The notes under the pieces: model-generated
The model's input: only the letters and a program-made list of their open reading frames with translations
Told to the model about the DNA's origin: nothing
Databases searched by the model: none
Part shown: piece by piece, positions 1-64,000 of the stretch
How positions within the stretch are numbered: the stretch's first letter is position 1
Layout: each line of letters opens with the position of its first letter
Program-made: the position numbers and the translations under genes
From: Galerina marginata
Lineage: Eukaryota > Basidiomycota > Agaricomycetes > Agaricales > Galerinaceae
Direction of reading: 5' to 3'
DNA: 64,000 nt
NCBI GenBank assembly: GCA_023014335.1
Contig: JAECYW010000020.1
Coordinates: 248,001-312,000 of the forward strand

Positions 1-793
1 CCAGTGTGGAATCCTGGCCAGACCCAGTTCGGAGAACAGGTAGAGGTGCTGAACGTGGAGCATAGATGGAATAAGCGCTTGACAAGGATGAGAGGGTTGT
101 GCCAAATATATTTATTGAGCCATGCAGAACTGTAAGAGTACAAGTTCCCAGGAAGCAGAGCACATCATCAGCAGTCAAAGCCACAAGCGTCGCTTTGGAG
201 GATAATCCCAGTGAACGACATTCATCATCCGTCAAGACAAAAAGGTTATGGTCAAGTCTTGGCTCAAAGGTAGAGAGCAATTTTCCGTCCTCCGAATTCT
301 TCTCTTGCCCTCTTAGATTGTTGGCCAAATGAGGGAAGAGCGAAGAGACATCCAGAGGAACTGCACCCTCCTCCTGCATGGAGTCTTCGTCAGACGAGCC
401 CTCGACAGGCTGGCTAGGGGACCACGCCCTCTTCTTCTGAGCCGTTCTTTCAGGTAAAGATATTGGTCCCTTGTCAGAATCGTCCAAGATGCTCATGGCC
501 GAGTCCGATTCCTCGTCCGAATCCGGATCCACTATGATCATGTCTTCCTGGTCCTTGAAAACATCCACCGGTGCATGACGGGGTCCATTCGACTTCTCAA
601 ACGGCTTCAGCTTCCTCGACTTTTTCGTCTCAGAACGAGATTTCTGCGAAGATGGCTTGCGTTTCGGTGGGTCCTTCTTCGAAGATGGGGGTGGCACCGG
701 AGGTTTCGAACTGGATGCAATTGGTGTAATTATCGGCTCAGGATCTTTTTGGGAGGCCAGAGCCGCCTTGCGCGCTGCTACAGCGCTTAACAT
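1..793 (-). CDS. GRC3: Grc3/NOL9-type polynucleotide 5'-hydroxyl kinase, N-terminal part (runs off window)
   Basis: The reading frame opens at the ATG on the minus strand at 793 (MLSAVAARKAAL) and stays open with no intron to the window edge, giving about 264 residues. It begins with an Ala/Lys-rich stretch, followed by a low-complexity Pro/Ser/Lys region and acidic DSDEESDS runs. From about residue 180 comes a folded region with GTCTLTVLHGSINIFG, which matches the beta-strand domain that precedes the kinase P-loop in Grc3/NOL9 proteins. Grc3 phosphorylates the 5'-OH RNA end made by Las1 during ITS2 removal from pre-rRNA in the nucleolus. The P-loop and catalytic part lie outside the window, so the kinase itself is not seen; the call rests on the N-terminal signature. 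A palindromic transposon starts only 284 bp upstream of this ATG. Confidence 0.8.
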   Translation of the reverse strand, partial: MLSAVAARKAALASQKDPEPIITPIASSSKPPVPPPSSKKDPPKRKPSSQKSRSETKKSRKLKPFEKSNGPRHAPVDVFKDQEDMIIVDPDSDEESDSAMSILDDSDKGPISLPERTAQKKRAWSPSQPVEGSSDEDSMQEEGAVPLDVSSLFPHLANNLRGQEKNSEDGKLLSTFEPRLDHNLFVLTDDECRSLGLSSKATLVALTADDVLCFLGTCTLTVLHGSINIFGTTLSSLSSAYSIYAPRSAPLPVLRTGSGQDSTL

Positions 794-1077
794 TCTCTAT
801 AAGCTTCAGATAATATGGAGGAGGATGGGAGGAAACGCCTGAGCAACAGGAAAAAAATCAGGTCGGAGATCCAAACGAGTTATTGGGTCGGGCGGCTCGG
901 GCCGGTCGCAACTGGCATGTTCGACCTGCCGATGGACTCAAGATGGACTCGAACTTGAAGGTCATTAAGGAGCTTTTCTTTACCTGCAAGGTGTCCCGAG
1001 ATGTTGACCGGTCAAGGTAAAGCTTCGTACATCTTGAAAATAATTTTCTTGCTTTCAAATTGGCAATAGTCAATAAA

Positions 1078-1161
1078 TATGGCAACAGGGATGGACCAGC
1101 TTCGGTTTTCGGTTAACCACCGATGTTTGGCCAGTGCCGACAGGTCTGCCGAAAATATATA
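1078..1161 (+). repeat. Outer segment of left arm of palindromic element
   Basis: This segment matches the reverse complement of 16553-16636 except for a few bases (for example TTAACCACCG against TTAAACACCG). It ends at GCCGAAAATAT, where the right arm continues directly into TCTATTTAATAATTGC but the left arm is interrupted until 3403. Confidence 0.85.
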
Positions 1162-1559
1162 TTATATATAAGAGAGGACGGGGTTTTGATGGCTGACTAA
1201 GTTTACGTAATAGCTGACAAATCAAACCGCCCTCTCTTTAGAGCTCCAACCGGGCCCGGCTTCACAGGAGTTCCCACATTCCGAGGTTTGTTGACGGCGC
1301 CACCTCGCGTCACTTTCTTCCTTCCAACCACCACCACCATTCCTCCCCTCCTTCGAGACACGTTCCCGTCCGTCCGCCGTCCCATCCGCCTCATCTGACA
1401 TGGCCGATACGATACCCAGGACCGTTCCGAGTGCCCCTCCTCTCCAATGAGGGATGTGGGCCGGAAATGGGGGGGGGGAAATGAAGGGGGAATCACCAGG
1501 TAAGCCACGAAAACGACCGCCGCCGTCCAACTAACCCACCTCGCAGCCCCTTACAGCCC

Positions 1560-1900
1560 CTCGGCACTCCGCGTTGCCCACGTCATGACAAACACACCCA
1601 GGTGCGTCGAGAAAATAGCCCCCGCTGTGCAACTAACCGATACCGCCCCCATTGCAGTGTCGGCCAGCACCTCAGGACCCGCGTTCGCCGCCACGTCCCA
1701 GCAAGAACACGCGACGAGGGGTAAATATGCCCGGTACCCAGGTACGTCAAGAAAATAACCCCCCGCTGTGCGACTAACCAACACCATCCCCCATTGCAGC
1801 GCCGGCCAGCTCCTCAGGACCCACATTCGCTACCACGTCACCGCAAGAACACGTTACACCCGGTACCCCGTGCCCCTCCCCTCCAATGAGGGATGTCAGC
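1560..1900. repeat. Degenerate tandem repeat, period about 140 bp, two copies
   Basis: The blocks around 1600 and 1740 share the order CCCAGGT, GTCAAGAAAATA (or GTCGAGAAAATA), CCCCGCTGTGC, CATTGCAG, CTCAGGACC, ACGTC, CAAGAACACG. Copies differ at many positions. Part of the non-coding insertion in the left arm. Confidence 0.65.
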
Positions 1901-2011
1901 TGAAAATGGGATCACCAAGTAAGTAACAAAACCAACCGCCGCCGTACAGCTGACCCATACCGCACCACCTTGCAGCGCCGTTCAGCGACTCTGGACCCCA
2001 CGGCGCCTGCT

Positions 2012-2720
2012 TTGACGCCACGTCACGGCAGGCCCACCCACCATCTGCGACGGCCGTCGCGCCGAGTACCCCTACATCAACGAGGAGCCCACCACGTTGG
2101 TGTGGTGTACGAGGAGGTGACGAGACGGCGCACACCCGACATCAACACGGAAACCAACCGTGTTGGTGTAGGGAGGTATGCAGCCCCAGTCAGCGTCGTT
2201 CCCCACTTGCCACGACCGCCGCCATGTGCCCAGCACCTCCACGTCAGCGGAACTCACCGCGCGACGCCGCGTCACGTCAAGCCCACCCACCATCTGCGAT
2301 GGCCGTCGCGCCCAGTACCCCCACATCAACGAGGAGCCCGCCACGTTGGTGTGGGGGTATAAGGAGGTGATGAGACGGCGCACACCCGACATCAACACGG
2401 AAACCAACCGTGTCGGTGTAGGCGGTTATGCAGCCCCAGTCAGCATCACCATGCCCCCCCACTTGCCACGACTGCCGCCACGCACCCAGTACCTCCACGC
2501 CAGCGGGAACTCACCGCAGGTGTGGGGTGGTTAATGGGAGGCGACGAGACGGCGCACCTGCATACTGTCAACGACGATGGCTGCTGTGCCCGGTACCCCC
2601 ACATCAACAAGGAACCCACCATGCGGGTGTTGGCAGGCAGAAGCAACGAGAACGTGAGCATGGAACCAGATGACGAGTGGAGCCCCACATTGGTTCAAAA
2701 ACCAACTGCGCCGGTGTAGG
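2012..2720. repeat. Degenerate tandem repeat, period about 250 bp, about three copies
   Basis: Three successive blocks (from about 2012, 2266 and 2500) share CCCACCCACCATCTGCGA, CATCAACGAGGAGCCC, GAGACGGCGCAC and CAACACGGAAACCAACCGTG in the same order. The third is the most decayed. The repeats generate several overlapping ORFs on both strands, none of which looks like a protein. Confidence 0.75.
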
Positions 2721-2918
2721 GAATGCTAAGTTTGGGACTGTGCCGCCACTGCTCACCCCATCCCACTCTATCATATATCAATGTATTAGATTAATGTTTG
2801 TAAGTAGAATAATATACATTCATTAAAAGTATGCATGCATTTAAATGAGTGAACTGAACATATAATAGTGTAGCTTTAAATTATGGGATTAAGAATAGAC
2901 AAAAGATACTTATGAATA

Positions 2919-2989
2919 CGAAAAAATGAGAGGCAGAAGCAGGTAGGTGAGCGAAGCGAGACTGCCTGTTTCTGTCTCTCATTTTTTCG
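2919..2989. repeat. 71-bp hairpin, copy 1
   Basis: Arms of about 28 bp (CGAAAAAATGAGAGGCAGAA and its near complement) surround a loop carrying GAGCGAAGCGAG. Most arm mismatches are A/G or C/T, that is, they would be G-U pairs in RNA. It is followed by two related hairpins within 240 bp. Confidence 0.85.
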
Positions 2990-3022
2990 TTGACTGAAGT
3001 TTGATTCTGTGTATAAGAAATA

Positions 3023-3091
3023 GAAAAAATGCAAGGCAGAAGCAGGTAGGCAAGCGAAGCGAGACTGCCTGCTTCTGTCTTGCATTTTTTC
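3023..3091. repeat. 69-bp hairpin, copy 2
   Basis: Same design as the hairpin at 2919. Arms begin GAAAAAATGCAAGGCAGAAG and the loop holds CAAGCGAAGCGAGAC. The outer six to eight bases of the arms are A/T tracts. Confidence 0.85.
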
Positions 3092-3152
3092 ATTTACTGA
3101 ATATTATTCTTATCCACTTTATATGGTACTGTGTGGCCTCTAATAAGAAACA

Positions 3153-3221
3153 GAAAAAATGCAAGGCAGAAGCAGGTAGGCGAGCGGAGCGAGACTGCCT
3201 GCTTCTGTCTTGCATTTTTTT
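3153..3221. repeat. 69-bp hairpin, copy 3
   Basis: Nearly identical to the hairpin at 3023 (loop CGAGCGGAGCGAGAC). The sequences between the three hairpins are unrelated apart from short A/T tracts, so the hairpin itself is the repeated unit. Confidence 0.85.
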
Positions 3222-3281
3222 GTCTACTCAAATTCAATTTATGCTTTACAAAATTTGTACAGAATTTTAACAGAATCACTA

Positions 3282-3395
3282 TGGAGGCGCGAAGCGCCGA
3301 CAGAGCAGGGTCCAGGGGCGCAGCCCCGGCAAGCTGGAGAACCGTCGTGCAGAGCCGGGTGAGCGAAGCGAACCCCGGCGCGTAGCGACGGGTCG
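3282..3395. repeat. Cluster of GC-rich palindromes
   Basis: It contains GGCGCGAAGCGCC at 3286-3298, GGGGCGCAGCCCC at 3315-3327, and a stem GCCGGGT...ACCCCGGC around GAGCGAAGCGA at about 3354-3379. The loop motif GAGCGAAGCGA recurs in the three hairpins just upstream. No gene or known element recognised. Confidence 0.7.
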
Positions 3396-3402
3396 TAAGC
3401 TT

Positions 3403-4516
3403 GTCTATTTAATAATTGCAAGTGTTGTACATTACGTAAGTGATGCCGCGCCATCATTCATTGATGTCGAGAGTCCCAGACCCTTTGTGCTCGCTGTCGG
3501 GCACAGTGAGCACGCATATTTCACCTTTCCCGCCTCGTTTCTCCTACTTTCTTTGCACACCCATTATTATATGTATTAATAAAGATTTATTGTCGCTTTT
3601 ATTGAATATTTTAAGGGTATATAAAGGTGATAAGCAAGGTACTTCTCCTGGGTACTTTCTAGGTAGTTTCCTCTATATCTATGCAGTCTCTGGGGCTAAA
3701 GAATAGCCTATAATTATTTAACAAACTACTCTAAGCTTTTGGATGGGTTTAACAGGGCACATGGATAGTACAGGAGAACATACAGGGCAACTAGGCTAGG
3801 GGTAGGAGGAGAACATGCCTCTCTTCGCTTTTTTGAGGGCCCAGTTCATACATTTATACTATAAAAATATATACTGTAATTATTAGGGTAAATTTAAAGA
3901 ATTTGAGGGCAAGGGGACAACCTTGGGGGGGAATGGTAAGGGCATTAGTAGGGCAGGAGAAGGTGTGATGAAATATATACATCCCAGCCTTTGTAGGGTT
4001 ATTTTTACTCTCTAAGTCTGTTTAGTATACTCATTTAATGTTAAAAGCCCAGTATTCCGAGGCGCTTACAGGGGAGATCAGCCTGTATATGTGTATGACT
4101 GTGGGGGGAGATACCCATTCTATTCAATATCCAGGGCACCTAGACCAAAGGTTTCTTCACATTTATGTCTTCCCAATGTATATATAAGTAGGAACGACGT
4201 TAAATCGAGAGCGCCGAAGGGTTAACATGAAGAAATGACGATGGGTATACCCTCCTCCCATGTACTAAAAATGGCAGTAATGCGCCGTGTAAATTGCGTA
4301 TTTAATAGCGCATTAATATTATATAGACCTACTACCTTATATATATGTATTTAGCGCGCTTATATCACCGGAATTCAGGCCCTAGTTGAAGCTATAGCTT
4401 CCCTATCGAAAAATCTATGTATTTCGAACTTTGTACAACAAATATTGGTGCTAAAATTATTATAAAGACATGCATAAAATACTACTTACAACTAGAGTAC
4501 ACTGCAAAAATCCGAT
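3403..4516 (+). repeat. Inner segment of left arm of palindromic element
   Basis: Inverted copy of 15445-16552. From about 3403 to about 4265 I find no or almost no mismatches with the right arm. From about 4266 to 4516 the match drops to roughly 90 percent. The 88-codon ORFs at 3440-3706 (+) and 16254-16520 (-) are mirror images caused by the palindrome. Confidence 0.9.
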
Positions 4517-4658
4517 TGAAAATTGGATCGCTCTATAAAGCAATATGTTCGGAAATCAGGAACACTGAGTGATGCCATTTATAGCACGCTCTTGTGTGTC
4601 GTGATCAATCTCATTATTTTCGACGTAAATCGTGCTATATCTCTCCATAGAATGCCTC
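4517..4658. other. Loop of the palindromic element, copia target site
   Basis: Short unique spacer between the two arms. It ends in the copia target duplication GCCTC (4654-4658); the second copy is at 15431-15435. Nothing else recognised. Confidence 0.7.
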
Positions 4659-4907
4659 TATTGAGCGCAGTGTGATAAAAAGTAAGAATAGAATTTTATT
4701 TGTAGTCTACGAGACAGTTTATATACCTAGAAATAAGTAGAGTAGAATGTACTACATAATTCTAATACTAGAAAGTTCGTGTGGAGGTGAATAAGAGATT
4801 ATTAAGCGAATTAGTAATCTACGTAGTAAGTGAGTAAGCGCCGGCGTAAGTTAGCGCCGGCACATGATTGGCTCGGAGATTGCCTCGGCCATGAATCTAT
4901 CCCAATA
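4659..4907 (-). repeat. Copia 3' LTR
   Basis: 249 bp, one mismatch to the 5' LTR (C at 4778 against T at 15301, a CpG/TpG difference). Contains the stop of the pol frame at its edge. Confidence 0.95.
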
Positions 4908-5925
4908 CTCCCCCTTGGTCAGGCAAGACTCCGATTTCATAGGTTAGGTTTTCATGTGCCACCTTAGGTAGCCCTTTAGTGAATATATCCGCGAGGTTCT
5001 GGTCTGTGCGAATATAAACGAGGTTAATAATTTGAGCTTCAACGAGATCGCGAAGGAAATGGTGTGCGATGTCGATGTGCTTGGTTCGGGCGTGAAATTC
5101 GGGGTGGTGAGCGATGGAAATTGCGGCCTGGTTGTCCGAAAATATGGTAGAAGTGGTTGGAATAGGTAATTCAAGTTCTTGGAATAAAGATCTGTACCAT
5201 AGAACTTGTTTCGCGATGTGAGTAGCCGCGACATACTCGGCTTCTGCTGTCGAGAGTGCGACAGTAGCTTGTTTCTTCGAACTCCAAGCAATCGCTCCGC
5301 CAGCCATTGTGATAACGAATCCACTAATTGATTTTCGATCTGCGTCAGCTGCCCAATCGGCGTCGCAATAAATGTTTAAATCATCGACGAGTAATTCGTC
5401 TGTGCCGCCGAAGGTAAGGGCATAGTTTTTAGTTCCTTTAAGGTATCGAAAAATTCGTTTGAGGGCACTCCAGTGCTTCGCCTTCGGTTGTGAGGTGAAT
5501 TGTGCGAGTTTGTTGACTGCATATGCAATATCTGGACGAGTTCCTAATGCCAAATACATTAGAGAACCAATAAGTGTCGCATATCCGTGTGATATGATAG
5601 TTTTATTCTCCCCCTCATCGATAATTTCCTCGGAATTTTCGTCTTCGTCGAGTTTGACGTGAGGGTCAAGGGGGGTGGAGACTGGATTCGCATTTTCCAG
5701 TCCAAATTTCTCGAGGAGATTGTCGATGAAATGGGTTTGTGAAAGCGAAATTAAATGATCTTTTTGATGAAGTTTAATACCCAATAACATTGAGGGTTGT
5801 CCAAGTGATTTGACATCGAAATGTGCCTTCAAATCTTTCTCTGTACGGTCATTTTCACCTTCTGAAGTCGAGGCTGAAATAAAATCATCAACCCATATGA
5901 GTAGAATCGTGTATTCGTTGCCGTT
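4897..5925 (-). CDS. Copia pol, 3' portion (rest of RT, RNase H)
   Basis: This part resumes on the other side of the gypsy insertion in the same frame. It opens with the RT active-site motif ILLIWVDDF, read from about 5905. It then has the copia RT tail (GTRPDIAYAVNKLAQF) and a Ty1-type RNase H (SSKKQATVALSTAEAEY, DNQAAISIA, RTKHIDIAHHF, TKGL). It lacks its own start; the first internal Met is at 5832. The stop falls inside the 3' LTR at 4897. Confidence 0.9.
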   Translation of the reverse strand, partial: NGNEYTILLIWVDDFISASTSEGENDRTEKDLKAHFDVKSLGQPSMLLGIKLHQKDHLISLSQTHFIDNLLEKFGLENANPVSTPLDPHVKLDEDENSEEIIDEGENKTIISHGYATLIGSLMYLALGTRPDIAYAVNKLAQFTSQPKAKHWSALKRIFRYLKGTKNYALTFGGTDELLVDDLNIYCDADWAADADRKSISGFVITMAGGAIAWSSKKQATVALSTAEAEYVAATHIAKQVLWYRSLFQELELPIPTTSTIFSDNQAAISIAHHPEFHARTKHIDIAHHFLRDLVEAQIINLVYIRTDQNLADIFTKGLPKVAHENLTYEIGVLPDQGGVLG

Positions 5926-6273
5926 TGTAAGGGGAACTCCGCTTCCGATTTCCGAAGCTCCGATTTCCGGGTCCGACGTTCCGGAGTTCCGCTCCGCTCC
6001 ACCTGTCCGGACGTGATTCCGAAGATTTCATTTTATTTATGGACTTTATTTTATCGTACCACTTTTATTATTTTACATGTGACACTTGCCCTAAAGTGCC
6101 TTTTCTTATATATACCGCTCACCTAGCATTGGGTTCCCACTTTTCCCTCTTTGGTTCCCTGCTAGGTGCGTTTAGATAGATTAGATTAGATCACCGCATT
6201 TAATATATTGACTTTGGTTCCCTGCTAGTTCTCCGATCCATTTCCGGCATCCCGGACTTCAGTTGCCCTTACA
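5926..6273 (+). repeat. Gypsy 5' LTR
   Basis: 348 bp with TG...CA ends. Differs from the 3' LTR at 5940 (C/T), 6080 (T/C) and 6116 (C/T); every one is at a CpG in one copy. Confidence 0.97.
6107..6148 (+). promoter_or_regulatory. Gypsy LTR promoter: TATA box and predicted transcript 5' end
   Basis: TATATATA at 6107-6114 is the only strong TATA box in the LTR. A start about 31 bp downstream of it would fall at 6138, where CACTTTTCCCT begins (6138-6148). That 11-mer is the exact complement of the sequence just after the LTR, see the primer site entry. The transcription start is inferred, not measured. Confidence 0.6.
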
Positions 6274-6275
6274 GT

Positions 6276-6286
6276 AGGGAAAAGTG
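6276..6286 (+). promoter_or_regulatory. Gypsy putative self-priming primer-binding site
   Basis: AGGGAAAAGTG lies two bases after the 5' LTR. It matches no tRNA 3' end that I recognise but is perfectly complementary to CACTTTTCCCT at 6138-6148 in the LTR. This is the arrangement known from Tf1 and sushi-type elements, in which the mRNA 5' end is cleaved and primes reverse transcription. Confidence 0.65.
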
Positions 6287-6431
6287 CCCTCGGAGGACCG
6301 ATTCCGAAGCCCGAAATTGCATTTCGTCTTTCCGAAGCATTCCGCTTTTCCGGACTTTTCAATTTCCGCTCCGAAATCCCTCCTCACCCCGGAAATTCCG
6401 CATTTCCGACGTTTTTGGCCATTTCATCGAC

Positions 6432-9400
6432 ATGTCTTCCGGAGATCGGATCGCCGCCCTCGAGAGTGCCTTAAACGCGCTGCGGAGTGAAGGGGAACAC
6501 ACCCAGACACTCCTACGACAATTCCTTTCCCGTCTCGGATGTTCGGACCCCCCAGCCATTGTAACAACACCTGTAACACCATCCATTCCCCCTCCGCGCG
6601 TTTCCGAGTTTCCGGACGATTCCGCGTTTCCGAGCGCTGTTCCGGCTCCGCATGGCTCCGATTCCGCGCCCCTTCCGCCCCTGGGCATTCCCGAAGATTC
6701 GGAACTTTCTGAACTTCGGAAATCTGCTCTCCCCGCTCCCCACTCCCGAAATTTGGATTTTCCCGAATTCCGGAGTGCGTCTCAACCCGAGGCAGAGTGC
6801 CCAGGCTTCCGGTTTCCGGTTCCGAAATTTCGGAACTTTACTCCGCTTCGACCCGGAGTTCCGCCGGATTTCGACGGAGACCGCTCCTTAGGCAGATCCT
6901 TTCTTTTCACCTGCCGAACCTATATTCGTCTCGTTCCGACTGCTTTTCCGGACGTGACTGTACAAATACTTTGGGTTCTTTCTTTTATGAAATCAGGACG
7001 CGCGTTCCGCTGGGCGGAACGGAAACTAGCATCAGAACTAACGGAAGGATTTCCATGGACTGACTGGGCGGAATTCGAGCGCGATTTCCGGTACAACTTC
7101 ACTCCAGCTCATGCTGCGGCGACTGCCATTAATATTCTGGAAGGGTCAACATACTTCCAGCGAGGTCGCTCAGTGGATGACTACCTGGATGAGTTCCTGG
7201 ATCTTGTGCACGATTCTCAGTACACCGACCCCCGTACGATTGTGGTAAAATTCCGACGAGGGCTAGCTCAACGCATTTCTGTGGTTCTTAGCGGAATTGT
7301 GAGCGGCAGGCCCTCCGACGTGGATCCTGATGGGTGGTACCAATTGGCCGCTCAACTTGACCAAAATCAACGGGCGGATGAGGCTTTCCTAGCTTCCTAC
7401 TCTCCAGACCCACTCCCTGCTCCGACACCTGCTCTCCCGAGTCCCCTTCTCAGCCAACCATTGGCTGTTGAAAAACTTGAGGAGCAGAATTTTGATGTCC
7501 GTCATATGAGTCAGGTTGAGCTGCGGAAAGGTTTAGAGGATCGGTTGTCCGAGCTGAGCCATATAGCGGAGGACAAGTCAAAGGAGCTGGAAGAAATTCC
7601 AGTGAAGCGGAAAATGGTGCGCGCCTTGCCGCGGGTGGTTCAGTCTTCCCCGCTGCCTTCCAAAAACCGCTATTCAGTCCTTGAGGTAGACTCAGTCCCA
7701 GAGCCTACCGAAGAACTGATAAGCATTGAGGATTTGCCACCGCCGCCTCTCAAAGCGACAACTCCTCCCAAGGCCCAGACTCCGCGACGGGCTAAATGGG
7801 AGAAACGGATGCATGACCGGTTGGTTATTAACTCGATGAGCCCTGGACCAACCTCCCTTATTCTTCCGGTGCACCTCAAAAGCACGGATACTATGGTTGA
7901 GGTTGGAGCGGATGCTCTCGGTGACACTGGCGCCACTGGAGATTTCATTGACGAGGACTACGTCAAGGAATGTAACCTCCCCACTCGGAATCTATCACAG
8001 CCAATTCCCGTTTATAATGTGGATGGATCTCTGAATGAGGCTGGTTTAATCTCCAAGGTGGTAGATGTGCTCATGACCTATCAGACACATTCCGAGCGTA
8101 TCCTTCTTGCTGTCACCAAACTCGGGAAGCAAAAGGTTATCTTGGGTTACACTTGGTTTAAAAAGCACAACCCAGACATTGACTTCACAACGGGTACTGT
8201 GAAAATGACCAAGTGTTCCCCCAGGTGCTGCTCAGGCTGTCGGACTGAAATCCGGGAGGAACGCAAAGTCCAGAAGGCAATCATGCGCCATATCAATGCT
8301 TGCAAAATGGGCGATCTCCCAGACTTGGTCAATGATCATGAGGATGATGAGGAAGATGATGACGAGCCCATTCCGTCTTCTTCTCCCTCTCCAGAGGATC
8401 CTGCTCTTGAAGAAGGTGACCGCATCTTTGCTACTGGGCTTTTACCAGAAGCAGAGCACATCCGCGCTGGTTCAACTATTTCCCAGCGCCTTGCGGAAGC
8501 CTTCAAGAAGAACTCTGAGCCCACGGACTTTGATAAGCACGTTCCTGAGCACCTCAAGGACTTCCATTCGGTGTTTTCCAAAGAGTCGTTTGATAACCTT
8601 CCTGAGCACAAGCCCTGGGACCATGCGGTTGAACTTATAGCTGATGCCACACCACGCAGCTGCAAGGTCTACCCGCTTGCGGTCTCAGAGCAGAAGGAAC
8701 TCGACGCTTTCATCAAGGAAAACCTGGATTCGGGTCGCATCCGTCCTTCCAAGTCCCCCATGGCATCTCCCGTCTTCTTTATTAAGAAGAAGGATGGTTC
8801 TCTCCGCCTCGTCCAGGACTACCGCGCACTCAATGCTATGACGGTGAAAAATAAGTACCCACTCCCACTCATTTCAGAGTTAATCAATAAACTCCGAGGT
8901 GCAAAGTACTTCACCAAGCTTGATGTCCGCTGGGGTTTTAATAATGTCCGGATGAAGGAAGGAGATGAGTGGAAGGCTGCTTTCCGGACCAACCGTGGAT
9001 TGTTTGAACCGCTCGTCATGTTCTTTGGGCTCACCAATAGTCCTGCCACGTTCCAGACAATGATGAACGACATCTTTGAGGATTTAATCTCAGAAGGTGT
9101 TGTAGTCGTGTACCTCGACGACATCCTCATCTTTACGGAAACGCTGGAAGAACACCGGAAGGTCACTCAAAGAGTACTTGAGCTCCTGGAAAAGCACAAG
9201 CTCTACCTCCGGCCGGATAAATGCGAGTTTGAGCAGACCACAGTGGAGTACCTTGGAGTTATCATTTCCCATAACTCTGTGGCTATGGACCCAGTCAAGG
9301 TGGCAGGAGTTGCGGAATGGCCAGAACCCAAAAACAAGAAAGAAGTACAGTCCTTCCTGGGCTTTACCAATTTCTATCGAAGGTTCATCCGTGACTTCTC

Positions 9401-10254
9401 TGAACATGCGCGCCCGCTCTTTGATCTTACGAAGAATGACGTGAAATGGTCTTGGGGAACAGATCAGCAGGCTGCCTTCGATAAGCTTAAGCAGTCTGTT
9501 ACTTCTTCCCCAGTCCTCATGTCCCCTGACTCCACCCGTCCATTCCGCGTTGAAGCCGATAGCTCTGATTTTGCAACTGGAGCTGTGCTGTCTCAGGTCT
9601 CCCCGGATGATGACAAGTGGCACCCCGTCGCGTTCTACTCCAAATCACTGTCCCCTGTCGAGCGGAACTATGAAATTCACGACAAGGAAATGCTTGCTAT
9701 CATCCGCTCTTTACAAGAGTGGAGGCATTTCCTTGAAGGCGCAGAACACCAGTTTGAGATCTGGACGGATCATAAGAACTTGGAGTATTTCATGACCGCA
9801 AAACAGCTCAACCGCCGTCAAGCTCGTTGGTCCCTGGTCCTTGCCCGGTTTGACTTCCTTATGCACCACAAACCAGGCCGGACTATGGGAAAGCCGGACG
9901 CACTATCTCAAAGAGCAGATCATGGCACTGGATCAGAGGATAATTCCAATATCACTCTTCTGACTCCAAAGCTCTTTGCGATTCGTGCTCTAGAGGCAGT
10001 TGAGGTTGTGGGCGCTGAGGTTGACATCCTCCGTGATATCCGCAAAGGTGTCAAAGGTCCTATTGAGGAGGAACCGGTGGCAAAGGCAGTTCAAGCGCTT
10101 AGGAAAACCTCCGCTCGCTCTATCCACTCTAGTGAATGGTCTGAGCGCGACGGTCTCCTATACTTCCGAGGCAAGATCTATGTTCCACTTAACTCAGATC
10201 TCCGCCGGCGCATTGTCTCCGCCGGCGCATTGTCTCCCTCTGCCATGATACTCG
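6432..10254 (+). CDS. Gypsy gag-pol, up to the frameshift (Gag, protease, RT, RNase H)
   Basis: The frame starts at the ATG at 6432. A Pro/Ser/Phe-rich leader is followed by a Retrotrans_gag domain (about residues 160-290, e.g. [15 protein letters not shown]). Next come a retropepsin site GDTGATGDF at about residue 497, a Ty3 RT with [13 protein letters not shown] and the active site [10 protein letters not shown] at about residue 894, RNase H ([34 protein letters not shown]), and the start of the integrase linker. There is no CCHC knuckle in the Gag region. The natural frame ends at the 17-bp duplication (10203-10236); the open frame itself drifts on out of register to 10589. Confidence 0.93.
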
Positions 10255-10285
10255 GATTGCTGGGCATGCTGGACGGTTTAAGACC

Positions 10286-11686
10286 TTGGAAATGGTTTCA
10301 CGGAATTATTGGTGGCCAAACATGTCAAGATATGTTGGCCGGTATGTCGCTACCTGCGATATGTGCCTCCGAACCAAGGTCCAACACCGTCTACCATCTG
10401 GTGAACTTGTTCCTCTCCCAGTCCCCTCCGACCGTTGGCACACTATCAGCGTGGACTTCATTGTCGAGCTTCCGGACTCAGCAGGATACGACGCAATCAT
10501 GGTTGTTGTGGACAGTGCTGGTAAGCGGGGTCACTTCATTGAGACCACCACTACTATTACCGCTGCTGGAGCCGCCCAACTCTTCCTGAAGCATGTCTGG
10601 AAGCTCCATGGACTACCCTGGAAAGTTGTCTCCAACCACGGCTCCCAGTTCATTGCCGAGTTCATGAAGGAGCTGTACCGCCTCTTAGGAATCCAGCTTG
10701 CTCCGTCAACTTCCTACCATCCGCAGACCGACAGCCAGACGGAGCGTGTCAATCAGGAATTGGAACAGTACATCCGAGTCTTTGTCAGTGAACGTCAAGA
10801 TGACTGGCAAGGACTCCTCCCACTTGCTGAGTTTGCATATAATAACCATGTGCACTCCTCAACTCAGCATACTCCATTCCTACTTGACACTGGACGGCAT
10901 CCGCGGATGGGTTTTGAGCCTCATCAGCCTCCGTCTAAGCTTGAGGCAGTCAATGAGTTCACTCAGCGGATGAAGGACACTTTGGAGGAAGCCAAGGCAG
11001 CTCTAACCAAGGCTAAGGACGACATGGCTAGATATTATAATCAGCGGCGAACACCAGCCCCGGTGTTCAAAGCTGGAGATAAGGTCTATTTGGATGCTAG
11101 CGACATTCAGACAACTCGCCCATCCAAGAAGTTTGCTCATCGCCGCCTAGGTCCTTACTTGGTTGAAAGGAGAATTGGACTTAACGCCTATCGACTTCGC
11201 CTTCCAGTCTCTCTTAAGCGCCTTCATCCGGTCTTCAACGTGATCAAGCTGACACCTGCCCCTGATGATCCTATCCCAGGAAGGAGAGCTGTGCCGCCAC
11301 CACCGCCAGAGCTTATTGATGGGGAAGAACACTATGAAGTAGAGGAAATTCTCAACAGCCGCATGTTCCGCCGAAAGCTCCAGTACTTGATCAAATGGGA
11401 AGGCTATGGTCCAGAGGATAATTCTTGGGAGTATAAGGATAATATTAGTGCTCCTGAGCTTGTCACCAGATTCCACCAGCAGAACCCAGGAGCACCGCGA
11501 CAAATCCATGCCTTAGCATTTGGCTCAATTCCTTTCCGACCTATTACCAGTCTTCCTATCGCATCGAGGCGATGCTCATTTGAGGGGGGGGTAATTGTAA
11601 GGGGAACTCTGCTTCCGATTTCCGAAGCTCCGATTTCCGGGTCCGACGTTCCGGAGTTCCGCTCCGCTCCACCTGTCCGGACGTGA
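10286..11686 (+). CDS. Gypsy integrase and chromodomain (frame after the frameshift)
   Basis: This is the continuation of pol in another frame. It holds the end of the integrase zinc domain (YWWPNMSRY...CDMCLRTK), the catalytic core with [10 protein letters not shown] (first Asp), then SNHGSQF where the family has SDRG(x)QF, and the Glu in [11 protein letters not shown]-terminal GPYLVE / HPVFNV region follows, then a chromodomain ([26 protein letters not shown]) as in chromoviruses. Chromodomains of this class bind histone marks and steer integration. Asp-to-Asn at the second catalytic position should abolish integrase activity. The true start is not an ATG here; it depends on the upstream pol frame. 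Confidence 0.93.
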
Positions 11687-11943
11687 TTCCGAAGATTTCA
11701 TTTTATTTATGGACTTTATTTTATCGTACCACTTTTATTATTTTACATGCGACACTTGCCCTAAAGTGCCTTTTCTTATATATACTGCTCACCTAGCATT
11801 GGGTTCCCACTTTTCCCTCTTTGGTTCCCTGCTAGGTGCGTTTAGATAGATTAGATTAGATCACCGCATTTAATATATTGACTTTGGTTCCCTGCTAGTT
11901 CTCCGATCCATTTCCGGCATCCCGGACTTCAGTTGCCCTTACA
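11596..11943 (+). repeat. Gypsy 3' LTR
   Basis: 348 bp, preceded by a G-rich polypurine tract and followed by the CCGTT duplication. The integrase-chromodomain ORF as read runs into it and stops at 11686. Confidence 0.97.
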
Positions 11944-11947
11944 CCGT

Positions 11948-14900
11948 TCCGCCGAATATAACAGCAATAATCTGTCTTGAGCTGCGTGAATCCGATCTCG
12001 GCGAGTGCGCGATTAAGTTCTCGGTTCCAAATGTTGCCTGCTTGCTTTAATCCGTAAAGCGAACGAATGAGAATACACACTCGAGGTGTTCCATCTTCGT
12101 ATCCGGGCGGCTGTTGCATGTAAATTAATTCCTTGAGGGTGCCGTGCAAATAGGCGCCCTTGACATCAAATTGTCGAAGCTTTAAATTGTGCACCGCGGC
12201 GAATGCGAGTATGGTGCGTAAAGTTTCGAATCGCATGACTGGTGCGAAGGTTCCATCGTTGCTGAAGTCCGTTCCAGGTTTCTGAGAAAATCCCTGGGCA
12301 ACAAGACGAGCTTTGAATTTAATGACTGTCCCGTTTTCGTCTTTTTTCTTCCTGAAGACCCATCGGCTTCCAATTGCTTTGCGATCCGCCGGTAAGTCGC
12401 CCATTTTCCATGTACCCATCTTTAATAATATGTTATATTCTTCATCCATCACATCCTTCCACTCTTTAGCTTCTGGAGTTGCGAGCGCTTCTTCTGGCGT
12501 GTTAGGTAAGTCGGGATCCGCCGCCGTAAATGATAATTCGGCCTCTTCCATTAGGGCGCTAAATAATTCTTCAACAGCAATATTTGCTCGTTCTTTTGGC
12601 GTCGACTTTGCCTTAGAAGACTCCGTGGCTCGGGTAGGATCTGGTTCGGCGAATCGAGGTGCAGGAAGTCGAGAGTCGGGGTTTCCGAGTCGTTTATAAT
12701 CGATTTCCTTTGTTCTAGTACGAAGTCCTCGGGGTGCATTTGGTATTATAGGCGTTGTTTGAAGATTTGGAGGTGTAACTGGGCGATTATTTGAAGTTTC
12801 CGGCTGTCTTTGTGCTTGAGAGGGTTGCTGAGAGGGTTGCTGAGATGGTACTGTAATTTTCTCCCCCTCAGCTTGCACACCCGGTAATTCAGCAACTTTA
12901 TCCGATTGCTTTTGTCCTTCATTTTCGTTGAATACAAAATTCCGTGAGACTTTGATATTCCGCTTTGCACGATCATAATATCGTATGGCCTTTGATCCAT
13001 CCTGAAATCCAACAAATACCATTTTGTGCGATTTCGGCTGTAGTTTGGATCGATTTTTCGATTCATCGAGTATCCATACGTCGCATCCAAATTCCCGTAA
13101 GTGAGAAACGTCGGGTTTTGTGCCTGTCCATGCTTCAAACGGTGTGCAATCCTTAAGCGCCCGTGTTGGCGCCCGATTGCGTAAGTAAGTTGCGTATGAT
13201 GCCGCTTCGTCCCATAGGAATGGAGGAAGATTTTTAGCAAATAACATTGCACGGACTAGCTCCAAAATTGTGCGATTGAATCGTTCTGCAACTCCGTGTT
13301 GCGAGGGCGAGTACGGTGCTGTTGTCTCGATGGTAATTCCATTTTCTTCTGCCCACTTTTTCGTTTTCGCGTTAACTAATTCCTTCCCATTATCGAAACG
13401 AATCCATTTCGGGTACTGTCCTAAGTGCCGTTTAATTTGTTCACAACGGTTTTTAATTTTCTCCTCGGCTTCGTCCTTTTTCCGTAGAAATAACATTGTC
13501 CCGAAGCGTGTGCAATCGTCAATGAAAGAAATATAATATTTTGATTTCCCGATTGATTCTGTAGGCGCTGGTCCCCAAACGTCGGACATTATGCGTTCTC
13601 CTGGCGTTTCCGAACGGTGTTCTGCTTCCTTTGGAAAGGGTTTATGTGCCTGCTTTGCCTGTATGCAAGCTTCGCATGTGTGGGACGGAATTGTTGACTG
13701 ATCAATTTCGAGTCCGTGAACAAGTCCTTCAGCGTCTAAGCGCTCGAGGGATTTAATTGATATGTGTCCGAATCGTCGATGCCATTGGTCCCAGGATGAT
13801 TTATCCGTTGCATTCGAATAATTGGTTCTTTCCTGTCCAAGTAGTTGGGCTCTTGCATCCAATAGGTATAATCTACCTATTTTCTTTCCTGTCCCAACAA
13901 TTTTGCCGTTTTTGTCTTTGAGAATGCATTTTCCTTTTCCACCAATAAATTCTCCCCCTGCATCGTCGAATTGCGTGCCCAAGAGAAGACAATTAGACGC
14001 ATTTGGTACGTGTAAAACGTTTGATAATTTATGCGTGATTATTTTTCCTTCCACGGAAAAATTAACTTTGATGGTTCCGCGTCCGGAGGCTGTGGCTGGG
14101 GTTGGTCCAATTCCATCAATCGTGGAATTTACGAGTGGGTGGTATTCAATAAATGCATCCCGCTGGTTGCAAATTTGTGAGGTGGTTGCAGTATCAAGGA
14201 ACCAATCATATTTTGTGGAGTGATGATTTTCTGAAGACATGTATGAAATGTCATTTATTGAACTGCTCTCCTGTGCTTGACTGGTTTTATTTCCTCGGTG
14301 CGGACCTCTCCTTCCCTTTGGTCCTTGACCTTCTTTTCCTCCTCCCTTTGCCCAACAGTCCTTCGAAAGATGTCCTTTCTTGTGACAATTATAGCATTCT
14401 TTATCCGAATTTTCCGAATTCGGTTTGGCCCTCCCGCGAGCCTGTCCTTTCGCCTGTAGCGCGGTGGCGGAATCCCCGTTTCGGCCTTTCCGCTGCCGAT
14501 CTTCTTCCAATAAAATCGCTATTAATTCGTGCGAGGTAAGTGTGAGTTTATTCCCACTGGATCCCAGGTAGGACGACGTGTAATTATCCCATGATTCGGG
14601 TAACGAGGTGACAAGAATCATAACAAAATCTTCATCAGGTATTTTGCTCCCCATTATGTGTAGTTCCTCCTGTAATTTCCGTAAATTAGAAATATGATCC
14701 ACCATATCAAATCCTTCTTCGGCTGTAGCGCGATACAGTGCGCGCCGTGTAGCAAGGACTCCAAGTCGGCCTTTTGATTCTTTTACCATGGTGAGCTGTT
14801 CCCACATTTCGCACGCGGTTTCGGCGCCGCTGATGTGTATCATTTCGCTATCTCCAATAGCAAGCTCGATCCGCGTGCGTGCTTTCGCATCTCCAGCGCG

Positions 14901-15098
14901 CCAACGCTTTTGCTCCGCAGTCTCCTCATCCTTGGGGTTTTTCGGGTCAACTGATTCTGGAATTTTCGCATCTTTAGCGATATATTTTTCCAGTCCAAGG
15001 TCGCGTAATACCGCAAGCATTCGACGCTTCCATGGCATCCAATTTGTGGCCTTCAGTAATTCCATTCGGTAAGATCCTGATGTATGTTCTTCCGACAT
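11948..15098 (-). CDS. Copia gag-pol, 5' portion (Gag, protease, integrase, start of RT)
   Basis: The frame begins at the ATG at 15098, 83 bp inside the 5' LTR. In order: a UBN2-like Gag region; a CCHC zinc knuckle (CYNCHKKGHLSKDC); a protease site (LDTATTSQIC, with DTA in place of DTG); integrase HHCC (H..H, CEACIQAK) and the three catalytic positions SDVWGP, RFDNGKE and VAERFNR; a Pro/Gln linker; then the front half of the copia RT (RQFDVKGAYLHG, SLYGLKQAG). Coding is broken at the gypsy insertion site just before the RT active-site motif. The ORF as read continues about 50 bases into the gypsy LTR before a stop. Expected to be non-functional in this copy. Confidence 0.9.
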
Positions 15099-15169
15099 GG
15101 TGACGAGATTTAATAAGATGAGAGTGAGTGTGGCTGCCTAGTTATTTCGGGGTTCTTTAGTTAAGGCCG

Positions 15170-15181
15170 GGGCCCATAACC
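15170..15181 (-). promoter_or_regulatory. Copia primer-binding site, initiator tRNA-Met anticodon-arm type
   Basis: The minus strand directly after the 5' LTR reads GGTTATGGGCCC. This is complementary to GGGCCCATAACC, the anticodon arm of eukaryotic initiator tRNA-Met, not to a tRNA 3' end. Use of such an internal cut end is known for Drosophila copia and some fungal copia elements. Confidence 0.75.
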
Positions 15182-15430
15182 TATTGAGCGCAGTGTGATA
15201 AAAAGTAAGAATAGAATTTTATTTGTAGTCTACGAGACAGTTTATATACCTAGAAATAAGTAGAGTAGAATGTACTACATAATTCTAATACTAGAAAGTT
15301 TGTGTGGAGGTGAATAAGAGATTATTAAGCGAATTAGTAATCTACGTAGTAAGTGAGTAAGCGCCGGCGTAAGTTAGCGCCGGCACATGATTGGCTCGGA
15401 GATTGCCTCGGCCATGAATCTATCCCAATA
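15182..15430 (-). repeat. Copia 5' LTR
   Basis: 249 bp, ends TATTG...CAATA, bordered on the outside by GCCTC. Carries T at 15301 where the other LTR has C. Confidence 0.95.
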
Positions 15431-16636
15431 GCCTCAATCCGCAATCGGATTTTTGCAGCGTACTCTTATCGTAAGTAGTATTCTAAGCATGTCTTTATAA
15501 TAATTTTAGCACCAATATTCGTTGTACAAAGTTCGAAATACATAGATTTTTCGATAGGTAAGCTATATCTTCAAATAGGCTTTGAATTCCGGTGATATAA
15601 GCGCGCTGAGTACATATATATAAGGTGGTAGGTTTATAGAATATTAATGTGCTATTAAATACGCAATCTACGTGGCGCATTACTGCCATTTTTAGTACAT
15701 GGGAGGAGGGTATACCCATCGTCATTTCTTCATGTTAACCCTTCGGCGCTCTCGATTTAACGTCGTTCCTACTTATATATACATTGGGAAGACATAAATG
15801 TGAAGAAACCTTTGGTCTAGGTGCCCTGGATATTGAATAGAATGGGTATCTCCCCCCACAGTCATACACATATACAGGCTGATCTCCCCTGTAAGCGCCT
15901 CGGAATACTGGGCTTTTAACATTAAATGAGTATACTAAACAGACTTAGAGAGTAAAAATAACCCTACAAAGGCTGGGATGTATATATTTCATCACACCTT
16001 CTCCTGCCCTACTAATGCCCTTACCATTCCCCCCCAAGGTTGTCCCCTTGCCCTCAAATTCTTTAAATTTACCCTAATAATTACAGTATATATTTTTATA
16101 GTATAAATGTATGAACTGGGCCCTCAAAAAAGCGAAGAGAGGCATGTTCTCCTCCTACCCCTAGCCTAGTTGCCCTGTATGTTCTCCTGTACTATCCATG
16201 TGCCCTGTTAAACCCATCCAAAAGCTTAGAGTAGTTTGTTAAATAATTATAGGCTATTCTTTAGCCCCAGAGACTGCATAGATATAGAGGAAACTACCTA
16301 GAAAGTACCCAGGAGAAGTACCTTGCTTATCACCTTTATATACCCTTAAAATATTCAATAAAAGCGACAATAAATCTTTATTAATACATATAATAATGGG
16401 TGTGCAAAGAAAGTAGGAGAAACGAGGCGGGAAAGGTGAAATATGCGTGCTCACTGTGCCCGACAGCGAGCACAAAGGGTCTGGGACTCTCGACATCAAT
16501 GAATGATGGCGCGGCATCACTTACGTAATGTACAACACTTGCAATTATTAAATAGATATTTTCGGCAGACCTGTCGGCACTGGCCAAACATCGGTGTTTA
16601 ACCGAAAACCGAAGCTGGTCCATCCCTGTTGCCATA
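15431..16636 (-). repeat. Right arm of palindromic element (with second copia TSD at its inner edge)
   Basis: It starts with the GCCTC duplication (15431-15435), then runs as the inverted copy of the left arm out to CCATA at 16636. Unlike the left arm it is uninterrupted, so it shows the pre-insertion structure. Confidence 0.9.
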
Positions 16637-16880
16637 AATAAACGCTAGGCGCAGCACGGCTCTGGTCTGGGATTGAGTTGGACAAGGGCCATTGGGGTTG
16701 CTCGCCGCTGCAGGTCTGGTTCCACTTTTGGAGGTGCGGGTCGTGGATATGAGTAGAACCTGAGGTAGGTAACTATAGATATGGATTTGAAATTCCGAGT
16801 GAGCAACATTATTATTGGGCCTTTATGAGATTATTATATGTAGAGTACAAAGACAGTTCGTTCCTTATTTATGCAGATCC
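16637..16880. other. Spacer between transposon and F-box gene
   Basis: It holds the right AATAAA duplication and the presumed 3' end of the F-box gene. Nothing else recognised. Confidence 0.5.
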
Positions 16881-18692
16881 TTATGTACCGCTCAGCCCTG
16901 GAGTCGCATCTCGAACACACCTCCACATCTCATCTAACATCCCCCCAACCATCCTCTTCCCAATCGGCGCATCCAGAGAATACACCCTTGTCTGTCTAAA
17001 GTGACCCACCAACTCGTCAAGCTGATCCTGCCGACACCCCTCAATTTCGAATTTCGGTATAGGATACCCCATCTCCGCTCGGGATTGTGCTAGAAGGGCC
17101 AAGGGTAAAATATCCAGATATTTGACATCGTCCTCGTCAGTTTGACTGTAGCTGACGATGTTCACGGTGTGAAGGAAGGGAGTCGTGACACTCGCGTTAT
17201 CAGGGTCCTCGACGTCGAAGACTCCTAGGGCTGAGGATAGACGGTGTGTCTTGCTATAAAACGCCCCGGAGAGCGTGAGGGTTACTAGGGCCGGCAATCC
17301 TGTTAATATCTGGCCGAGCTGGGAGGAAGAGAGCATGTGACGTGATGCAGGACACAAGACAAGTTCCAACACGTTGGGCAGAATTGCGGGTGAAAAGAGT
17401 GATTGGAATTGAGAAAAGGATGTGGTTCCGTGGATGTAGAGCGTCGTTTGCTTTAACCCTAGCATTTGTCGTCTGGTTGTATCGTCCCCGATGATGGCCA
17501 CGCGGATGATATGGGAATACGGTTCAGTTTCTTCGTTGATATTCAAAAAGGTCGAGAGGTCATCCAACGCATCCCCCCAAACACAAAGTGTCGTCCTCCT
17601 GGGGATGATCAGGTGAGAAAGGAAGAAAGAAATGTCATCCGGCGAGACCCAGTCTCCAATCTCCAAGTCCCGCAGGGAAGGAAGGGAGACTGGCATTAGA
17701 ATTGTCTCTGGTGGTACAGTGCTACGCCCCGTATTCGGTCCTGCTCTGACGAGGACTAGTTCCTTAAGATCAGGACAAGCTCTGAGAATATCCAAAAACT
17801 CGTTCAAAGGCAACGCCGAAGAATGACGCCTCCCCCGTTCGTACTGGTCGTATAAACCCAGATGCGTGAGGTTATGAAAGTCGTTAAGTGGCCAGGACGA
17901 TATACGCGCCAAGAGGAGTTTTTTGAGGTTTGGTGTATCGTTAGCGAAAAGACATGGGAGTGCGCGGTCGGGGAGACCAGGGGACCATCGGCCGATGATG
18001 CGCAAAACCTCGAGGTTGGGTGTGGGGGAGTGGAAGGTGTCCCATATCGAGTCGCTGTCTGAGGTGAGGTGGAGTTCCTGCAGGCGGTCTGCTTGGTCTG
18101 CCAGGAGTGCGAGTGGGCCGTTTTTGATTGCAGTGACGTAGTGGATCGGGGCCACCCTCCGGAATTGTATCGGACCAAAGTCGTAACAGACCTTGAGAGG
18201 CACTCTCCCGGAGCGTTTTATGCTCGCGACCGCAGCCCCGTCGAAAGGACCGCGGATGTGGATGTGGTTCCATAGCCGAGGGAAGGCGTGGGCGACGATG
18301 CGCCAATACCGACAGACGTGTGTGGCTCTTAACCACGAGTTGTATGACTGTGGTGTTGGATAAGGTGGTTTTTCAGGGCGGTGTTGGAGGAAGGAGAAGA
18401 TATGAGCGAGCACTTCTGGTGGAAGACGATTCACTTGGGACGACGCGTTGTCCACCATTCGCGTTTGGGAGAGTGCGAGGAGGAGGTGGCGTTCTAGATC
18501 CCTTAACTGGTTCAGATGTTAGTTCGAGAAGAAAACACGCGACCATGACCGTTTATGAAGGCATACCTCGTCTGTTCGGGCTGGAGAGGGCCTTCCGACT
18601 GTGTCATGGCTCCCACTCCCTAGAACGAGGAAGAGAGCCTGAGCTAGCTCTTCGATATTCAGATAAGAAGGTTTCGAGTCTGGAGACTCCAT
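16881..18692 (-). CDS. F-box protein with leucine-rich C-terminal half
   Basis: Two exons: 18692-18567 (42 codons, MESPDSKPSYLN...) and 18506-16881, joined across a 60-bp intron with GTATGC donor, CTAAC branch and CAG acceptor; 583 residues. The F-box lies soon after the join (VNRLPPEVLAHIFSFLQ, then THVCRYWRIVAHAFPRLWNHI), preceded by a short Leu-rich helix, the usual layout of the expanded agaricomycete F-box family. The rest has irregular Leu-rich repeats (LEVLRIIGRW, LKKLLLARI, LKELVLVRAG). F-box proteins of this type would bind Skp1 and present substrates to an SCF ubiquitin ligase; substrate unknown. Divergent from the next F-box gene, with a shared 638-bp intergenic region. Confidence 0.88.
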
Positions 18693-19330
18693 CAAGTGGT
18701 GCTTAGAATTAGTATTCTGGGACTCTTGAAATGTGGAGGTTGAGAATATATCCTCGACAATAGTTGTGCCTCGACTGCGTGTCTTGACGTGTTGTCATCG
18801 TGACAGTCCACTTCCCAGATGCGATGCTGTGCTGCAAGGTTTTCAGGTCGGACTGTGGCTGGAATGTTGGATTAGGACTCGAAAGCGCAGAACCAGTCAA
18901 GTCAAGAGCAAGATTCGAACGACGAACTTGAAATCATTTCGGTGAGTTTCTTTTGTAGACCGGGCCGGCTGCTCCTGGTTCCGACTTTCATGCTGGTTCC
19001 ATCATGATGATCTACCACTGGCAGAAAGCCCTATGGAATGGCCTTATTATTTGCACGAAGGATGTTGCTGACCCTATTTAGGACTTCCATTGCGGCAAAG
19101 TCCAAGTCCAGGAGGGAAACTGAGCCGCAGCACCTTCGTACTTTACTACACAACTGAGGCTGAGGCCAACTCTCGGGGCCGCCAACGCACAGTCTCGAGC
19201 ACAGTTCCGTTCAGGCCGACGGGCTTGGGTTTAGGAGAATATACATATACCCGGGAAAAGGTCTAGTGAGTATTTTAATTCTTTCCTTTTCAACGGATTG
19301 TCATCTTTCTGCAGTCCAAGTTCAAACATC
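18693..19330. promoter_or_regulatory. Shared intergenic region of two divergent F-box genes
   Basis: 638 bp without a plausible gene; presumably holds both promoters. I see no convincing TATA pair or repeated operator. Confidence 0.5.
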
Positions 19331-21291
19331 ATGTTGGGTTCGGAATCAAAGCACGCCTCCGATTTAAGTTCATTATTGGCGGTGCTAAAACTCGAAACAT
19401 TGGATGAGGGGAAGAAACTGTGAGTGATTAGTTCTTTTTACCGGCCCATGGGGTTGAACTTTTCACCACAGAACATCGCAGGATCAAGTACGAAAAATTC
19501 TATTAGTTCTTTCCTCACTCTGCTTATACGAGATCCTGCACATAGCTAGCGGAACTCGAGCAGAATCTCCTTACAGGCCTTTCTCTCGTGAGCGCACTCC
19601 GAAACGCAGCACGACCAATCAACTCTCTTCCATCGCCAGTCCTCGGTCATGTCTTCAGGTTCCTTCAAGAAGAGGACGACGTCGACAAAGACGGCCCACC
19701 TAACCGCTGGATCATTATCACCCACGTCTGCCGGCACTGGCGATCCGTCGCAAACGAAACACCCTCTCTCTGGAACCGAATTCATGTCCACAGTAATCCG
19801 CGACAAGTGCAATATTTCTTGGATCTCTCTCTCTCTCTTCCTCTCACCGTCATCTGCGGGAGCCCAGTGGCAAAAGCGGAACGTTCAGAGACGCTTTCCA
19901 TGCTAGCGAACATAACGCGCGCACTGCGTGCTATCTCCGTCCACATGGACCGTGTTCAAGAGTTATATTTCTTCAAAAGCTTCCCCGTCGACGCGGTCCT
20001 ACAAAGGGATCAATTTTGTCGAATAGTTCTGCCGAAGATATCCTCAAGGCTGCAGTCGGGTAGTCAAACTCAAACATCCGTCGACATTTTTGAAAAGTTT
20101 TTTTCAGTCCCGTCGTCTAGCATGCGCAAGCTGTCTCTCCACGGATTACCGATTTCTTATATGCTTGATTCCTCAAATCAGTTCACAAACATAACCCATC
20201 TCGCGCTTTACGAGCAGCCTAATTGGCCTAAGGACGAGCCGAATTTCTCCTCGAATCTGGATGCTTTCCTCGATATCCTTCAGGCGACATCGGAATCACT
20301 CCAATCCCTCACACTAATCCGCGCTGGCCCAGAAGGAGATATCTCACAAGAAACCACAAAAAGCGAAGCCGCCAAACGACGCGCAGTCGCACTCCCCAGC
20401 CTCACTTCTCTAGAGATCGGAGATTGGATCAACAGCGGGAATATCGCCTACTTCCTCGCACATCTCGTCGTGCCCGGAACGGCTAAGAGGTGCATATGGG
20501 GTGACAACTTCAAATACCTCTCTTCCATCTTGTTTCCTCTCGACCCCGAAACGGCGAAGACCAAGCGACGAGGTTGGGATAGTGATATCAAGCGACTCGT
20601 TTTTACGGCGATTAAGGGTAAAGACATGATAGGAATCCACGACAATACGGTTTATATTCAAGGCGACCTCGATTTTCTCACCATTTACCCTCTCTTTCGC
20701 GATCAACCTCAGATCTTTGAGCGCGTCGAAGAGGTGGTTTTTACTACTACGTCAAGCCGAGCTGCTTTGACCGTTGAAGAATACCAACTCCTGTTTGACA
20801 CGCTTCCCAACGTCCACCGGCTCCTCATGGTGGACATGGACATCAGCCGTATCCTCCAAGCTCTGGGCCTTTTCAGCCATATCACCAATTCCACGTCCGA
20901 ACCCGCTCTATCAGAATTACGGGAAATAGACATCCAATATTCCACGATACCAGGCCGCGTTGTCGAGAAATCTCCCGCCTGCGACCCACTGGGAAACGAA
21001 TACAAGACCTCCTCTCTTTCCACATTCATGGGTCTAGCCAAACTTTGTCAGCGGCGACACAAGCTTGGGTGTCCTGTCGAAAAGGTCAAATTCGACTTTG
21101 GATCGCGGAGAATCGTTGGCGATGTTCGTGGAGATTATACTGAGATGGTAGATTTTTTGAGGCGTTGGGTGGACGATCTTGAATTGGTTGATGATTTGGA
21201 CGGGCTCCGTGGGGTTAATGTTGGTATGAATCTTGTTTCTGAGCTTATTGAGGGGATGTGGCCGAGTGGTGCTTTACTGGGTAATTTTTAA
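19331..21291 (+). CDS. F-box protein, related to the preceding gene
   Basis: The main exon (19546-21291) carries INSLPSPVLGHVFRFLQ, THVCRHWRSVANETPSLWNRI and a Leu-rich C-terminal half. It has no ATG of its own in the right place, so upstream exons are needed. The best model is ATG at 19331 with exon 19331-19419, a 16-nt exon at 19472-19487 and the main exon from 19546, keeping phase throughout and giving about 616 residues. The 16-nt exon is short and is the weak part of the model. Architecture and probable role (SCF adaptor) are as for the neighbour; the two differ strongly in sequence outside the F-box, so this is an old pair rather than a fresh tandem copy. Confidence 0.82.
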
Positions 21292-21426
21292 TGTGTTGAG
21301 ATGGGACGTGATACGTACAGGATACATCATACCCTATTCGTGGACTTGTAACTAATCCTCATATCCAATCTCATGCACTCGTTCAATATTCAATATTTAA
21401 ATATATATAATAACGACTTTAAATAC

Positions 21427-22656
21427 TCACTCCAACAAACTCCCCTGCGCCTCTTCACCAGCCCAGACATCCTCCGCCTCCTGGTGCATACCAAAATCAT
21501 GCTCCATCCCCTCAAACCGCTCAAAAATATCCGCAATACCATCCTTATCAATCCCATCCCCAAGTAAATAACTCATATCCAAACACCCCCTCGCGCCTCC
21601 CATCTTCGGATACCCGTCCCCCCCAAGTTCCTCCACAACAATCTGCGTCGGCCCGTCATGCTGCACGATCGCCTCCACCTGGATGAGCACACCGCCTTTC
21701 GGGTTCGGCGGGAGGTGGGAGAGCAGAATCTCCCCGACGAGCACGTTATCCTCCACCCGCGGTGCGAGACCCACGACAAGCCGCACTCTCGCCTGAGTCT
21801 GGTTATCTTTGGAGGTAGTCAGCACCGCCTTCTTCCGGGTTGGCAAAGTCGTGTTCCGCCGGACGAGGGAGAGGACGAACCCGTCGGCTTTGGCGATCCC
21901 GAGGCGGAGGGGCGCGACTTCCATTATGAGGAGCTCTTTTGGCTGGTTGGAGTCGATGTGGATGTGGAGGGCGAGTTGAGCGGTGTAGCGGATGATTGAG
22001 GACTTGATGAGGATTTCTGTGGTGCCTGCGTCGGTTTGACCTGCGAGGTAAGTTGCGAAAGCCTGGACGGCCGAGGTGCTAGTCCCTGAGGAATCGACGA
22101 TTACGATCCTCTTCAACTCAGGATCCCGCTTCCCCTGCAGAAGTTCCAGCATAGGATGGAAAACCCGCCGAGCAAGCTCCTCCGGGTCCTCCATAACCTC
22201 CACCTCCAAAACATCAACACTCATCTCCGTCTCCGATAACCGCACACCCTGATCCACCTCAGTCGACATCAACCTAGCTGCCACACCCGCTAGCCCAATA
22301 TCAACGACAAGCTCATACCTCACACCATAATCCACGTCCACCAACGCAAACTGCACAATTTTAGCATTGCTATGCACGCGTGCCTTGTGAAAACTCGGGA
22401 TCCTAGCTGCGAGCTCGATAGCCTCCTTTTGTGGGTCAGTGAAGTAGGACGGGACGGAGATGGCGAGGTAGGCGAGGTCTGCGGACTCGGAGATGGTGTG
22501 CGCGATTTCGGAGAATGTGGATTGGAGGTCGTTGGCATCGAGGATAGTTAGGTCGAAGGATTGTGTGAATGTTGAGTCTTCTGAGGAGAGGACTTGGACT
22601 TTGAGAGGGGAGCCTGGGGTTAGGCTTGTGAAGGCGACACCGGCGACGAGGGACAT
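21427..22656 (-). CDS. Reduced Hsp70-like protein
   Basis: 409 residues from MSLVAGVAFTS at 22656; the frame is open further upstream to 22770, but that part looks like 5' UTR. Hsp70-like stretches in the correct order: PSYFTDPQKEAIELAARI (as VPAYF..AQR.A...A in Hsp70), a much reduced nucleotide-binding core, LLIMEVAPLRLGIA (as LLLLDVAPLSLG), NTTLPTRKKAVLTT and DNQTQARVRLVVG (start of the substrate-binding domain), and VLVGEILLSHLPPNPKG. The N-terminal phosphate loop (GIDLGTT), the DLGGGTFD motif (here VDIGLAGVAARL) and the C-terminal lid are missing. So it is unlikely to run a normal ATPase cycle and may be a substrate-binding pseudo-chaperone. Assignment to a named subfamily such as Ssz1 is not supported. 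Confidence 0.75.
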   Translation of the reverse strand: MSLVAGVAFTSLTPGSPLKVQVLSSEDSTFTQSFDLTILDANDLQSTFSEIAHTISESADLAYLAISVPSYFTDPQKEAIELAARIPSFHKARVHSNAKIVQFALVDVDYGVRYELVVDIGLAGVAARLMSTEVDQGVRLSETEMSVDVLEVEVMEDPEELARRVFHPMLELLQGKRDPELKRIVIVDSSGTSTSAVQAFATYLAGQTDAGTTEILIKSSIIRYTAQLALHIHIDSNQPKELLIMEVAPLRLGIAKADGFVLSLVRRNTTLPTRKKAVLTTSKDNQTQARVRLVVGLAPRVEDNVLVGEILLSHLPPNPKGGVLIQVEAIVQHDGPTQIVVEELGGDGYPKMGGARGCLDMSYLLGDGIDKDGIADIFERFEGMEHDFGMHQEAEDVWAGEEAQGSLLE

Positions 22657-24196
22657 GGAGAAGAGGTATTGGGGTCGGAGGTAGAATTTAGACGCGCTGC
22701 GATATTTATGTGGACCCGACGGCGTCACGGAAAATAGCAGAAGACACCAGATGGAGGAGGAACGATCCACAACGTTCTGTAGTTATTATTCTATGAAATG
22801 TTGGATTGTCATAGTGACGAAACTTGAAAGTAGCAGTCCAACGCAAGTCCAAGGACCAACACAGCCTGGTCAGAATCGAGCGTGAGAATCATGATCGTCG
22901 GGATCAAAAACATAGGCTTCCTCCATGACCACGATGGAGGAAAGCAGACCTATGAGATCGTCAGAAAAAAAAAGGAAATCTAAAGCTAAGTAGTCTCAAG
23001 TCCGTTCCGGATTGATATTGATAATCCGATATGAATATCTTTCAGTTGAACGACGAGAAACGGCTACTTACTATCGCACTCTCAACGAGGTCGATCCGGA
23101 CTCGAGATTATTTCAAAGAGCAGACAAAAATTTAACTTGAAAATTGTGGCATGCGAGTCGGTGCAACTACAGACGTTTGAATCGGCTTGACATTAAAATT
23201 GCATGTACTTTAACGCCTTCTTTATAGACGCTTGTGCGCGCAACCCATCTGGCGCACGCTAGCAAGGCGGATGATTTAAAGAAGCTGCTCATTGGCACTT
23301 GGCTAATAATTCGACCTTTCATAGAGTATTTTAGGTAGACAACCGGCGTTTCTGTTCGCCGAGTTGCTAGAAGCCGAATAGAATAGATCTAGAGTACTGT
23401 AGCATACTGTGCCTTATATAACCTATAGTTAAGGCCAACCTAAGCAGCTCTTCAGCCGAATGCGATGAGGTATTCACCACTGTAATTATAACGGCAAGTT
23501 CTCAGCACCTTTCGTAAGGTATCCCTTCAGTCGTCCTACTTATCCAGATTTTTAGAGAGAATAATTCGACTCTGTAATGAATTTTCTTTTGGCGTGGGGT
23601 GTTCATGTGAACCTCCGAATCAACACCAACATTTGCGGTGTAAGCTCGCGTCTAATTCAGCAAATAATAAGCCTTGTAAAAGCTTGGGAGAAGCCACAAT
23701 TTGGGGTTCAACTCTCTGTATTAGTATTATTAAATAAAGGTAGTATCCTTTAATCAAATCTTAATACTCGAGTACTTGTAGTACTTGTAGTCGGTTCTCT
23801 AACCATCCATTTTTATACGAACACATTGCATTGGATTGATTCTATCGAAGATGAACATGTACATGGATGCGAGTATGCGAAAAGAAAAACAACAACGAAA
23901 GCGAATTGACACTGACAGAGCGTGGGGATACGTATGGATGCATATGCGAAATCAAAATTGAAGATGAGAATTGAGAATTGAGAAGGCAAATGGGGCAGAT
24001 TGGACATTACGCGACGATATTACTAGTACTAGTATCCTGATTGTAGAACCGCACTCGGGCTCTACCTGGTAAGTTTTGGGCATGGGAGGGAGCGAGAGAG
24101 ACCTAGGTTGAACGTAGAGGCTAGGGCGGAACCTCCACGCCTCGAGGCTCGAGGCTCGGCCAAGTATATAATTATACGCAGTTGCAACTTGTGTTG
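22657..24196. other. Intergenic stretch without a supportable gene
   Basis: About 1.5 kb, AT-richer than the flanking genes, with only short unrelated ORFs. No tRNA-like cloverleaf, repeat family or TIR was found by eye. Confidence 0.5.
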
Positions 24197-24958
24197 TCAT
24201 AGGTTGAACTGGGCGATGTGCCGCATGACGAGGAAGGACGTGAGGATCTCTTTAAATTGGAGTCAGCACAACGCGTCTGAATCGGCGAGAATGAAAGGCC
24301 TAACTCACCAGAAACGAGATGCGCGAAGGGCTCGTATATGACGAGATTATTCCCCGACACGTCGTACGTCCGCACGTGTGGCGGCTTCAGGTCGTAGTGC
24401 GCTACCAAGCCATTGTCCGCTGTCGTACACTGCGAAGAAATAGGGTGGTCAGTATTGTTATTAATACCTTATTAAGGGATCCCTTGAAAAAAGAAAGGCA
24501 ACTCACGGACCACTCCTGACCAGCAAACACCCGAAACCCCCACTTATATTCCCTCCCATCAGACCCCATAAATTTCCGCGACAAAGATCTACCAGCGAAC
24601 CGAAATTAGAAGGCAAAATTAACAGCAAAAGCAAAACTCAAACTCACGTCCCAAAAAACGCCGTCTTCTTCAAATACCGCGCCATCGGCATCGTACACTG
24701 AAACGGCGCTTTAAAGAACGACACTGTCCCCAGCGTCTCGTCCGACTGGAAGTCCAGATGCACAACCGCGTCGCGGACGAGGGGCAGCGTGCTGCGATAC
24801 CGCGACGCGCGGTGGTTCATCTCGTAGATCTTGGTCGTCGTTTGCCCGGGCTGCCGCACGACGTGGAAGAACCGCCGGTCGTACATGTCGTCAAAGTCCG
24901 AGTTGGTTATTTGACCGGTGCGGTCCTCTAGAGTCAGCGGGAGGGGGCGTTTCATCAT
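24197..24958 (-). CDS. DUF6593-type small basidiomycete protein
   Basis: Four exons (24958-24648, 24588-24507, 24429-24309, 24249-24197) joined in phase across 52-78 bp introns, giving 188 residues. The pattern is that of DUF6593: a short N-terminal beta segment (LPLTLEDRTGQITNSDF), a middle with YEMNHRASRYRSTLP and LDFQSDETLGTV, then RKFMGSDGREYKWGF and VAHYD near the end, and a final EILTSFLVMRHIA helix. The family is widespread and often multi-copy in Agaricomycetes; its molecular function is not known to me. No signal peptide or membrane segment. Either of the two adjacent Met codons could be the start. Confidence 0.8.
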
Positions 24959-26741
24959 CTTGTCAATGGCTTGAGCGACGTTGCGGATGGCGAGAGGAAA
25001 GCCAAAGCCACCAGAGAGGGAAGAGGTTGGTTGGTTGGTTGGTGTGAGAGCGGGCTGAATCGAAGAAGCAGGACTGAGAGGGTTCGGTTATATAGCTCGG
25101 GCTCTAAGCGGGCTACCTCGCGAGAGAAATTCGCGGCGCGGAAAAAAGGCCCAACTTTCAAGTTTTTTTTTTCTTTCTTTCCGTCCAAAGAGGAAACCGA
25201 AAGTACAGTGGGGCAAACCCAACAATGCGGGTCCCTAGCTCAAATTAGAGTTATATATATATGGCACCGGTGGGAGGGGCGATCGGGTCTGGATCTGGGC
25301 TGTCAACTGAAGCTAAGAATAAAAAGAGACAATGTAGGTCGGCTACCACAGCAGTCAAGGTTTCGAGCGTCGGTCGGTCTGACGCAATCAGTTCGAATTC
25401 GAAGCGAAGTAGGAAGGAGATAAGGCGACATAGGACACAGAGGGGGTACACGCGAGATAAGCATAACTAAGCCCCCTTGGTCAGCGACTGACGCCTATTC
25501 GCGGTTTACACAGGGAATGGCGTTGCTCGTATGTGTGTAAGAAGTATTTTGAAACGGAAGCATCTGTAGATTCGATTATATGGGGCAACTTCCTTTAAAA
25601 ATCAAGATCAGGCACTTACGCGATTCAATGATGGAGGTCAGGTGCCCTGGGCGCGTCCGCCTTCGCAGTTCTGAGTTCGCACTCATTCAAAGTTCTAACT
25701 TCTTGCCCTCTGACTGAAGGCATTCACGCCACAAGTAAAACTGTTATCATATTCATCAAGCTGTATTTCGAATCGGCCTTTTCTGCCACAGTGACCCCCC
25801 CAACGGAAGCAGTTGGCAAGCCAAATACCCTCAAGCGCCTCGCCGCCTGCAGGTGGCGGCCAAGTACTAGTATCATAAGACATGCCATTGTCCGGCATCG
25901 CAACTATATTTGACAGCGGCCAAACACGGTGAGCGGCGCGTGAACGTTCGCCCGACGCAGGCGCGGTCCAGACCCTGAGGCCTGAACCTTTGAGGCATTC
26001 CAAAACGCGACGCGCTCCGGTCTCCGTAGAAAACGAGGTTGCGTGAGCCGTGCGCCGTGCGGGACGGGTGTGCGCACTTGTACTCCGATGCGCGCTACCG
26101 CACCGTACGCGTCTAGACATTGAAGCCGTGGTAGACGACGCGACGGGATTCAGACGTCGACGCCTCCCCTGATTCCGCACACCAAGCGGGGATTATGACT
26201 GACTGACTGACTGACTGCGGAGGTAATCATTTATTTCCGCTAGGCCTCCGCAGAGGTTCGCGGGAGGCATCCTGGGCCAAGGAGGGATAATTAGTATACC
26301 CTTCCTACATATAGATCAAGAGTGACGTACCGATCCCAATTCCATGTCTAAAGTTCAGGGCGTCCACACAAACTACACGCCCTTGTGACCATGTTCACCT
26401 GCCGACAACATCGCTCCCCATGTCGCATGCCAACCTTTCCCCAATATCACGATGTCGCATGCCATTGCCTTTGACACCTGATCCCAGAAGAAGGAGGATT
26501 TCGTGAAAGGTTCCAAGAAGACCTATAGGCAGCCAATAGCAGTTATGACTTATTTTATCACCTAGAAAGAAAGAAAGAATTCAAATGAGAGAAGGGAACA
26601 ACGCTAACAATGCATATGATGACTGGCCAGAGTCTTAAATCTCGAAGAACTCCAACACGTACTCTCACTTGGTCAGTCGAAAAAACAAGTTCCGATGCGA
26701 TCCCTTCTTCTCGCATATGTGGCGCTCGAGACCATGGTCCG
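24959..26741. other. Intergenic stretch up to the large transposon
   Basis: It holds the 5' region of the DUF6593 gene, an ORF of 161 codons at 25695-26180 (-) with no recognisable motif, a short GACT microsatellite at about 26197-26216, and the left copy of the 6-bp duplication GGTCCG (26736-26741). No gene is called. Confidence 0.5.
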
Positions 26742-27383
26742 TATGGCGGTCAACCTGCACATTTAATCAAGCGAGCTAGCGCCACTCGTTTTGCGAGCCA
26801 CTTTTCGGTAAATTTCGTGTCTTCCGAGCCTTTTTTAGGTAGATTTGTATTCGAGCCAATAAAATAAAACATGAGCACTCTATTTCTGAATTTGCGAGCC
26901 GAGCCACTTTCAAAGCGAGCCACCTAATATTTAATGAGATGCTAAACTACAGTTCTACGAGACAAGCCACATAAAATAAAAGCAACACCTAAACTTTGTT
27001 TTCCGAGCCTACACTTGAATTCCGAGCCTACCTTTGATTTCCGAGCCACCTTTAATTTTCGAGCCACCTATTGAACTGCGAGCCACATATTTGAACTGCG
27101 AGCCACATGTTGAATTCCGAGCCTACTTTCAGCCGGGCGGAAGTCCGTGCCAAACAATGACAAAGGACTTCCAAATATGGGAGGCAGCAACAGTAAGTGG
27201 CCGATTTCACATAGGGCGAGCTTTTACTAAGCTCCAAAATTATGATAACTAGAATCTAGGCATTGTTAGCTTTCGATTGAGCCCAAAATCGCCATCGTCG
27301 GTGCATTATTTCATGCAAAACGACAGAAACATATGTAGGTAGGGAAGTGCACGTGGTCATGTGACCTGCGCGACGCGTCGTGG
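26742..27383 (+). repeat. Left terminal inverted repeat
   Basis: 642 bp. It carries about a dozen copies of a short motif (G/C)CGAGCC(A/T)(A/C)C spaced roughly 15-60 bp apart. Its inner edge is the palindrome CGACGCGTCG. Differs from the right TIR at about ten positions, most of them transitions. Confidence 0.95.
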
Positions 27384-28155
27384 AAGGCTTCGGAACGGAG
27401 TAGAGGAGTAGAGAGTGTTTAGATAGATTGTGACATTATAATATTTGAAATCAATGTATTCAGGTGAGCTATCTACGACTATCTACGACTACCTAACTCT
27501 ACTAAATGGATGGGATCATTCGTAGACTAGAATGAGTTGAAAGAACCCAGAACAAGTCAGAAAAATGAGAATGCAATCTGAATGCGATGGAGAAACGTAA
27601 GAACGTAATGCAAATGCAATGCTAAAAGAGAGTGTGGATAGAGAGGGAGAGTTAAATGCAAAAGTCGGAAAGGGGAAAGGAGCGATTGTGGCTAGAAGGA
27701 TAGTGAATGGCATAGAGTGTGAGCAAAGCGGGCCAGGGCAAGGATTAGAGGAATAAGGAAGAGGGAATAGGTAGACATATGTTGATTAAATGATAATAAG
27801 GTATCACTATTAGCAACTTATAAGGTAGAAATGGCTCAGATATGGAACATTAAACTCGTAAAGGTAATGCGTCGGAAGTTCTATGGACATGAAAGAAGTT
27901 ATTGACATGGAAAGGTGGCATCAAATGAGGGCGGTCGTTATAAGTATAAGGAAAACCAATGAAATTAAAAGGACAATGGATGGTAAAATGAAATTGATGC
28001 AGCAGGCAGAATATCCGAGGTGGAAAGGAGAGGAGAGGAGAGATTCCAAGAGAAAGAACAGTGCAAATGGTGGCAAATGGTACAGGGAAATATGATATGA
28101 TATGATGTGTTGTCAAGTCGTTGCTATTTGCGGGGGAGTGGGGGGGTAAAAGACT
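27384..28155. other. Non-coding interior next to left TIR
   Basis: 770 bp with no convincing gene; the 3' flank of the first transposon gene. Contains the short repeat CTATCTACGACTA... near 27470. Confidence 0.5.
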
Positions 28156-29970
28156 CTAAACCCAAGGATCATAAAGCAGCGGTGGTGCAGGTGAAAATCC
28201 GCGCCTTGGAGATGAAGCGGGTAATTCAGGTGGGAGCCCGACTTCAAATTCTGGATCTTCGATATGAGGAAGGGGGGCTGGCACAAGTGGCGCAGGTGCG
28301 GGTGCAGGTGCAGGCACAGGCACAGGCGCAGGCGCAGGTGCAGGTGCAGGTGCAGGCGCAGGTGCAGGCGCAGCCTGAGGCGCGGTTTGCGCTGAAGATG
28401 GGCCAGCAATAGCAGCGGGTCCAGATGTGTCGTGTTCCGAGTCATATTGTTGAAATTCATTTGCATACCAGCTGTGGAACCAGCCAGGGGATTGCTGCGG
28501 ACTATTGGAGGCTGGGATTAAATTGGTAGGTAATCAGTACGGAAGTTTAAGTCATAAAACTTTGACACTTACTTCGTGACCTCTTGCTCCTGCTACTCTG
28601 GCGACCTTCATCGGATCCATCCTCAACTGATGGAGAGCGTTGTCGTTTACGACCACATATTTTCTTGGGTGGTGGAGACGGGGAGTAGTCACTGCCATCT
28701 ATGTCTGAATTGAGAGTAATAGAATCGTGCGCTTGTCCGGAAATCTTCTGCTGCCTGCCGCGAGTGATTCTTCCTGGAATCCGAATACTAGGTCCAGGCT
28801 GAGTTGATGTTTCTCTTGCCTTTTCCTTTCCCTTGCCTTTTCGACGTGACTTGACTGGCGTGGACTCCACAATTTCAATGTCACCCTCCGACTCAGTCTC
28901 TTGATCCGGATTGGCTATTTCAAAGCCAAGAGGATCTGCAATTGCTGCTTCCCAGTTACTATATACAGCTGGAGGTATCTTGTGGCGAACACCTGGCAAG
29001 TATAAGCTGAAGCTAATCAGGGACAAAATAAAATACACACTGATTGCCAATTTGTACGACAGATAATTCCTCCCAGGAGGCCCACGAACCAGAAATAAAT
29101 CTGATCCTGACATTGAGGCTCGATCAAGAACAAGGTAATTTCGTCCATCCTTTTGAAGAAGGATCCAATGGTATTGGCCCTTTTCAGGTATGCCCCAGCG
29201 CGCATCTAACCACTGAAATGCCAGAGGAAAGAGAGAGCGCAACCAAATATCAATTTCAGCTTGGTTCCAACTGCGATTAATAGCTAAAGCATCTTTTGTG
29301 GGTGTCTCTGTAACGAGTAGTCCTGCTGGTCGAAATACTTCTTCTAGGAGCCTTTTCGAAGGACCAGAGGCTTCTCTGAGACTCCCTTTTGTCTGTAAGC
29401 AGAGGAAAGAGTTTATTCCAATAAATAAAAATATTAAAAGTGTTGCTAGTTGACTTACATTGAGTCCGCAAGGTATCAAGATAATAGTTCCGACTTTGAA
29501 GGGTCGAGAACCATGGCCAAATCCTGAAGAATGTGCATTTATTGTAATGCCCATTGTTGTGTTCTAGAAGAATCAGAGAAGATACTGCATTAGCAAGTGA
29601 AACCTAGGAGGATGACTCGACTGACCTTCTTGTCTTTGTTTGAAGGTTTGGAGTCACGATATCCAGCATTAGATTCACGTTTTGCAGCGGACATCCTATT
29701 AGACGAAGAAGCTGTATCCATGCTGCCAGCAGCTACAAGTTTCATACGAGACGAGTACTTTGCAAGGACGTCACCAACACGCGTAGGGTTGGTAGCTGTA
29801 GTAGGAAGTCTAGGATCAGGCGGATCAGGCGTTGTCGACGATGGGCCTTGGTCTTGTGCAGGAGGGTGAGGGTGTTTGCAATTTGCACACTTCATGTCCT
29901 TCTCTCGGGCAACGAAGCACTCGCATTCACAAGTTTTTCCGTTTCTCCGAACAGCTCCGCATTGCGGCAT
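28156..29970 (-). CDS. Transposon-borne protein with N-terminal Cys cluster and Pro-Ala repeat tail
   Basis: Five exons joined in phase: 29970-29626, 29563-29459, 29392-29041, 28992-28573, 28511-28156; 525 residues. The first 36 residues carry a Cys/His cluster (C4, C14, C16, C18, C28, C31, then H) that looks like a zinc-binding module. A Ser/Thr/Pro linker follows, then a central globular part (RPFKVGTIILIPCGLN; EIDIWLRSLFPLAFQWLDARWG; YHWILLQKDGRNYLVLDR), and a basic stretch (KSRRKGKGKEKARE) plus PPPKKICGRKRQRSPS that look like nuclear localisation signals. The tail has about 15 Ala-Pro pairs and ends LLYDPWV. I recognise no known family. The position beside the transposase suggests a DNA-binding or assembly partner; that is inference. 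Confidence 0.75.
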
Positions 29971-30240
29971 GTCAGCGGATTGTCCAAAAGTACTTGGTGA
30001 GAGCTAAGAGCAGGCTAAGGAGTGTAATATTGAAAAAATAAAGGAAGGATTATTATAGGAAAAAGAAGTAGTGACAAAAGAGGTGGTGGTGGTGGTGAGC
30101 GAACGTTAAGACAAACATTAATTTTGTCCAACACATCTGTTAGCAAATAAATATAAACTCAGGTCACGATCCAATGTCCAATGTCATCTAGTCGAACTCG
30201 CACTTCAGCTCAGATGTAAAATCTAACTAGATAATCCTAG
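29971..30240. promoter_or_regulatory. Spacer between two transposon genes
   Basis: 270 bp between the 3' end of the transposase gene and the start of the Cys-cluster gene; presumably the promoter of the latter. Contains a (GGT)n run near 30085. Confidence 0.4.
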
Positions 30241-32202
30241 TTAATTACCGTAACGAATCTGCATTTCTAAGACCAATTCAAGCGCCTGAGCCCATCGGAC
30301 AGCCCTCAACCACCAGACCTCAAAAGGTAAAATAACATCAACCTCCTTCCTTGCTATAAGAATGACTTCGGATTGGGGATAAATACCGTCAACCCATTCG
30401 TCTTCAGAAACACCGAAGCCCAAAGGAATTTCCCCAATTGTATCCAGTTCTCGAAGTGCTTCGCTGAAAGCATGTTCTGCCTGCGGACTTGAAAATGGAC
30501 TCCGACCTTTTGGTGTGTCTATTGCATCATGGCGTATTTTGCGTCCTTGATCCTTAGCAATCTTTTCAGCAAGTTGTTGGCGGTTAAGGTCATCACCGTA
30601 TTTTGCAGATATGGCTGGGTGGATCTCCCCCTCAGCATTGTTGTCAGAAGACCGACCAACATAACGGCCATATTTGAGTTCTCCAAGAAGTCGCATGTCC
30701 TAAAAAACAAACTATAAGGAACTGATCTAGCAGAATTAAGAAACCACAAACTGCAGGTGACTTGTCATGCCCACGCCGTGAAATTGGGTGGTGGTTCCAA
30801 TCTTCCTTGAATTCTTGCAAATTTGTGTTAATGTCCTTGAGAAAAAGGAAGTGGAGGAGCCAAAGGTGCCATTTTATATCAATATTGAGGTGGTGAAGCC
30901 GTTCAAGTCTGCCAAAAAATGCTTTCCATCTCCGTACCACTTGTGCGCCAACTTCTACCCACATACGCTCAGCGCGCACATTTCTTGGAGAGCTATAAGT
31001 TTAAATATATGAGAGGTAAATTGAGAATAAATATGTAGGTAAGAGTGGAAGCAGGAGCAACGTACTCTCCCCAGAGGAATGAAGCCCGGTTAGGGCCATG
31101 ATAAAGTATCATCCAGACAGAGACATCAACATTCTCTCCACCTCTGTCCCCACGCACACGAGCAGGTACTCCAAACTCATCAACAGCATCAAGGAATGTC
31201 GTGAGGACAGTAGAAGCTTTGTTGTCTGTATGTGCTTCTATTCCAACAACCTTTATAAGAAATGATCAAAAGAATGTCGAATAAGTCAGTTACAAAAGTA
31301 AGATCAAGATCCGTACCATGCGATCACATCCATCGAAGAAACCGTGCACTACTACCCCCCATCGAATCAATTTATGATGTCCATCCATATGCCAAACAGC
31401 ATTTATGTGGGCAGCTTGGTAGATTTGTCGTTGAATGCGCCGCTGGTCTCGAAGTGCCTGACCTACTGCATCAACGCGTCCCAGCGAATGCCTGACCTTC
31501 TTCTTTGGGACTTTGATTCCGTTTTTTTGAAGGTAACCAATCACATAACGCAATCCAGAATTTGGTTTCTGTGACTTCAAGTGCCGAAGTAGAATGTCAA
31601 TCTCATCGTCAGTGATTGTGGAAAAGTCGCGTGAGATACCAAATAGGTTTAAGTATTTATGCAGTGTATTCCGATGGACACCAATTGCATCTGCAAGAGC
31701 ACATACAGAAAGCTTTCGGTGAGGGGCAAAAGCATCCTCAAGCCAACGTGGTTCAATAGATTTGGGAGGGCGGCCACGTCGTCCAGTGTGCACAGTTCGG
31801 ATTGGTGTTACCCATTCGAGCTTCCCTTTCGATCTGGGTATACATGATAAATTTGAGTGCAATCCTTTTGGTAAGATAAGATAATGCATGACATTGTACG
31901 CACTGTGAATCAAAGGCTGAAGCTACAGTTTGTAGGTCAGAAACAACAGACATGAACTTTTCAGTACAGAGTGTTATCCACTCTAGGTTGTTTGGCATTT
32001 CAACTTCAATTGCTCGAAGGATCGGGATGGAATAATCCAAGACATTTCGTGCAGTTAATCGAAGGCGGATTGGCTCTCCTTCCTCCGTTTGAAGCAGTTG
32101 CACAGCTCTTGAGTATGACTGCAAAAGGATTGCATATGCTTCCACCACCTGATGGGTCCAGTTTTGAGTAGGAGGGAGCTCTGGAAATGTTAATGGGTCC
32201 AT
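30241..32202 (-). CDS. DDE integrase-like transposase of the 11.2 kb element
   Basis: Five exons joined in phase: 32202-31904, 31833-31317, 31250-31066, 30992-30752, 30699-30241; 566 residues. Order: a helical N-terminal region; GRRGRPPKSIEP (AT-hook-like, residues about 120-130); a helix-turn-helix (LSVCALADAIGVHRNTLHKY); then the integrase core with HMDGHHKLIRWG (Asp250), VRGDRGGENVDV (Asp307) and RNVRAERMW (Glu342). The second Asp and the Glu have 34 residues between them. A C-terminal helical region follows (FFGRLERLHHLN, DWNHHPISRRG). The core matches the integrase-core proteins common in agaric and fish genomes. No stop or frameshift was found and all catalytic residues are present, so it may be active. 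Confidence 0.88.
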
Positions 32203-33623
32203 ACTACAATCACAGCTTAGTGGGACAAAAGATCGAAAGTTCAGATCAAATAAAATGCAAACATGATGTCCAAATTAGGACTTGCAGGCAAAGCACGTTG
32301 GGCGTTGGGCGTTGACAATGTTAGTCTCGGCGGCTACCCATACTCTAACGGGACGATTGGCTGTATTGAAAACACATTGAAAATTGAAACACCCATCCAT
32401 CGGCAAAAGGCAAAAGACTGTATTCATAAGTACCTAGATACGAAAGGCTAGATACATGTAAGTAAAGATATACGATATGATATGATATACGAGCATAGAA
32501 TAAAGCTAAGGTCTCACCTCAGTCTTGTTGGGGGCAAAAGACTGAGGTGGCAAAAACGTAGAACTTCCATGACTGGGATGGCATTAGCAAGGTTTAGTGT
32601 TGAACAAGAAAAAAAGAGCGTTGCATGCTTCAAGACCTACCAAGAATCCCTTTGTCAGCTCACTTCAAGCACCCCGCAAGTAGGTATTACGCCTAAGAAC
32701 GCGGAACGGATGAGGCGACGGGGTCCAGCTGGCTCTGTTGCGGGCTTGTCCAAACGCCGCAGGAAGGAATTCGTCGAGGTCGAGGGTGGTACGCGAGGCT
32801 TCGTGGGTTGTTTTTGATGCGTTGGGGCAGTTAGAAGGAATTTGTCGAGGTCAGGGGGGGTGGTACGAGAGAGGCTTCATGGGTTGTTTTCGATGCGTTG
32901 GGGCTGTTGTTAGAAGCAATGTTCAGCTTCGCCAATGTGCATGTCTATGCATTGCCAAATATCTATGCTGCTCAGGATGCGGAAACAAACTCTTTGCCGA
33001 TGTTGCGACGCCTGGTGCAAGTCTCCACGCGGAAAACATCGCAGATGAGTGGCCTTGCTGTGATGTGGCGGCAAACGCAGGGTCTCAAGACGTGCTGGAC
33101 AGAGCTGGAACATGGTGAAATGCGGACAGGCTGCACGGGGGGGAATCAGCTACTCACCACAGTGTGATCCACTTCCTATTCCTCCCAGGTCTTGCAAGAC
33201 CCCATCATTTTTAAACCATCCATAATGATCAGAAGCCTGAGGATGTCGGGTACATCAAGGGGAAGTGTTCAGCGGTAGAAGTTTGAGTGGATGAGGCAGC
33301 GCGTGTAAGATCTGCGAGGGTCATTAGTTGGGTCCACAGGAGTAAGTAATATACATACGCGAGACATTATAATGGGCTGCGATGGAGACAGAGGAAACGG
33401 AGGCCTAGATTGAGAGAGAAAGGAGGACGGACACAATGATGACAGTTCAAACGTTCAAGATTCACGGCGTTTGCCGGCTGGCTGAGCGTTACAATCATGA
33501 GGCTGCAATGCGGCACAACATACTTAATCTCTTCATGTCTTTCGTTTGCGAACTTGGGTTCAACTTCTATTCCACTTTCTGACCGTTCATATACCCCTTC
33601 ACTTAATCACTTAATTACTGGCA
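32203..33623. other. Non-coding region between transposase and BTB gene
   Basis: 1.4 kb. An imperfect direct repeat of about 65 bp lies at 32766-32827 and 32838-32905 (GTCGAGGTC...GATGCGTTGGGGC). Other ORFs here are short and without motifs. The 3' part should hold the BTB promoter. Confidence 0.5.
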
Positions 33624-34740
33624 ATGTCTATATACCCCTCTCAGACCCAGGTTTCTCAATCACAACCTACTATCCCAACTGAGCGGCACCCAGTCTTTTA
33701 TTTTGACGATGGTACTATCATTCTTCAGGCATGTTGCTCAAAATTGAGAATATCTGTTTAAATCAGAAATTGAATATTTATGTAGGTGTCGGGCACCGAT
33801 TTGAACGTTCTGTACAAGCTTCATATTAGCATTCTTGCAATGCGGTCAAGATTCTTTGATGGCCTACTGTCTATTCCTCGGGACCCAAATTCCACCACGC
33901 TGTCGCTTTCTATGGAGGGAAAGAATGATGATTTTCCAGTCTTTTTACCTACAAAAATCACACCGGCAGCATTTGATGATTTATGCAAATATCTTTTGCT
34001 TGGGCCTAGGTAAAAACAATTCAAGCAATTCACCGATCACAGTCTTATTTACCTCCTCTTACCTGATCTGAAGCCAACATCCAAGCTCTGAGGCCTTCCT
34101 TGTCAATGTCCTCCACCTCTCGACGTTCTTAGAAATTGAGGACGGCATCGCCTTTGCTGTCTCGCAGTTCGAGGAACGAAAGAGTCGGAATGAGTTTGAT
34201 CCTGCATTGCAGTTTGCCCTTGCACGGCTACATCGCGTGGACCATTGGATCGAAGACGCATTCCGACGTCTTATGAAAGTCTCCATAACTGACCTTTCCT
34301 TTGATCAGATGCAACTCATCGGTGACAACGGCTTCTATCATCTTGCTTATACCAAAGCAAAAATTGATATCATGTACAAAGGGCTTGCATTTGGAGCGCC
34401 ACCCTTTGTAAGTTCCTTCTGCGGTAACGATGAAGGCTGTGAATCGGCATGGAGAGCTGAATGGGCAAAGTTTTCACCAAAACTTCTACATCCCAACGTT
34501 GTAATGACTGGTGAGGAGATCGTATCAAAGGTGGAGTCCGTGAGAGTGGCCGGGCTCTGTAATGGCTGCAGGGAGTTCACGATCAGCTTTCTCATTCAGA
34601 AGGGTTCACTGGTCAAGGATGAAGTTTACATTGCTGAAGCGGTTAAAGATTTAATGCTGATCCAGACGGACGCAGAAATCAGGGCTCGTATGCATGCCGC
34701 AATTGAAGCACAGGAGATAGCATTGACAGGACGTAACTAG
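33624..34740 (+). CDS. BTB/POZ-domain protein carried by the transposon
   Basis: Three exons: 33624-33728, 33786-34009, 34086-34740; 327 residues. The first intron appears to use a GC donor (CAG|GCATGT), the second GTAAAA. The N-terminal BTB core reads HPVFYFDDGTIILQ, LYKLHISILAMRSRFFDGLL, then FLPTKITPAAFDDLCKYLLLG. A helical region follows (NVLHLSTFLEIEDGIAFAV, ALARLHRVDHWIEDAFRRLM). This is the form of the large agaricomycete BTB family; such proteins usually dimerise and can act as Cul3 adaptors or transcription cofactors. Convergent with the gene to its right and on the opposite strand to the other transposon genes. It may be captured host cargo or an integral transposon gene; one copy cannot tell. 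Confidence 0.82.
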
Positions 34741-34761
34741 AGTTGGGACTTTGTAGTTAGG

Positions 34762-37174
34762 TTAGGATTGTTTAGGACGTCGCTTTCGTCGTAGACCCTG
34801 ATCCATATCATTTTCTGTCTCATCAGCATTTACCGCCAATAATGCCAGCATTTTGTCTGCGCTCAAGCGGCGCTTCTTGGCAGCTGGCACTTCTTGAGCC
34901 ATATTTTCTAATCCTGGGGTACAAAGTGGCGTTAGACGCGAAGCTGAGGGTGGAGGCAGTGAAGGGGTCAACGATGAAGAAGAACAAGGGAATTTGTCAG
35001 GAACAATGGCTTCATTTGCTCGCTTTTTCTTCTGGGTACTGGTTAAGGTTTTCCGACGAGTTCCAGGGCGGTCTAACCCTGCCGATTTTCGTTCGAGGCC
35101 ATTGAGTTCCCGTTGCATGTAGTATTGTGGTACCAAAGGGTCATGTCGGACAATTGATAGACTAATAGATAGATCAGATCGTGTCAACCATAAATGTGAC
35201 GTGAAAAGGTAGAACTATAGAGCATAACGTACATTTTTTGGCCATGAGGCAGTTCAACAATTTTGCCGTTACCACAATACTCCAATGGACCAATTGCTAC
35301 GGCCTTGGTGTTGGCAACGATTGTTTTGAAGAGCATAGCATGCCGTTCTTGGCCTACTAGCTGAACTATTTTCTGTTCAGAACTGGAGCAAAATTCAGAC
35401 GCATGTCACATTCATAAAATATCTCATAGAATACCAACATACCTTGCTTTGATCTCGGGTGAGATGCGAGACTGTTGAGGAAATGCTGGAGTTATCGACC
35501 AAACCTGTTTGCCTGCACGATATGTATATGTTGGTCGATGTCGCCATATTTCACGAGAATAGGGGACAAATAAAGTCCCATACAGACTTTGTTTCAGAAA
35601 GGTTGGTTTCCCTGTAACAATCAAAAAAATAAACCAAAAAAATGGGACATTAAGGATCAAATATTAGATACCTTCATGAGAAAATATTCTTGAGAGGGCA
35701 TTTGGCTTTCCAGGTAATCTTCCATATGCCGCCCAGACATCTTGACCGAAGATCAAGTCGCCCAAGTGGAACTCCTTCTCAAACGCATCCTTCAAGAAGT
35801 TAGGCTCGAACACATCATAAAAGGGAAGTGGTTCAGATGAACGATAAGAGACCACATTTGACAGTTCAATATTTTTGACAGCTGTCTAGAATATATTAAG
35901 TACAATGATAGATTAACTGCAAGAAATTCAGACTTACAACATAGGCGTCAATTAGCTCGGCCATACGCGGAGTAACAGCTGATTCTTTCTTTGCATAAAC
36001 GTGAAGCCACGAGCTGTATCTGAGGCGTTGGGTCAAGGTAGGTGCAAGCACGCGGTCCTGAATGCAAGGATTGAGAAGAGAACTAAAAATGCAATTCTTA
36101 GAAAGAGAAACCAATACAAGAAAATTGACAAACGGCAAATCCACAATTGATTTATGTTTGTATCGCCAAAAGGCCTCACAGATGCGGGCAGTTCGAGAAA
36201 GGTTTTCGAATACCTCCACTTCGGACAAAAAGGGCGAAATGCCTAGATTAAGACCTGTCAAAAATAACCAAAGGAAAACATAATGAAAGTCTGAATTACC
36301 TGCAAGAAAAAGGATTTCACAGACAGTGTACACCCCAACGCCAAACCAGATATGGTTCGCGTTCCTTATGACCTCACAAACAAGGCCGACACGCTTTGAG
36401 GTAGATGAACGTCGGCTCACAATCCAGTCGGCGACGAGTTGTAAAAAAGCGCAATAGTCATGGTACACATCAACGTAACCATTCTTCAAATCGGTTAGTG
36501 AGTCACTCCATACAGGCTATTTCATAATTAGTAACATTCAAGATGATATAGAGTTGAGTTTACCTGAAATACGAGGTCGTTAGAAAGGAATGCAATGAAA
36601 TACTCCTCGAACTCCAGTGCAAGGCCAACATGGAACCCACGATCCTATAGGTTGGACGTCATTACCAGCCTCAAAAGAAAGGAATTCATGTGCTCACCTT
36701 TTTACTAATTGCCAAAATTGATTGTTCCCATTGTTGCCGAGTATAAAATTGAACCGAAGTATGGGTCAAATATGCAACCTTGAATCGGATACAAGTAAGA
36801 AAAAATCTGCGGGCACTTTAGGCGGAACTCACTTTCAGAAAATATGTCCCAAAATCCAGGATAAGTGCCCTACTTGCAGAATGCGAGTTCTGCAAGGTAA
36901 GCGTACTCAAAGATGGAGGATTCTTAACCTTTGCTGTTTGAGCAAAAGCAGGAGGAAAGAGTGGGGTTTGATGGCCCCTGCTTCCGCGCACTATCTTACA
37001 GTCCGGTTCAAGCTTAAAAACATGTCCATCTTTTGCATTGTAATGGCCTTCTTCCGATTTCGAAGCATCTGCGTAAAGTCCCAGCAGTTGGAAAGCTGCT
37101 CCTTGTTCGCGAAGTTCTTTGAAATTTTTCTCAAAGAGATACCCGTGAGCATCTTCTTCCCGTGATTCAGGCAT
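34762..37174 (-). CDS. Large unknown transposon protein with basic, nuclear-type C-terminus
   Basis: Multi-exon gene of about nine to ten exons, supported by consistent phase at each join that I checked: 37174-36833, 36778-36698, then exons beginning DRGFHVGLALEF, PVWSDSLTDL, GLNLGISPFL, TAVKNIELSN, KPTFLKQSLY, SSEQKIVQLV and HDPLVPQYYM. It starts at MPESREED; an in-frame Met at 37300 inside the TIR would add a hydrophobic leader and seems less likely. The body is mixed alpha/beta with many aromatic residues and no motif that I recognise. The C-terminal part has three basic clusters (RRKTLTSTQKKKRAN, KKRRLSADK, LRRKRRPKQS) fit for nuclear import or DNA binding. Edges of the middle exons are approximate. 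Confidence 0.65.
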
Positions 37175-37277
37175 GAGAAAAGTGGAGAAGCAGCAGCTGT
37201 GAGTGAAAATAGCAGCAGGGAAGCCAATGAGAGCAAGAGCAAAAATAGAGACTGACAGCGAGGGAAGTAAACGAGCC

Positions 37278-37919
37278 CCACGACGCGTCGCGCAGGTCAC
37301 ATGACCACGTGCACTTCCCTACCTACATATGTTTCTGTCGTTTTGCACAAAATAATGCACCGACGATGGCGATTTTGGGCTCAATCGAAAGCTAACAATG
37401 CCTAGATTCTAATTATCATAATTTTGGAGCTTAGTAAAAGCTCGCCCTATGTGAAATCGGCCACTTACTGTTGCTGCCTCCCATATTTGGAAGTCCTTTG
37501 TCATTGTTTGGCACGGACTTCCGCCCGGCTGAAAGTAGGCTCGGAATTCAACATGTGGCTCGCAGTTCAAATATGTGGCTCGCAGTTCAATAGGTGGCTC
37601 GAAAATTAAAGGTGGCTCGGAAATCAAAGGTAGGCTCGGAATTCAAGTGTAGGCTCGGAAAACAAAGTTTAGGTGTTGTTTTTATTTTATGTGGCTTGTC
37701 TTGTAGAACTGTAGTTTAGCATCTCATTAAATATTAGGTGGCTCGCTTTGAAAGTGGCTCGGCTCGCAAATTCAGAAATAGAGTGCTCATGTTTTATTTT
37801 ATTGGCTCGAATACAAATCTACCTAAAAAAGACTCGGAAGACACGAAATTTACCGAAAAGTGGCTCGCAAAACGAGTGGCGCTAGCTCGCTTGAATAAAT
37901 GTGCAGGTTGACCACCATA
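37278..37919 (-). repeat. Right terminal inverted repeat
   Basis: Inverted copy of the left TIR with the same repeated GGCTCG motif. Its inner end overlaps an upstream extension of the neighbouring gene's ORF (Met at 37300), so the TIR probably provides that gene's promoter. Confidence 0.95.
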
Positions 37920-37925
37920 GGTCCG

Positions 37926-38196
37926 GACTCCGGAGGAGCCAACTTTCCATACATTAGAGTAATTGAAAGCATCGCGATCGCACGTCATGAAACCCTTTCT
38001 ATTAGGCATCGAGCACATCACATCATCCGAGCCCAATTGCTTTTAAACACCAACACTACTAAATCAAGGTTCCACTGCGATTCTGTCATGCTATTTTATA
38101 TCAGTCAGTCCGCCTGCTCAACCCAAGAATAACCAAGCTCTCACCAAAACCATACGCGATCACGCGCCCTCTACTCTAGATCTCCTTACCCAGATT
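37926..38196. other. Spacer between transposon and RVB1 stop codon
   Basis: 271 bp after the right target duplication; contains the presumed 3' UTR of RVB1. The transposon thus sits just downstream of an essential-type gene without breaking its coding region. Confidence 0.5.
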
Positions 38197-41161
<2,965 letters not shown>

Positions 41162-41796
41162 CGTGATCGACAGTGAGAGGAATTATTTTATTATTTATTT
41201 ATTTGCAATTGCCCTGTTCGGGATGCTGACAGGGTGGCTCTCACGCTCCATGATTAGGACCTTAGTGTTGCCCAGGTGCTGCCTGCCCACGTCACGACAG
41301 CAATTATAACCTCTCGAGTCTCTGCCTCCGATGTTAGAGTATAACTATCGTAAGGCCGTAATATCCTTTAGATTGTAAATTCAAAGTTGACTGTTATCAC
41401 AGTGTGCTGGAATATGCCTCTTCTAAATTAAAGTTCTAATCACGTTTGCCACGAAAATCCTGTGCAATTACCCGGGCCCTGTGTCAACAGGAAACGACGG
41501 GGCGGTGCACTAGCCTGAGCCATGCTCTTTTTTGCACCACAAGGAACTCCTCGACTGTTGTAACTCCCCGACTGTTGTGAGTTCCCCTGCTGTAGAACCC
41601 CATAGCACCCTTCCCTTCCAAAAATGCAACGGCCTAACTTGGAGGAGGTCGCGCCAGTGAGCTCGTTCATGTCATCGTCAACTCCGTGTTTCTAGCAATT
41701 CTCTTCTAGATCTCTGACCAGCCGTCGCAGCATTTTCTTAACGATAGAAACGGCCGTCCCAGGACCAATGAAACAATACGTCGCGATTCACCAAGA
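41162..41796. promoter_or_regulatory. Divergent promoter region between RVB1 and the next gene
   Basis: 635 bp. No recognisable gene. A short direct repeat (CTCCTCGACTGTTGTAACTC / CTCCCCGACTGTTGTGAGTT) is visible around 41550-41585. Confidence 0.5.
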
Positions 41797-44640
41797 ATGG
41801 GAGGCCTGCCACAGCGCCAAGCTCGACCTGCTACCAGATTTTCTGCCCCTGTTGTTTCTCATCCTCGGGTTCATTCTCCTGCTCGTTCTATGCCTTTAGT
41901 TCGTCGTCCTGCTGCCTCTTCCCGTTCTGTTGGTCGTCCCCCGGCAAGCGGCCCTCCTGCATTTCGCTCTCCTCCCGAGCATCTGCATCCCGATCTTCCT
42001 CCTCCTGGAGGCCATATACAGGAGACATTTAGGGACGGACTTGCTCCAAACAGAATGTATGTCCTTGTCGCTGCTGTAATTGAACTTGCGAACTCGATTG
42101 ATAAATTTTGATTTAGGGAAGGCGCCTCTGTTCTGAGCAGCGCCAAAGGGTCAATTGATATTGCTGGCGGGACGTTTCATGCTGTAGGTGGAAATCTTGT
42201 TAATGTTCACGTCACTTTGAACGGAAGTGAGTGTCTTCATGCATTATGCGTCAAACTTGGCGATTGCCTAATTGCTAAAACATTGAGGGAAGGCGGCCAG
42301 CTGGATTCAATAGTCTCAGACTCGGACCATGTGTCAAAGGTATTTGATCCAGTCTACATCACCATATTCAAGTGGTCCTTAAATTTCAAAAACAGAAACG
42401 GAAAATAGAAGCACAAGTTCAAAACACTGGAGACATAAGGGCCGCAAGACCTGCACCATCGACACCAAATTGTACGTATAGTTCTTTCCCAGTTCTTTCT
42501 CCGATCAGAATTGGAAAATTTAGAACAATAAACAATAATATCTAGATCCACATGCTGGCGATAATTCATCGGTAATTCCCTCTGGTCGTTTACACTAAGT
42601 GATTGAAATTTGCCTACTGTAGGCACACCTGGCCGCAACTACAATTCCAGTGCAAAGCATAAACGATGTATATTACCGATGCCTCGCATCCAAGTTGCGT
42701 GGATCCCCATTGTGGATCCCGGGGACTAACAAGCGGCTACCCGTTAAGTATCGAAGAAACGGCTTAATGATTGGTGATGCCGGACTCATCACCGACTGGG
42801 GATTTTACGATAGCTTATTCAACATCACTCTTCCTCCCAATGATCCCCTCGCCATAAACGCAGACAGGCTCCCTAAAAACTTTTCTCCCCTGCACATAAC
42901 GCCGAGCGATATTCAAGAATACTCAAAATTTAACCGCGACAGTTATCTCTCAAGTGCCTCAATCAAAAACTCATACCAAGACGAGAATCCATCGTATGTA
43001 CTTATTCTTTCCTTATGTATCGATGCAAAGTAATTTAATACAATTCCATAGCGGTCTTATTTTCGAATCCTCGGCTTCTGAAGGTGCCATTCTTACACTT
43101 CCAGATGGATCAAATTCAGAGGACCTGGGAAATAAAAAGAAACTCCTCGACTATTTGTCTGCTCACGGAGAGGAGATGTACAGATGCGCGCTCATTGATC
43201 ATGGGCGAATATTCAAGAACGGTGACTTGCGTATTGTTACAGGCTATGACAAGACTACCAATTGGGGAATGGCGGCATTTTCGAACTCGACAGCTGAGGC
43301 TGATTCATTCCGGCTGAAATTTCGACCAAGGGACCAAGGGAGTTTAGGAAGGACATATAGCTGGGAGTCATCCGGTAACGCTGAAGTTAAAACTGGCCCG
43401 GACGTGCGAGAGACAATAGCCCTCCGAATGGGAGAACCTTCATAACAGGAGGTGGAGTACGAAAACCAATCCGTCTTTGTACGCACCGAGAACATCACTC
43501 TTCGTAAGGATATCTGGAACAAATTGTTGTCCGAATCCGGCGCTGGCAACATTGAGCTTGACGGTGAATCAGATAGTCGCTCGTCCCATCTCCCAGCCTC
43601 CGCGGAAGGTACTCACCCGAGTGGGGCTTCGGGGAGTTCGTTTCCACCCACATTTACACCGGGAAATCACCGTAGTGGTTGGCAATCCGCCCATTCATCC
43701 AGTACCTTAAACACATTGGTACGTAAAGTTTTTCAAAATTCCAACTTGTGATAGTACCTCTACGTGTTCTGGTACAGGCAGTGCACCCTTCGAACGGCAT
43801 CAATGAAATGTTACTGATGGTATGTACCGGTTCAACTGTATTTTATTGGCTCTCTTGATTCATGTTTATTTTCCGTTAAGCTCAAGCCCAGCGCGCGAAT
43901 GGCTATTACGGAAGACGAAGTCTGGATTTCTGTGCTCACCGAGGCATCTATTCTTTTTGTACCTCTGGATTAACTTCCCATTCTGACCATAGCTTATACT
44001 AGGCGGACTCAATTTTACCCCCGGTTGAGCAGCTATGGAAGCGAATTATGGACTCTTTTGTTATCCAAGAAGAAGACGGTATGTTATTTATATTCGTACA
44101 ATATATCGGTTTATGAGTTGTCTCGATCAGGTGTGGTGTTTCTTGAGAAAGTCACAACCCCAGTACGTCTTGCCTTAAAATTTCAAGCTTAAATATTGAA
44201 TAAAATCCGTAGCTAACTGGGGGACAGGCGAAGGCGTCACTTACAACAGAGGAATGGTCGAATTCTGGAAGGCTCCCACATTTGAGTCCGTCCTCTAGCC
44301 GCTACTCGCCGACCCCTCAAGCACAGTCCCCATCCGAGATACTGACTGAACCTTTCATTTCCGTGCATGACAATGGAGGACCTTCCAAAGATGCGAGCGA
44401 CCTCCAGGACGAGCTCATGTCCATCTTGAGGCTTGCTCGAGAAGGCCAGAACAGCAAACAGCTCTCAGCCAAATACACAGCGTCTACTCCGGTCAAGCCC
44501 AAGTCGGGGACAACTCAAAAGGTCCGGAAGCACCGGAAGCTTCGTCATATTGGGGATGCGTATTTTACCAACGGCTTCGGATCACGAATCCGGGATGGGG
44601 AAGGATCCAACACCAGTGAAAGCAATGGATATGGATTGTA
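41797..44640 (+). CDS. Uncharacterised agaricomycete protein, multi-exon
   Basis: About eleven exons. Exon 1 41797-42056 (Arg/Pro-rich), exon 2 42117-42226 (SIDIAGGTFHAVGGNLVNVHV, resembling the leader of many agaric NTPase-like proteins), exon 3 42396-42471, exon 4 from 42623, then NGLMIGDAGLITDWGFYDSLFN, GLIFESSASEGAILTLPDGS, LRIVTGYDKTTNWGMAAFSN, a Ser-rich part, AVHPSNGINEMLLM plus LKPSARMAITEDEVWISVL, and a Ser/Thr/Lys-rich tail ending ESNGYGL. These blocks recur together in many agaric hypothetical proteins. I know of no assigned function. No membrane segment. The junction after exon 4 (donor at GTTGCG or GTGGAT, acceptor TTAAG before 42752) is uncertain, as is a possible GC-donor intron near 43952. 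Confidence 0.6.
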
Positions 44641-44947
44641 GCGAAGAGGACCCGAATCGGCTTCAAGGGACGACTATGTATTTTTTTGGTTGATTTTTCA
44701 ACCCCCTTGGCGAAGACCACGATTAGTGGAAGCATAAAGATACCAGAAGAAAAAAAGGATACAATAAGGATAATACAATAAGGATATAAAGAACCAGGTT
44801 TCGGATATCTAAATCATACATCTACACCCTCCCTCCATGCATGAATTGGTTAAACCTAGGTCACAGAAACAAAATACAACAGTCATCGATACAAACTCTT
44901 CCAGCTCGTAACGTCTGCCAACCCCACCTCCTGGCCCACGTTACACC

Positions 44948-47486
44948 TCAAGCCTCCTGCTTCTCGCGAACGCCAGATCCAAATCCTGCTTCCAGTCCTG
45001 GTTCTGGTCCGGGAGGGGCAGCAGCAGCCCGGGCCACCCCTGCCCTCCTCTCCCGCCGCCGCACGAACCACTGAATCGCAGGCAGCGTCAAACAGGAAAC
45101 GAGCACCCACGCGAACAGGACGCCAAAGTTCAGGCCCACTACAGGTAGAGTAGGTGCACGTTAGTTTATGTTATGTGAACACCCACAACAACAGAGAGAG
45201 AGATTAGAGACAAAGAAAGGAGCCACTCACACGTATTTTTCGTCCCAAACGCAATCGACCGCGTCGAGCTTGAGATATTATAAAACGGCGCCGCGTACCC
45301 GTAGTGAAAGATCCTTGGGAGGATCTGGATGGGGAATACGCATACTGATACGTTGGCTTGCAGGACAACCGGGTTAGAAGGAACTGAGATCAGGAGGGAA
45401 TGGGGAGAGCACGTACCGATGATCCACAGGATCATGAAGAACGGGATATACTGCGGGGTGAGGAGGGTGATCAAAGACTCTAGCGCGAGCCCTCTAGAAG
45501 AAAAGAGAATAGAAGGACGGGGTGAATAGGCTGTAACAAACAAAGAAAAAAGAGAAGTGCGAGATTGACGTACACAGCTAGCATCCCGATCCAATTCAAC
45601 ATCCAAAAAATCATAAACCCCGCATGTCCGTATCTATACCAGTGAAATCAACATCTATCACGCATTCCTGTGATTCAATAAAAAAATAAAGATGCCTACT
45701 TCTTGGTCAGGTCAAGGTTAAAAGCGAGATTGAGCAATGAATAAAAAAGCTTCACAAAAAAAAACAAGGGTCAGGATCTAACCAAATAAAAGCAGAGGCA
45801 GGAACAGAGGCGAAGGAAAAGAAAGGAAACAAGCAACTCACCGACAACAAAAAATACCCAACACAAGAAGACAGCAGCCGGACGGTGACGATCGCTCGGA
45901 GGTTGAGCAGGTTGTTGAGCCCTGAGACTTGGCGGGCGTTGTACGCGATCATCTTTAATTACATAGTCAGGGTGCAGGCCAAGTTGGAATTGAAAGAAAA
46001 AAAGATGAAGATACGGAGGGAAAAATGGTGCTTACGACGACGAAGAAGGATAAGATCAGGAGGTAGATGAGCCCCACGAAAACTACCGCACTCGCTCTAT
46101 ATAATCACGGCATAAAATTTAGCCCCCAAATACCAGCTCAAGAATAAATGAACGTACACAGGTTGACTGAACGGAATAAGGTTCACGATCGTATACGACA
46201 CAGGGCTAACCACGGTCTGCGGCGACGTCGCCAGCAAATTCGCGATTCCCGGCGAGGAAGCCAGCCGAGTCGCGTATTGCGTGGCGAAGTTGAATTGGAT
46301 CGCGTCGAGCGACGTTTGGACCTGAAGAAATAAAAGTAAAAATGTAGTTTGTGGGTCAACGTTGAGAACTGGGGGTGATTTTGCAGAGGGGAGGGAAAGG
46401 ACGCTTACGTAGGGACGGATGAAGACGCGACTTCGATTTTCGTATTTTGGTCAGTGGCTTTCCAGAGGGTTGGCGGGTAGGAAGGAGCTTACTAGGCGTT
46501 CTCGTTTCGCGCTTCCACGCCGTATGCTGTGATAGCCTGCGAGCCGTTATACCCCGGATCTGGGACGGCAGATGCAGCCTCCAGGCGAAGCGAGGTCCCT
46601 TCGTTAACTAGACGAAGTATCAGAAAAAAAAGAAGCAAAAAAAGTCAGAAATGACGAATATCTTGCAATTAATTCGTATTCAAGTTCAACTCACTCGTCA
46701 CAGCGACCCACGCCAGATTATCCTCCACAGCCCGAATCACATCCACTGCACCTCCAGGAAAGCGAGCAGAAGGGACGACTTCCCACTTGATAATCCTCCC
46801 CGTGCCAGACGTCAGGCTCCGCACGATTGTCTGTCCCACATCGCCGCCATCGAAGTCCTACAGCCAAGCAAAAAGACGCGCCATTCAGTCATCATCAAAC
46901 AGCCCACGAACAGTACGAGCAAGGTAGCAAAAACACGCACCACGATCCATCCCTGCAGCGGGTGCGCAGGGATCTTCCATAGCGAGCCCCAGTATATGGG
47001 GAACACGGCGAATATTGTGAGAATGACCAAGAACAGCCCGGAGAAGTATATTTTCAGATACAAGTTCCGCGCTCTTTTGAGAGCAGGGTCTCCTTTCTTG
47101 AAGTAACAGTTCGAGTATGGCTCGGGCGGCGGCGGCGGCGGGGAGTGGGGCGGGGCGGTGTCGTGATCGTGGTCGTGGTCGTGATACGACCGCGTGTGGG
47201 CAATTTTACGTGCTGATTTGCCGTGACTCGAGTCGTTGTACTTGGATAGAGGAGACGCGTTGGCGTTGGTGTTGGCGGTGCTTTCCGTAGCGGCCAGCGG
47301 GGACCCATGGGTGTGCAAGTCGTCGTTGTACGTCGTCGTAGGCGACGCTTCGTCCGTGCTGACAGATACGTGCCGTTTCGAGTTGAACGTTGTCGAGTCA
47401 CCAATTAGATAGTTGTTCATCTTGAATTTTTTGAAGAGAGTACGCGAGGAGAACTTTATCGCATGCACGTGTCGGCGAGAGCTCAA
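44948..47486 (-). CDS. SNG1/DUF3533-type multipass membrane protein
   Basis: About nine exons. The N-terminal cytosolic part is Ser/Thr/His-rich (a run of His-Asp pairs, then eight Pro). It is followed by KIYFSGLFLVILTIFAVFPI (membrane segment 1), a large luminal or external domain (VGQTIVRSLTSGTGRIIKW, TSLRLEAASAVPDPGYNG, SFIRPYVQTSLDAIQFNF), then five more membrane segments (ASAVVFVGLIYLLILSFFVV; a second near IVTVRLLSSCVGYFLLSV; GFMIFWMLNWIGMLAVGLAL; FFMILWIIG; VGLNFGVLFAWVLVSCL) and an Arg-rich, then Pro/Gly-rich tail. This is the one-plus-five layout of DUF3533, named for yeast Sng1 (nitrosoguanidine resistance), related to ABC-2-type membrane domains. The start may be the second Met at 47420. 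Confidence 0.82.
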
Positions 47487-48220
47487 AGATGACTTTCTTA
47501 TCGAGCTGGATTATAAGCTCGCGATCGAAACCGGGTGATTATAAACCAGCTTTTACCGCCCAACCGCCCTAATTCATCTCGGGCTGTTTCCTTCCGAAAC
47601 ACCGAGTCGTGATCGAGGCCAGCCATGAAAAGCAAAGCGCATTCAGGTCTAGGAACGCGAATCTGATGGAGCTGCATGAGACAATCGGGTCAGCGTTTTC
47701 CGGGTTGTGGGTAAGCTTTTTTAGTTAATTTTACTCAGTTGTAAGCGAGGTATTAGTGATCCAGAAGTTGTCCAGAAGACGCGACGATGATGCTTCGACA
47801 AAGGAGTAGAAAACAGAGGAGAACTCGTTCAACATTGCAAGGGCTCCATGTCATCAGTCCCACGCTGCGATAAGATAAGATCCTCCGCCGTTTCTAAATA
47901 TAAACTGACCTGGTCGTTTCCTGATTATCTGGGCCCCTTCTCTGCTATGGCCTCCATCGAGCTCTTCCTTGTAAGAAATAAATTAAAAATGAGTTCGAGG
48001 ATATGTAGTCAATGTTCCGAAGCGTAATTTCGACTGTAAATGCCCTCAGTCTAAGTGCAGAAAGTGCTTCAACTAATATAAGAGCGTTTTATTTTATTTT
48101 AAACCCGCACATGAAGTGGCTCAAGAGCAGGTAACCTTCAGCATGAAATATCTCTGGAAAAGGTCCTGATAAGCCTATATATTCATGCACACCCAGCCCG
48201 ATCTTGCCCAGAGCGGTGAT
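47487..48220. other. Intergenic region
   Basis: 734 bp between two genes on the same strand; upstream region of the SNG1-like gene and 3' flank of the oxidase. No gene or repeat recognised. Confidence 0.5.
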
Positions 48221-50065
48221 CTACAGACCTACAGGCCCTTCGGTAAACCGCACATTGAAACTAAAGCGACATGAATGAGGTGTGGTAAATCGACACAGTA
48301 AAAGAGAGAAAAATTACCGTGTGGGATCATATTTCGCATACGTCTCCTTCAATTCGGCGTATCTGGTATATGTTGCGAAAACCTTCTGTTTTTCACTGGA
48401 TTCGTTCATGTAGAGGGGGAATCCCGGGGAGCGAGGAATGCTACCATGTTCGTTAGTGATCGACATCCTTTGATAGATACTAGATAGCATCAAGTCCTCA
48501 CCTCGCTAAAGCAGACTGGTGCGCCGCCTCATCCTTAGGCGGCAGCTGAGTAATCCCAGGTTGTGTCGAAATCGCAAACTGTACCGCAGCATAATTCTGC
48601 GCCGGAGGGTCAAAAATATTAGAACCCCGTGCCCGTCCCGCCAACACCTGAGACTGCAAAATCGGCGTAAACGCAAGCACGGTCAAAAACATCGAGCTCT
48701 GAACAGCCAAGGTGAACTGGTTGAACACTCTGAACGCGTTCATGTACTGATCCACAGGGCCACTGAAAGCGGATGCGCCGAATCTTTGTCCGAATCCACG
48801 AGCAGTGCCGGATCCGAGAAGACTATTCGTGTCGATGTAGCTGAGCGGCGAGAGTTGGGTGGATGTAGCGGGAATCGATAGGAAGTCGCCGAAAATGCTT
48901 GGAGGGAGAGAGGTACCGTGGTAGATCAATGTCAGCTGAAGTATAGCGATGATTTCGGTGCCGTTTGGTGTGTTTACAATCGTTGTAAGGAGGACTAAAT
49001 TTGATTTACTTTCAAATGGCTCTCGAAATAGGCAGTGGAAAGGTGCTTACTGGCCTTGGGGTCACTCACAGTTGACGTGAACTTGTGTGTAGCTATTATA
49101 AGCGCTTCTGCAGAGGAGTTCGGGTACTATCGCCGATTTAACGTGTTAAAAAGCCTTCATATTGTAAATTATACGCACTATGATGTTTCCCCCAAACCAA
49201 TTCTTATCAGAATTAGTACCGGTGTGGATAGCCTGTACCTCATATCGAGTGACGATCCCAAAGCGGTTAGCGCCACCTTTAAGCGCTCGAAACAAATCTG
49301 CATATTCGTTTTTAGCCGTAGCCGTCACCAGCTTGCCCGAGACCAACACCACATCCACTTCCACGTATGCATCGCACGAAAAACCGTGTTCCCCACCGAT
49401 AAAACTGTAGCCTCCGCCAAGGAGTAGTCCCGTCCCGACATCGCTGGGTTTATTACGCCATATCGGTATAGGACTGAAATGGAATGGCAGGCAAAAGTAC
49501 GTACCTCATTCTCCCACCCAATGGCGCCACTCCGAGTGGCTCAAGCGCGGCTAGAGCTTCGTCCCAGTGAATTCCGGGCTGTATGGTGATGGTATCCTTT
49601 GATGCATCATACGAAATATTCTTCATGTGAGAGAACACCAATAGGATGCCGTCCTGAACTCTGAGAGGCGTCAAACGACATGTAAGTTCTACGCGATTGG
49701 AATCAGGGGGTAGCTCACGTATTCCATCCCGTCATCGCAGAGTGCCCGCCCGCTTTGACGGCGTAATGGACATGATTCTGGAATATGGCTGTCATTGCAA
49801 CCTGCACGTGGGATGCCTGGCGGGGAAACACGATGCAGGTCGGCCTGCTTTCCGTGTTGAACAGGCTCCAAGCGTTCGTCGAAGCGTTCAAATACTCTGG
49901 CCCAGAAAACTGTACTATGTCGGAGCCGAGGCTCGTCTGGAGGTGGGTGCATGTCCTGAAACTTGGAGTACTGGACGCGGTCGAGTTCAAGTTGGTAGCC
50001 CAGATACCGTCGACAGCGGATTGAAAAACGCCAGCTAGTAGGAGGTGGTCAGCTCTGAAACGCAT
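48221..50065 (-). CDS. FAD-linked oxidase (FAD_binding_4 / berberine-bridge-enzyme class)
   Basis: About six exons. It starts MRFRADHLLLAGVFQSAVDG, a possible weak secretion signal. Then come a FAD_binding_4 domain (SRPTCIVFPRQASHVQVAM; HYAVKAGGHSAMTGW; GILLVFSHMKNISYD; ITIQPGIHWDEALAALEPLG), the second half of the fold (GLLLGGGYSFIGGEHGFSCD; FRALKGGANRFGIVT), and a substrate domain with LTLIYHGTSLP. It ends RFTEGPVGL. The family oxidises sugars, alcohols or alkaloid-like substrates with covalently held FAD. The His of AGGHS could be the flavin-linking residue; I do not see the Cys partner of the bicovalent type. Fungal members are often secreted or belong to secondary metabolism; no such cluster is seen around it. 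Confidence 0.88.
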
Positions 50066-51067
50066 CGTTTGACGATAGCGAAGGAATGCTGGAGAAACAT
50101 AAAGAGGGATTGGCTGGGGATATATAACGCAAGTGGTGGATGACGTTATAAGTAAAGGGGATTAGTGGGGAGAACAAACAAGTTGACCTTTTAATATCCA
50201 TATGCATAATGTCATCCGCATCTTTTGGGTCTGTTCCTCACTGTGCTTATTCGGCCCAACGTTCCATTCGCCAAATCTCTAAGTATCTTGGTTCTTGAGT
50301 GTGTCAATGATGGTTTCCACATATTATTGTTGGTGAGAGTACTGGTGGAACTCGGTAGTACGTACCGCTCCATTTTGTTTCCCTCAACTCAGGCGGTCCG
50401 CGACCCACTGGAAGACCATGCGCGTCTGACAGAGATTGGCCGCCCTTGCCCGAACGTATGACAGAACCACCTTCAAAAATAGTGAATCTATTTGTGAACG
50501 CGCAGTAAGCGTACGCGCGCGGTCGCATCGCAAAAGGATCATAAAGTTCGTTTAACATCGCTTCAGGCACTTCTTAACCACCATCCTTCGATAGATCGCA
50601 GATATTACCGCCGACCAACTGTATTTCTTGGATTGTATAAATCTGTCCTGTCGTGTCAAGACAAAATGTATAGCGTACCCTGCTTGGTGAGTGGCTGATG
50701 GGCAAAGCAGCTGCTTTGACATTGTTCAGTCAGTAGCATATCAGCTGGATCGAATGAGACCGAGAAATAGTAAGACTTCATGGTGTTTGGTGGGTTTGGG
50801 ACGATTACGAACAAATTACGGAACTGAATAAAACTCCCACGCATACGATTAGATTAGATTATTCCCATCTTCTAAATATAGTATGTTATCGTCCAAAATA
50901 GGTATGCAAAACCTTGGCAAATCCTCCAACTGCACTGCCTTCCTTGTACTTTCAGAATCCAAAGCCCACAAGACAGGTAATTATGTTGCCACAAGACAGT
51001 AGTACAGAGTGCGAAAAAGTAACTAAATATAGGCATTCAAATTCGTAGGCTCGTTCAAAAACTGCTA
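50066..51067. other. Intergenic stretch with decayed or unresolved coding fragments
   Basis: On the minus strand a fragment NPPNTMKSYYFSVSFDP (about 50790) and one reading EAMLNELYDPFAMRPRAYAY (about 50570) lie in the same direction, but an in-frame TAA (about 50585) and the lack of a plausible intron separate them. This may be a pseudogene or a gene that I could not model. Confidence 0.35.
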
Positions 51068-52072
51068 TTAAGCTGTGTGCAATTTTTTCAGGACACGGTA
51101 AAGCTGCACGACGGAGGCTAAAGAAATAAATAGTATACAAATAAAAGATGTCAAGGAATTGTTCGATGTAAGTGGTGTATTGGAGCCGTCGGTTGCATCA
51201 TTCCCCAAGCTTTTCCACGCAAGCATAATCATAGTCACAATAAACAATACCATGGACCTAGTAGGGAAAGCTGAATTTAATTGCCCGACTCCGGCAACGA
51301 ATATAACGATAACACTCTTACCAAGCAAGGAAAATAAGAGGCATCGAAACTAATGTCCAGAAATCAAGCTGAGGGTTGCAGCTGGTAGTCTGAGAAATTT
51401 AAAGCCTTTAGTTCAAGTCTGGGGTTGGAAACGCGAATGCAAACTTACACACATCCAGTTAATAAATCTCTTTTTCTGTAACCACTTTTTCTTGGATATA
51501 ATATATAAAGAGCTGCATACGACACTCGATATCGAATGCAGCAGAGAAATAATTAAGAAAGTACGCATAAGCAAATCCCCCAGCACGAGCTGAATCTGGA
51601 GAACCGCTATGCAAGAGCTGGTTCCGAGAAGGATCAACACCCGGAGGAGAAAGCGGTGGTGCGCAACTCACGGAATTAAGACCGCCGAACCGAACCGGAC
51701 AGCTTTCCAGCCAACTTGCAACTGCTTCGCGTTCGTTTCCCAACGGACGATTTGAGAATGGATATCTTGAGGTTGCCATACCCCATTCCGTGGACGGTCA
51801 GCACCGGCTCGGCGGTCCTCGATGAGCAAGGCGTTATCACAAATTTTTGAGTGGTAAGCGTTGGGGATCCAGAGCATCATTAAGACGCAAATGTTTTTCC
51901 AGACATTTGTGAGGGTCCGAGGTATCGGATTCAGGCGCTCATGATTCCCGATTGGAGAACTGAAATTCAGGTCTCAGCGATAATAATTTTTTCAGGGGGA
52001 ATTTAACAGACCCAGAAAAAGCGCTCGCCCGAATCCGGTCGATAGGGCGCGGAAGAGGAGTACTACGAGCAT
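51068..52072 (-). CDS. Multipass membrane protein of an agaric-specific type
   Basis: Built from exons in phase: MLVVLLFRALSTGFGRALFLG (start placed at 52072), a short intron, SPIGNHERLNPIPRT-LTNVWKNICVLMMLWIP (exon about 51965-51668), SCIAVLQIQLVLGDLLMRTF...WMC, TTSCNPQLDFWTLVSMPLIFL, and SMVLFIVTMIMLAWKSLGND to the end LKKLHTA at 51068. At least four or five hydrophobic segments are visible. The layout and the FWTLVSMPLIFLAWS..LFIV segment resemble hypothetical membrane proteins common in agaric genomes; no function is known to me. The N-terminus is the least certain part, since an upstream exon could exist. Confidence 0.6.
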
Positions 52073-53577
52073 GATGGCGGAAGGCGTGCGCTACGCTGGG
52101 CGGCGGATTAACCGGGATCGGGGACTGGACTTCCATGGTGTTCATAGAACACAAGGAAGAAACACTGGCAGTTGGGTAAAGGAATGGTTTTGCGAGGCGG
52201 GAAAGTTAATTAGCCCACACTCTTTGAATGAAGAGCTCGAAGACCCAAGGACGAAGTTGAACATGCTTTGGTCGTATATTTTTGAAGCTTTCTCATGTCT
52301 GTTCCCTTGAATCTGCAATGCTGGTAATTTTCCGTTTCTGTCGGCGTAGTATCCGGTCACGGACAGATACCGGCCGAATCCCGACATACTCGGTATTTTA
52401 AGAAAGACAAGCAGTGCCTCGTTCCACTTCGGCGGCGAGGTCTTCACACAGTACGGTCGCGCAGCTGCGACTGAACGAATATCTACCCCTTCGTAGTCAT
52501 AGCAAACATACAAAATATCAAAGTCGGGAGGAAGCAAGGAGGAAGGAAAACAAAAAGGAGGAGAGCTTGGACCAGCGGCGACGTCTTCACAGCCGCGTCG
52601 ATAATTTGGCCGAATATGTACCCCCTGTAGCTCCTACATCACAGTTGGGAATCGAGAAAAGGAAAACAAAAAGCTTGGACCACCTGGCACCGAGGTACAA
52701 ACATGTGTACACGAAAGCCGGGGATAGTTTTAAGTATATGTGTACAGCCACCTGGACCTACAACTTCACACACCAGTCGCGAAGTCGTCGCACTTTAGTC
52801 TTTGTCTGATTTCCGGCTTCCAAAATACATCACCATTAGCGATCAATTCATTGATCGGTAAATACGTCATGTGTCCCAGTCTTCATTTTGGTACGTCGAC
52901 TTCTCCGAGGACAGTTAATCATAAACTGACAATACTACCAACGAGTGATAGCTTCAAGTCTTTCTTTTCCATGTCCAACCTCAAAGAGTCTGGTCCATAT
53001 TGTCAATATATGTCCGACTTTTAGGCAACCCTTGAATTGTGATACTATTTAAGGCAAATCCTCAATACTTCGCACTGTCACCAAATCCACAAGCGAAGAA
53101 AATGCACCCAACTGGTGCTAGTTACATGTGGATCCCCCCAGTGAGGCCTAGTAACCAAGTACACTGTAAGAGGTAATTCTGGCGGGTAACCCCGAGATAA
53201 AACTCGCTCGATAGTAGGTTTGAGTCATTTGACAGATGGTTCTGACATATGTGAGTAGAGCCGTCCTTGTTATTCCATGCCTGGTTACATCATACGTCCT
53301 GGCTGAACAGTTTCGGCCGCGAATCTCGCAGCATGTTATTTCATTCGCTGGTCCTAGTTCACAAATTGATGCTTGAATGATACGGCAACAATAGAAAGAA
53401 TCCATCGACAGTCCATTGATGGCCTGATAATCACATCTTGATGTCAAGCTGGAAAATGCTGTTTAGAACTTTGAACAAGTTGGCCGGTCTAAGTGCCAGA
53501 ACAAATTTACACGGACACGGTCAGATGGCTGCGTAATCTAAAAAAATCCATCACGCAAAATCAATCCCAGGTATAAA
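52073..53577. other. Intergenic stretch without a supportable gene
   Basis: 1.5 kb. A 131-codon ORF at 52142-52537 (-) has a stretch (KWNEALLVFLKIPSMSGFGR, then TGYYADRNGKLP) that might be an exon, but I could not extend or identify it. Confidence 0.4.
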
Positions 53578-54756
53578 TCATGCAGAGCTAACATCTCCTC
53601 CTTCCTCCCCAGAGAAATATTCCGGCAGGATATACGCCAACTTCTTGCGATCAGCCGGGTCCTGCTTCACGGATCGGGGCATGATGCTGAACTTCATCGA
53701 GCCGACTTCCTGGAGGAATATATGGGCGTCGTCACCCGTGACGGCTGCCTGCAGCTCATCAAGGATCGTGGCGGCTACGAGACGAGACGTTTCGGCGTTC
53801 TCTTTGAGAGTCTGGAAGACGTCGTGGGCTGTGACAGCGGCGGACTGGGGACGCCAGGAGTCGTAGTCCGTTGCAGTCGCAATCAGGGCGTAGCTATAGT
53901 ATATTAAGCAAAACTGTTTCGCTTTTCACGAGAGCTGGGACTCACCTGAGCTCCGCTTCTCTGGCTAATTTAGCTTCGGGAAGTACACTCATATTGATAA
54001 GATCTCCACCCCATTGGCGATACATATTGCTCTCTGCCCTCGTCGAGAACTGCGGGCCCTCCATACACACAATGCACTTATCCGTAAACAACTTCACCCC
54101 TTTCCCTTGCTCGTCCAAAGCCTTTCTTACCCGTGGCTCCAACCAGCTGATAAACTGGTTAGTAAAAGGATCCCCAAACATCGCATGCGTAACGATCGTC
54201 GTATCCTGGAAGAACGATACCGGCCGGATGCCTTTTGTTCTGTCGATAATCTGGTTGGGGAGAACGAAGGACCCGGGCGCAATTTCTTCTCGCAGAGAAC
54301 CGACGGCGGAGAAGGCGAGGATGACGCGAACACCGAGGGACTTAAGCGCGGCGATGTTGGCGCGGACGGGGACGGAGGAGGGGTTTATGAAGTGCCCGAC
54401 ACCATGCCGCGCGACGAAGGCGACTTTAGTTCCTGAAGGCAAGCTCGCAATCGTAATAGGGGAGCTAGGGAAGCCCCATGGCTGTTACCACAAAGTTTTA
54501 GAGTCCTCGTTGTGTCGGAAAGGGCATGAACGCGCTCACCGTCTCTGGATTCACGGACTTGCTATAAACTGGATTAAGCGCCGGAGGGAGAGGGTTTCAA
54601 TTGAAAAAAAAAATCCTTCTCTTACACAAAAGTCAGGTTATCAAGATGATAAAGGCCGCTTCCACCAATGACGCCAATGAGAACTAGATGAAACTGTCAA
54701 ACGAATAGTTCTTGATCTCAGATAGAAATTCAATATGAACCTTTGTCTTCGGCCAT
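53578..54756 (-). CDS. MEU1: S-methyl-5'-thioadenosine phosphorylase
   Basis: Five exons (54756-54741, 54683-54626, 54561-54540, 54481-53946, 53893-53578) joined in phase; 315 residues. It starts [22 protein letters not shown] (phosphate loop), then [69 protein letters not shown] (substrate pocket) and ATATDYDSW, all hallmarks of the MTAP branch of the PNP family. It splits methylthioadenosine with phosphate into adenine and 5-methylthioribose-1-phosphate, feeding the methionine salvage pathway in the cytosol. Two very small exons (16 and 22 nt) lie at the 5' end. Acts alone in this window; no salvage neighbours. Confidence 0.95.
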
Positions 54757-55630
54757 TTCTTCGAAGCCTGTCATCCATTTCAGCAGACGGTTTATAAGGT
54801 TTTCGAATCCTTACCTGGCTGCAGTCGACCTCTGACCGACGTTGTTGAGATTGGATGATAGCTAATCGATGGCGACCCTTGTCCCTATGAAAATCTACCC
54901 GATCATGATCGATATTTGTTCGGATCCTTTTGGGACAAAAATAGGCACAGTGACTTCCTTGAGGATTGTAAGGGATTGTCCAAGACGTCAAGGTCGCGTC
55001 GAAGTCCACGCGTATTTTGGTTAGAATAACGCTTGACACGACCGACGAAGTAGTGTTGAATGAACAATGGGGGTAAATGGTGTGCATATCATTATAGAAT
55101 TACAAATGACTTGAGCGGCAGACTGGGAGGGCTGTATATAGAGCGTAGCGATACACCATGCTTTTGAAAAGCTTAAAAAATCTGATCAGAGATGAAAAAG
55201 CGAAAGAAAGGGGGAGGGGAGCACGGAGATAGGAAGGGTACTAAATTGAACCAGCAGAATAAAATAATTAAATGAAGGGAAAGCGAAAAGGGCAGGACAC
55301 GACCGAAGTGGGATGTGTGAGTACTATACACTGCATTGTACAACACGGAGCAACAGAGGGCGGGGGTCAGTTTAAGAGAGGCTACATTCAATCGCAGAAA
55401 ACCGAACACATAAGGACACTAAAAGTCCAAGAGATTGCGCACAAAAACCGTAAAAAAACTGGGTCAAACCCAATAGCCAAAAATATGGAAGAGGTATCGC
55501 CGGAAGAAAATGAGAAGTGAAGAAGCTATATATATAAAAAAAAGAGAGGGACAGAGCCGATGAATCCGTGGCCTGTACCGCCAGCCCCCGTCCCCTCGAG
55601 GCCGGGGAGTGTCGGTAAAAAAATCGATGT
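54757..55630. other. Intergenic region
   Basis: 874 bp between MTAP start and the 3' end of the SH3 gene. No gene recognised; contains A-rich and TATATATA stretches near 55530. Confidence 0.5.
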
Positions 55631-57370
55631 TCAAGCCTCCGTGGACGCAGCCTCAGGCTCAGCAGGAGAAGAGTTGATCGCAGCCTCTTCGTCTTCCCAG
55701 TCCAGTTTCACGGGCTCCAGATAACTCTCGGGCACCAGCGCATGTTTCGGGGCAGCCTGCCCATTGACTTCCTCCTCCATCCCGTCTGGCAGTGAGCTCG
55801 GGCCTTTGTCGTCGATGACCACCGCCCATCCTACACCACCGCCTCTTCCGACGACCCGGACGATTTGGTCCTCCTCCAGTCGCATCTCTGCAATGCCCTC
55901 TGGCTCGAAGGCGTATAGGGCACGGTAAAGCCCAGGGTATAGCGTATCTTCTTCTTCGTCGTCGGCTGCCGCATCGAAGTACTCTTCATCCTCGTCCTCG
56001 TCCTGCTCCAGTGCCTCATCGCCCACCAAGAAATTCATGTCCAGGTCCATCCGGCTCGGGAACTCATCCTTCTCCTCCTGCTCCATAACACTCGCTGCTG
56101 TATTCCCGGCCCCCATATTCCAATTGATCCTGCCCAATCCCATCCTGAAGCCATCCCACCCGCCACCGAGCGTGCTATTCCCCCATTCGTCGTCGTCCAC
56201 CTCCTCCTCGCCATCCCCATCGCTGCTCTCCATGCTTCCTTGGCTCAACGTGCGCCCACCAAGCCGCCTGTTCATCCGGCCTACTTTATTCGGCTTCGGA
56301 ACGTCCGACCCAAGCCCCATATGTCGCTCATCAGACGGAGGAAACCCGAAATCACGGATCTTGATATACACCACTGACGACACGCGTTTCTGGGCTGTCA
56401 CCGGCGTGGTGGGCACACCACCCGCAGCAGCAGCAGCAGCTGTCGTCGACGATGAAGGCTGCGTGTTCAGCGCGAAGGAGAGGTTCTGCGGCGAAGGCAA
56501 GGAGGCGAAGTTTTGGTTCAGGTTTTGGCTCAGCTGGCTACTCTGCGACTGTCGGCGCGGGTTGATCACGGGCGAGCCCCGCGCCGACTTGGACGTGGAT
56601 GTGGATTTCCGCAGGGAGTTTGTACGCGAGACCGAGGTCGATGGGGGTCGTGATGACCGCGAACGCGTTGATGATATTGACGGCGCTCCAGAGACACGAC
56701 GGGATGCGGGAGAAGGTGGGGCGGGGCGGTTTGAGAATAAGGATGGATCTGTGTTCATCGACGTAGACAGTGGTCGGCTGCTCGTGCTAAAAGCTGGACT
56801 TGAGGGACCATTTGCTGCGATAGCCGCCTCCAGAGCGTCTGGAATGTAAATTTTAGACAGAGGTTCTATTGTTGTCTTTGATGGAGTGTCATCCTCGGGA
56901 GGCAGCGCAACTGTTTGAGTCGTTGGTGTTGTTGAACTCGAGTTGGATTGATCGTGACCAGGAGACGGTGGCGGCTCTAGATACTGTCGCTGGATACTTG
57001 ACGGCGTAGGTGTCATTGGCGAAATTAAACCAGGCGATAATGGGATTGGAACGGAACTATCTTTTGACGGTGCCAAATGAGATGAGCCGTTTGGGGCCGC
57101 CTGGACATTCAGCGACGACCGCTGCGACAGCGTTTTCGTTTCTGTCTGAGAAGCAGAGTCTCCAGGTTCGTGAGGGTTGGATGTGTTTGCCAGGCTCGTC
57201 TTTCTTCCGTTGCGAGCGGGTGGAACTGGCTTGACAGCAAATTCATGAGCCCCGGGCGTTGGAGGGGGCAAAAACGACGAAGATGGCGACGGAAATGGCG
57301 ACGCTGATGCTGATCCTTCCAGGGATATCGACAGACGCGAAGCTAGCCAGCAAATGATAGAGGTTAGCAT
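55631..57370 (-). CDS. SH3-domain protein with long disordered N-terminus
   Basis: 579 residues if read from the Met at 57370 (MLTSIICWLASRLSISLEG); the frame is open to 57652 but the extra part looks like UTR and intron. A long Ser/Thr/Pro-rich region comes first, with Ala7 and SRSSRPPSTS runs, then VVYIKIRDFGFPPSDERHMGLG, strongly acidic segments (DGDGEEEVDDDEWG, EQDEDEDEEYFD), and one SH3 domain near the C-terminus (YRALYAFEPEGIAEMRLEEDQ, GWAVVIDD, ALVPESYLEPV). A single C-terminal SH3 after acidic patches recalls fungal Nbp2/Skb5 adaptors that bring PP2C phosphatases to MAP kinase or PAK modules, but the N-terminus is much longer, so orthology is uncertain. Confidence 0.82.
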   Translation of the reverse strand: MLTSIICWLASRLSISLEGSASASPFPSPSSSFLPPPTPGAHEFAVKPVPPARNGRKTSLANTSNPHEPGDSASQTETKTLSQRSSLNVQAAPNGSSHLAPSKDSSVPIPLSPGLISPMTPTPSSIQRQYLEPPPSPGHDQSNSSSTTPTTQTVALPPEDDTPSKTTIEPLSKIYIPDALEAAIAANGPSSPAFSTSSRPLSTSMNTDPSLFSNRPAPPSPASRRVSGAPSISSTRSRSSRPPSTSVSRTNSLRKSTSTSKSARGSPVINPRRQSQSSQLSQNLNQNFASLPSPQNLSFALNTQPSSSTTAAAAAAGGVPTTPVTAQKRVSSVVYIKIRDFGFPPSDERHMGLGSDVPKPNKVGRMNRRLGGRTLSQGSMESSDGDGEEEVDDDEWGNSTLGGGWDGFRMGLGRINWNMGAGNTAASVMEQEEKDEFPSRMDLDMNFLVGDEALEQDEDEDEEYFDAAADDEEEDTLYPGLYRALYAFEPEGIAEMRLEEDQIVRVVGRGGGVGWAVVIDDKGPSSLPDGMEEEVNGQAAPKHALVPESYLEPVKLDWEDEEAAINSSPAEPEAASTEA

Positions 57371-60006
57371 TGGTGGAAGTGTTATTTTTAGATCGCACGC
57401 TGCAATGCAAGAACAAAAAGGCGAGGACACAACATGCAAGTCCAGATATGGGTGGCACAAAAAGGGGACACGCAGCTCCAGGAATAGAGAATAAAATGCC
57501 CAAAATCCTTTCCCAAGCTTCCGGTTTTTCCGCACACGTTTCCCAACGTTTGGAAATCGCAGAAGACATGACCTATGGTATTCCAATGCCACTGAAATGG
57601 CAGATGCCAAAGACCGACACCCGAGACCGACTGCCCAACCAAAACCATCCAATCCTCAAATTCTCCGATACCCAAAATGTGCCGGACATCCCTCGAGAAA
57701 TATTCACTCACCTTGGGGTTCAGAATATACTGCAGAAGCCATAGTGCTGCTTCTCTATAGTCCCAATATCGCGGTTATATATGAACGACGAGGTCTTGTT
57801 CCGCAGCAAAAGATTTGGCGTATACGGCGGCGATGTGCAAAAAACAAGGGCGGTTCCGATTCTTGCGAGCTCAGAGACTTCGATAAGCTGGAATTTATAT
57901 GTTTCCGGTGCCCAAGAAAGAAGGTGATTAGAAAGAAAAAACGAAAACCGCCAAAGGGTATGTGATAAAGACTTTATGAGGCAAGCAGGTTACCAAGCAA
58001 TGGAGATCGCAATGAAAGAAGGATGGAAAAGGCGAACCCCGAATTGATGATTTCCTTGGTTGCCATAGCAACTGTCATTTGGCCTTGTGTGTTTTTGGTG
58101 GCGTTTCCCTTTTAATTTTGTTACCCCTATCTGGGTCTACAATTATCCAAGATTATCCAGCTACAGTCAGACGATCGCGAAGGTTTTTCGGTTTCTTTCC
58201 AGAGCTTACTTTACAGGACAAGTTCAGAACATCCACCATTTATTGGCCACCCAACATAAATATTAAAACTCTGGCCCCATGGAACGGAGTAGGCCCGGCT
58301 CCGAGTCAATTACCCACTTGTCCCCTTTTATTTTTCTCCCAAAGCGGGCGTTAATGAAAGGCGCTATTTCGGAAAACCCGGAATGCCACCCCACGTAGTG
58401 CAGCTACACTCTTTTTAATCACAAGCACGTGGCAATCTTGCAGTCCCTTTGTACACACCAAACCTCCCTGGTCTCTCGATGCGACGATGGCCTTCGGCAA
58501 AAGTTCTTTCTGCAGTCCTCATCACCGCGTCATCTTTTCTACTACTGGGTCTTTCTCGGACGCCTCGCGACTGCTGCATGGCAGGCCTTTGCTTCTTTCC
58601 GCAGCTCCTCGAACGAACTCCGACTCCACAGGGAGTTATTCTCCTCAGCTTGTTATCAAATGCCCAACCACGGTGTTTGACGCCATTGTCGTTACAGGTG
58701 CTCGGTTTCCTTGACCATCTCAAGTGAGGCCATTCCCCGTCATATGTGGCTAGACTCCTTGTAAAATATCGCCTTTTCTTTGAGTCGACCCATAAACGCA
58801 TGGCCTGTCTGACAATCCCATGACCACCTCAAAATTAAATGCTCCCACTCTGGGTTTTTCGGTCGATGTAGAGGCCTCGCCACCGTGCTATTGATAGCCT
58901 TCGTCTATTTCTGTCTGCATTTGTCGATTATGCGGGGTACCGCCTACTCTATTCCTGGAGACCCTGCCCTGTTACCCACCCTGGGATGCTCTCCTTTAGC
59001 GTCTGACTTTTACTCGAACGATGGTATATTTTTTTCTAGTTCTACTGCATCCAATGTTTCAGTATGGAATGATCCATATAACCATCTTCCAACCGTCAAT
59101 TCTGGCGGGATAATGGCGAGGAATCCCAAAACAGCCTGTCTTCTAAGATCTCTGGCCTGATCTATGAAAAGCTCCTAGAACATAACGTGGTCCTAGAATG
59201 ACAGCATTTTGAACAGCTGCCGTGCATGCGGGGTACTATGCGCCGTATCCCCGATGGCGCTGCCCCCTCAACCAGTCAAGGACATTCAATTTCTTCCACA
59301 GCGTCTAAACTTTATTCCGTTGGTGCGCTGAATTTCCCCTATTTGTGCGAGTTCTATTTTATAGATTTACGACGGATTGGCCAATATAATCGATCGTTCT
59401 TAATTGATGAACAATATTGCAGCGGTGACGGCGAAGACGGTTGTGGTGGCCAGGTGGCAGTTTCCATGCTGCTACTTCTGGTCGTGGTCGCTTGGGCCTG
59501 GGACGGCAGTCCCGCTACAGCACCCAACCACGCCAGTGGTGCAGCCCCGCTCGAGTCGCCCGCGCCGTGTCGCTTGCATTGTCTTCGAACTGCCGCCTAA
59601 TTAATGGCAAAATACGGTTGTATTTTTAACTGCATAGAATTTCAGCTCAATACGGTGACCGGATCTTTCAAGTTGGCAACTTGTTGCTTTCAGATGAAGA
59701 GTCTCTTGCTATTTGTAGCCCTCTGTCTCTTGGATGATTAATTTGAAAGGAAGTTGGCTGGTTAAAAATTGGGGCATGGAACAGCTTGACTGGGCAGAAA
59801 TATAGTCAATTCCAGTCGGACACTATAGTATGTGGGTCCTTGGTGGGCGGTCTAACTATAGGTGTGGCCTTGGTGGTCGAAAAGATCCTTCCGGAGCATG
59901 CGGCCCGATTTCACCGCCAGAATTTCAAAATTTTAAGTTTAAAAATAATATTATCCCTTTTCACTGTGACGTCCATGTCCTATGGTCGTTTCAGCGCTTT
60001 TTTCTT
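57371..60006. other. Long intergenic stretch with unresolved ORF fragments
   Basis: 2.6 kb. Includes the 5' region of the SH3 gene. Plus-strand frames at 58449-58727 (MRRWPSAKVLSAVLITASSF, signal-peptide-like), 58885-59160 and 59226-59600 look partly protein-like, but I could not join them into a gene and recognise no domain. No TIR, LTR or tandem repeat seen. Confidence 0.4.
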
Positions 60007-61635
60007 ATGCTTCAGCGCCTAAAAGTCCCTAACAATCTTCTACGGACACCTTTCAAATGTTTTCGACGCGTTCCACCCACCTTTCGCCAACTTCGAACCA
60101 GGAGGACCGAAATCCGCACCGACGACACGCTGAGGAAACTTCTTCCTTCGATCAAGACCATTCTTTCGGTGGTCGCAGATGACGACAAGAACAGCGACCG
60201 TTGGGTCCACAGTGTGCTTGACACCGCCCTCAAAGAAACAGCTGAGCCGCACCGCGTGTACGAAGAGGTTGTGAGCTACTTGCTGCTCAACCAACGCCTC
60301 AACCATGCTCTCACCGTCTTCCGGCGAATGCAAAAGGCTGGGTTCACACCTTCGCCCAATCTCGTGGCCCAGACGCTGGCGCCCATGCTAGCGATGCCGG
60401 ACGACACCGTTGAAACTGCAGCACGGCAAATTGTACACTTGTTCATGGATCCAGGGTACACCAACGAGCACCTGAACACCCTCCTGCGAATTTTCGCCAA
60501 GTACGACGTGGGGAACGAAATTACTGCTCCTATCGTGGATTTCTACCGCGCATTTCAAGTTTCGGATTATGTGCCGTCACCTCCAGTGCTGTCAAGCATC
60601 GTCACATCGGCTGCGCGCATGGGCAAGGTGGAAGAGGCTTTCGACATGCTCGCTCGTGGCTCGCAGAAGACGCGGAATGCCACAGAGAGCAACCAAATAT
60701 TCTACGCGTTTCTTCACATTCTCGAGACATTTCGCTCAGAACGGACATGGGACAGCGAATCGTTTGCCCGTGTCATAAACCTCATGATCGACCGAGGTTG
60801 GCTGGTGAACATCCGGATGTTCGACGTGCTCATTTCGAGAGAGGTACGCGCAGGCAGCCCAAGGGTTGCGCTCACTATGTATGAAATGCTGAAGCTGTTG
60901 AGCAAAACGCACACTATTCGACCAACTGCCTATACATTCGGCAGCTTGTTCACCCTCTATCGAAGGCTCGACCCCAAGACGTACCAAAAATTTTACACCG
61001 GCCAGTCTCCCGCCCTCCTCCCACTGCGCCGCCTCTTTCACGAATTTCACGGGTTTGTCAATCGAGAAATTAATCCCATAGTGCCATCGACATCGGTTCT
61101 CAACGCCGCCCTCCGCGCGTTTCTCCGACAGAGAGACTACGCAGGTGCTTTCGCAGTCATCGACGGCTTCCTCCGATACAAAGTCCCATTGGACCACAGA
61201 ACCTATCACTCGGTCATGAAACTTATCGTCCGTCGAGTTTGGTACGAGGTTTCGGGCAGGCGCAAGAAAGGGGAGATACGGTGGGCGGACCGGTTCCTCG
61301 GGGTGGCGCACGACGACGTCGAGCTGTGCGTGCCTCTGGTGGACCATCTGCTCGTCGTCGTTTCGAGGAGCAAGTTCAACGTCACAGAACCGATTTACCC
61401 TCTTGACGGCGAGTTTCTCGACCTGGAGGAGAACATGGGCCGATTCAAGGTTCCGACATTGTTGATGATGGAACACAAATATAGACCCGACCCTTGGGAT
61501 TTCCACTACGAACCCGTCCCGCTGAAACGCATTCTGCACCGTGCTATTCTGGCTGAAGACCCTTCTATGTCAGAAGGGAATGTGGTGCCGGCGATTCTCT
61601 TGGCCAAAGCTGAGATGCTCAAGTCACAACGATAA
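60007..61635 (+). CDS. Mitochondrial PPR-like helical-repeat protein
   Basis: Single exon, 542 residues from the Met at 60007 (MLQRLKVPNNLLRTPFKC), whose Arg/Leu/Phe-rich, acid-free start looks like a mitochondrial presequence; the frame is open upstream to 59830 but that part is less protein-like. Repeated helical hairpins of about 35 residues are visible: VYEEVVSYLLLNQRLNHALTVFRRMQKAGFTPSPNLVAQ, VLSSIVTSAARMGKVEEAFDM, FDVLISREVRAGSPRVALTM, LNAALRAFLRQRDYAGAFAVI (quoted in parts). PPR proteins bind organelle RNA and act in its processing, stability or translation. The specific target cannot be told. No intron, unusual here but common for PPR genes. Confidence 0.8.
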   Translation: MLQRLKVPNNLLRTPFKCFRRVPPTFRQLRTRRTEIRTDDTLRKLLPSIKTILSVVADDDKNSDRWVHSVLDTALKETAEPHRVYEEVVSYLLLNQRLNHALTVFRRMQKAGFTPSPNLVAQTLAPMLAMPDDTVETAARQIVHLFMDPGYTNEHLNTLLRIFAKYDVGNEITAPIVDFYRAFQVSDYVPSPPVLSSIVTSAARMGKVEEAFDMLARGSQKTRNATESNQIFYAFLHILETFRSERTWDSESFARVINLMIDRGWLVNIRMFDVLISREVRAGSPRVALTMYEMLKLLSKTHTIRPTAYTFGSLFTLYRRLDPKTYQKFYTGQSPALLPLRRLFHEFHGFVNREINPIVPSTSVLNAALRAFLRQRDYAGAFAVIDGFLRYKVPLDHRTYHSVMKLIVRRVWYEVSGRRKKGEIRWADRFLGVAHDDVELCVPLVDHLLVVVSRSKFNVTEPIYPLDGEFLDLEENMGRFKVPTLLMMEHKYRPDPWDFHYEPVPLKRILHRAILAEDPSMSEGNVVPAILLAKAEMLKSQR

Positions 61636-62274
61636 CTAGCGATAATTTCCCCCTCTCCGCCTGCCTGTTTTTTATCTATTGTAAGGCCATACTTAGAGTA
61701 TTCTTTAGATCGTAATGTAGTGTAGTATTTAATGTATCTATAGCCCAATAATCAGTCCTCCAGCTCTCAATTGCAATTTTTCTTATGAAATCCGTTCCGT
61801 CCAACGAACGTTTGAATAATCCACCAGAATCCTATTATTTGTTGTGAACTTCAAATACTCAATCACCATTAATTTGAATTTGTATTGTCCTCCAGTCGAC
61901 TGAAATTTTGGAGACTTCAACTACCTGGGTATTTTACCAATATCATTGTACAGCTATATAACAACTTTTAGACTACCTAATCTACGAAAACTGAAACATA
62001 ACATGAACGAAGTTAATTATATCTGGAGTCAAATGTTGCGTGTCGCCTAGACCCCCTTCTTCAGTCAGCAGGTGATACCTGACACCAGGTCATGTAACCT
62101 ACTAGCAAGACACGACAATACGGGCACTGGAACCGAACATGTGCGACGTGCGGTCAGTCCCAGTTCCTCATGAGAATATAAAGCAAGCAGGCAAAACGGA
62201 ACGGGGGTCGAGACTAGACACGAGCAAGGAGTCTAGGCGAGACTGACAAGGTCTCTCTCCGCCTGGACCTCTGG
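61636..62274. other. Convergent intergenic region
   Basis: 639 bp between the 3' ends of the PPR-like gene and HAP5; AT-rich, no gene seen. Confidence 0.5.
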
Positions 62275-63121
62275 TTACGAGAGTGATCCACGTTGGGGTG
62301 GGTTGTTGTTTCCCAGCAGCGACTCCAGCTGTTGATGCGGGGTCAGATGCAGCGATCGCACCCTAAAGGGTGGGTGAAAACGCACCTGCTCCAACTCGCC
62401 CCCGCTTCTCAGGCCACCGTCTGAATTTTCCAGTTCTTGACCTTCTTCTATACTTTGTGCCGGTGCCTAGGGAGATTATGCAATCGTATTTTTCATGATT
62501 GAAGGATGCAGGTACCAACATACCTGATCCTTGCCAGTCGACGGTCCAGCCTTCTTTGAAGACCCAGCGCCGTTCAAGTGAGTTGGAAAAGCTGCCTCCT
62601 CACGAGGGACTATGTCGATGAGAAAGTCAAATTGGTCCGATTTGCTCAGCGCTTTGGCGATGTCTGCTCTTGAGAGCGTCCGCCGTTTGTTCGAATCAGC
62701 GACGACGAATGCCCGGGCGGTGATCTCCGCAATAAATACTATGGGTCAGAGTAATGTTAGCTCCAATTCTGCTGAAACGACGCGTCAAGAACGTACTTTC
62801 ACAAGCTTTGCAGAACAGGATGGGAGCTAGTGATATTAATTGTTTTGAGAATGTTTGATGCGCCAAAGAGGCTTATGAGATGTACCATCTGCAGCAATCA
62901 TCTTTAACAGAAGTTAGAGGTGTATTTGACGGAAAAGCAATGTTTTGCCTCACCTTTACATCTGGATCACTCTTCATGACTTTCTTGATCCTCGCGAGTG
63001 GGAGAGGTGGATGCCGGTAATCGGGGGTTTCTTGCTCTGCAGCATCAATCTGCCTCTGCCAAAAGGACCTCAAAAACTCATTTAATGGCTCTCCTGGCTG
63101 GACAAACGGCTGTGTGGACAT
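62275..63121 (-). CDS. HAP5: CCAAT-binding factor subunit HAP5 / NF-YC
   Basis: Five exons (63121-62954, 62901-62886, 62826-62797, 62738-62524, 62466-62275) joined in phase; 206 residues. The histone-fold core is [55 protein letters not shown] and [20 protein letters not shown], matching NF-YC/Hap5 helix by helix. With Hap2 (NF-YA) and Hap3 (NF-YB) it binds CCAAT boxes in the nucleus and activates many promoters; in fungi this links to respiration, iron and nitrogen control. Exons 2 and 3 are tiny (16 and 30 nt). The C-terminus is short and polar (ending PPQRGSLS). Divergent from the oxidoreductase gene, 306 bp apart. Confidence 0.94.
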
Positions 63122-63427
63122 GGTGGAGAAGGAAAGATGGACTGTACAACCAGCGGCAGATGCGTTGTGAACAATTGATTGAGGATGTCACATGACCATA
63201 CCTAAGGAATCTAATCTAATCTATAAATGTACCAGAAGGACTCGAACGGAGAGAAGAACTTCTTTTTCATATACTCTTGAGTCTTATAAATAAAAAATCG
63301 CTGAATGGGCGTGGAAGACGTGGGTCTTATGACAATGATGACGGACCGGGCGGGTATTGGAAATTCCTTTCGACTACTTCTAGGCTTTGGTATTTTCGCA
63401 AATGAAAAAAGAAACCGTCGAACAGCT
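63122..63427. promoter_or_regulatory. Shared divergent promoter of HAP5 and the oxidoreductase gene
   Basis: 306 bp between two start codons on opposite strands. No clear CCAAT box was noted by eye. The oxidoreductase frame is open back to 63305, so its UTR is included here. Confidence 0.5.
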
Positions 63428-64000
63428 ATGGTTCGTCCCATCAACACCTGTATCCTCGGAGTCGGTCTCGCTGGGTTGACTTTCCACACTCCTTTCATCC
63501 TCGCCCTGCCCGATGTCTTTACATTGCACTCCGTCCTTGAGCGCAACCCCCATGCTGAAGGAGGAAAGGTTAAAGAGAGGTTCGGTGTAAATGTTAAAAT
63601 CCTCAGATCTCTGGACGAAGTATTGGCGGACCCTGACGTCGAGTTGGTCATTATCGGGACACCGAATTATACACATTTCGACTTTGCAAAGGCTGCGTTA
63701 AATGCTGGGAAGCATGGTATGTCCACCTGGACCCCCAATGAAAATATGGCTTTGTGATCGTCATTTATCATGTTTAGTGCTTGTCGATAAGCCAATAACG
63801 GCTTCCGTCGAGCAAGCCAAAGAATTAGGTGCCTTGGCCCAGTCAAAAGGCCTTGTGCTGTATGCCTTCCAAAACGCACGATGGAACTCTGATTTCCTGG
63901 CTTTGAAGAAACTGCTGGCCGAGCCAGAGACATCTCCTCATTCGCTAGGCGCGATCACGGAGTTTGAGTCGCAGTATGTTTGATTTGCGATTCGAATTGG
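63428..64000 (+). CDS. Gfo/Idh/MocA family NAD(P)-dependent oxidoreductase, 5' part
   Basis: Exon 1 63428-63716 and exon 2 63778-63973, joined across a 61-bp intron (GTATGT...TTTAG); a further intron probably begins at 63974 (GTATGT) and the gene leaves the window. It starts [20 protein letters not shown] with a Rossmann glycine motif (GVGLAG), then [52 protein letters not shown] (the EKP-type motif, here DKP) and [20 protein letters not shown], all typical of the family. Members oxidise or reduce sugars, inositols and similar polyols; the substrate cannot be told from this part. Confidence 0.92.

Follow-up and report, generated by a model that had tools for sequence, protein, structure and literature searches.

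Introduction

Members of the IS3EU superfamily (IS3EU/GingerRoot) are described as having TA..TA termini, a target site duplication (TSD) of usually 6 bp and an integrase-type DDE transposase (PMC10045372). Fungal transposons of this kind can carry TET/JBP dioxygenases: the TET+ IS3EU elements of rust fungi and Tuber indicum encode a TET/JBP protein and an alpha-kinase besides the transposase, the rust families end in TAYGG..CCRTA, and transfer of the TET/JBP gene between transposon lineages has been reported (PMC12730594). The excision step for oxidised methylcytosine in fungi was reported as still undiscovered (PMC8889193), and NEIL1 directly excises 5caC (PMC5566547).

Within the 64-kb window, the whole stretch of Galerina marginata DNA that was analysed, the unit 26742-37919 is a cut-and-paste DNA transposon of IS3EU-like type that looks autonomous and has four genes in a modular set (Table 1); we assign it to the IS3EU-like elements with high confidence. 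Termini, TSD and transposase type are common to this element and the IS3EU superfamily, and the available excerpts of the superfamily description do not mention its additional genes (PMC10045372). With TET+ IS3EU, as far as excerpted, it shares TAYGG..CCRTA ends, a 6-bp TSD and the presence of several genes, one accessory gene being read divergently from the transposase gene, whereas the TET/JBP and alpha-kinase genes of those elements are replaced by a BTB-like gene, a Cys-cluster gene and a gene for a protein of predicted Fpg/Nei fold (PMC12730594). The arrangement of a TET/JBP gene between transposase and alpha-kinase, by which TET+ IS3EU are recognized, is absent; an alpha-kinase or TET gene in the window element was considered and rejected, since none of the four models had such a Pfam match and no TET frame lay inside. 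The preliminary description of this locus had noted that eukaryotic DNA transposons with this enzyme type are usually described with far fewer genes, but the multi-gene TET+ IS3EU were already known (PMC12730594). In the openly licensed literature searched, we found neither the gene set of the window element nor an Fpg/Nei glycosylase encoded by a transposon.

Table 1. Positions of the features of the IS3EU-like element in the window
Feature	Description	Position	Strand	Basis
Left TSD	GGTCCG	26736..26741	.	flank comparison
Left TIR	642 bp, starts TATGGCGG	26742..27383	+	self-comparison of window
Gene 2	5 exons, 525 aa	28156..29970	-	splice model; tail exons least certain
Transposase	5 exons, 566 aa, D250 D307 E342, PF24764	30241..32202	-	splice model, Pfam
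BTB-like gene	3 exons, first intron GC-AG, 331 aa	33624..34740	+	splice model
Gene 4	predicted Fpg/Nei-fold protein, 11 exons, 615 aa	34762..37174	-	splice model
Right TIR	642 bp, ends CCATA	37278..37919	-	self-comparison of window
Right TSD	GGTCCG	37920..37925	.	flank comparison

Structure and ends of the element

The element ends in TATGGCGG and TATGGTGG (TATGG..CCATA), its two TIRs differ by 8 mismatches, and its 6-bp TSD is perfect. In an end scan of the window for TAT/TAC ends with ≤ 3 mismatches in 16, identical 6-bp flanks and a distance of 1-17 kb, three pairs were found, the element among them, and 0 in 3 shuffles. The equal 642-bp TIRs, the perfect TSD and the well-bounded unit of the preliminary description were thus recovered, and its IS3EU-like classification is supported by the termini, the TSD and the integrase-type transposase. 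A further IS3EU-like end pair in the window (TATGGCAACAGGGATG, TSD AATAAA), 15,559 bp apart at 1078-16636, encloses frames recognized by eye as Gypsy-like and as Copia, the latter with 1080 aa at 11898-15137; no relatives of the transposases or accessory genes were found inside it. To the right of the element, at 39691-40591, three diverged direct repeats are spaced by about 290-375 bp.

The transposase matches Pfam PF24764 with E=1.5e-58, and its aspartate and glutamate residues are exactly those claimed before, in a frame that is open after splicing. A database search with this protein gave at least 76 homologues among the best candidates scored; judging by genus, we take the named ones to be from Agaricomycetes. 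All four splice models were built from sequence and protein homology, and the three further spliced genes were recovered as models, again with open frames after splicing.

The genome search covered a 69.3-Mb assembly of 43 contigs, in which no second full-length copy with the window TIRs was seen. The remaining TIR matches are fragments, the closest being 203 bp on contig C40 at 95% identity and another short fragment reaching 90%. Six elements (L011-L016) end in TATGG and have TIRs related to those of the window, with 69-75% identity across about 530-610 bp. Direct repeats flank all six and measure 6 bp in four and 7 bp in two of them. A window-type transposase was not found in these six by phmmer; one of them (L016) has a 1552-aa frame that looks Copia polyprotein-like by eye. 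Because the six elements with related TIRs have flanking repeats, the ends appear to be mobile, the window copy being the only coding one seen. The lack of a second full-length copy in the assembly and the 69-75% identity of the related full-length TIRs leave little support for the suggested recent activity of this copy; since TIR identity is no clock in DNA transposons, recent movement of the window copy does not follow from the similarity of its own TIRs.

Window positions 27220-27303 (TIR positions 479-562) form a segment that recurs beside gene-4 loci elsewhere and is perhaps a shared promoter. Two TIR fragments near contig ends, C27:495809-496109 and C17:1187197-1187497, are 82% identical to the query with identical scores and query coordinates, and probably represent a duplicated chromosome end.

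A gene trio shared with a divergent second element

The gene 2 product consists of a Cys-cluster N-terminus, a conserved middle and a Pro-Ala tail, in agreement with the earlier reading as a Cys cluster plus Pro-Ala protein, and has no match in Pfam. On contig C5 (L020, 4096-4417), a decayed copy of the end of its Pro-rich tail lies beside a TIR-end fragment.

The BTB-like gene reads divergently from the transposase. Its BTB/POZ label fails against Pfam (PF00651; no match at E≤1) and stands against a profile made of 7 BTB exons from the same genome, to which the protein matches with E=8.7e-9, whereas 1000 shuffles reached 0.44 at best. The PDB sequences gave no match, and the one database homologue (P0001) is 46% identical over 64% of the query.

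A second element at C13:504375-514534 (10,160 bp) has TIRs of about 100 bp at 94% identity, TATGC ends and the TSD GACTTC. The exon frames of its transposase are 35-65% identical to the window transposase, the C-terminus being left out of the comparison as it is out of frame in the last exon. Its BTB-like protein is about 25% identical to that of the window; the frames of the second element do not match PF00651 at E≤5, and the 7-exon profile recognizes this protein with 9.9e-6 when spliced and 5.4e-4 when unspliced. Between transposase and BTB-like gene lies a Cys-cluster gene whose homology to gene 2 is visible only after splicing and was missed by the genome search and by exon-level phmmer. 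The spliced protein aligns to gene 2 with a score of 156 (300 shuffles: mean 35.8, SD 5.4, maximum 62), and two introns are at matching places.

Transposase, Cys-cluster and BTB-like genes have identical order and orientation in both elements. As this trio recurs in a divergent element, it is not chance cargo, and the common order at such divergence argues that the trio was inherited as a set. Gene 4 was not found in the second element by phmmer; the best frame, at the left end (C13:505493-506035), was rejected as a homologue with E=0.3. Hence, other copies with all four genes, which the preliminary description named as support for the unit, were not found. The second element also contains an open frame of repeated units (C13:506994-508016).

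Gene 4 in other transposon lineages

Counting clustered matches once, gene 4 occurs at 12 loci of the genome, and 10 of these were placed in or beside IS3EU-type elements, the other two loci being C40 and C13:63596. Besides the window element, it lies within copies of the K transposon family on C18, C3 (159842-175411), C41 and C1, 1.6-6 kb from a K-type transposase on C7, C8, C23 and at C3:288364, and on C2 about 2 kb from a window-like transposase (38% identical). The copy on C18 (K18; C18:388857-400526, 11,670 bp, TSD GTTTCT on both sides) encodes gene 4 together with an alpha-kinase, a spliced segment of which matches PF02816 with E=1.1e-10, and a transposase so distant that its spliced segment reaches no better than E=0.0088 against PF24764. 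Over 2.96 kb, the gene-4 ends of three K family copies show 99.66-99.80% identity, and the sequences indicate that the K family, as a carrier of gene 4, moved recently.

It is highly improbable that host genes were accidentally enclosed by the TIRs and that gene 4, gene 2 and the BTB-like gene are such passengers without a role in the element. BTB genes are indeed numerous in the genome (60 frames at E≤0.001) and a single coding copy was seen with the window TIRs, but the recurrence of the trio in the divergent second element speaks against accidental capture, as do the 10 of 12 gene-4 loci that belong to IS3EU-type elements or adjoin them.

Of 12 good K-type transposase loci, a thirteenth, weak one having been dropped, 11 have an alpha-kinase gene on the other strand no more than 5 kb away. 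Gene 4 is nearby at six of the 12 and is not nearby at the other six. It is therefore not obligatory, since the second element and half of the K-type loci are without it. When flipped, the window element runs from gene 4 to the transposase as K18 does; the reverse gene in between is BTB-like in the former and encodes an alpha-kinase in the latter. The BTB-like gene therefore occupies the place of the alpha-kinase. In a tree of 27 of the 96 database members of the gene-4 family and three genome copies, the window protein groups with K18, C1 and Hebeloma (support 100/100). Across 595 positions, the gene-4 proteins of the window and K18 show 58.7% identity, whereas there is hardly any similarity between their transposases (a single frame, with a phmmer E of 6.6e-4). 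The gene-4 tree and the pairwise transposase comparison point to a transfer of gene 4 between transposon lineages, similar to the transfer reported for TET/JBP (PMC12730594). Accessory modules, namely an alpha-kinase or a BTB-like protein and the putative glycosylase, thus appear in different combinations in transposon lineages of one genome.

The K family copy on C3 contains a 345-aa frame (L059 967-2001, minus strand) that resembles a tyrosine recombinase by eye and has no Pfam match. A 14,669-bp element at C41:1983535-1998203 with IS3EU-like ends, the TSD TCTGCG and long inverted repeats holds a window-like transposase plus other frames.

Predicted fold and active site of the gene 4 protein

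Gene 4 reads inward from the right TIR, and its product starts with MPESRE. The preliminary label of a basic nuclear-type protein fits only its tail. Structures were predicted for family members whose identity to the window protein is 37-47% or lower; they have the Fpg/Nei core fold, and an ordinary basic nuclear protein is rejected by this result. We consider it nearly certain, on the basis of these models, that the family has an Fpg/Nei fold. At E≤0.001, matches in a library of viral structures were limited to Gp292 of phage G and a Catovirus Fpg.

Besides the predicted core fold, gene 4 has the MPExxE N-terminus in common with the Fpg/Nei glycosylases (MutM, endonuclease VIII, NEIL1-3): of the 63 members in which MPE occurs within the first 60 residues, 62 have Pro2-Glu3 and Glu6. 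In 33 of 96 members MPE is absent from this region, and many of these appear truncated. In contrast to the known enzymes, gene 4 is carried by a transposon, has about twice the length of the bacterial proteins, including about 150 additional C-terminal residues, and lacks detectable profile similarity. The search of PDB sequences found no Fpg/NEIL at E≤10, E. coli Fpg and Nei scored among shuffles against the family profile, local hhalign against Fpg/Nei produced just a meaningless 15-column match, and Pfam H2TH matched one of 42 members at E=0.18, which does not exceed the cut-off, and nothing in the whole genome. A 619-aa gene-4 model with 4 extra residues was used for the Pfam, genome-locus and second-element searches, the tree and the hand alignment. 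By hand alignment only, Lys57 and the GxGN Asn of Fpg seem unkept, and the conserved Arg89 and Lys415 (619-aa numbering) are candidate counterparts of Lys57, the GxGN Asn or the finger Arg.

These features could also mean that the fold was kept and catalysis lost, the protein instead binding DNA as a component of the transposition complex, for instance at bent, nicked or gapped ends. The seemingly unkept Lys57 and GxGN Asn, the missing profile similarity to active enzymes and the additional C-terminal residues would agree with such a role. Against it stands the MPExxE start of 62 of the 63 MPE-bearing members, for which an explanation other than catalysis is difficult to see; we consider this role quite unlikely. 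A catalytically active glycosylase is the probable interpretation of gene 4, judged from modelled fold and motif.

Proposed function of gene 4

The classical substrates of Fpg/NEIL enzymes are oxidised bases. From this activity and from the fold and MPExxE motif, gene 4 might be an active glycosylase/AP lyase serving repair, acting not on silencing marks but on oxidised or deaminated bases or on donor-site breaks, such as damage from RIP-like mutation of repeats or strand breaks to be cleaned up after excision. Seven of the eight TIR differences are transitions (half or more C/T or G/A), resembling deamination in a very small sample. Other cut-and-paste transposons show no sign of needing a private glycosylase, however, and half of the K-type loci lack gene 4; we consider a repair role rather unlikely.

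The most economical reading, we infer, is that gene 4 helps to remove silencing marks from the element. With Pro2 as nucleophile, the putative glycosylase would excise modified cytosines from element DNA, e.g. 5caC produced by TET/JBP enzymes whose genes lie at other places in the genome, or else other lesions. Base excision repair would then restore plain cytosine, and the transposon would escape methylation-based silencing. The BTB-like and Cys-cluster proteins might target or regulate excision, as the alpha-kinase may in the sister elements. Anti-silencing by excision is a possibility that we place a little short of even odds. The complete statement, a modular IS3EU-like element whose gene 4 encodes an active anti-silencing glycosylase, has in our estimate a probability of roughly 0.4; counted against it are the missing profile link, the members without MPE, the seemingly unkept residues, the distance of TET/JBP genes from gene-4 loci, the dispensability of gene 4 and the use of family members in place of the window protein for the fold models.

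VANC proteins are sequence-specific anti-silencing proteins and are not known to be glycosylases. They are likewise transposon-encoded, by VANDAL elements of Arabidopsis, and counter epigenetic silencing (PMC5735166, PMC10398659). More tentatively, we speculate that mushroom IS3EU-type transposons carry, and pass between lineages, a divergent Fpg/Nei glycosylase which finishes active demethylation by excising oxidised methylcytosine, the step still missing in fungi, thereby counters silencing and complements the TET/JBP genes on other fungal transposons. The transposon would thus carry a DNA-repair-type protein beside its own cut-and-paste enzyme and may by this means resist being switched off by the host. 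The gene-4 family, widespread, found in transposons, of predicted Fpg/Nei fold and with an intact putative catalytic N-terminus, makes the question of how fungi remove oxidised methylcytosine directly testable with one purified protein.

TET/JBP genes in the genome

The genome search gave 18 TET/JBP frames, 3 of them at E<1e-19; none of the 18 is located within the window element or within 100 kb of any gene-4 locus. A TET/JBP frame at C29:155077-155394 (PF12851, E=9e-9) is 4.3 kb from a window-like transposase, at a locus where the end scan found no TSD/TIR pair. At C23:2791967-2870203, five TET/JBP-like frames are spaced by 19,462-19,468 bp and form either tandem units of about 19.5 kb or an assembly artefact.
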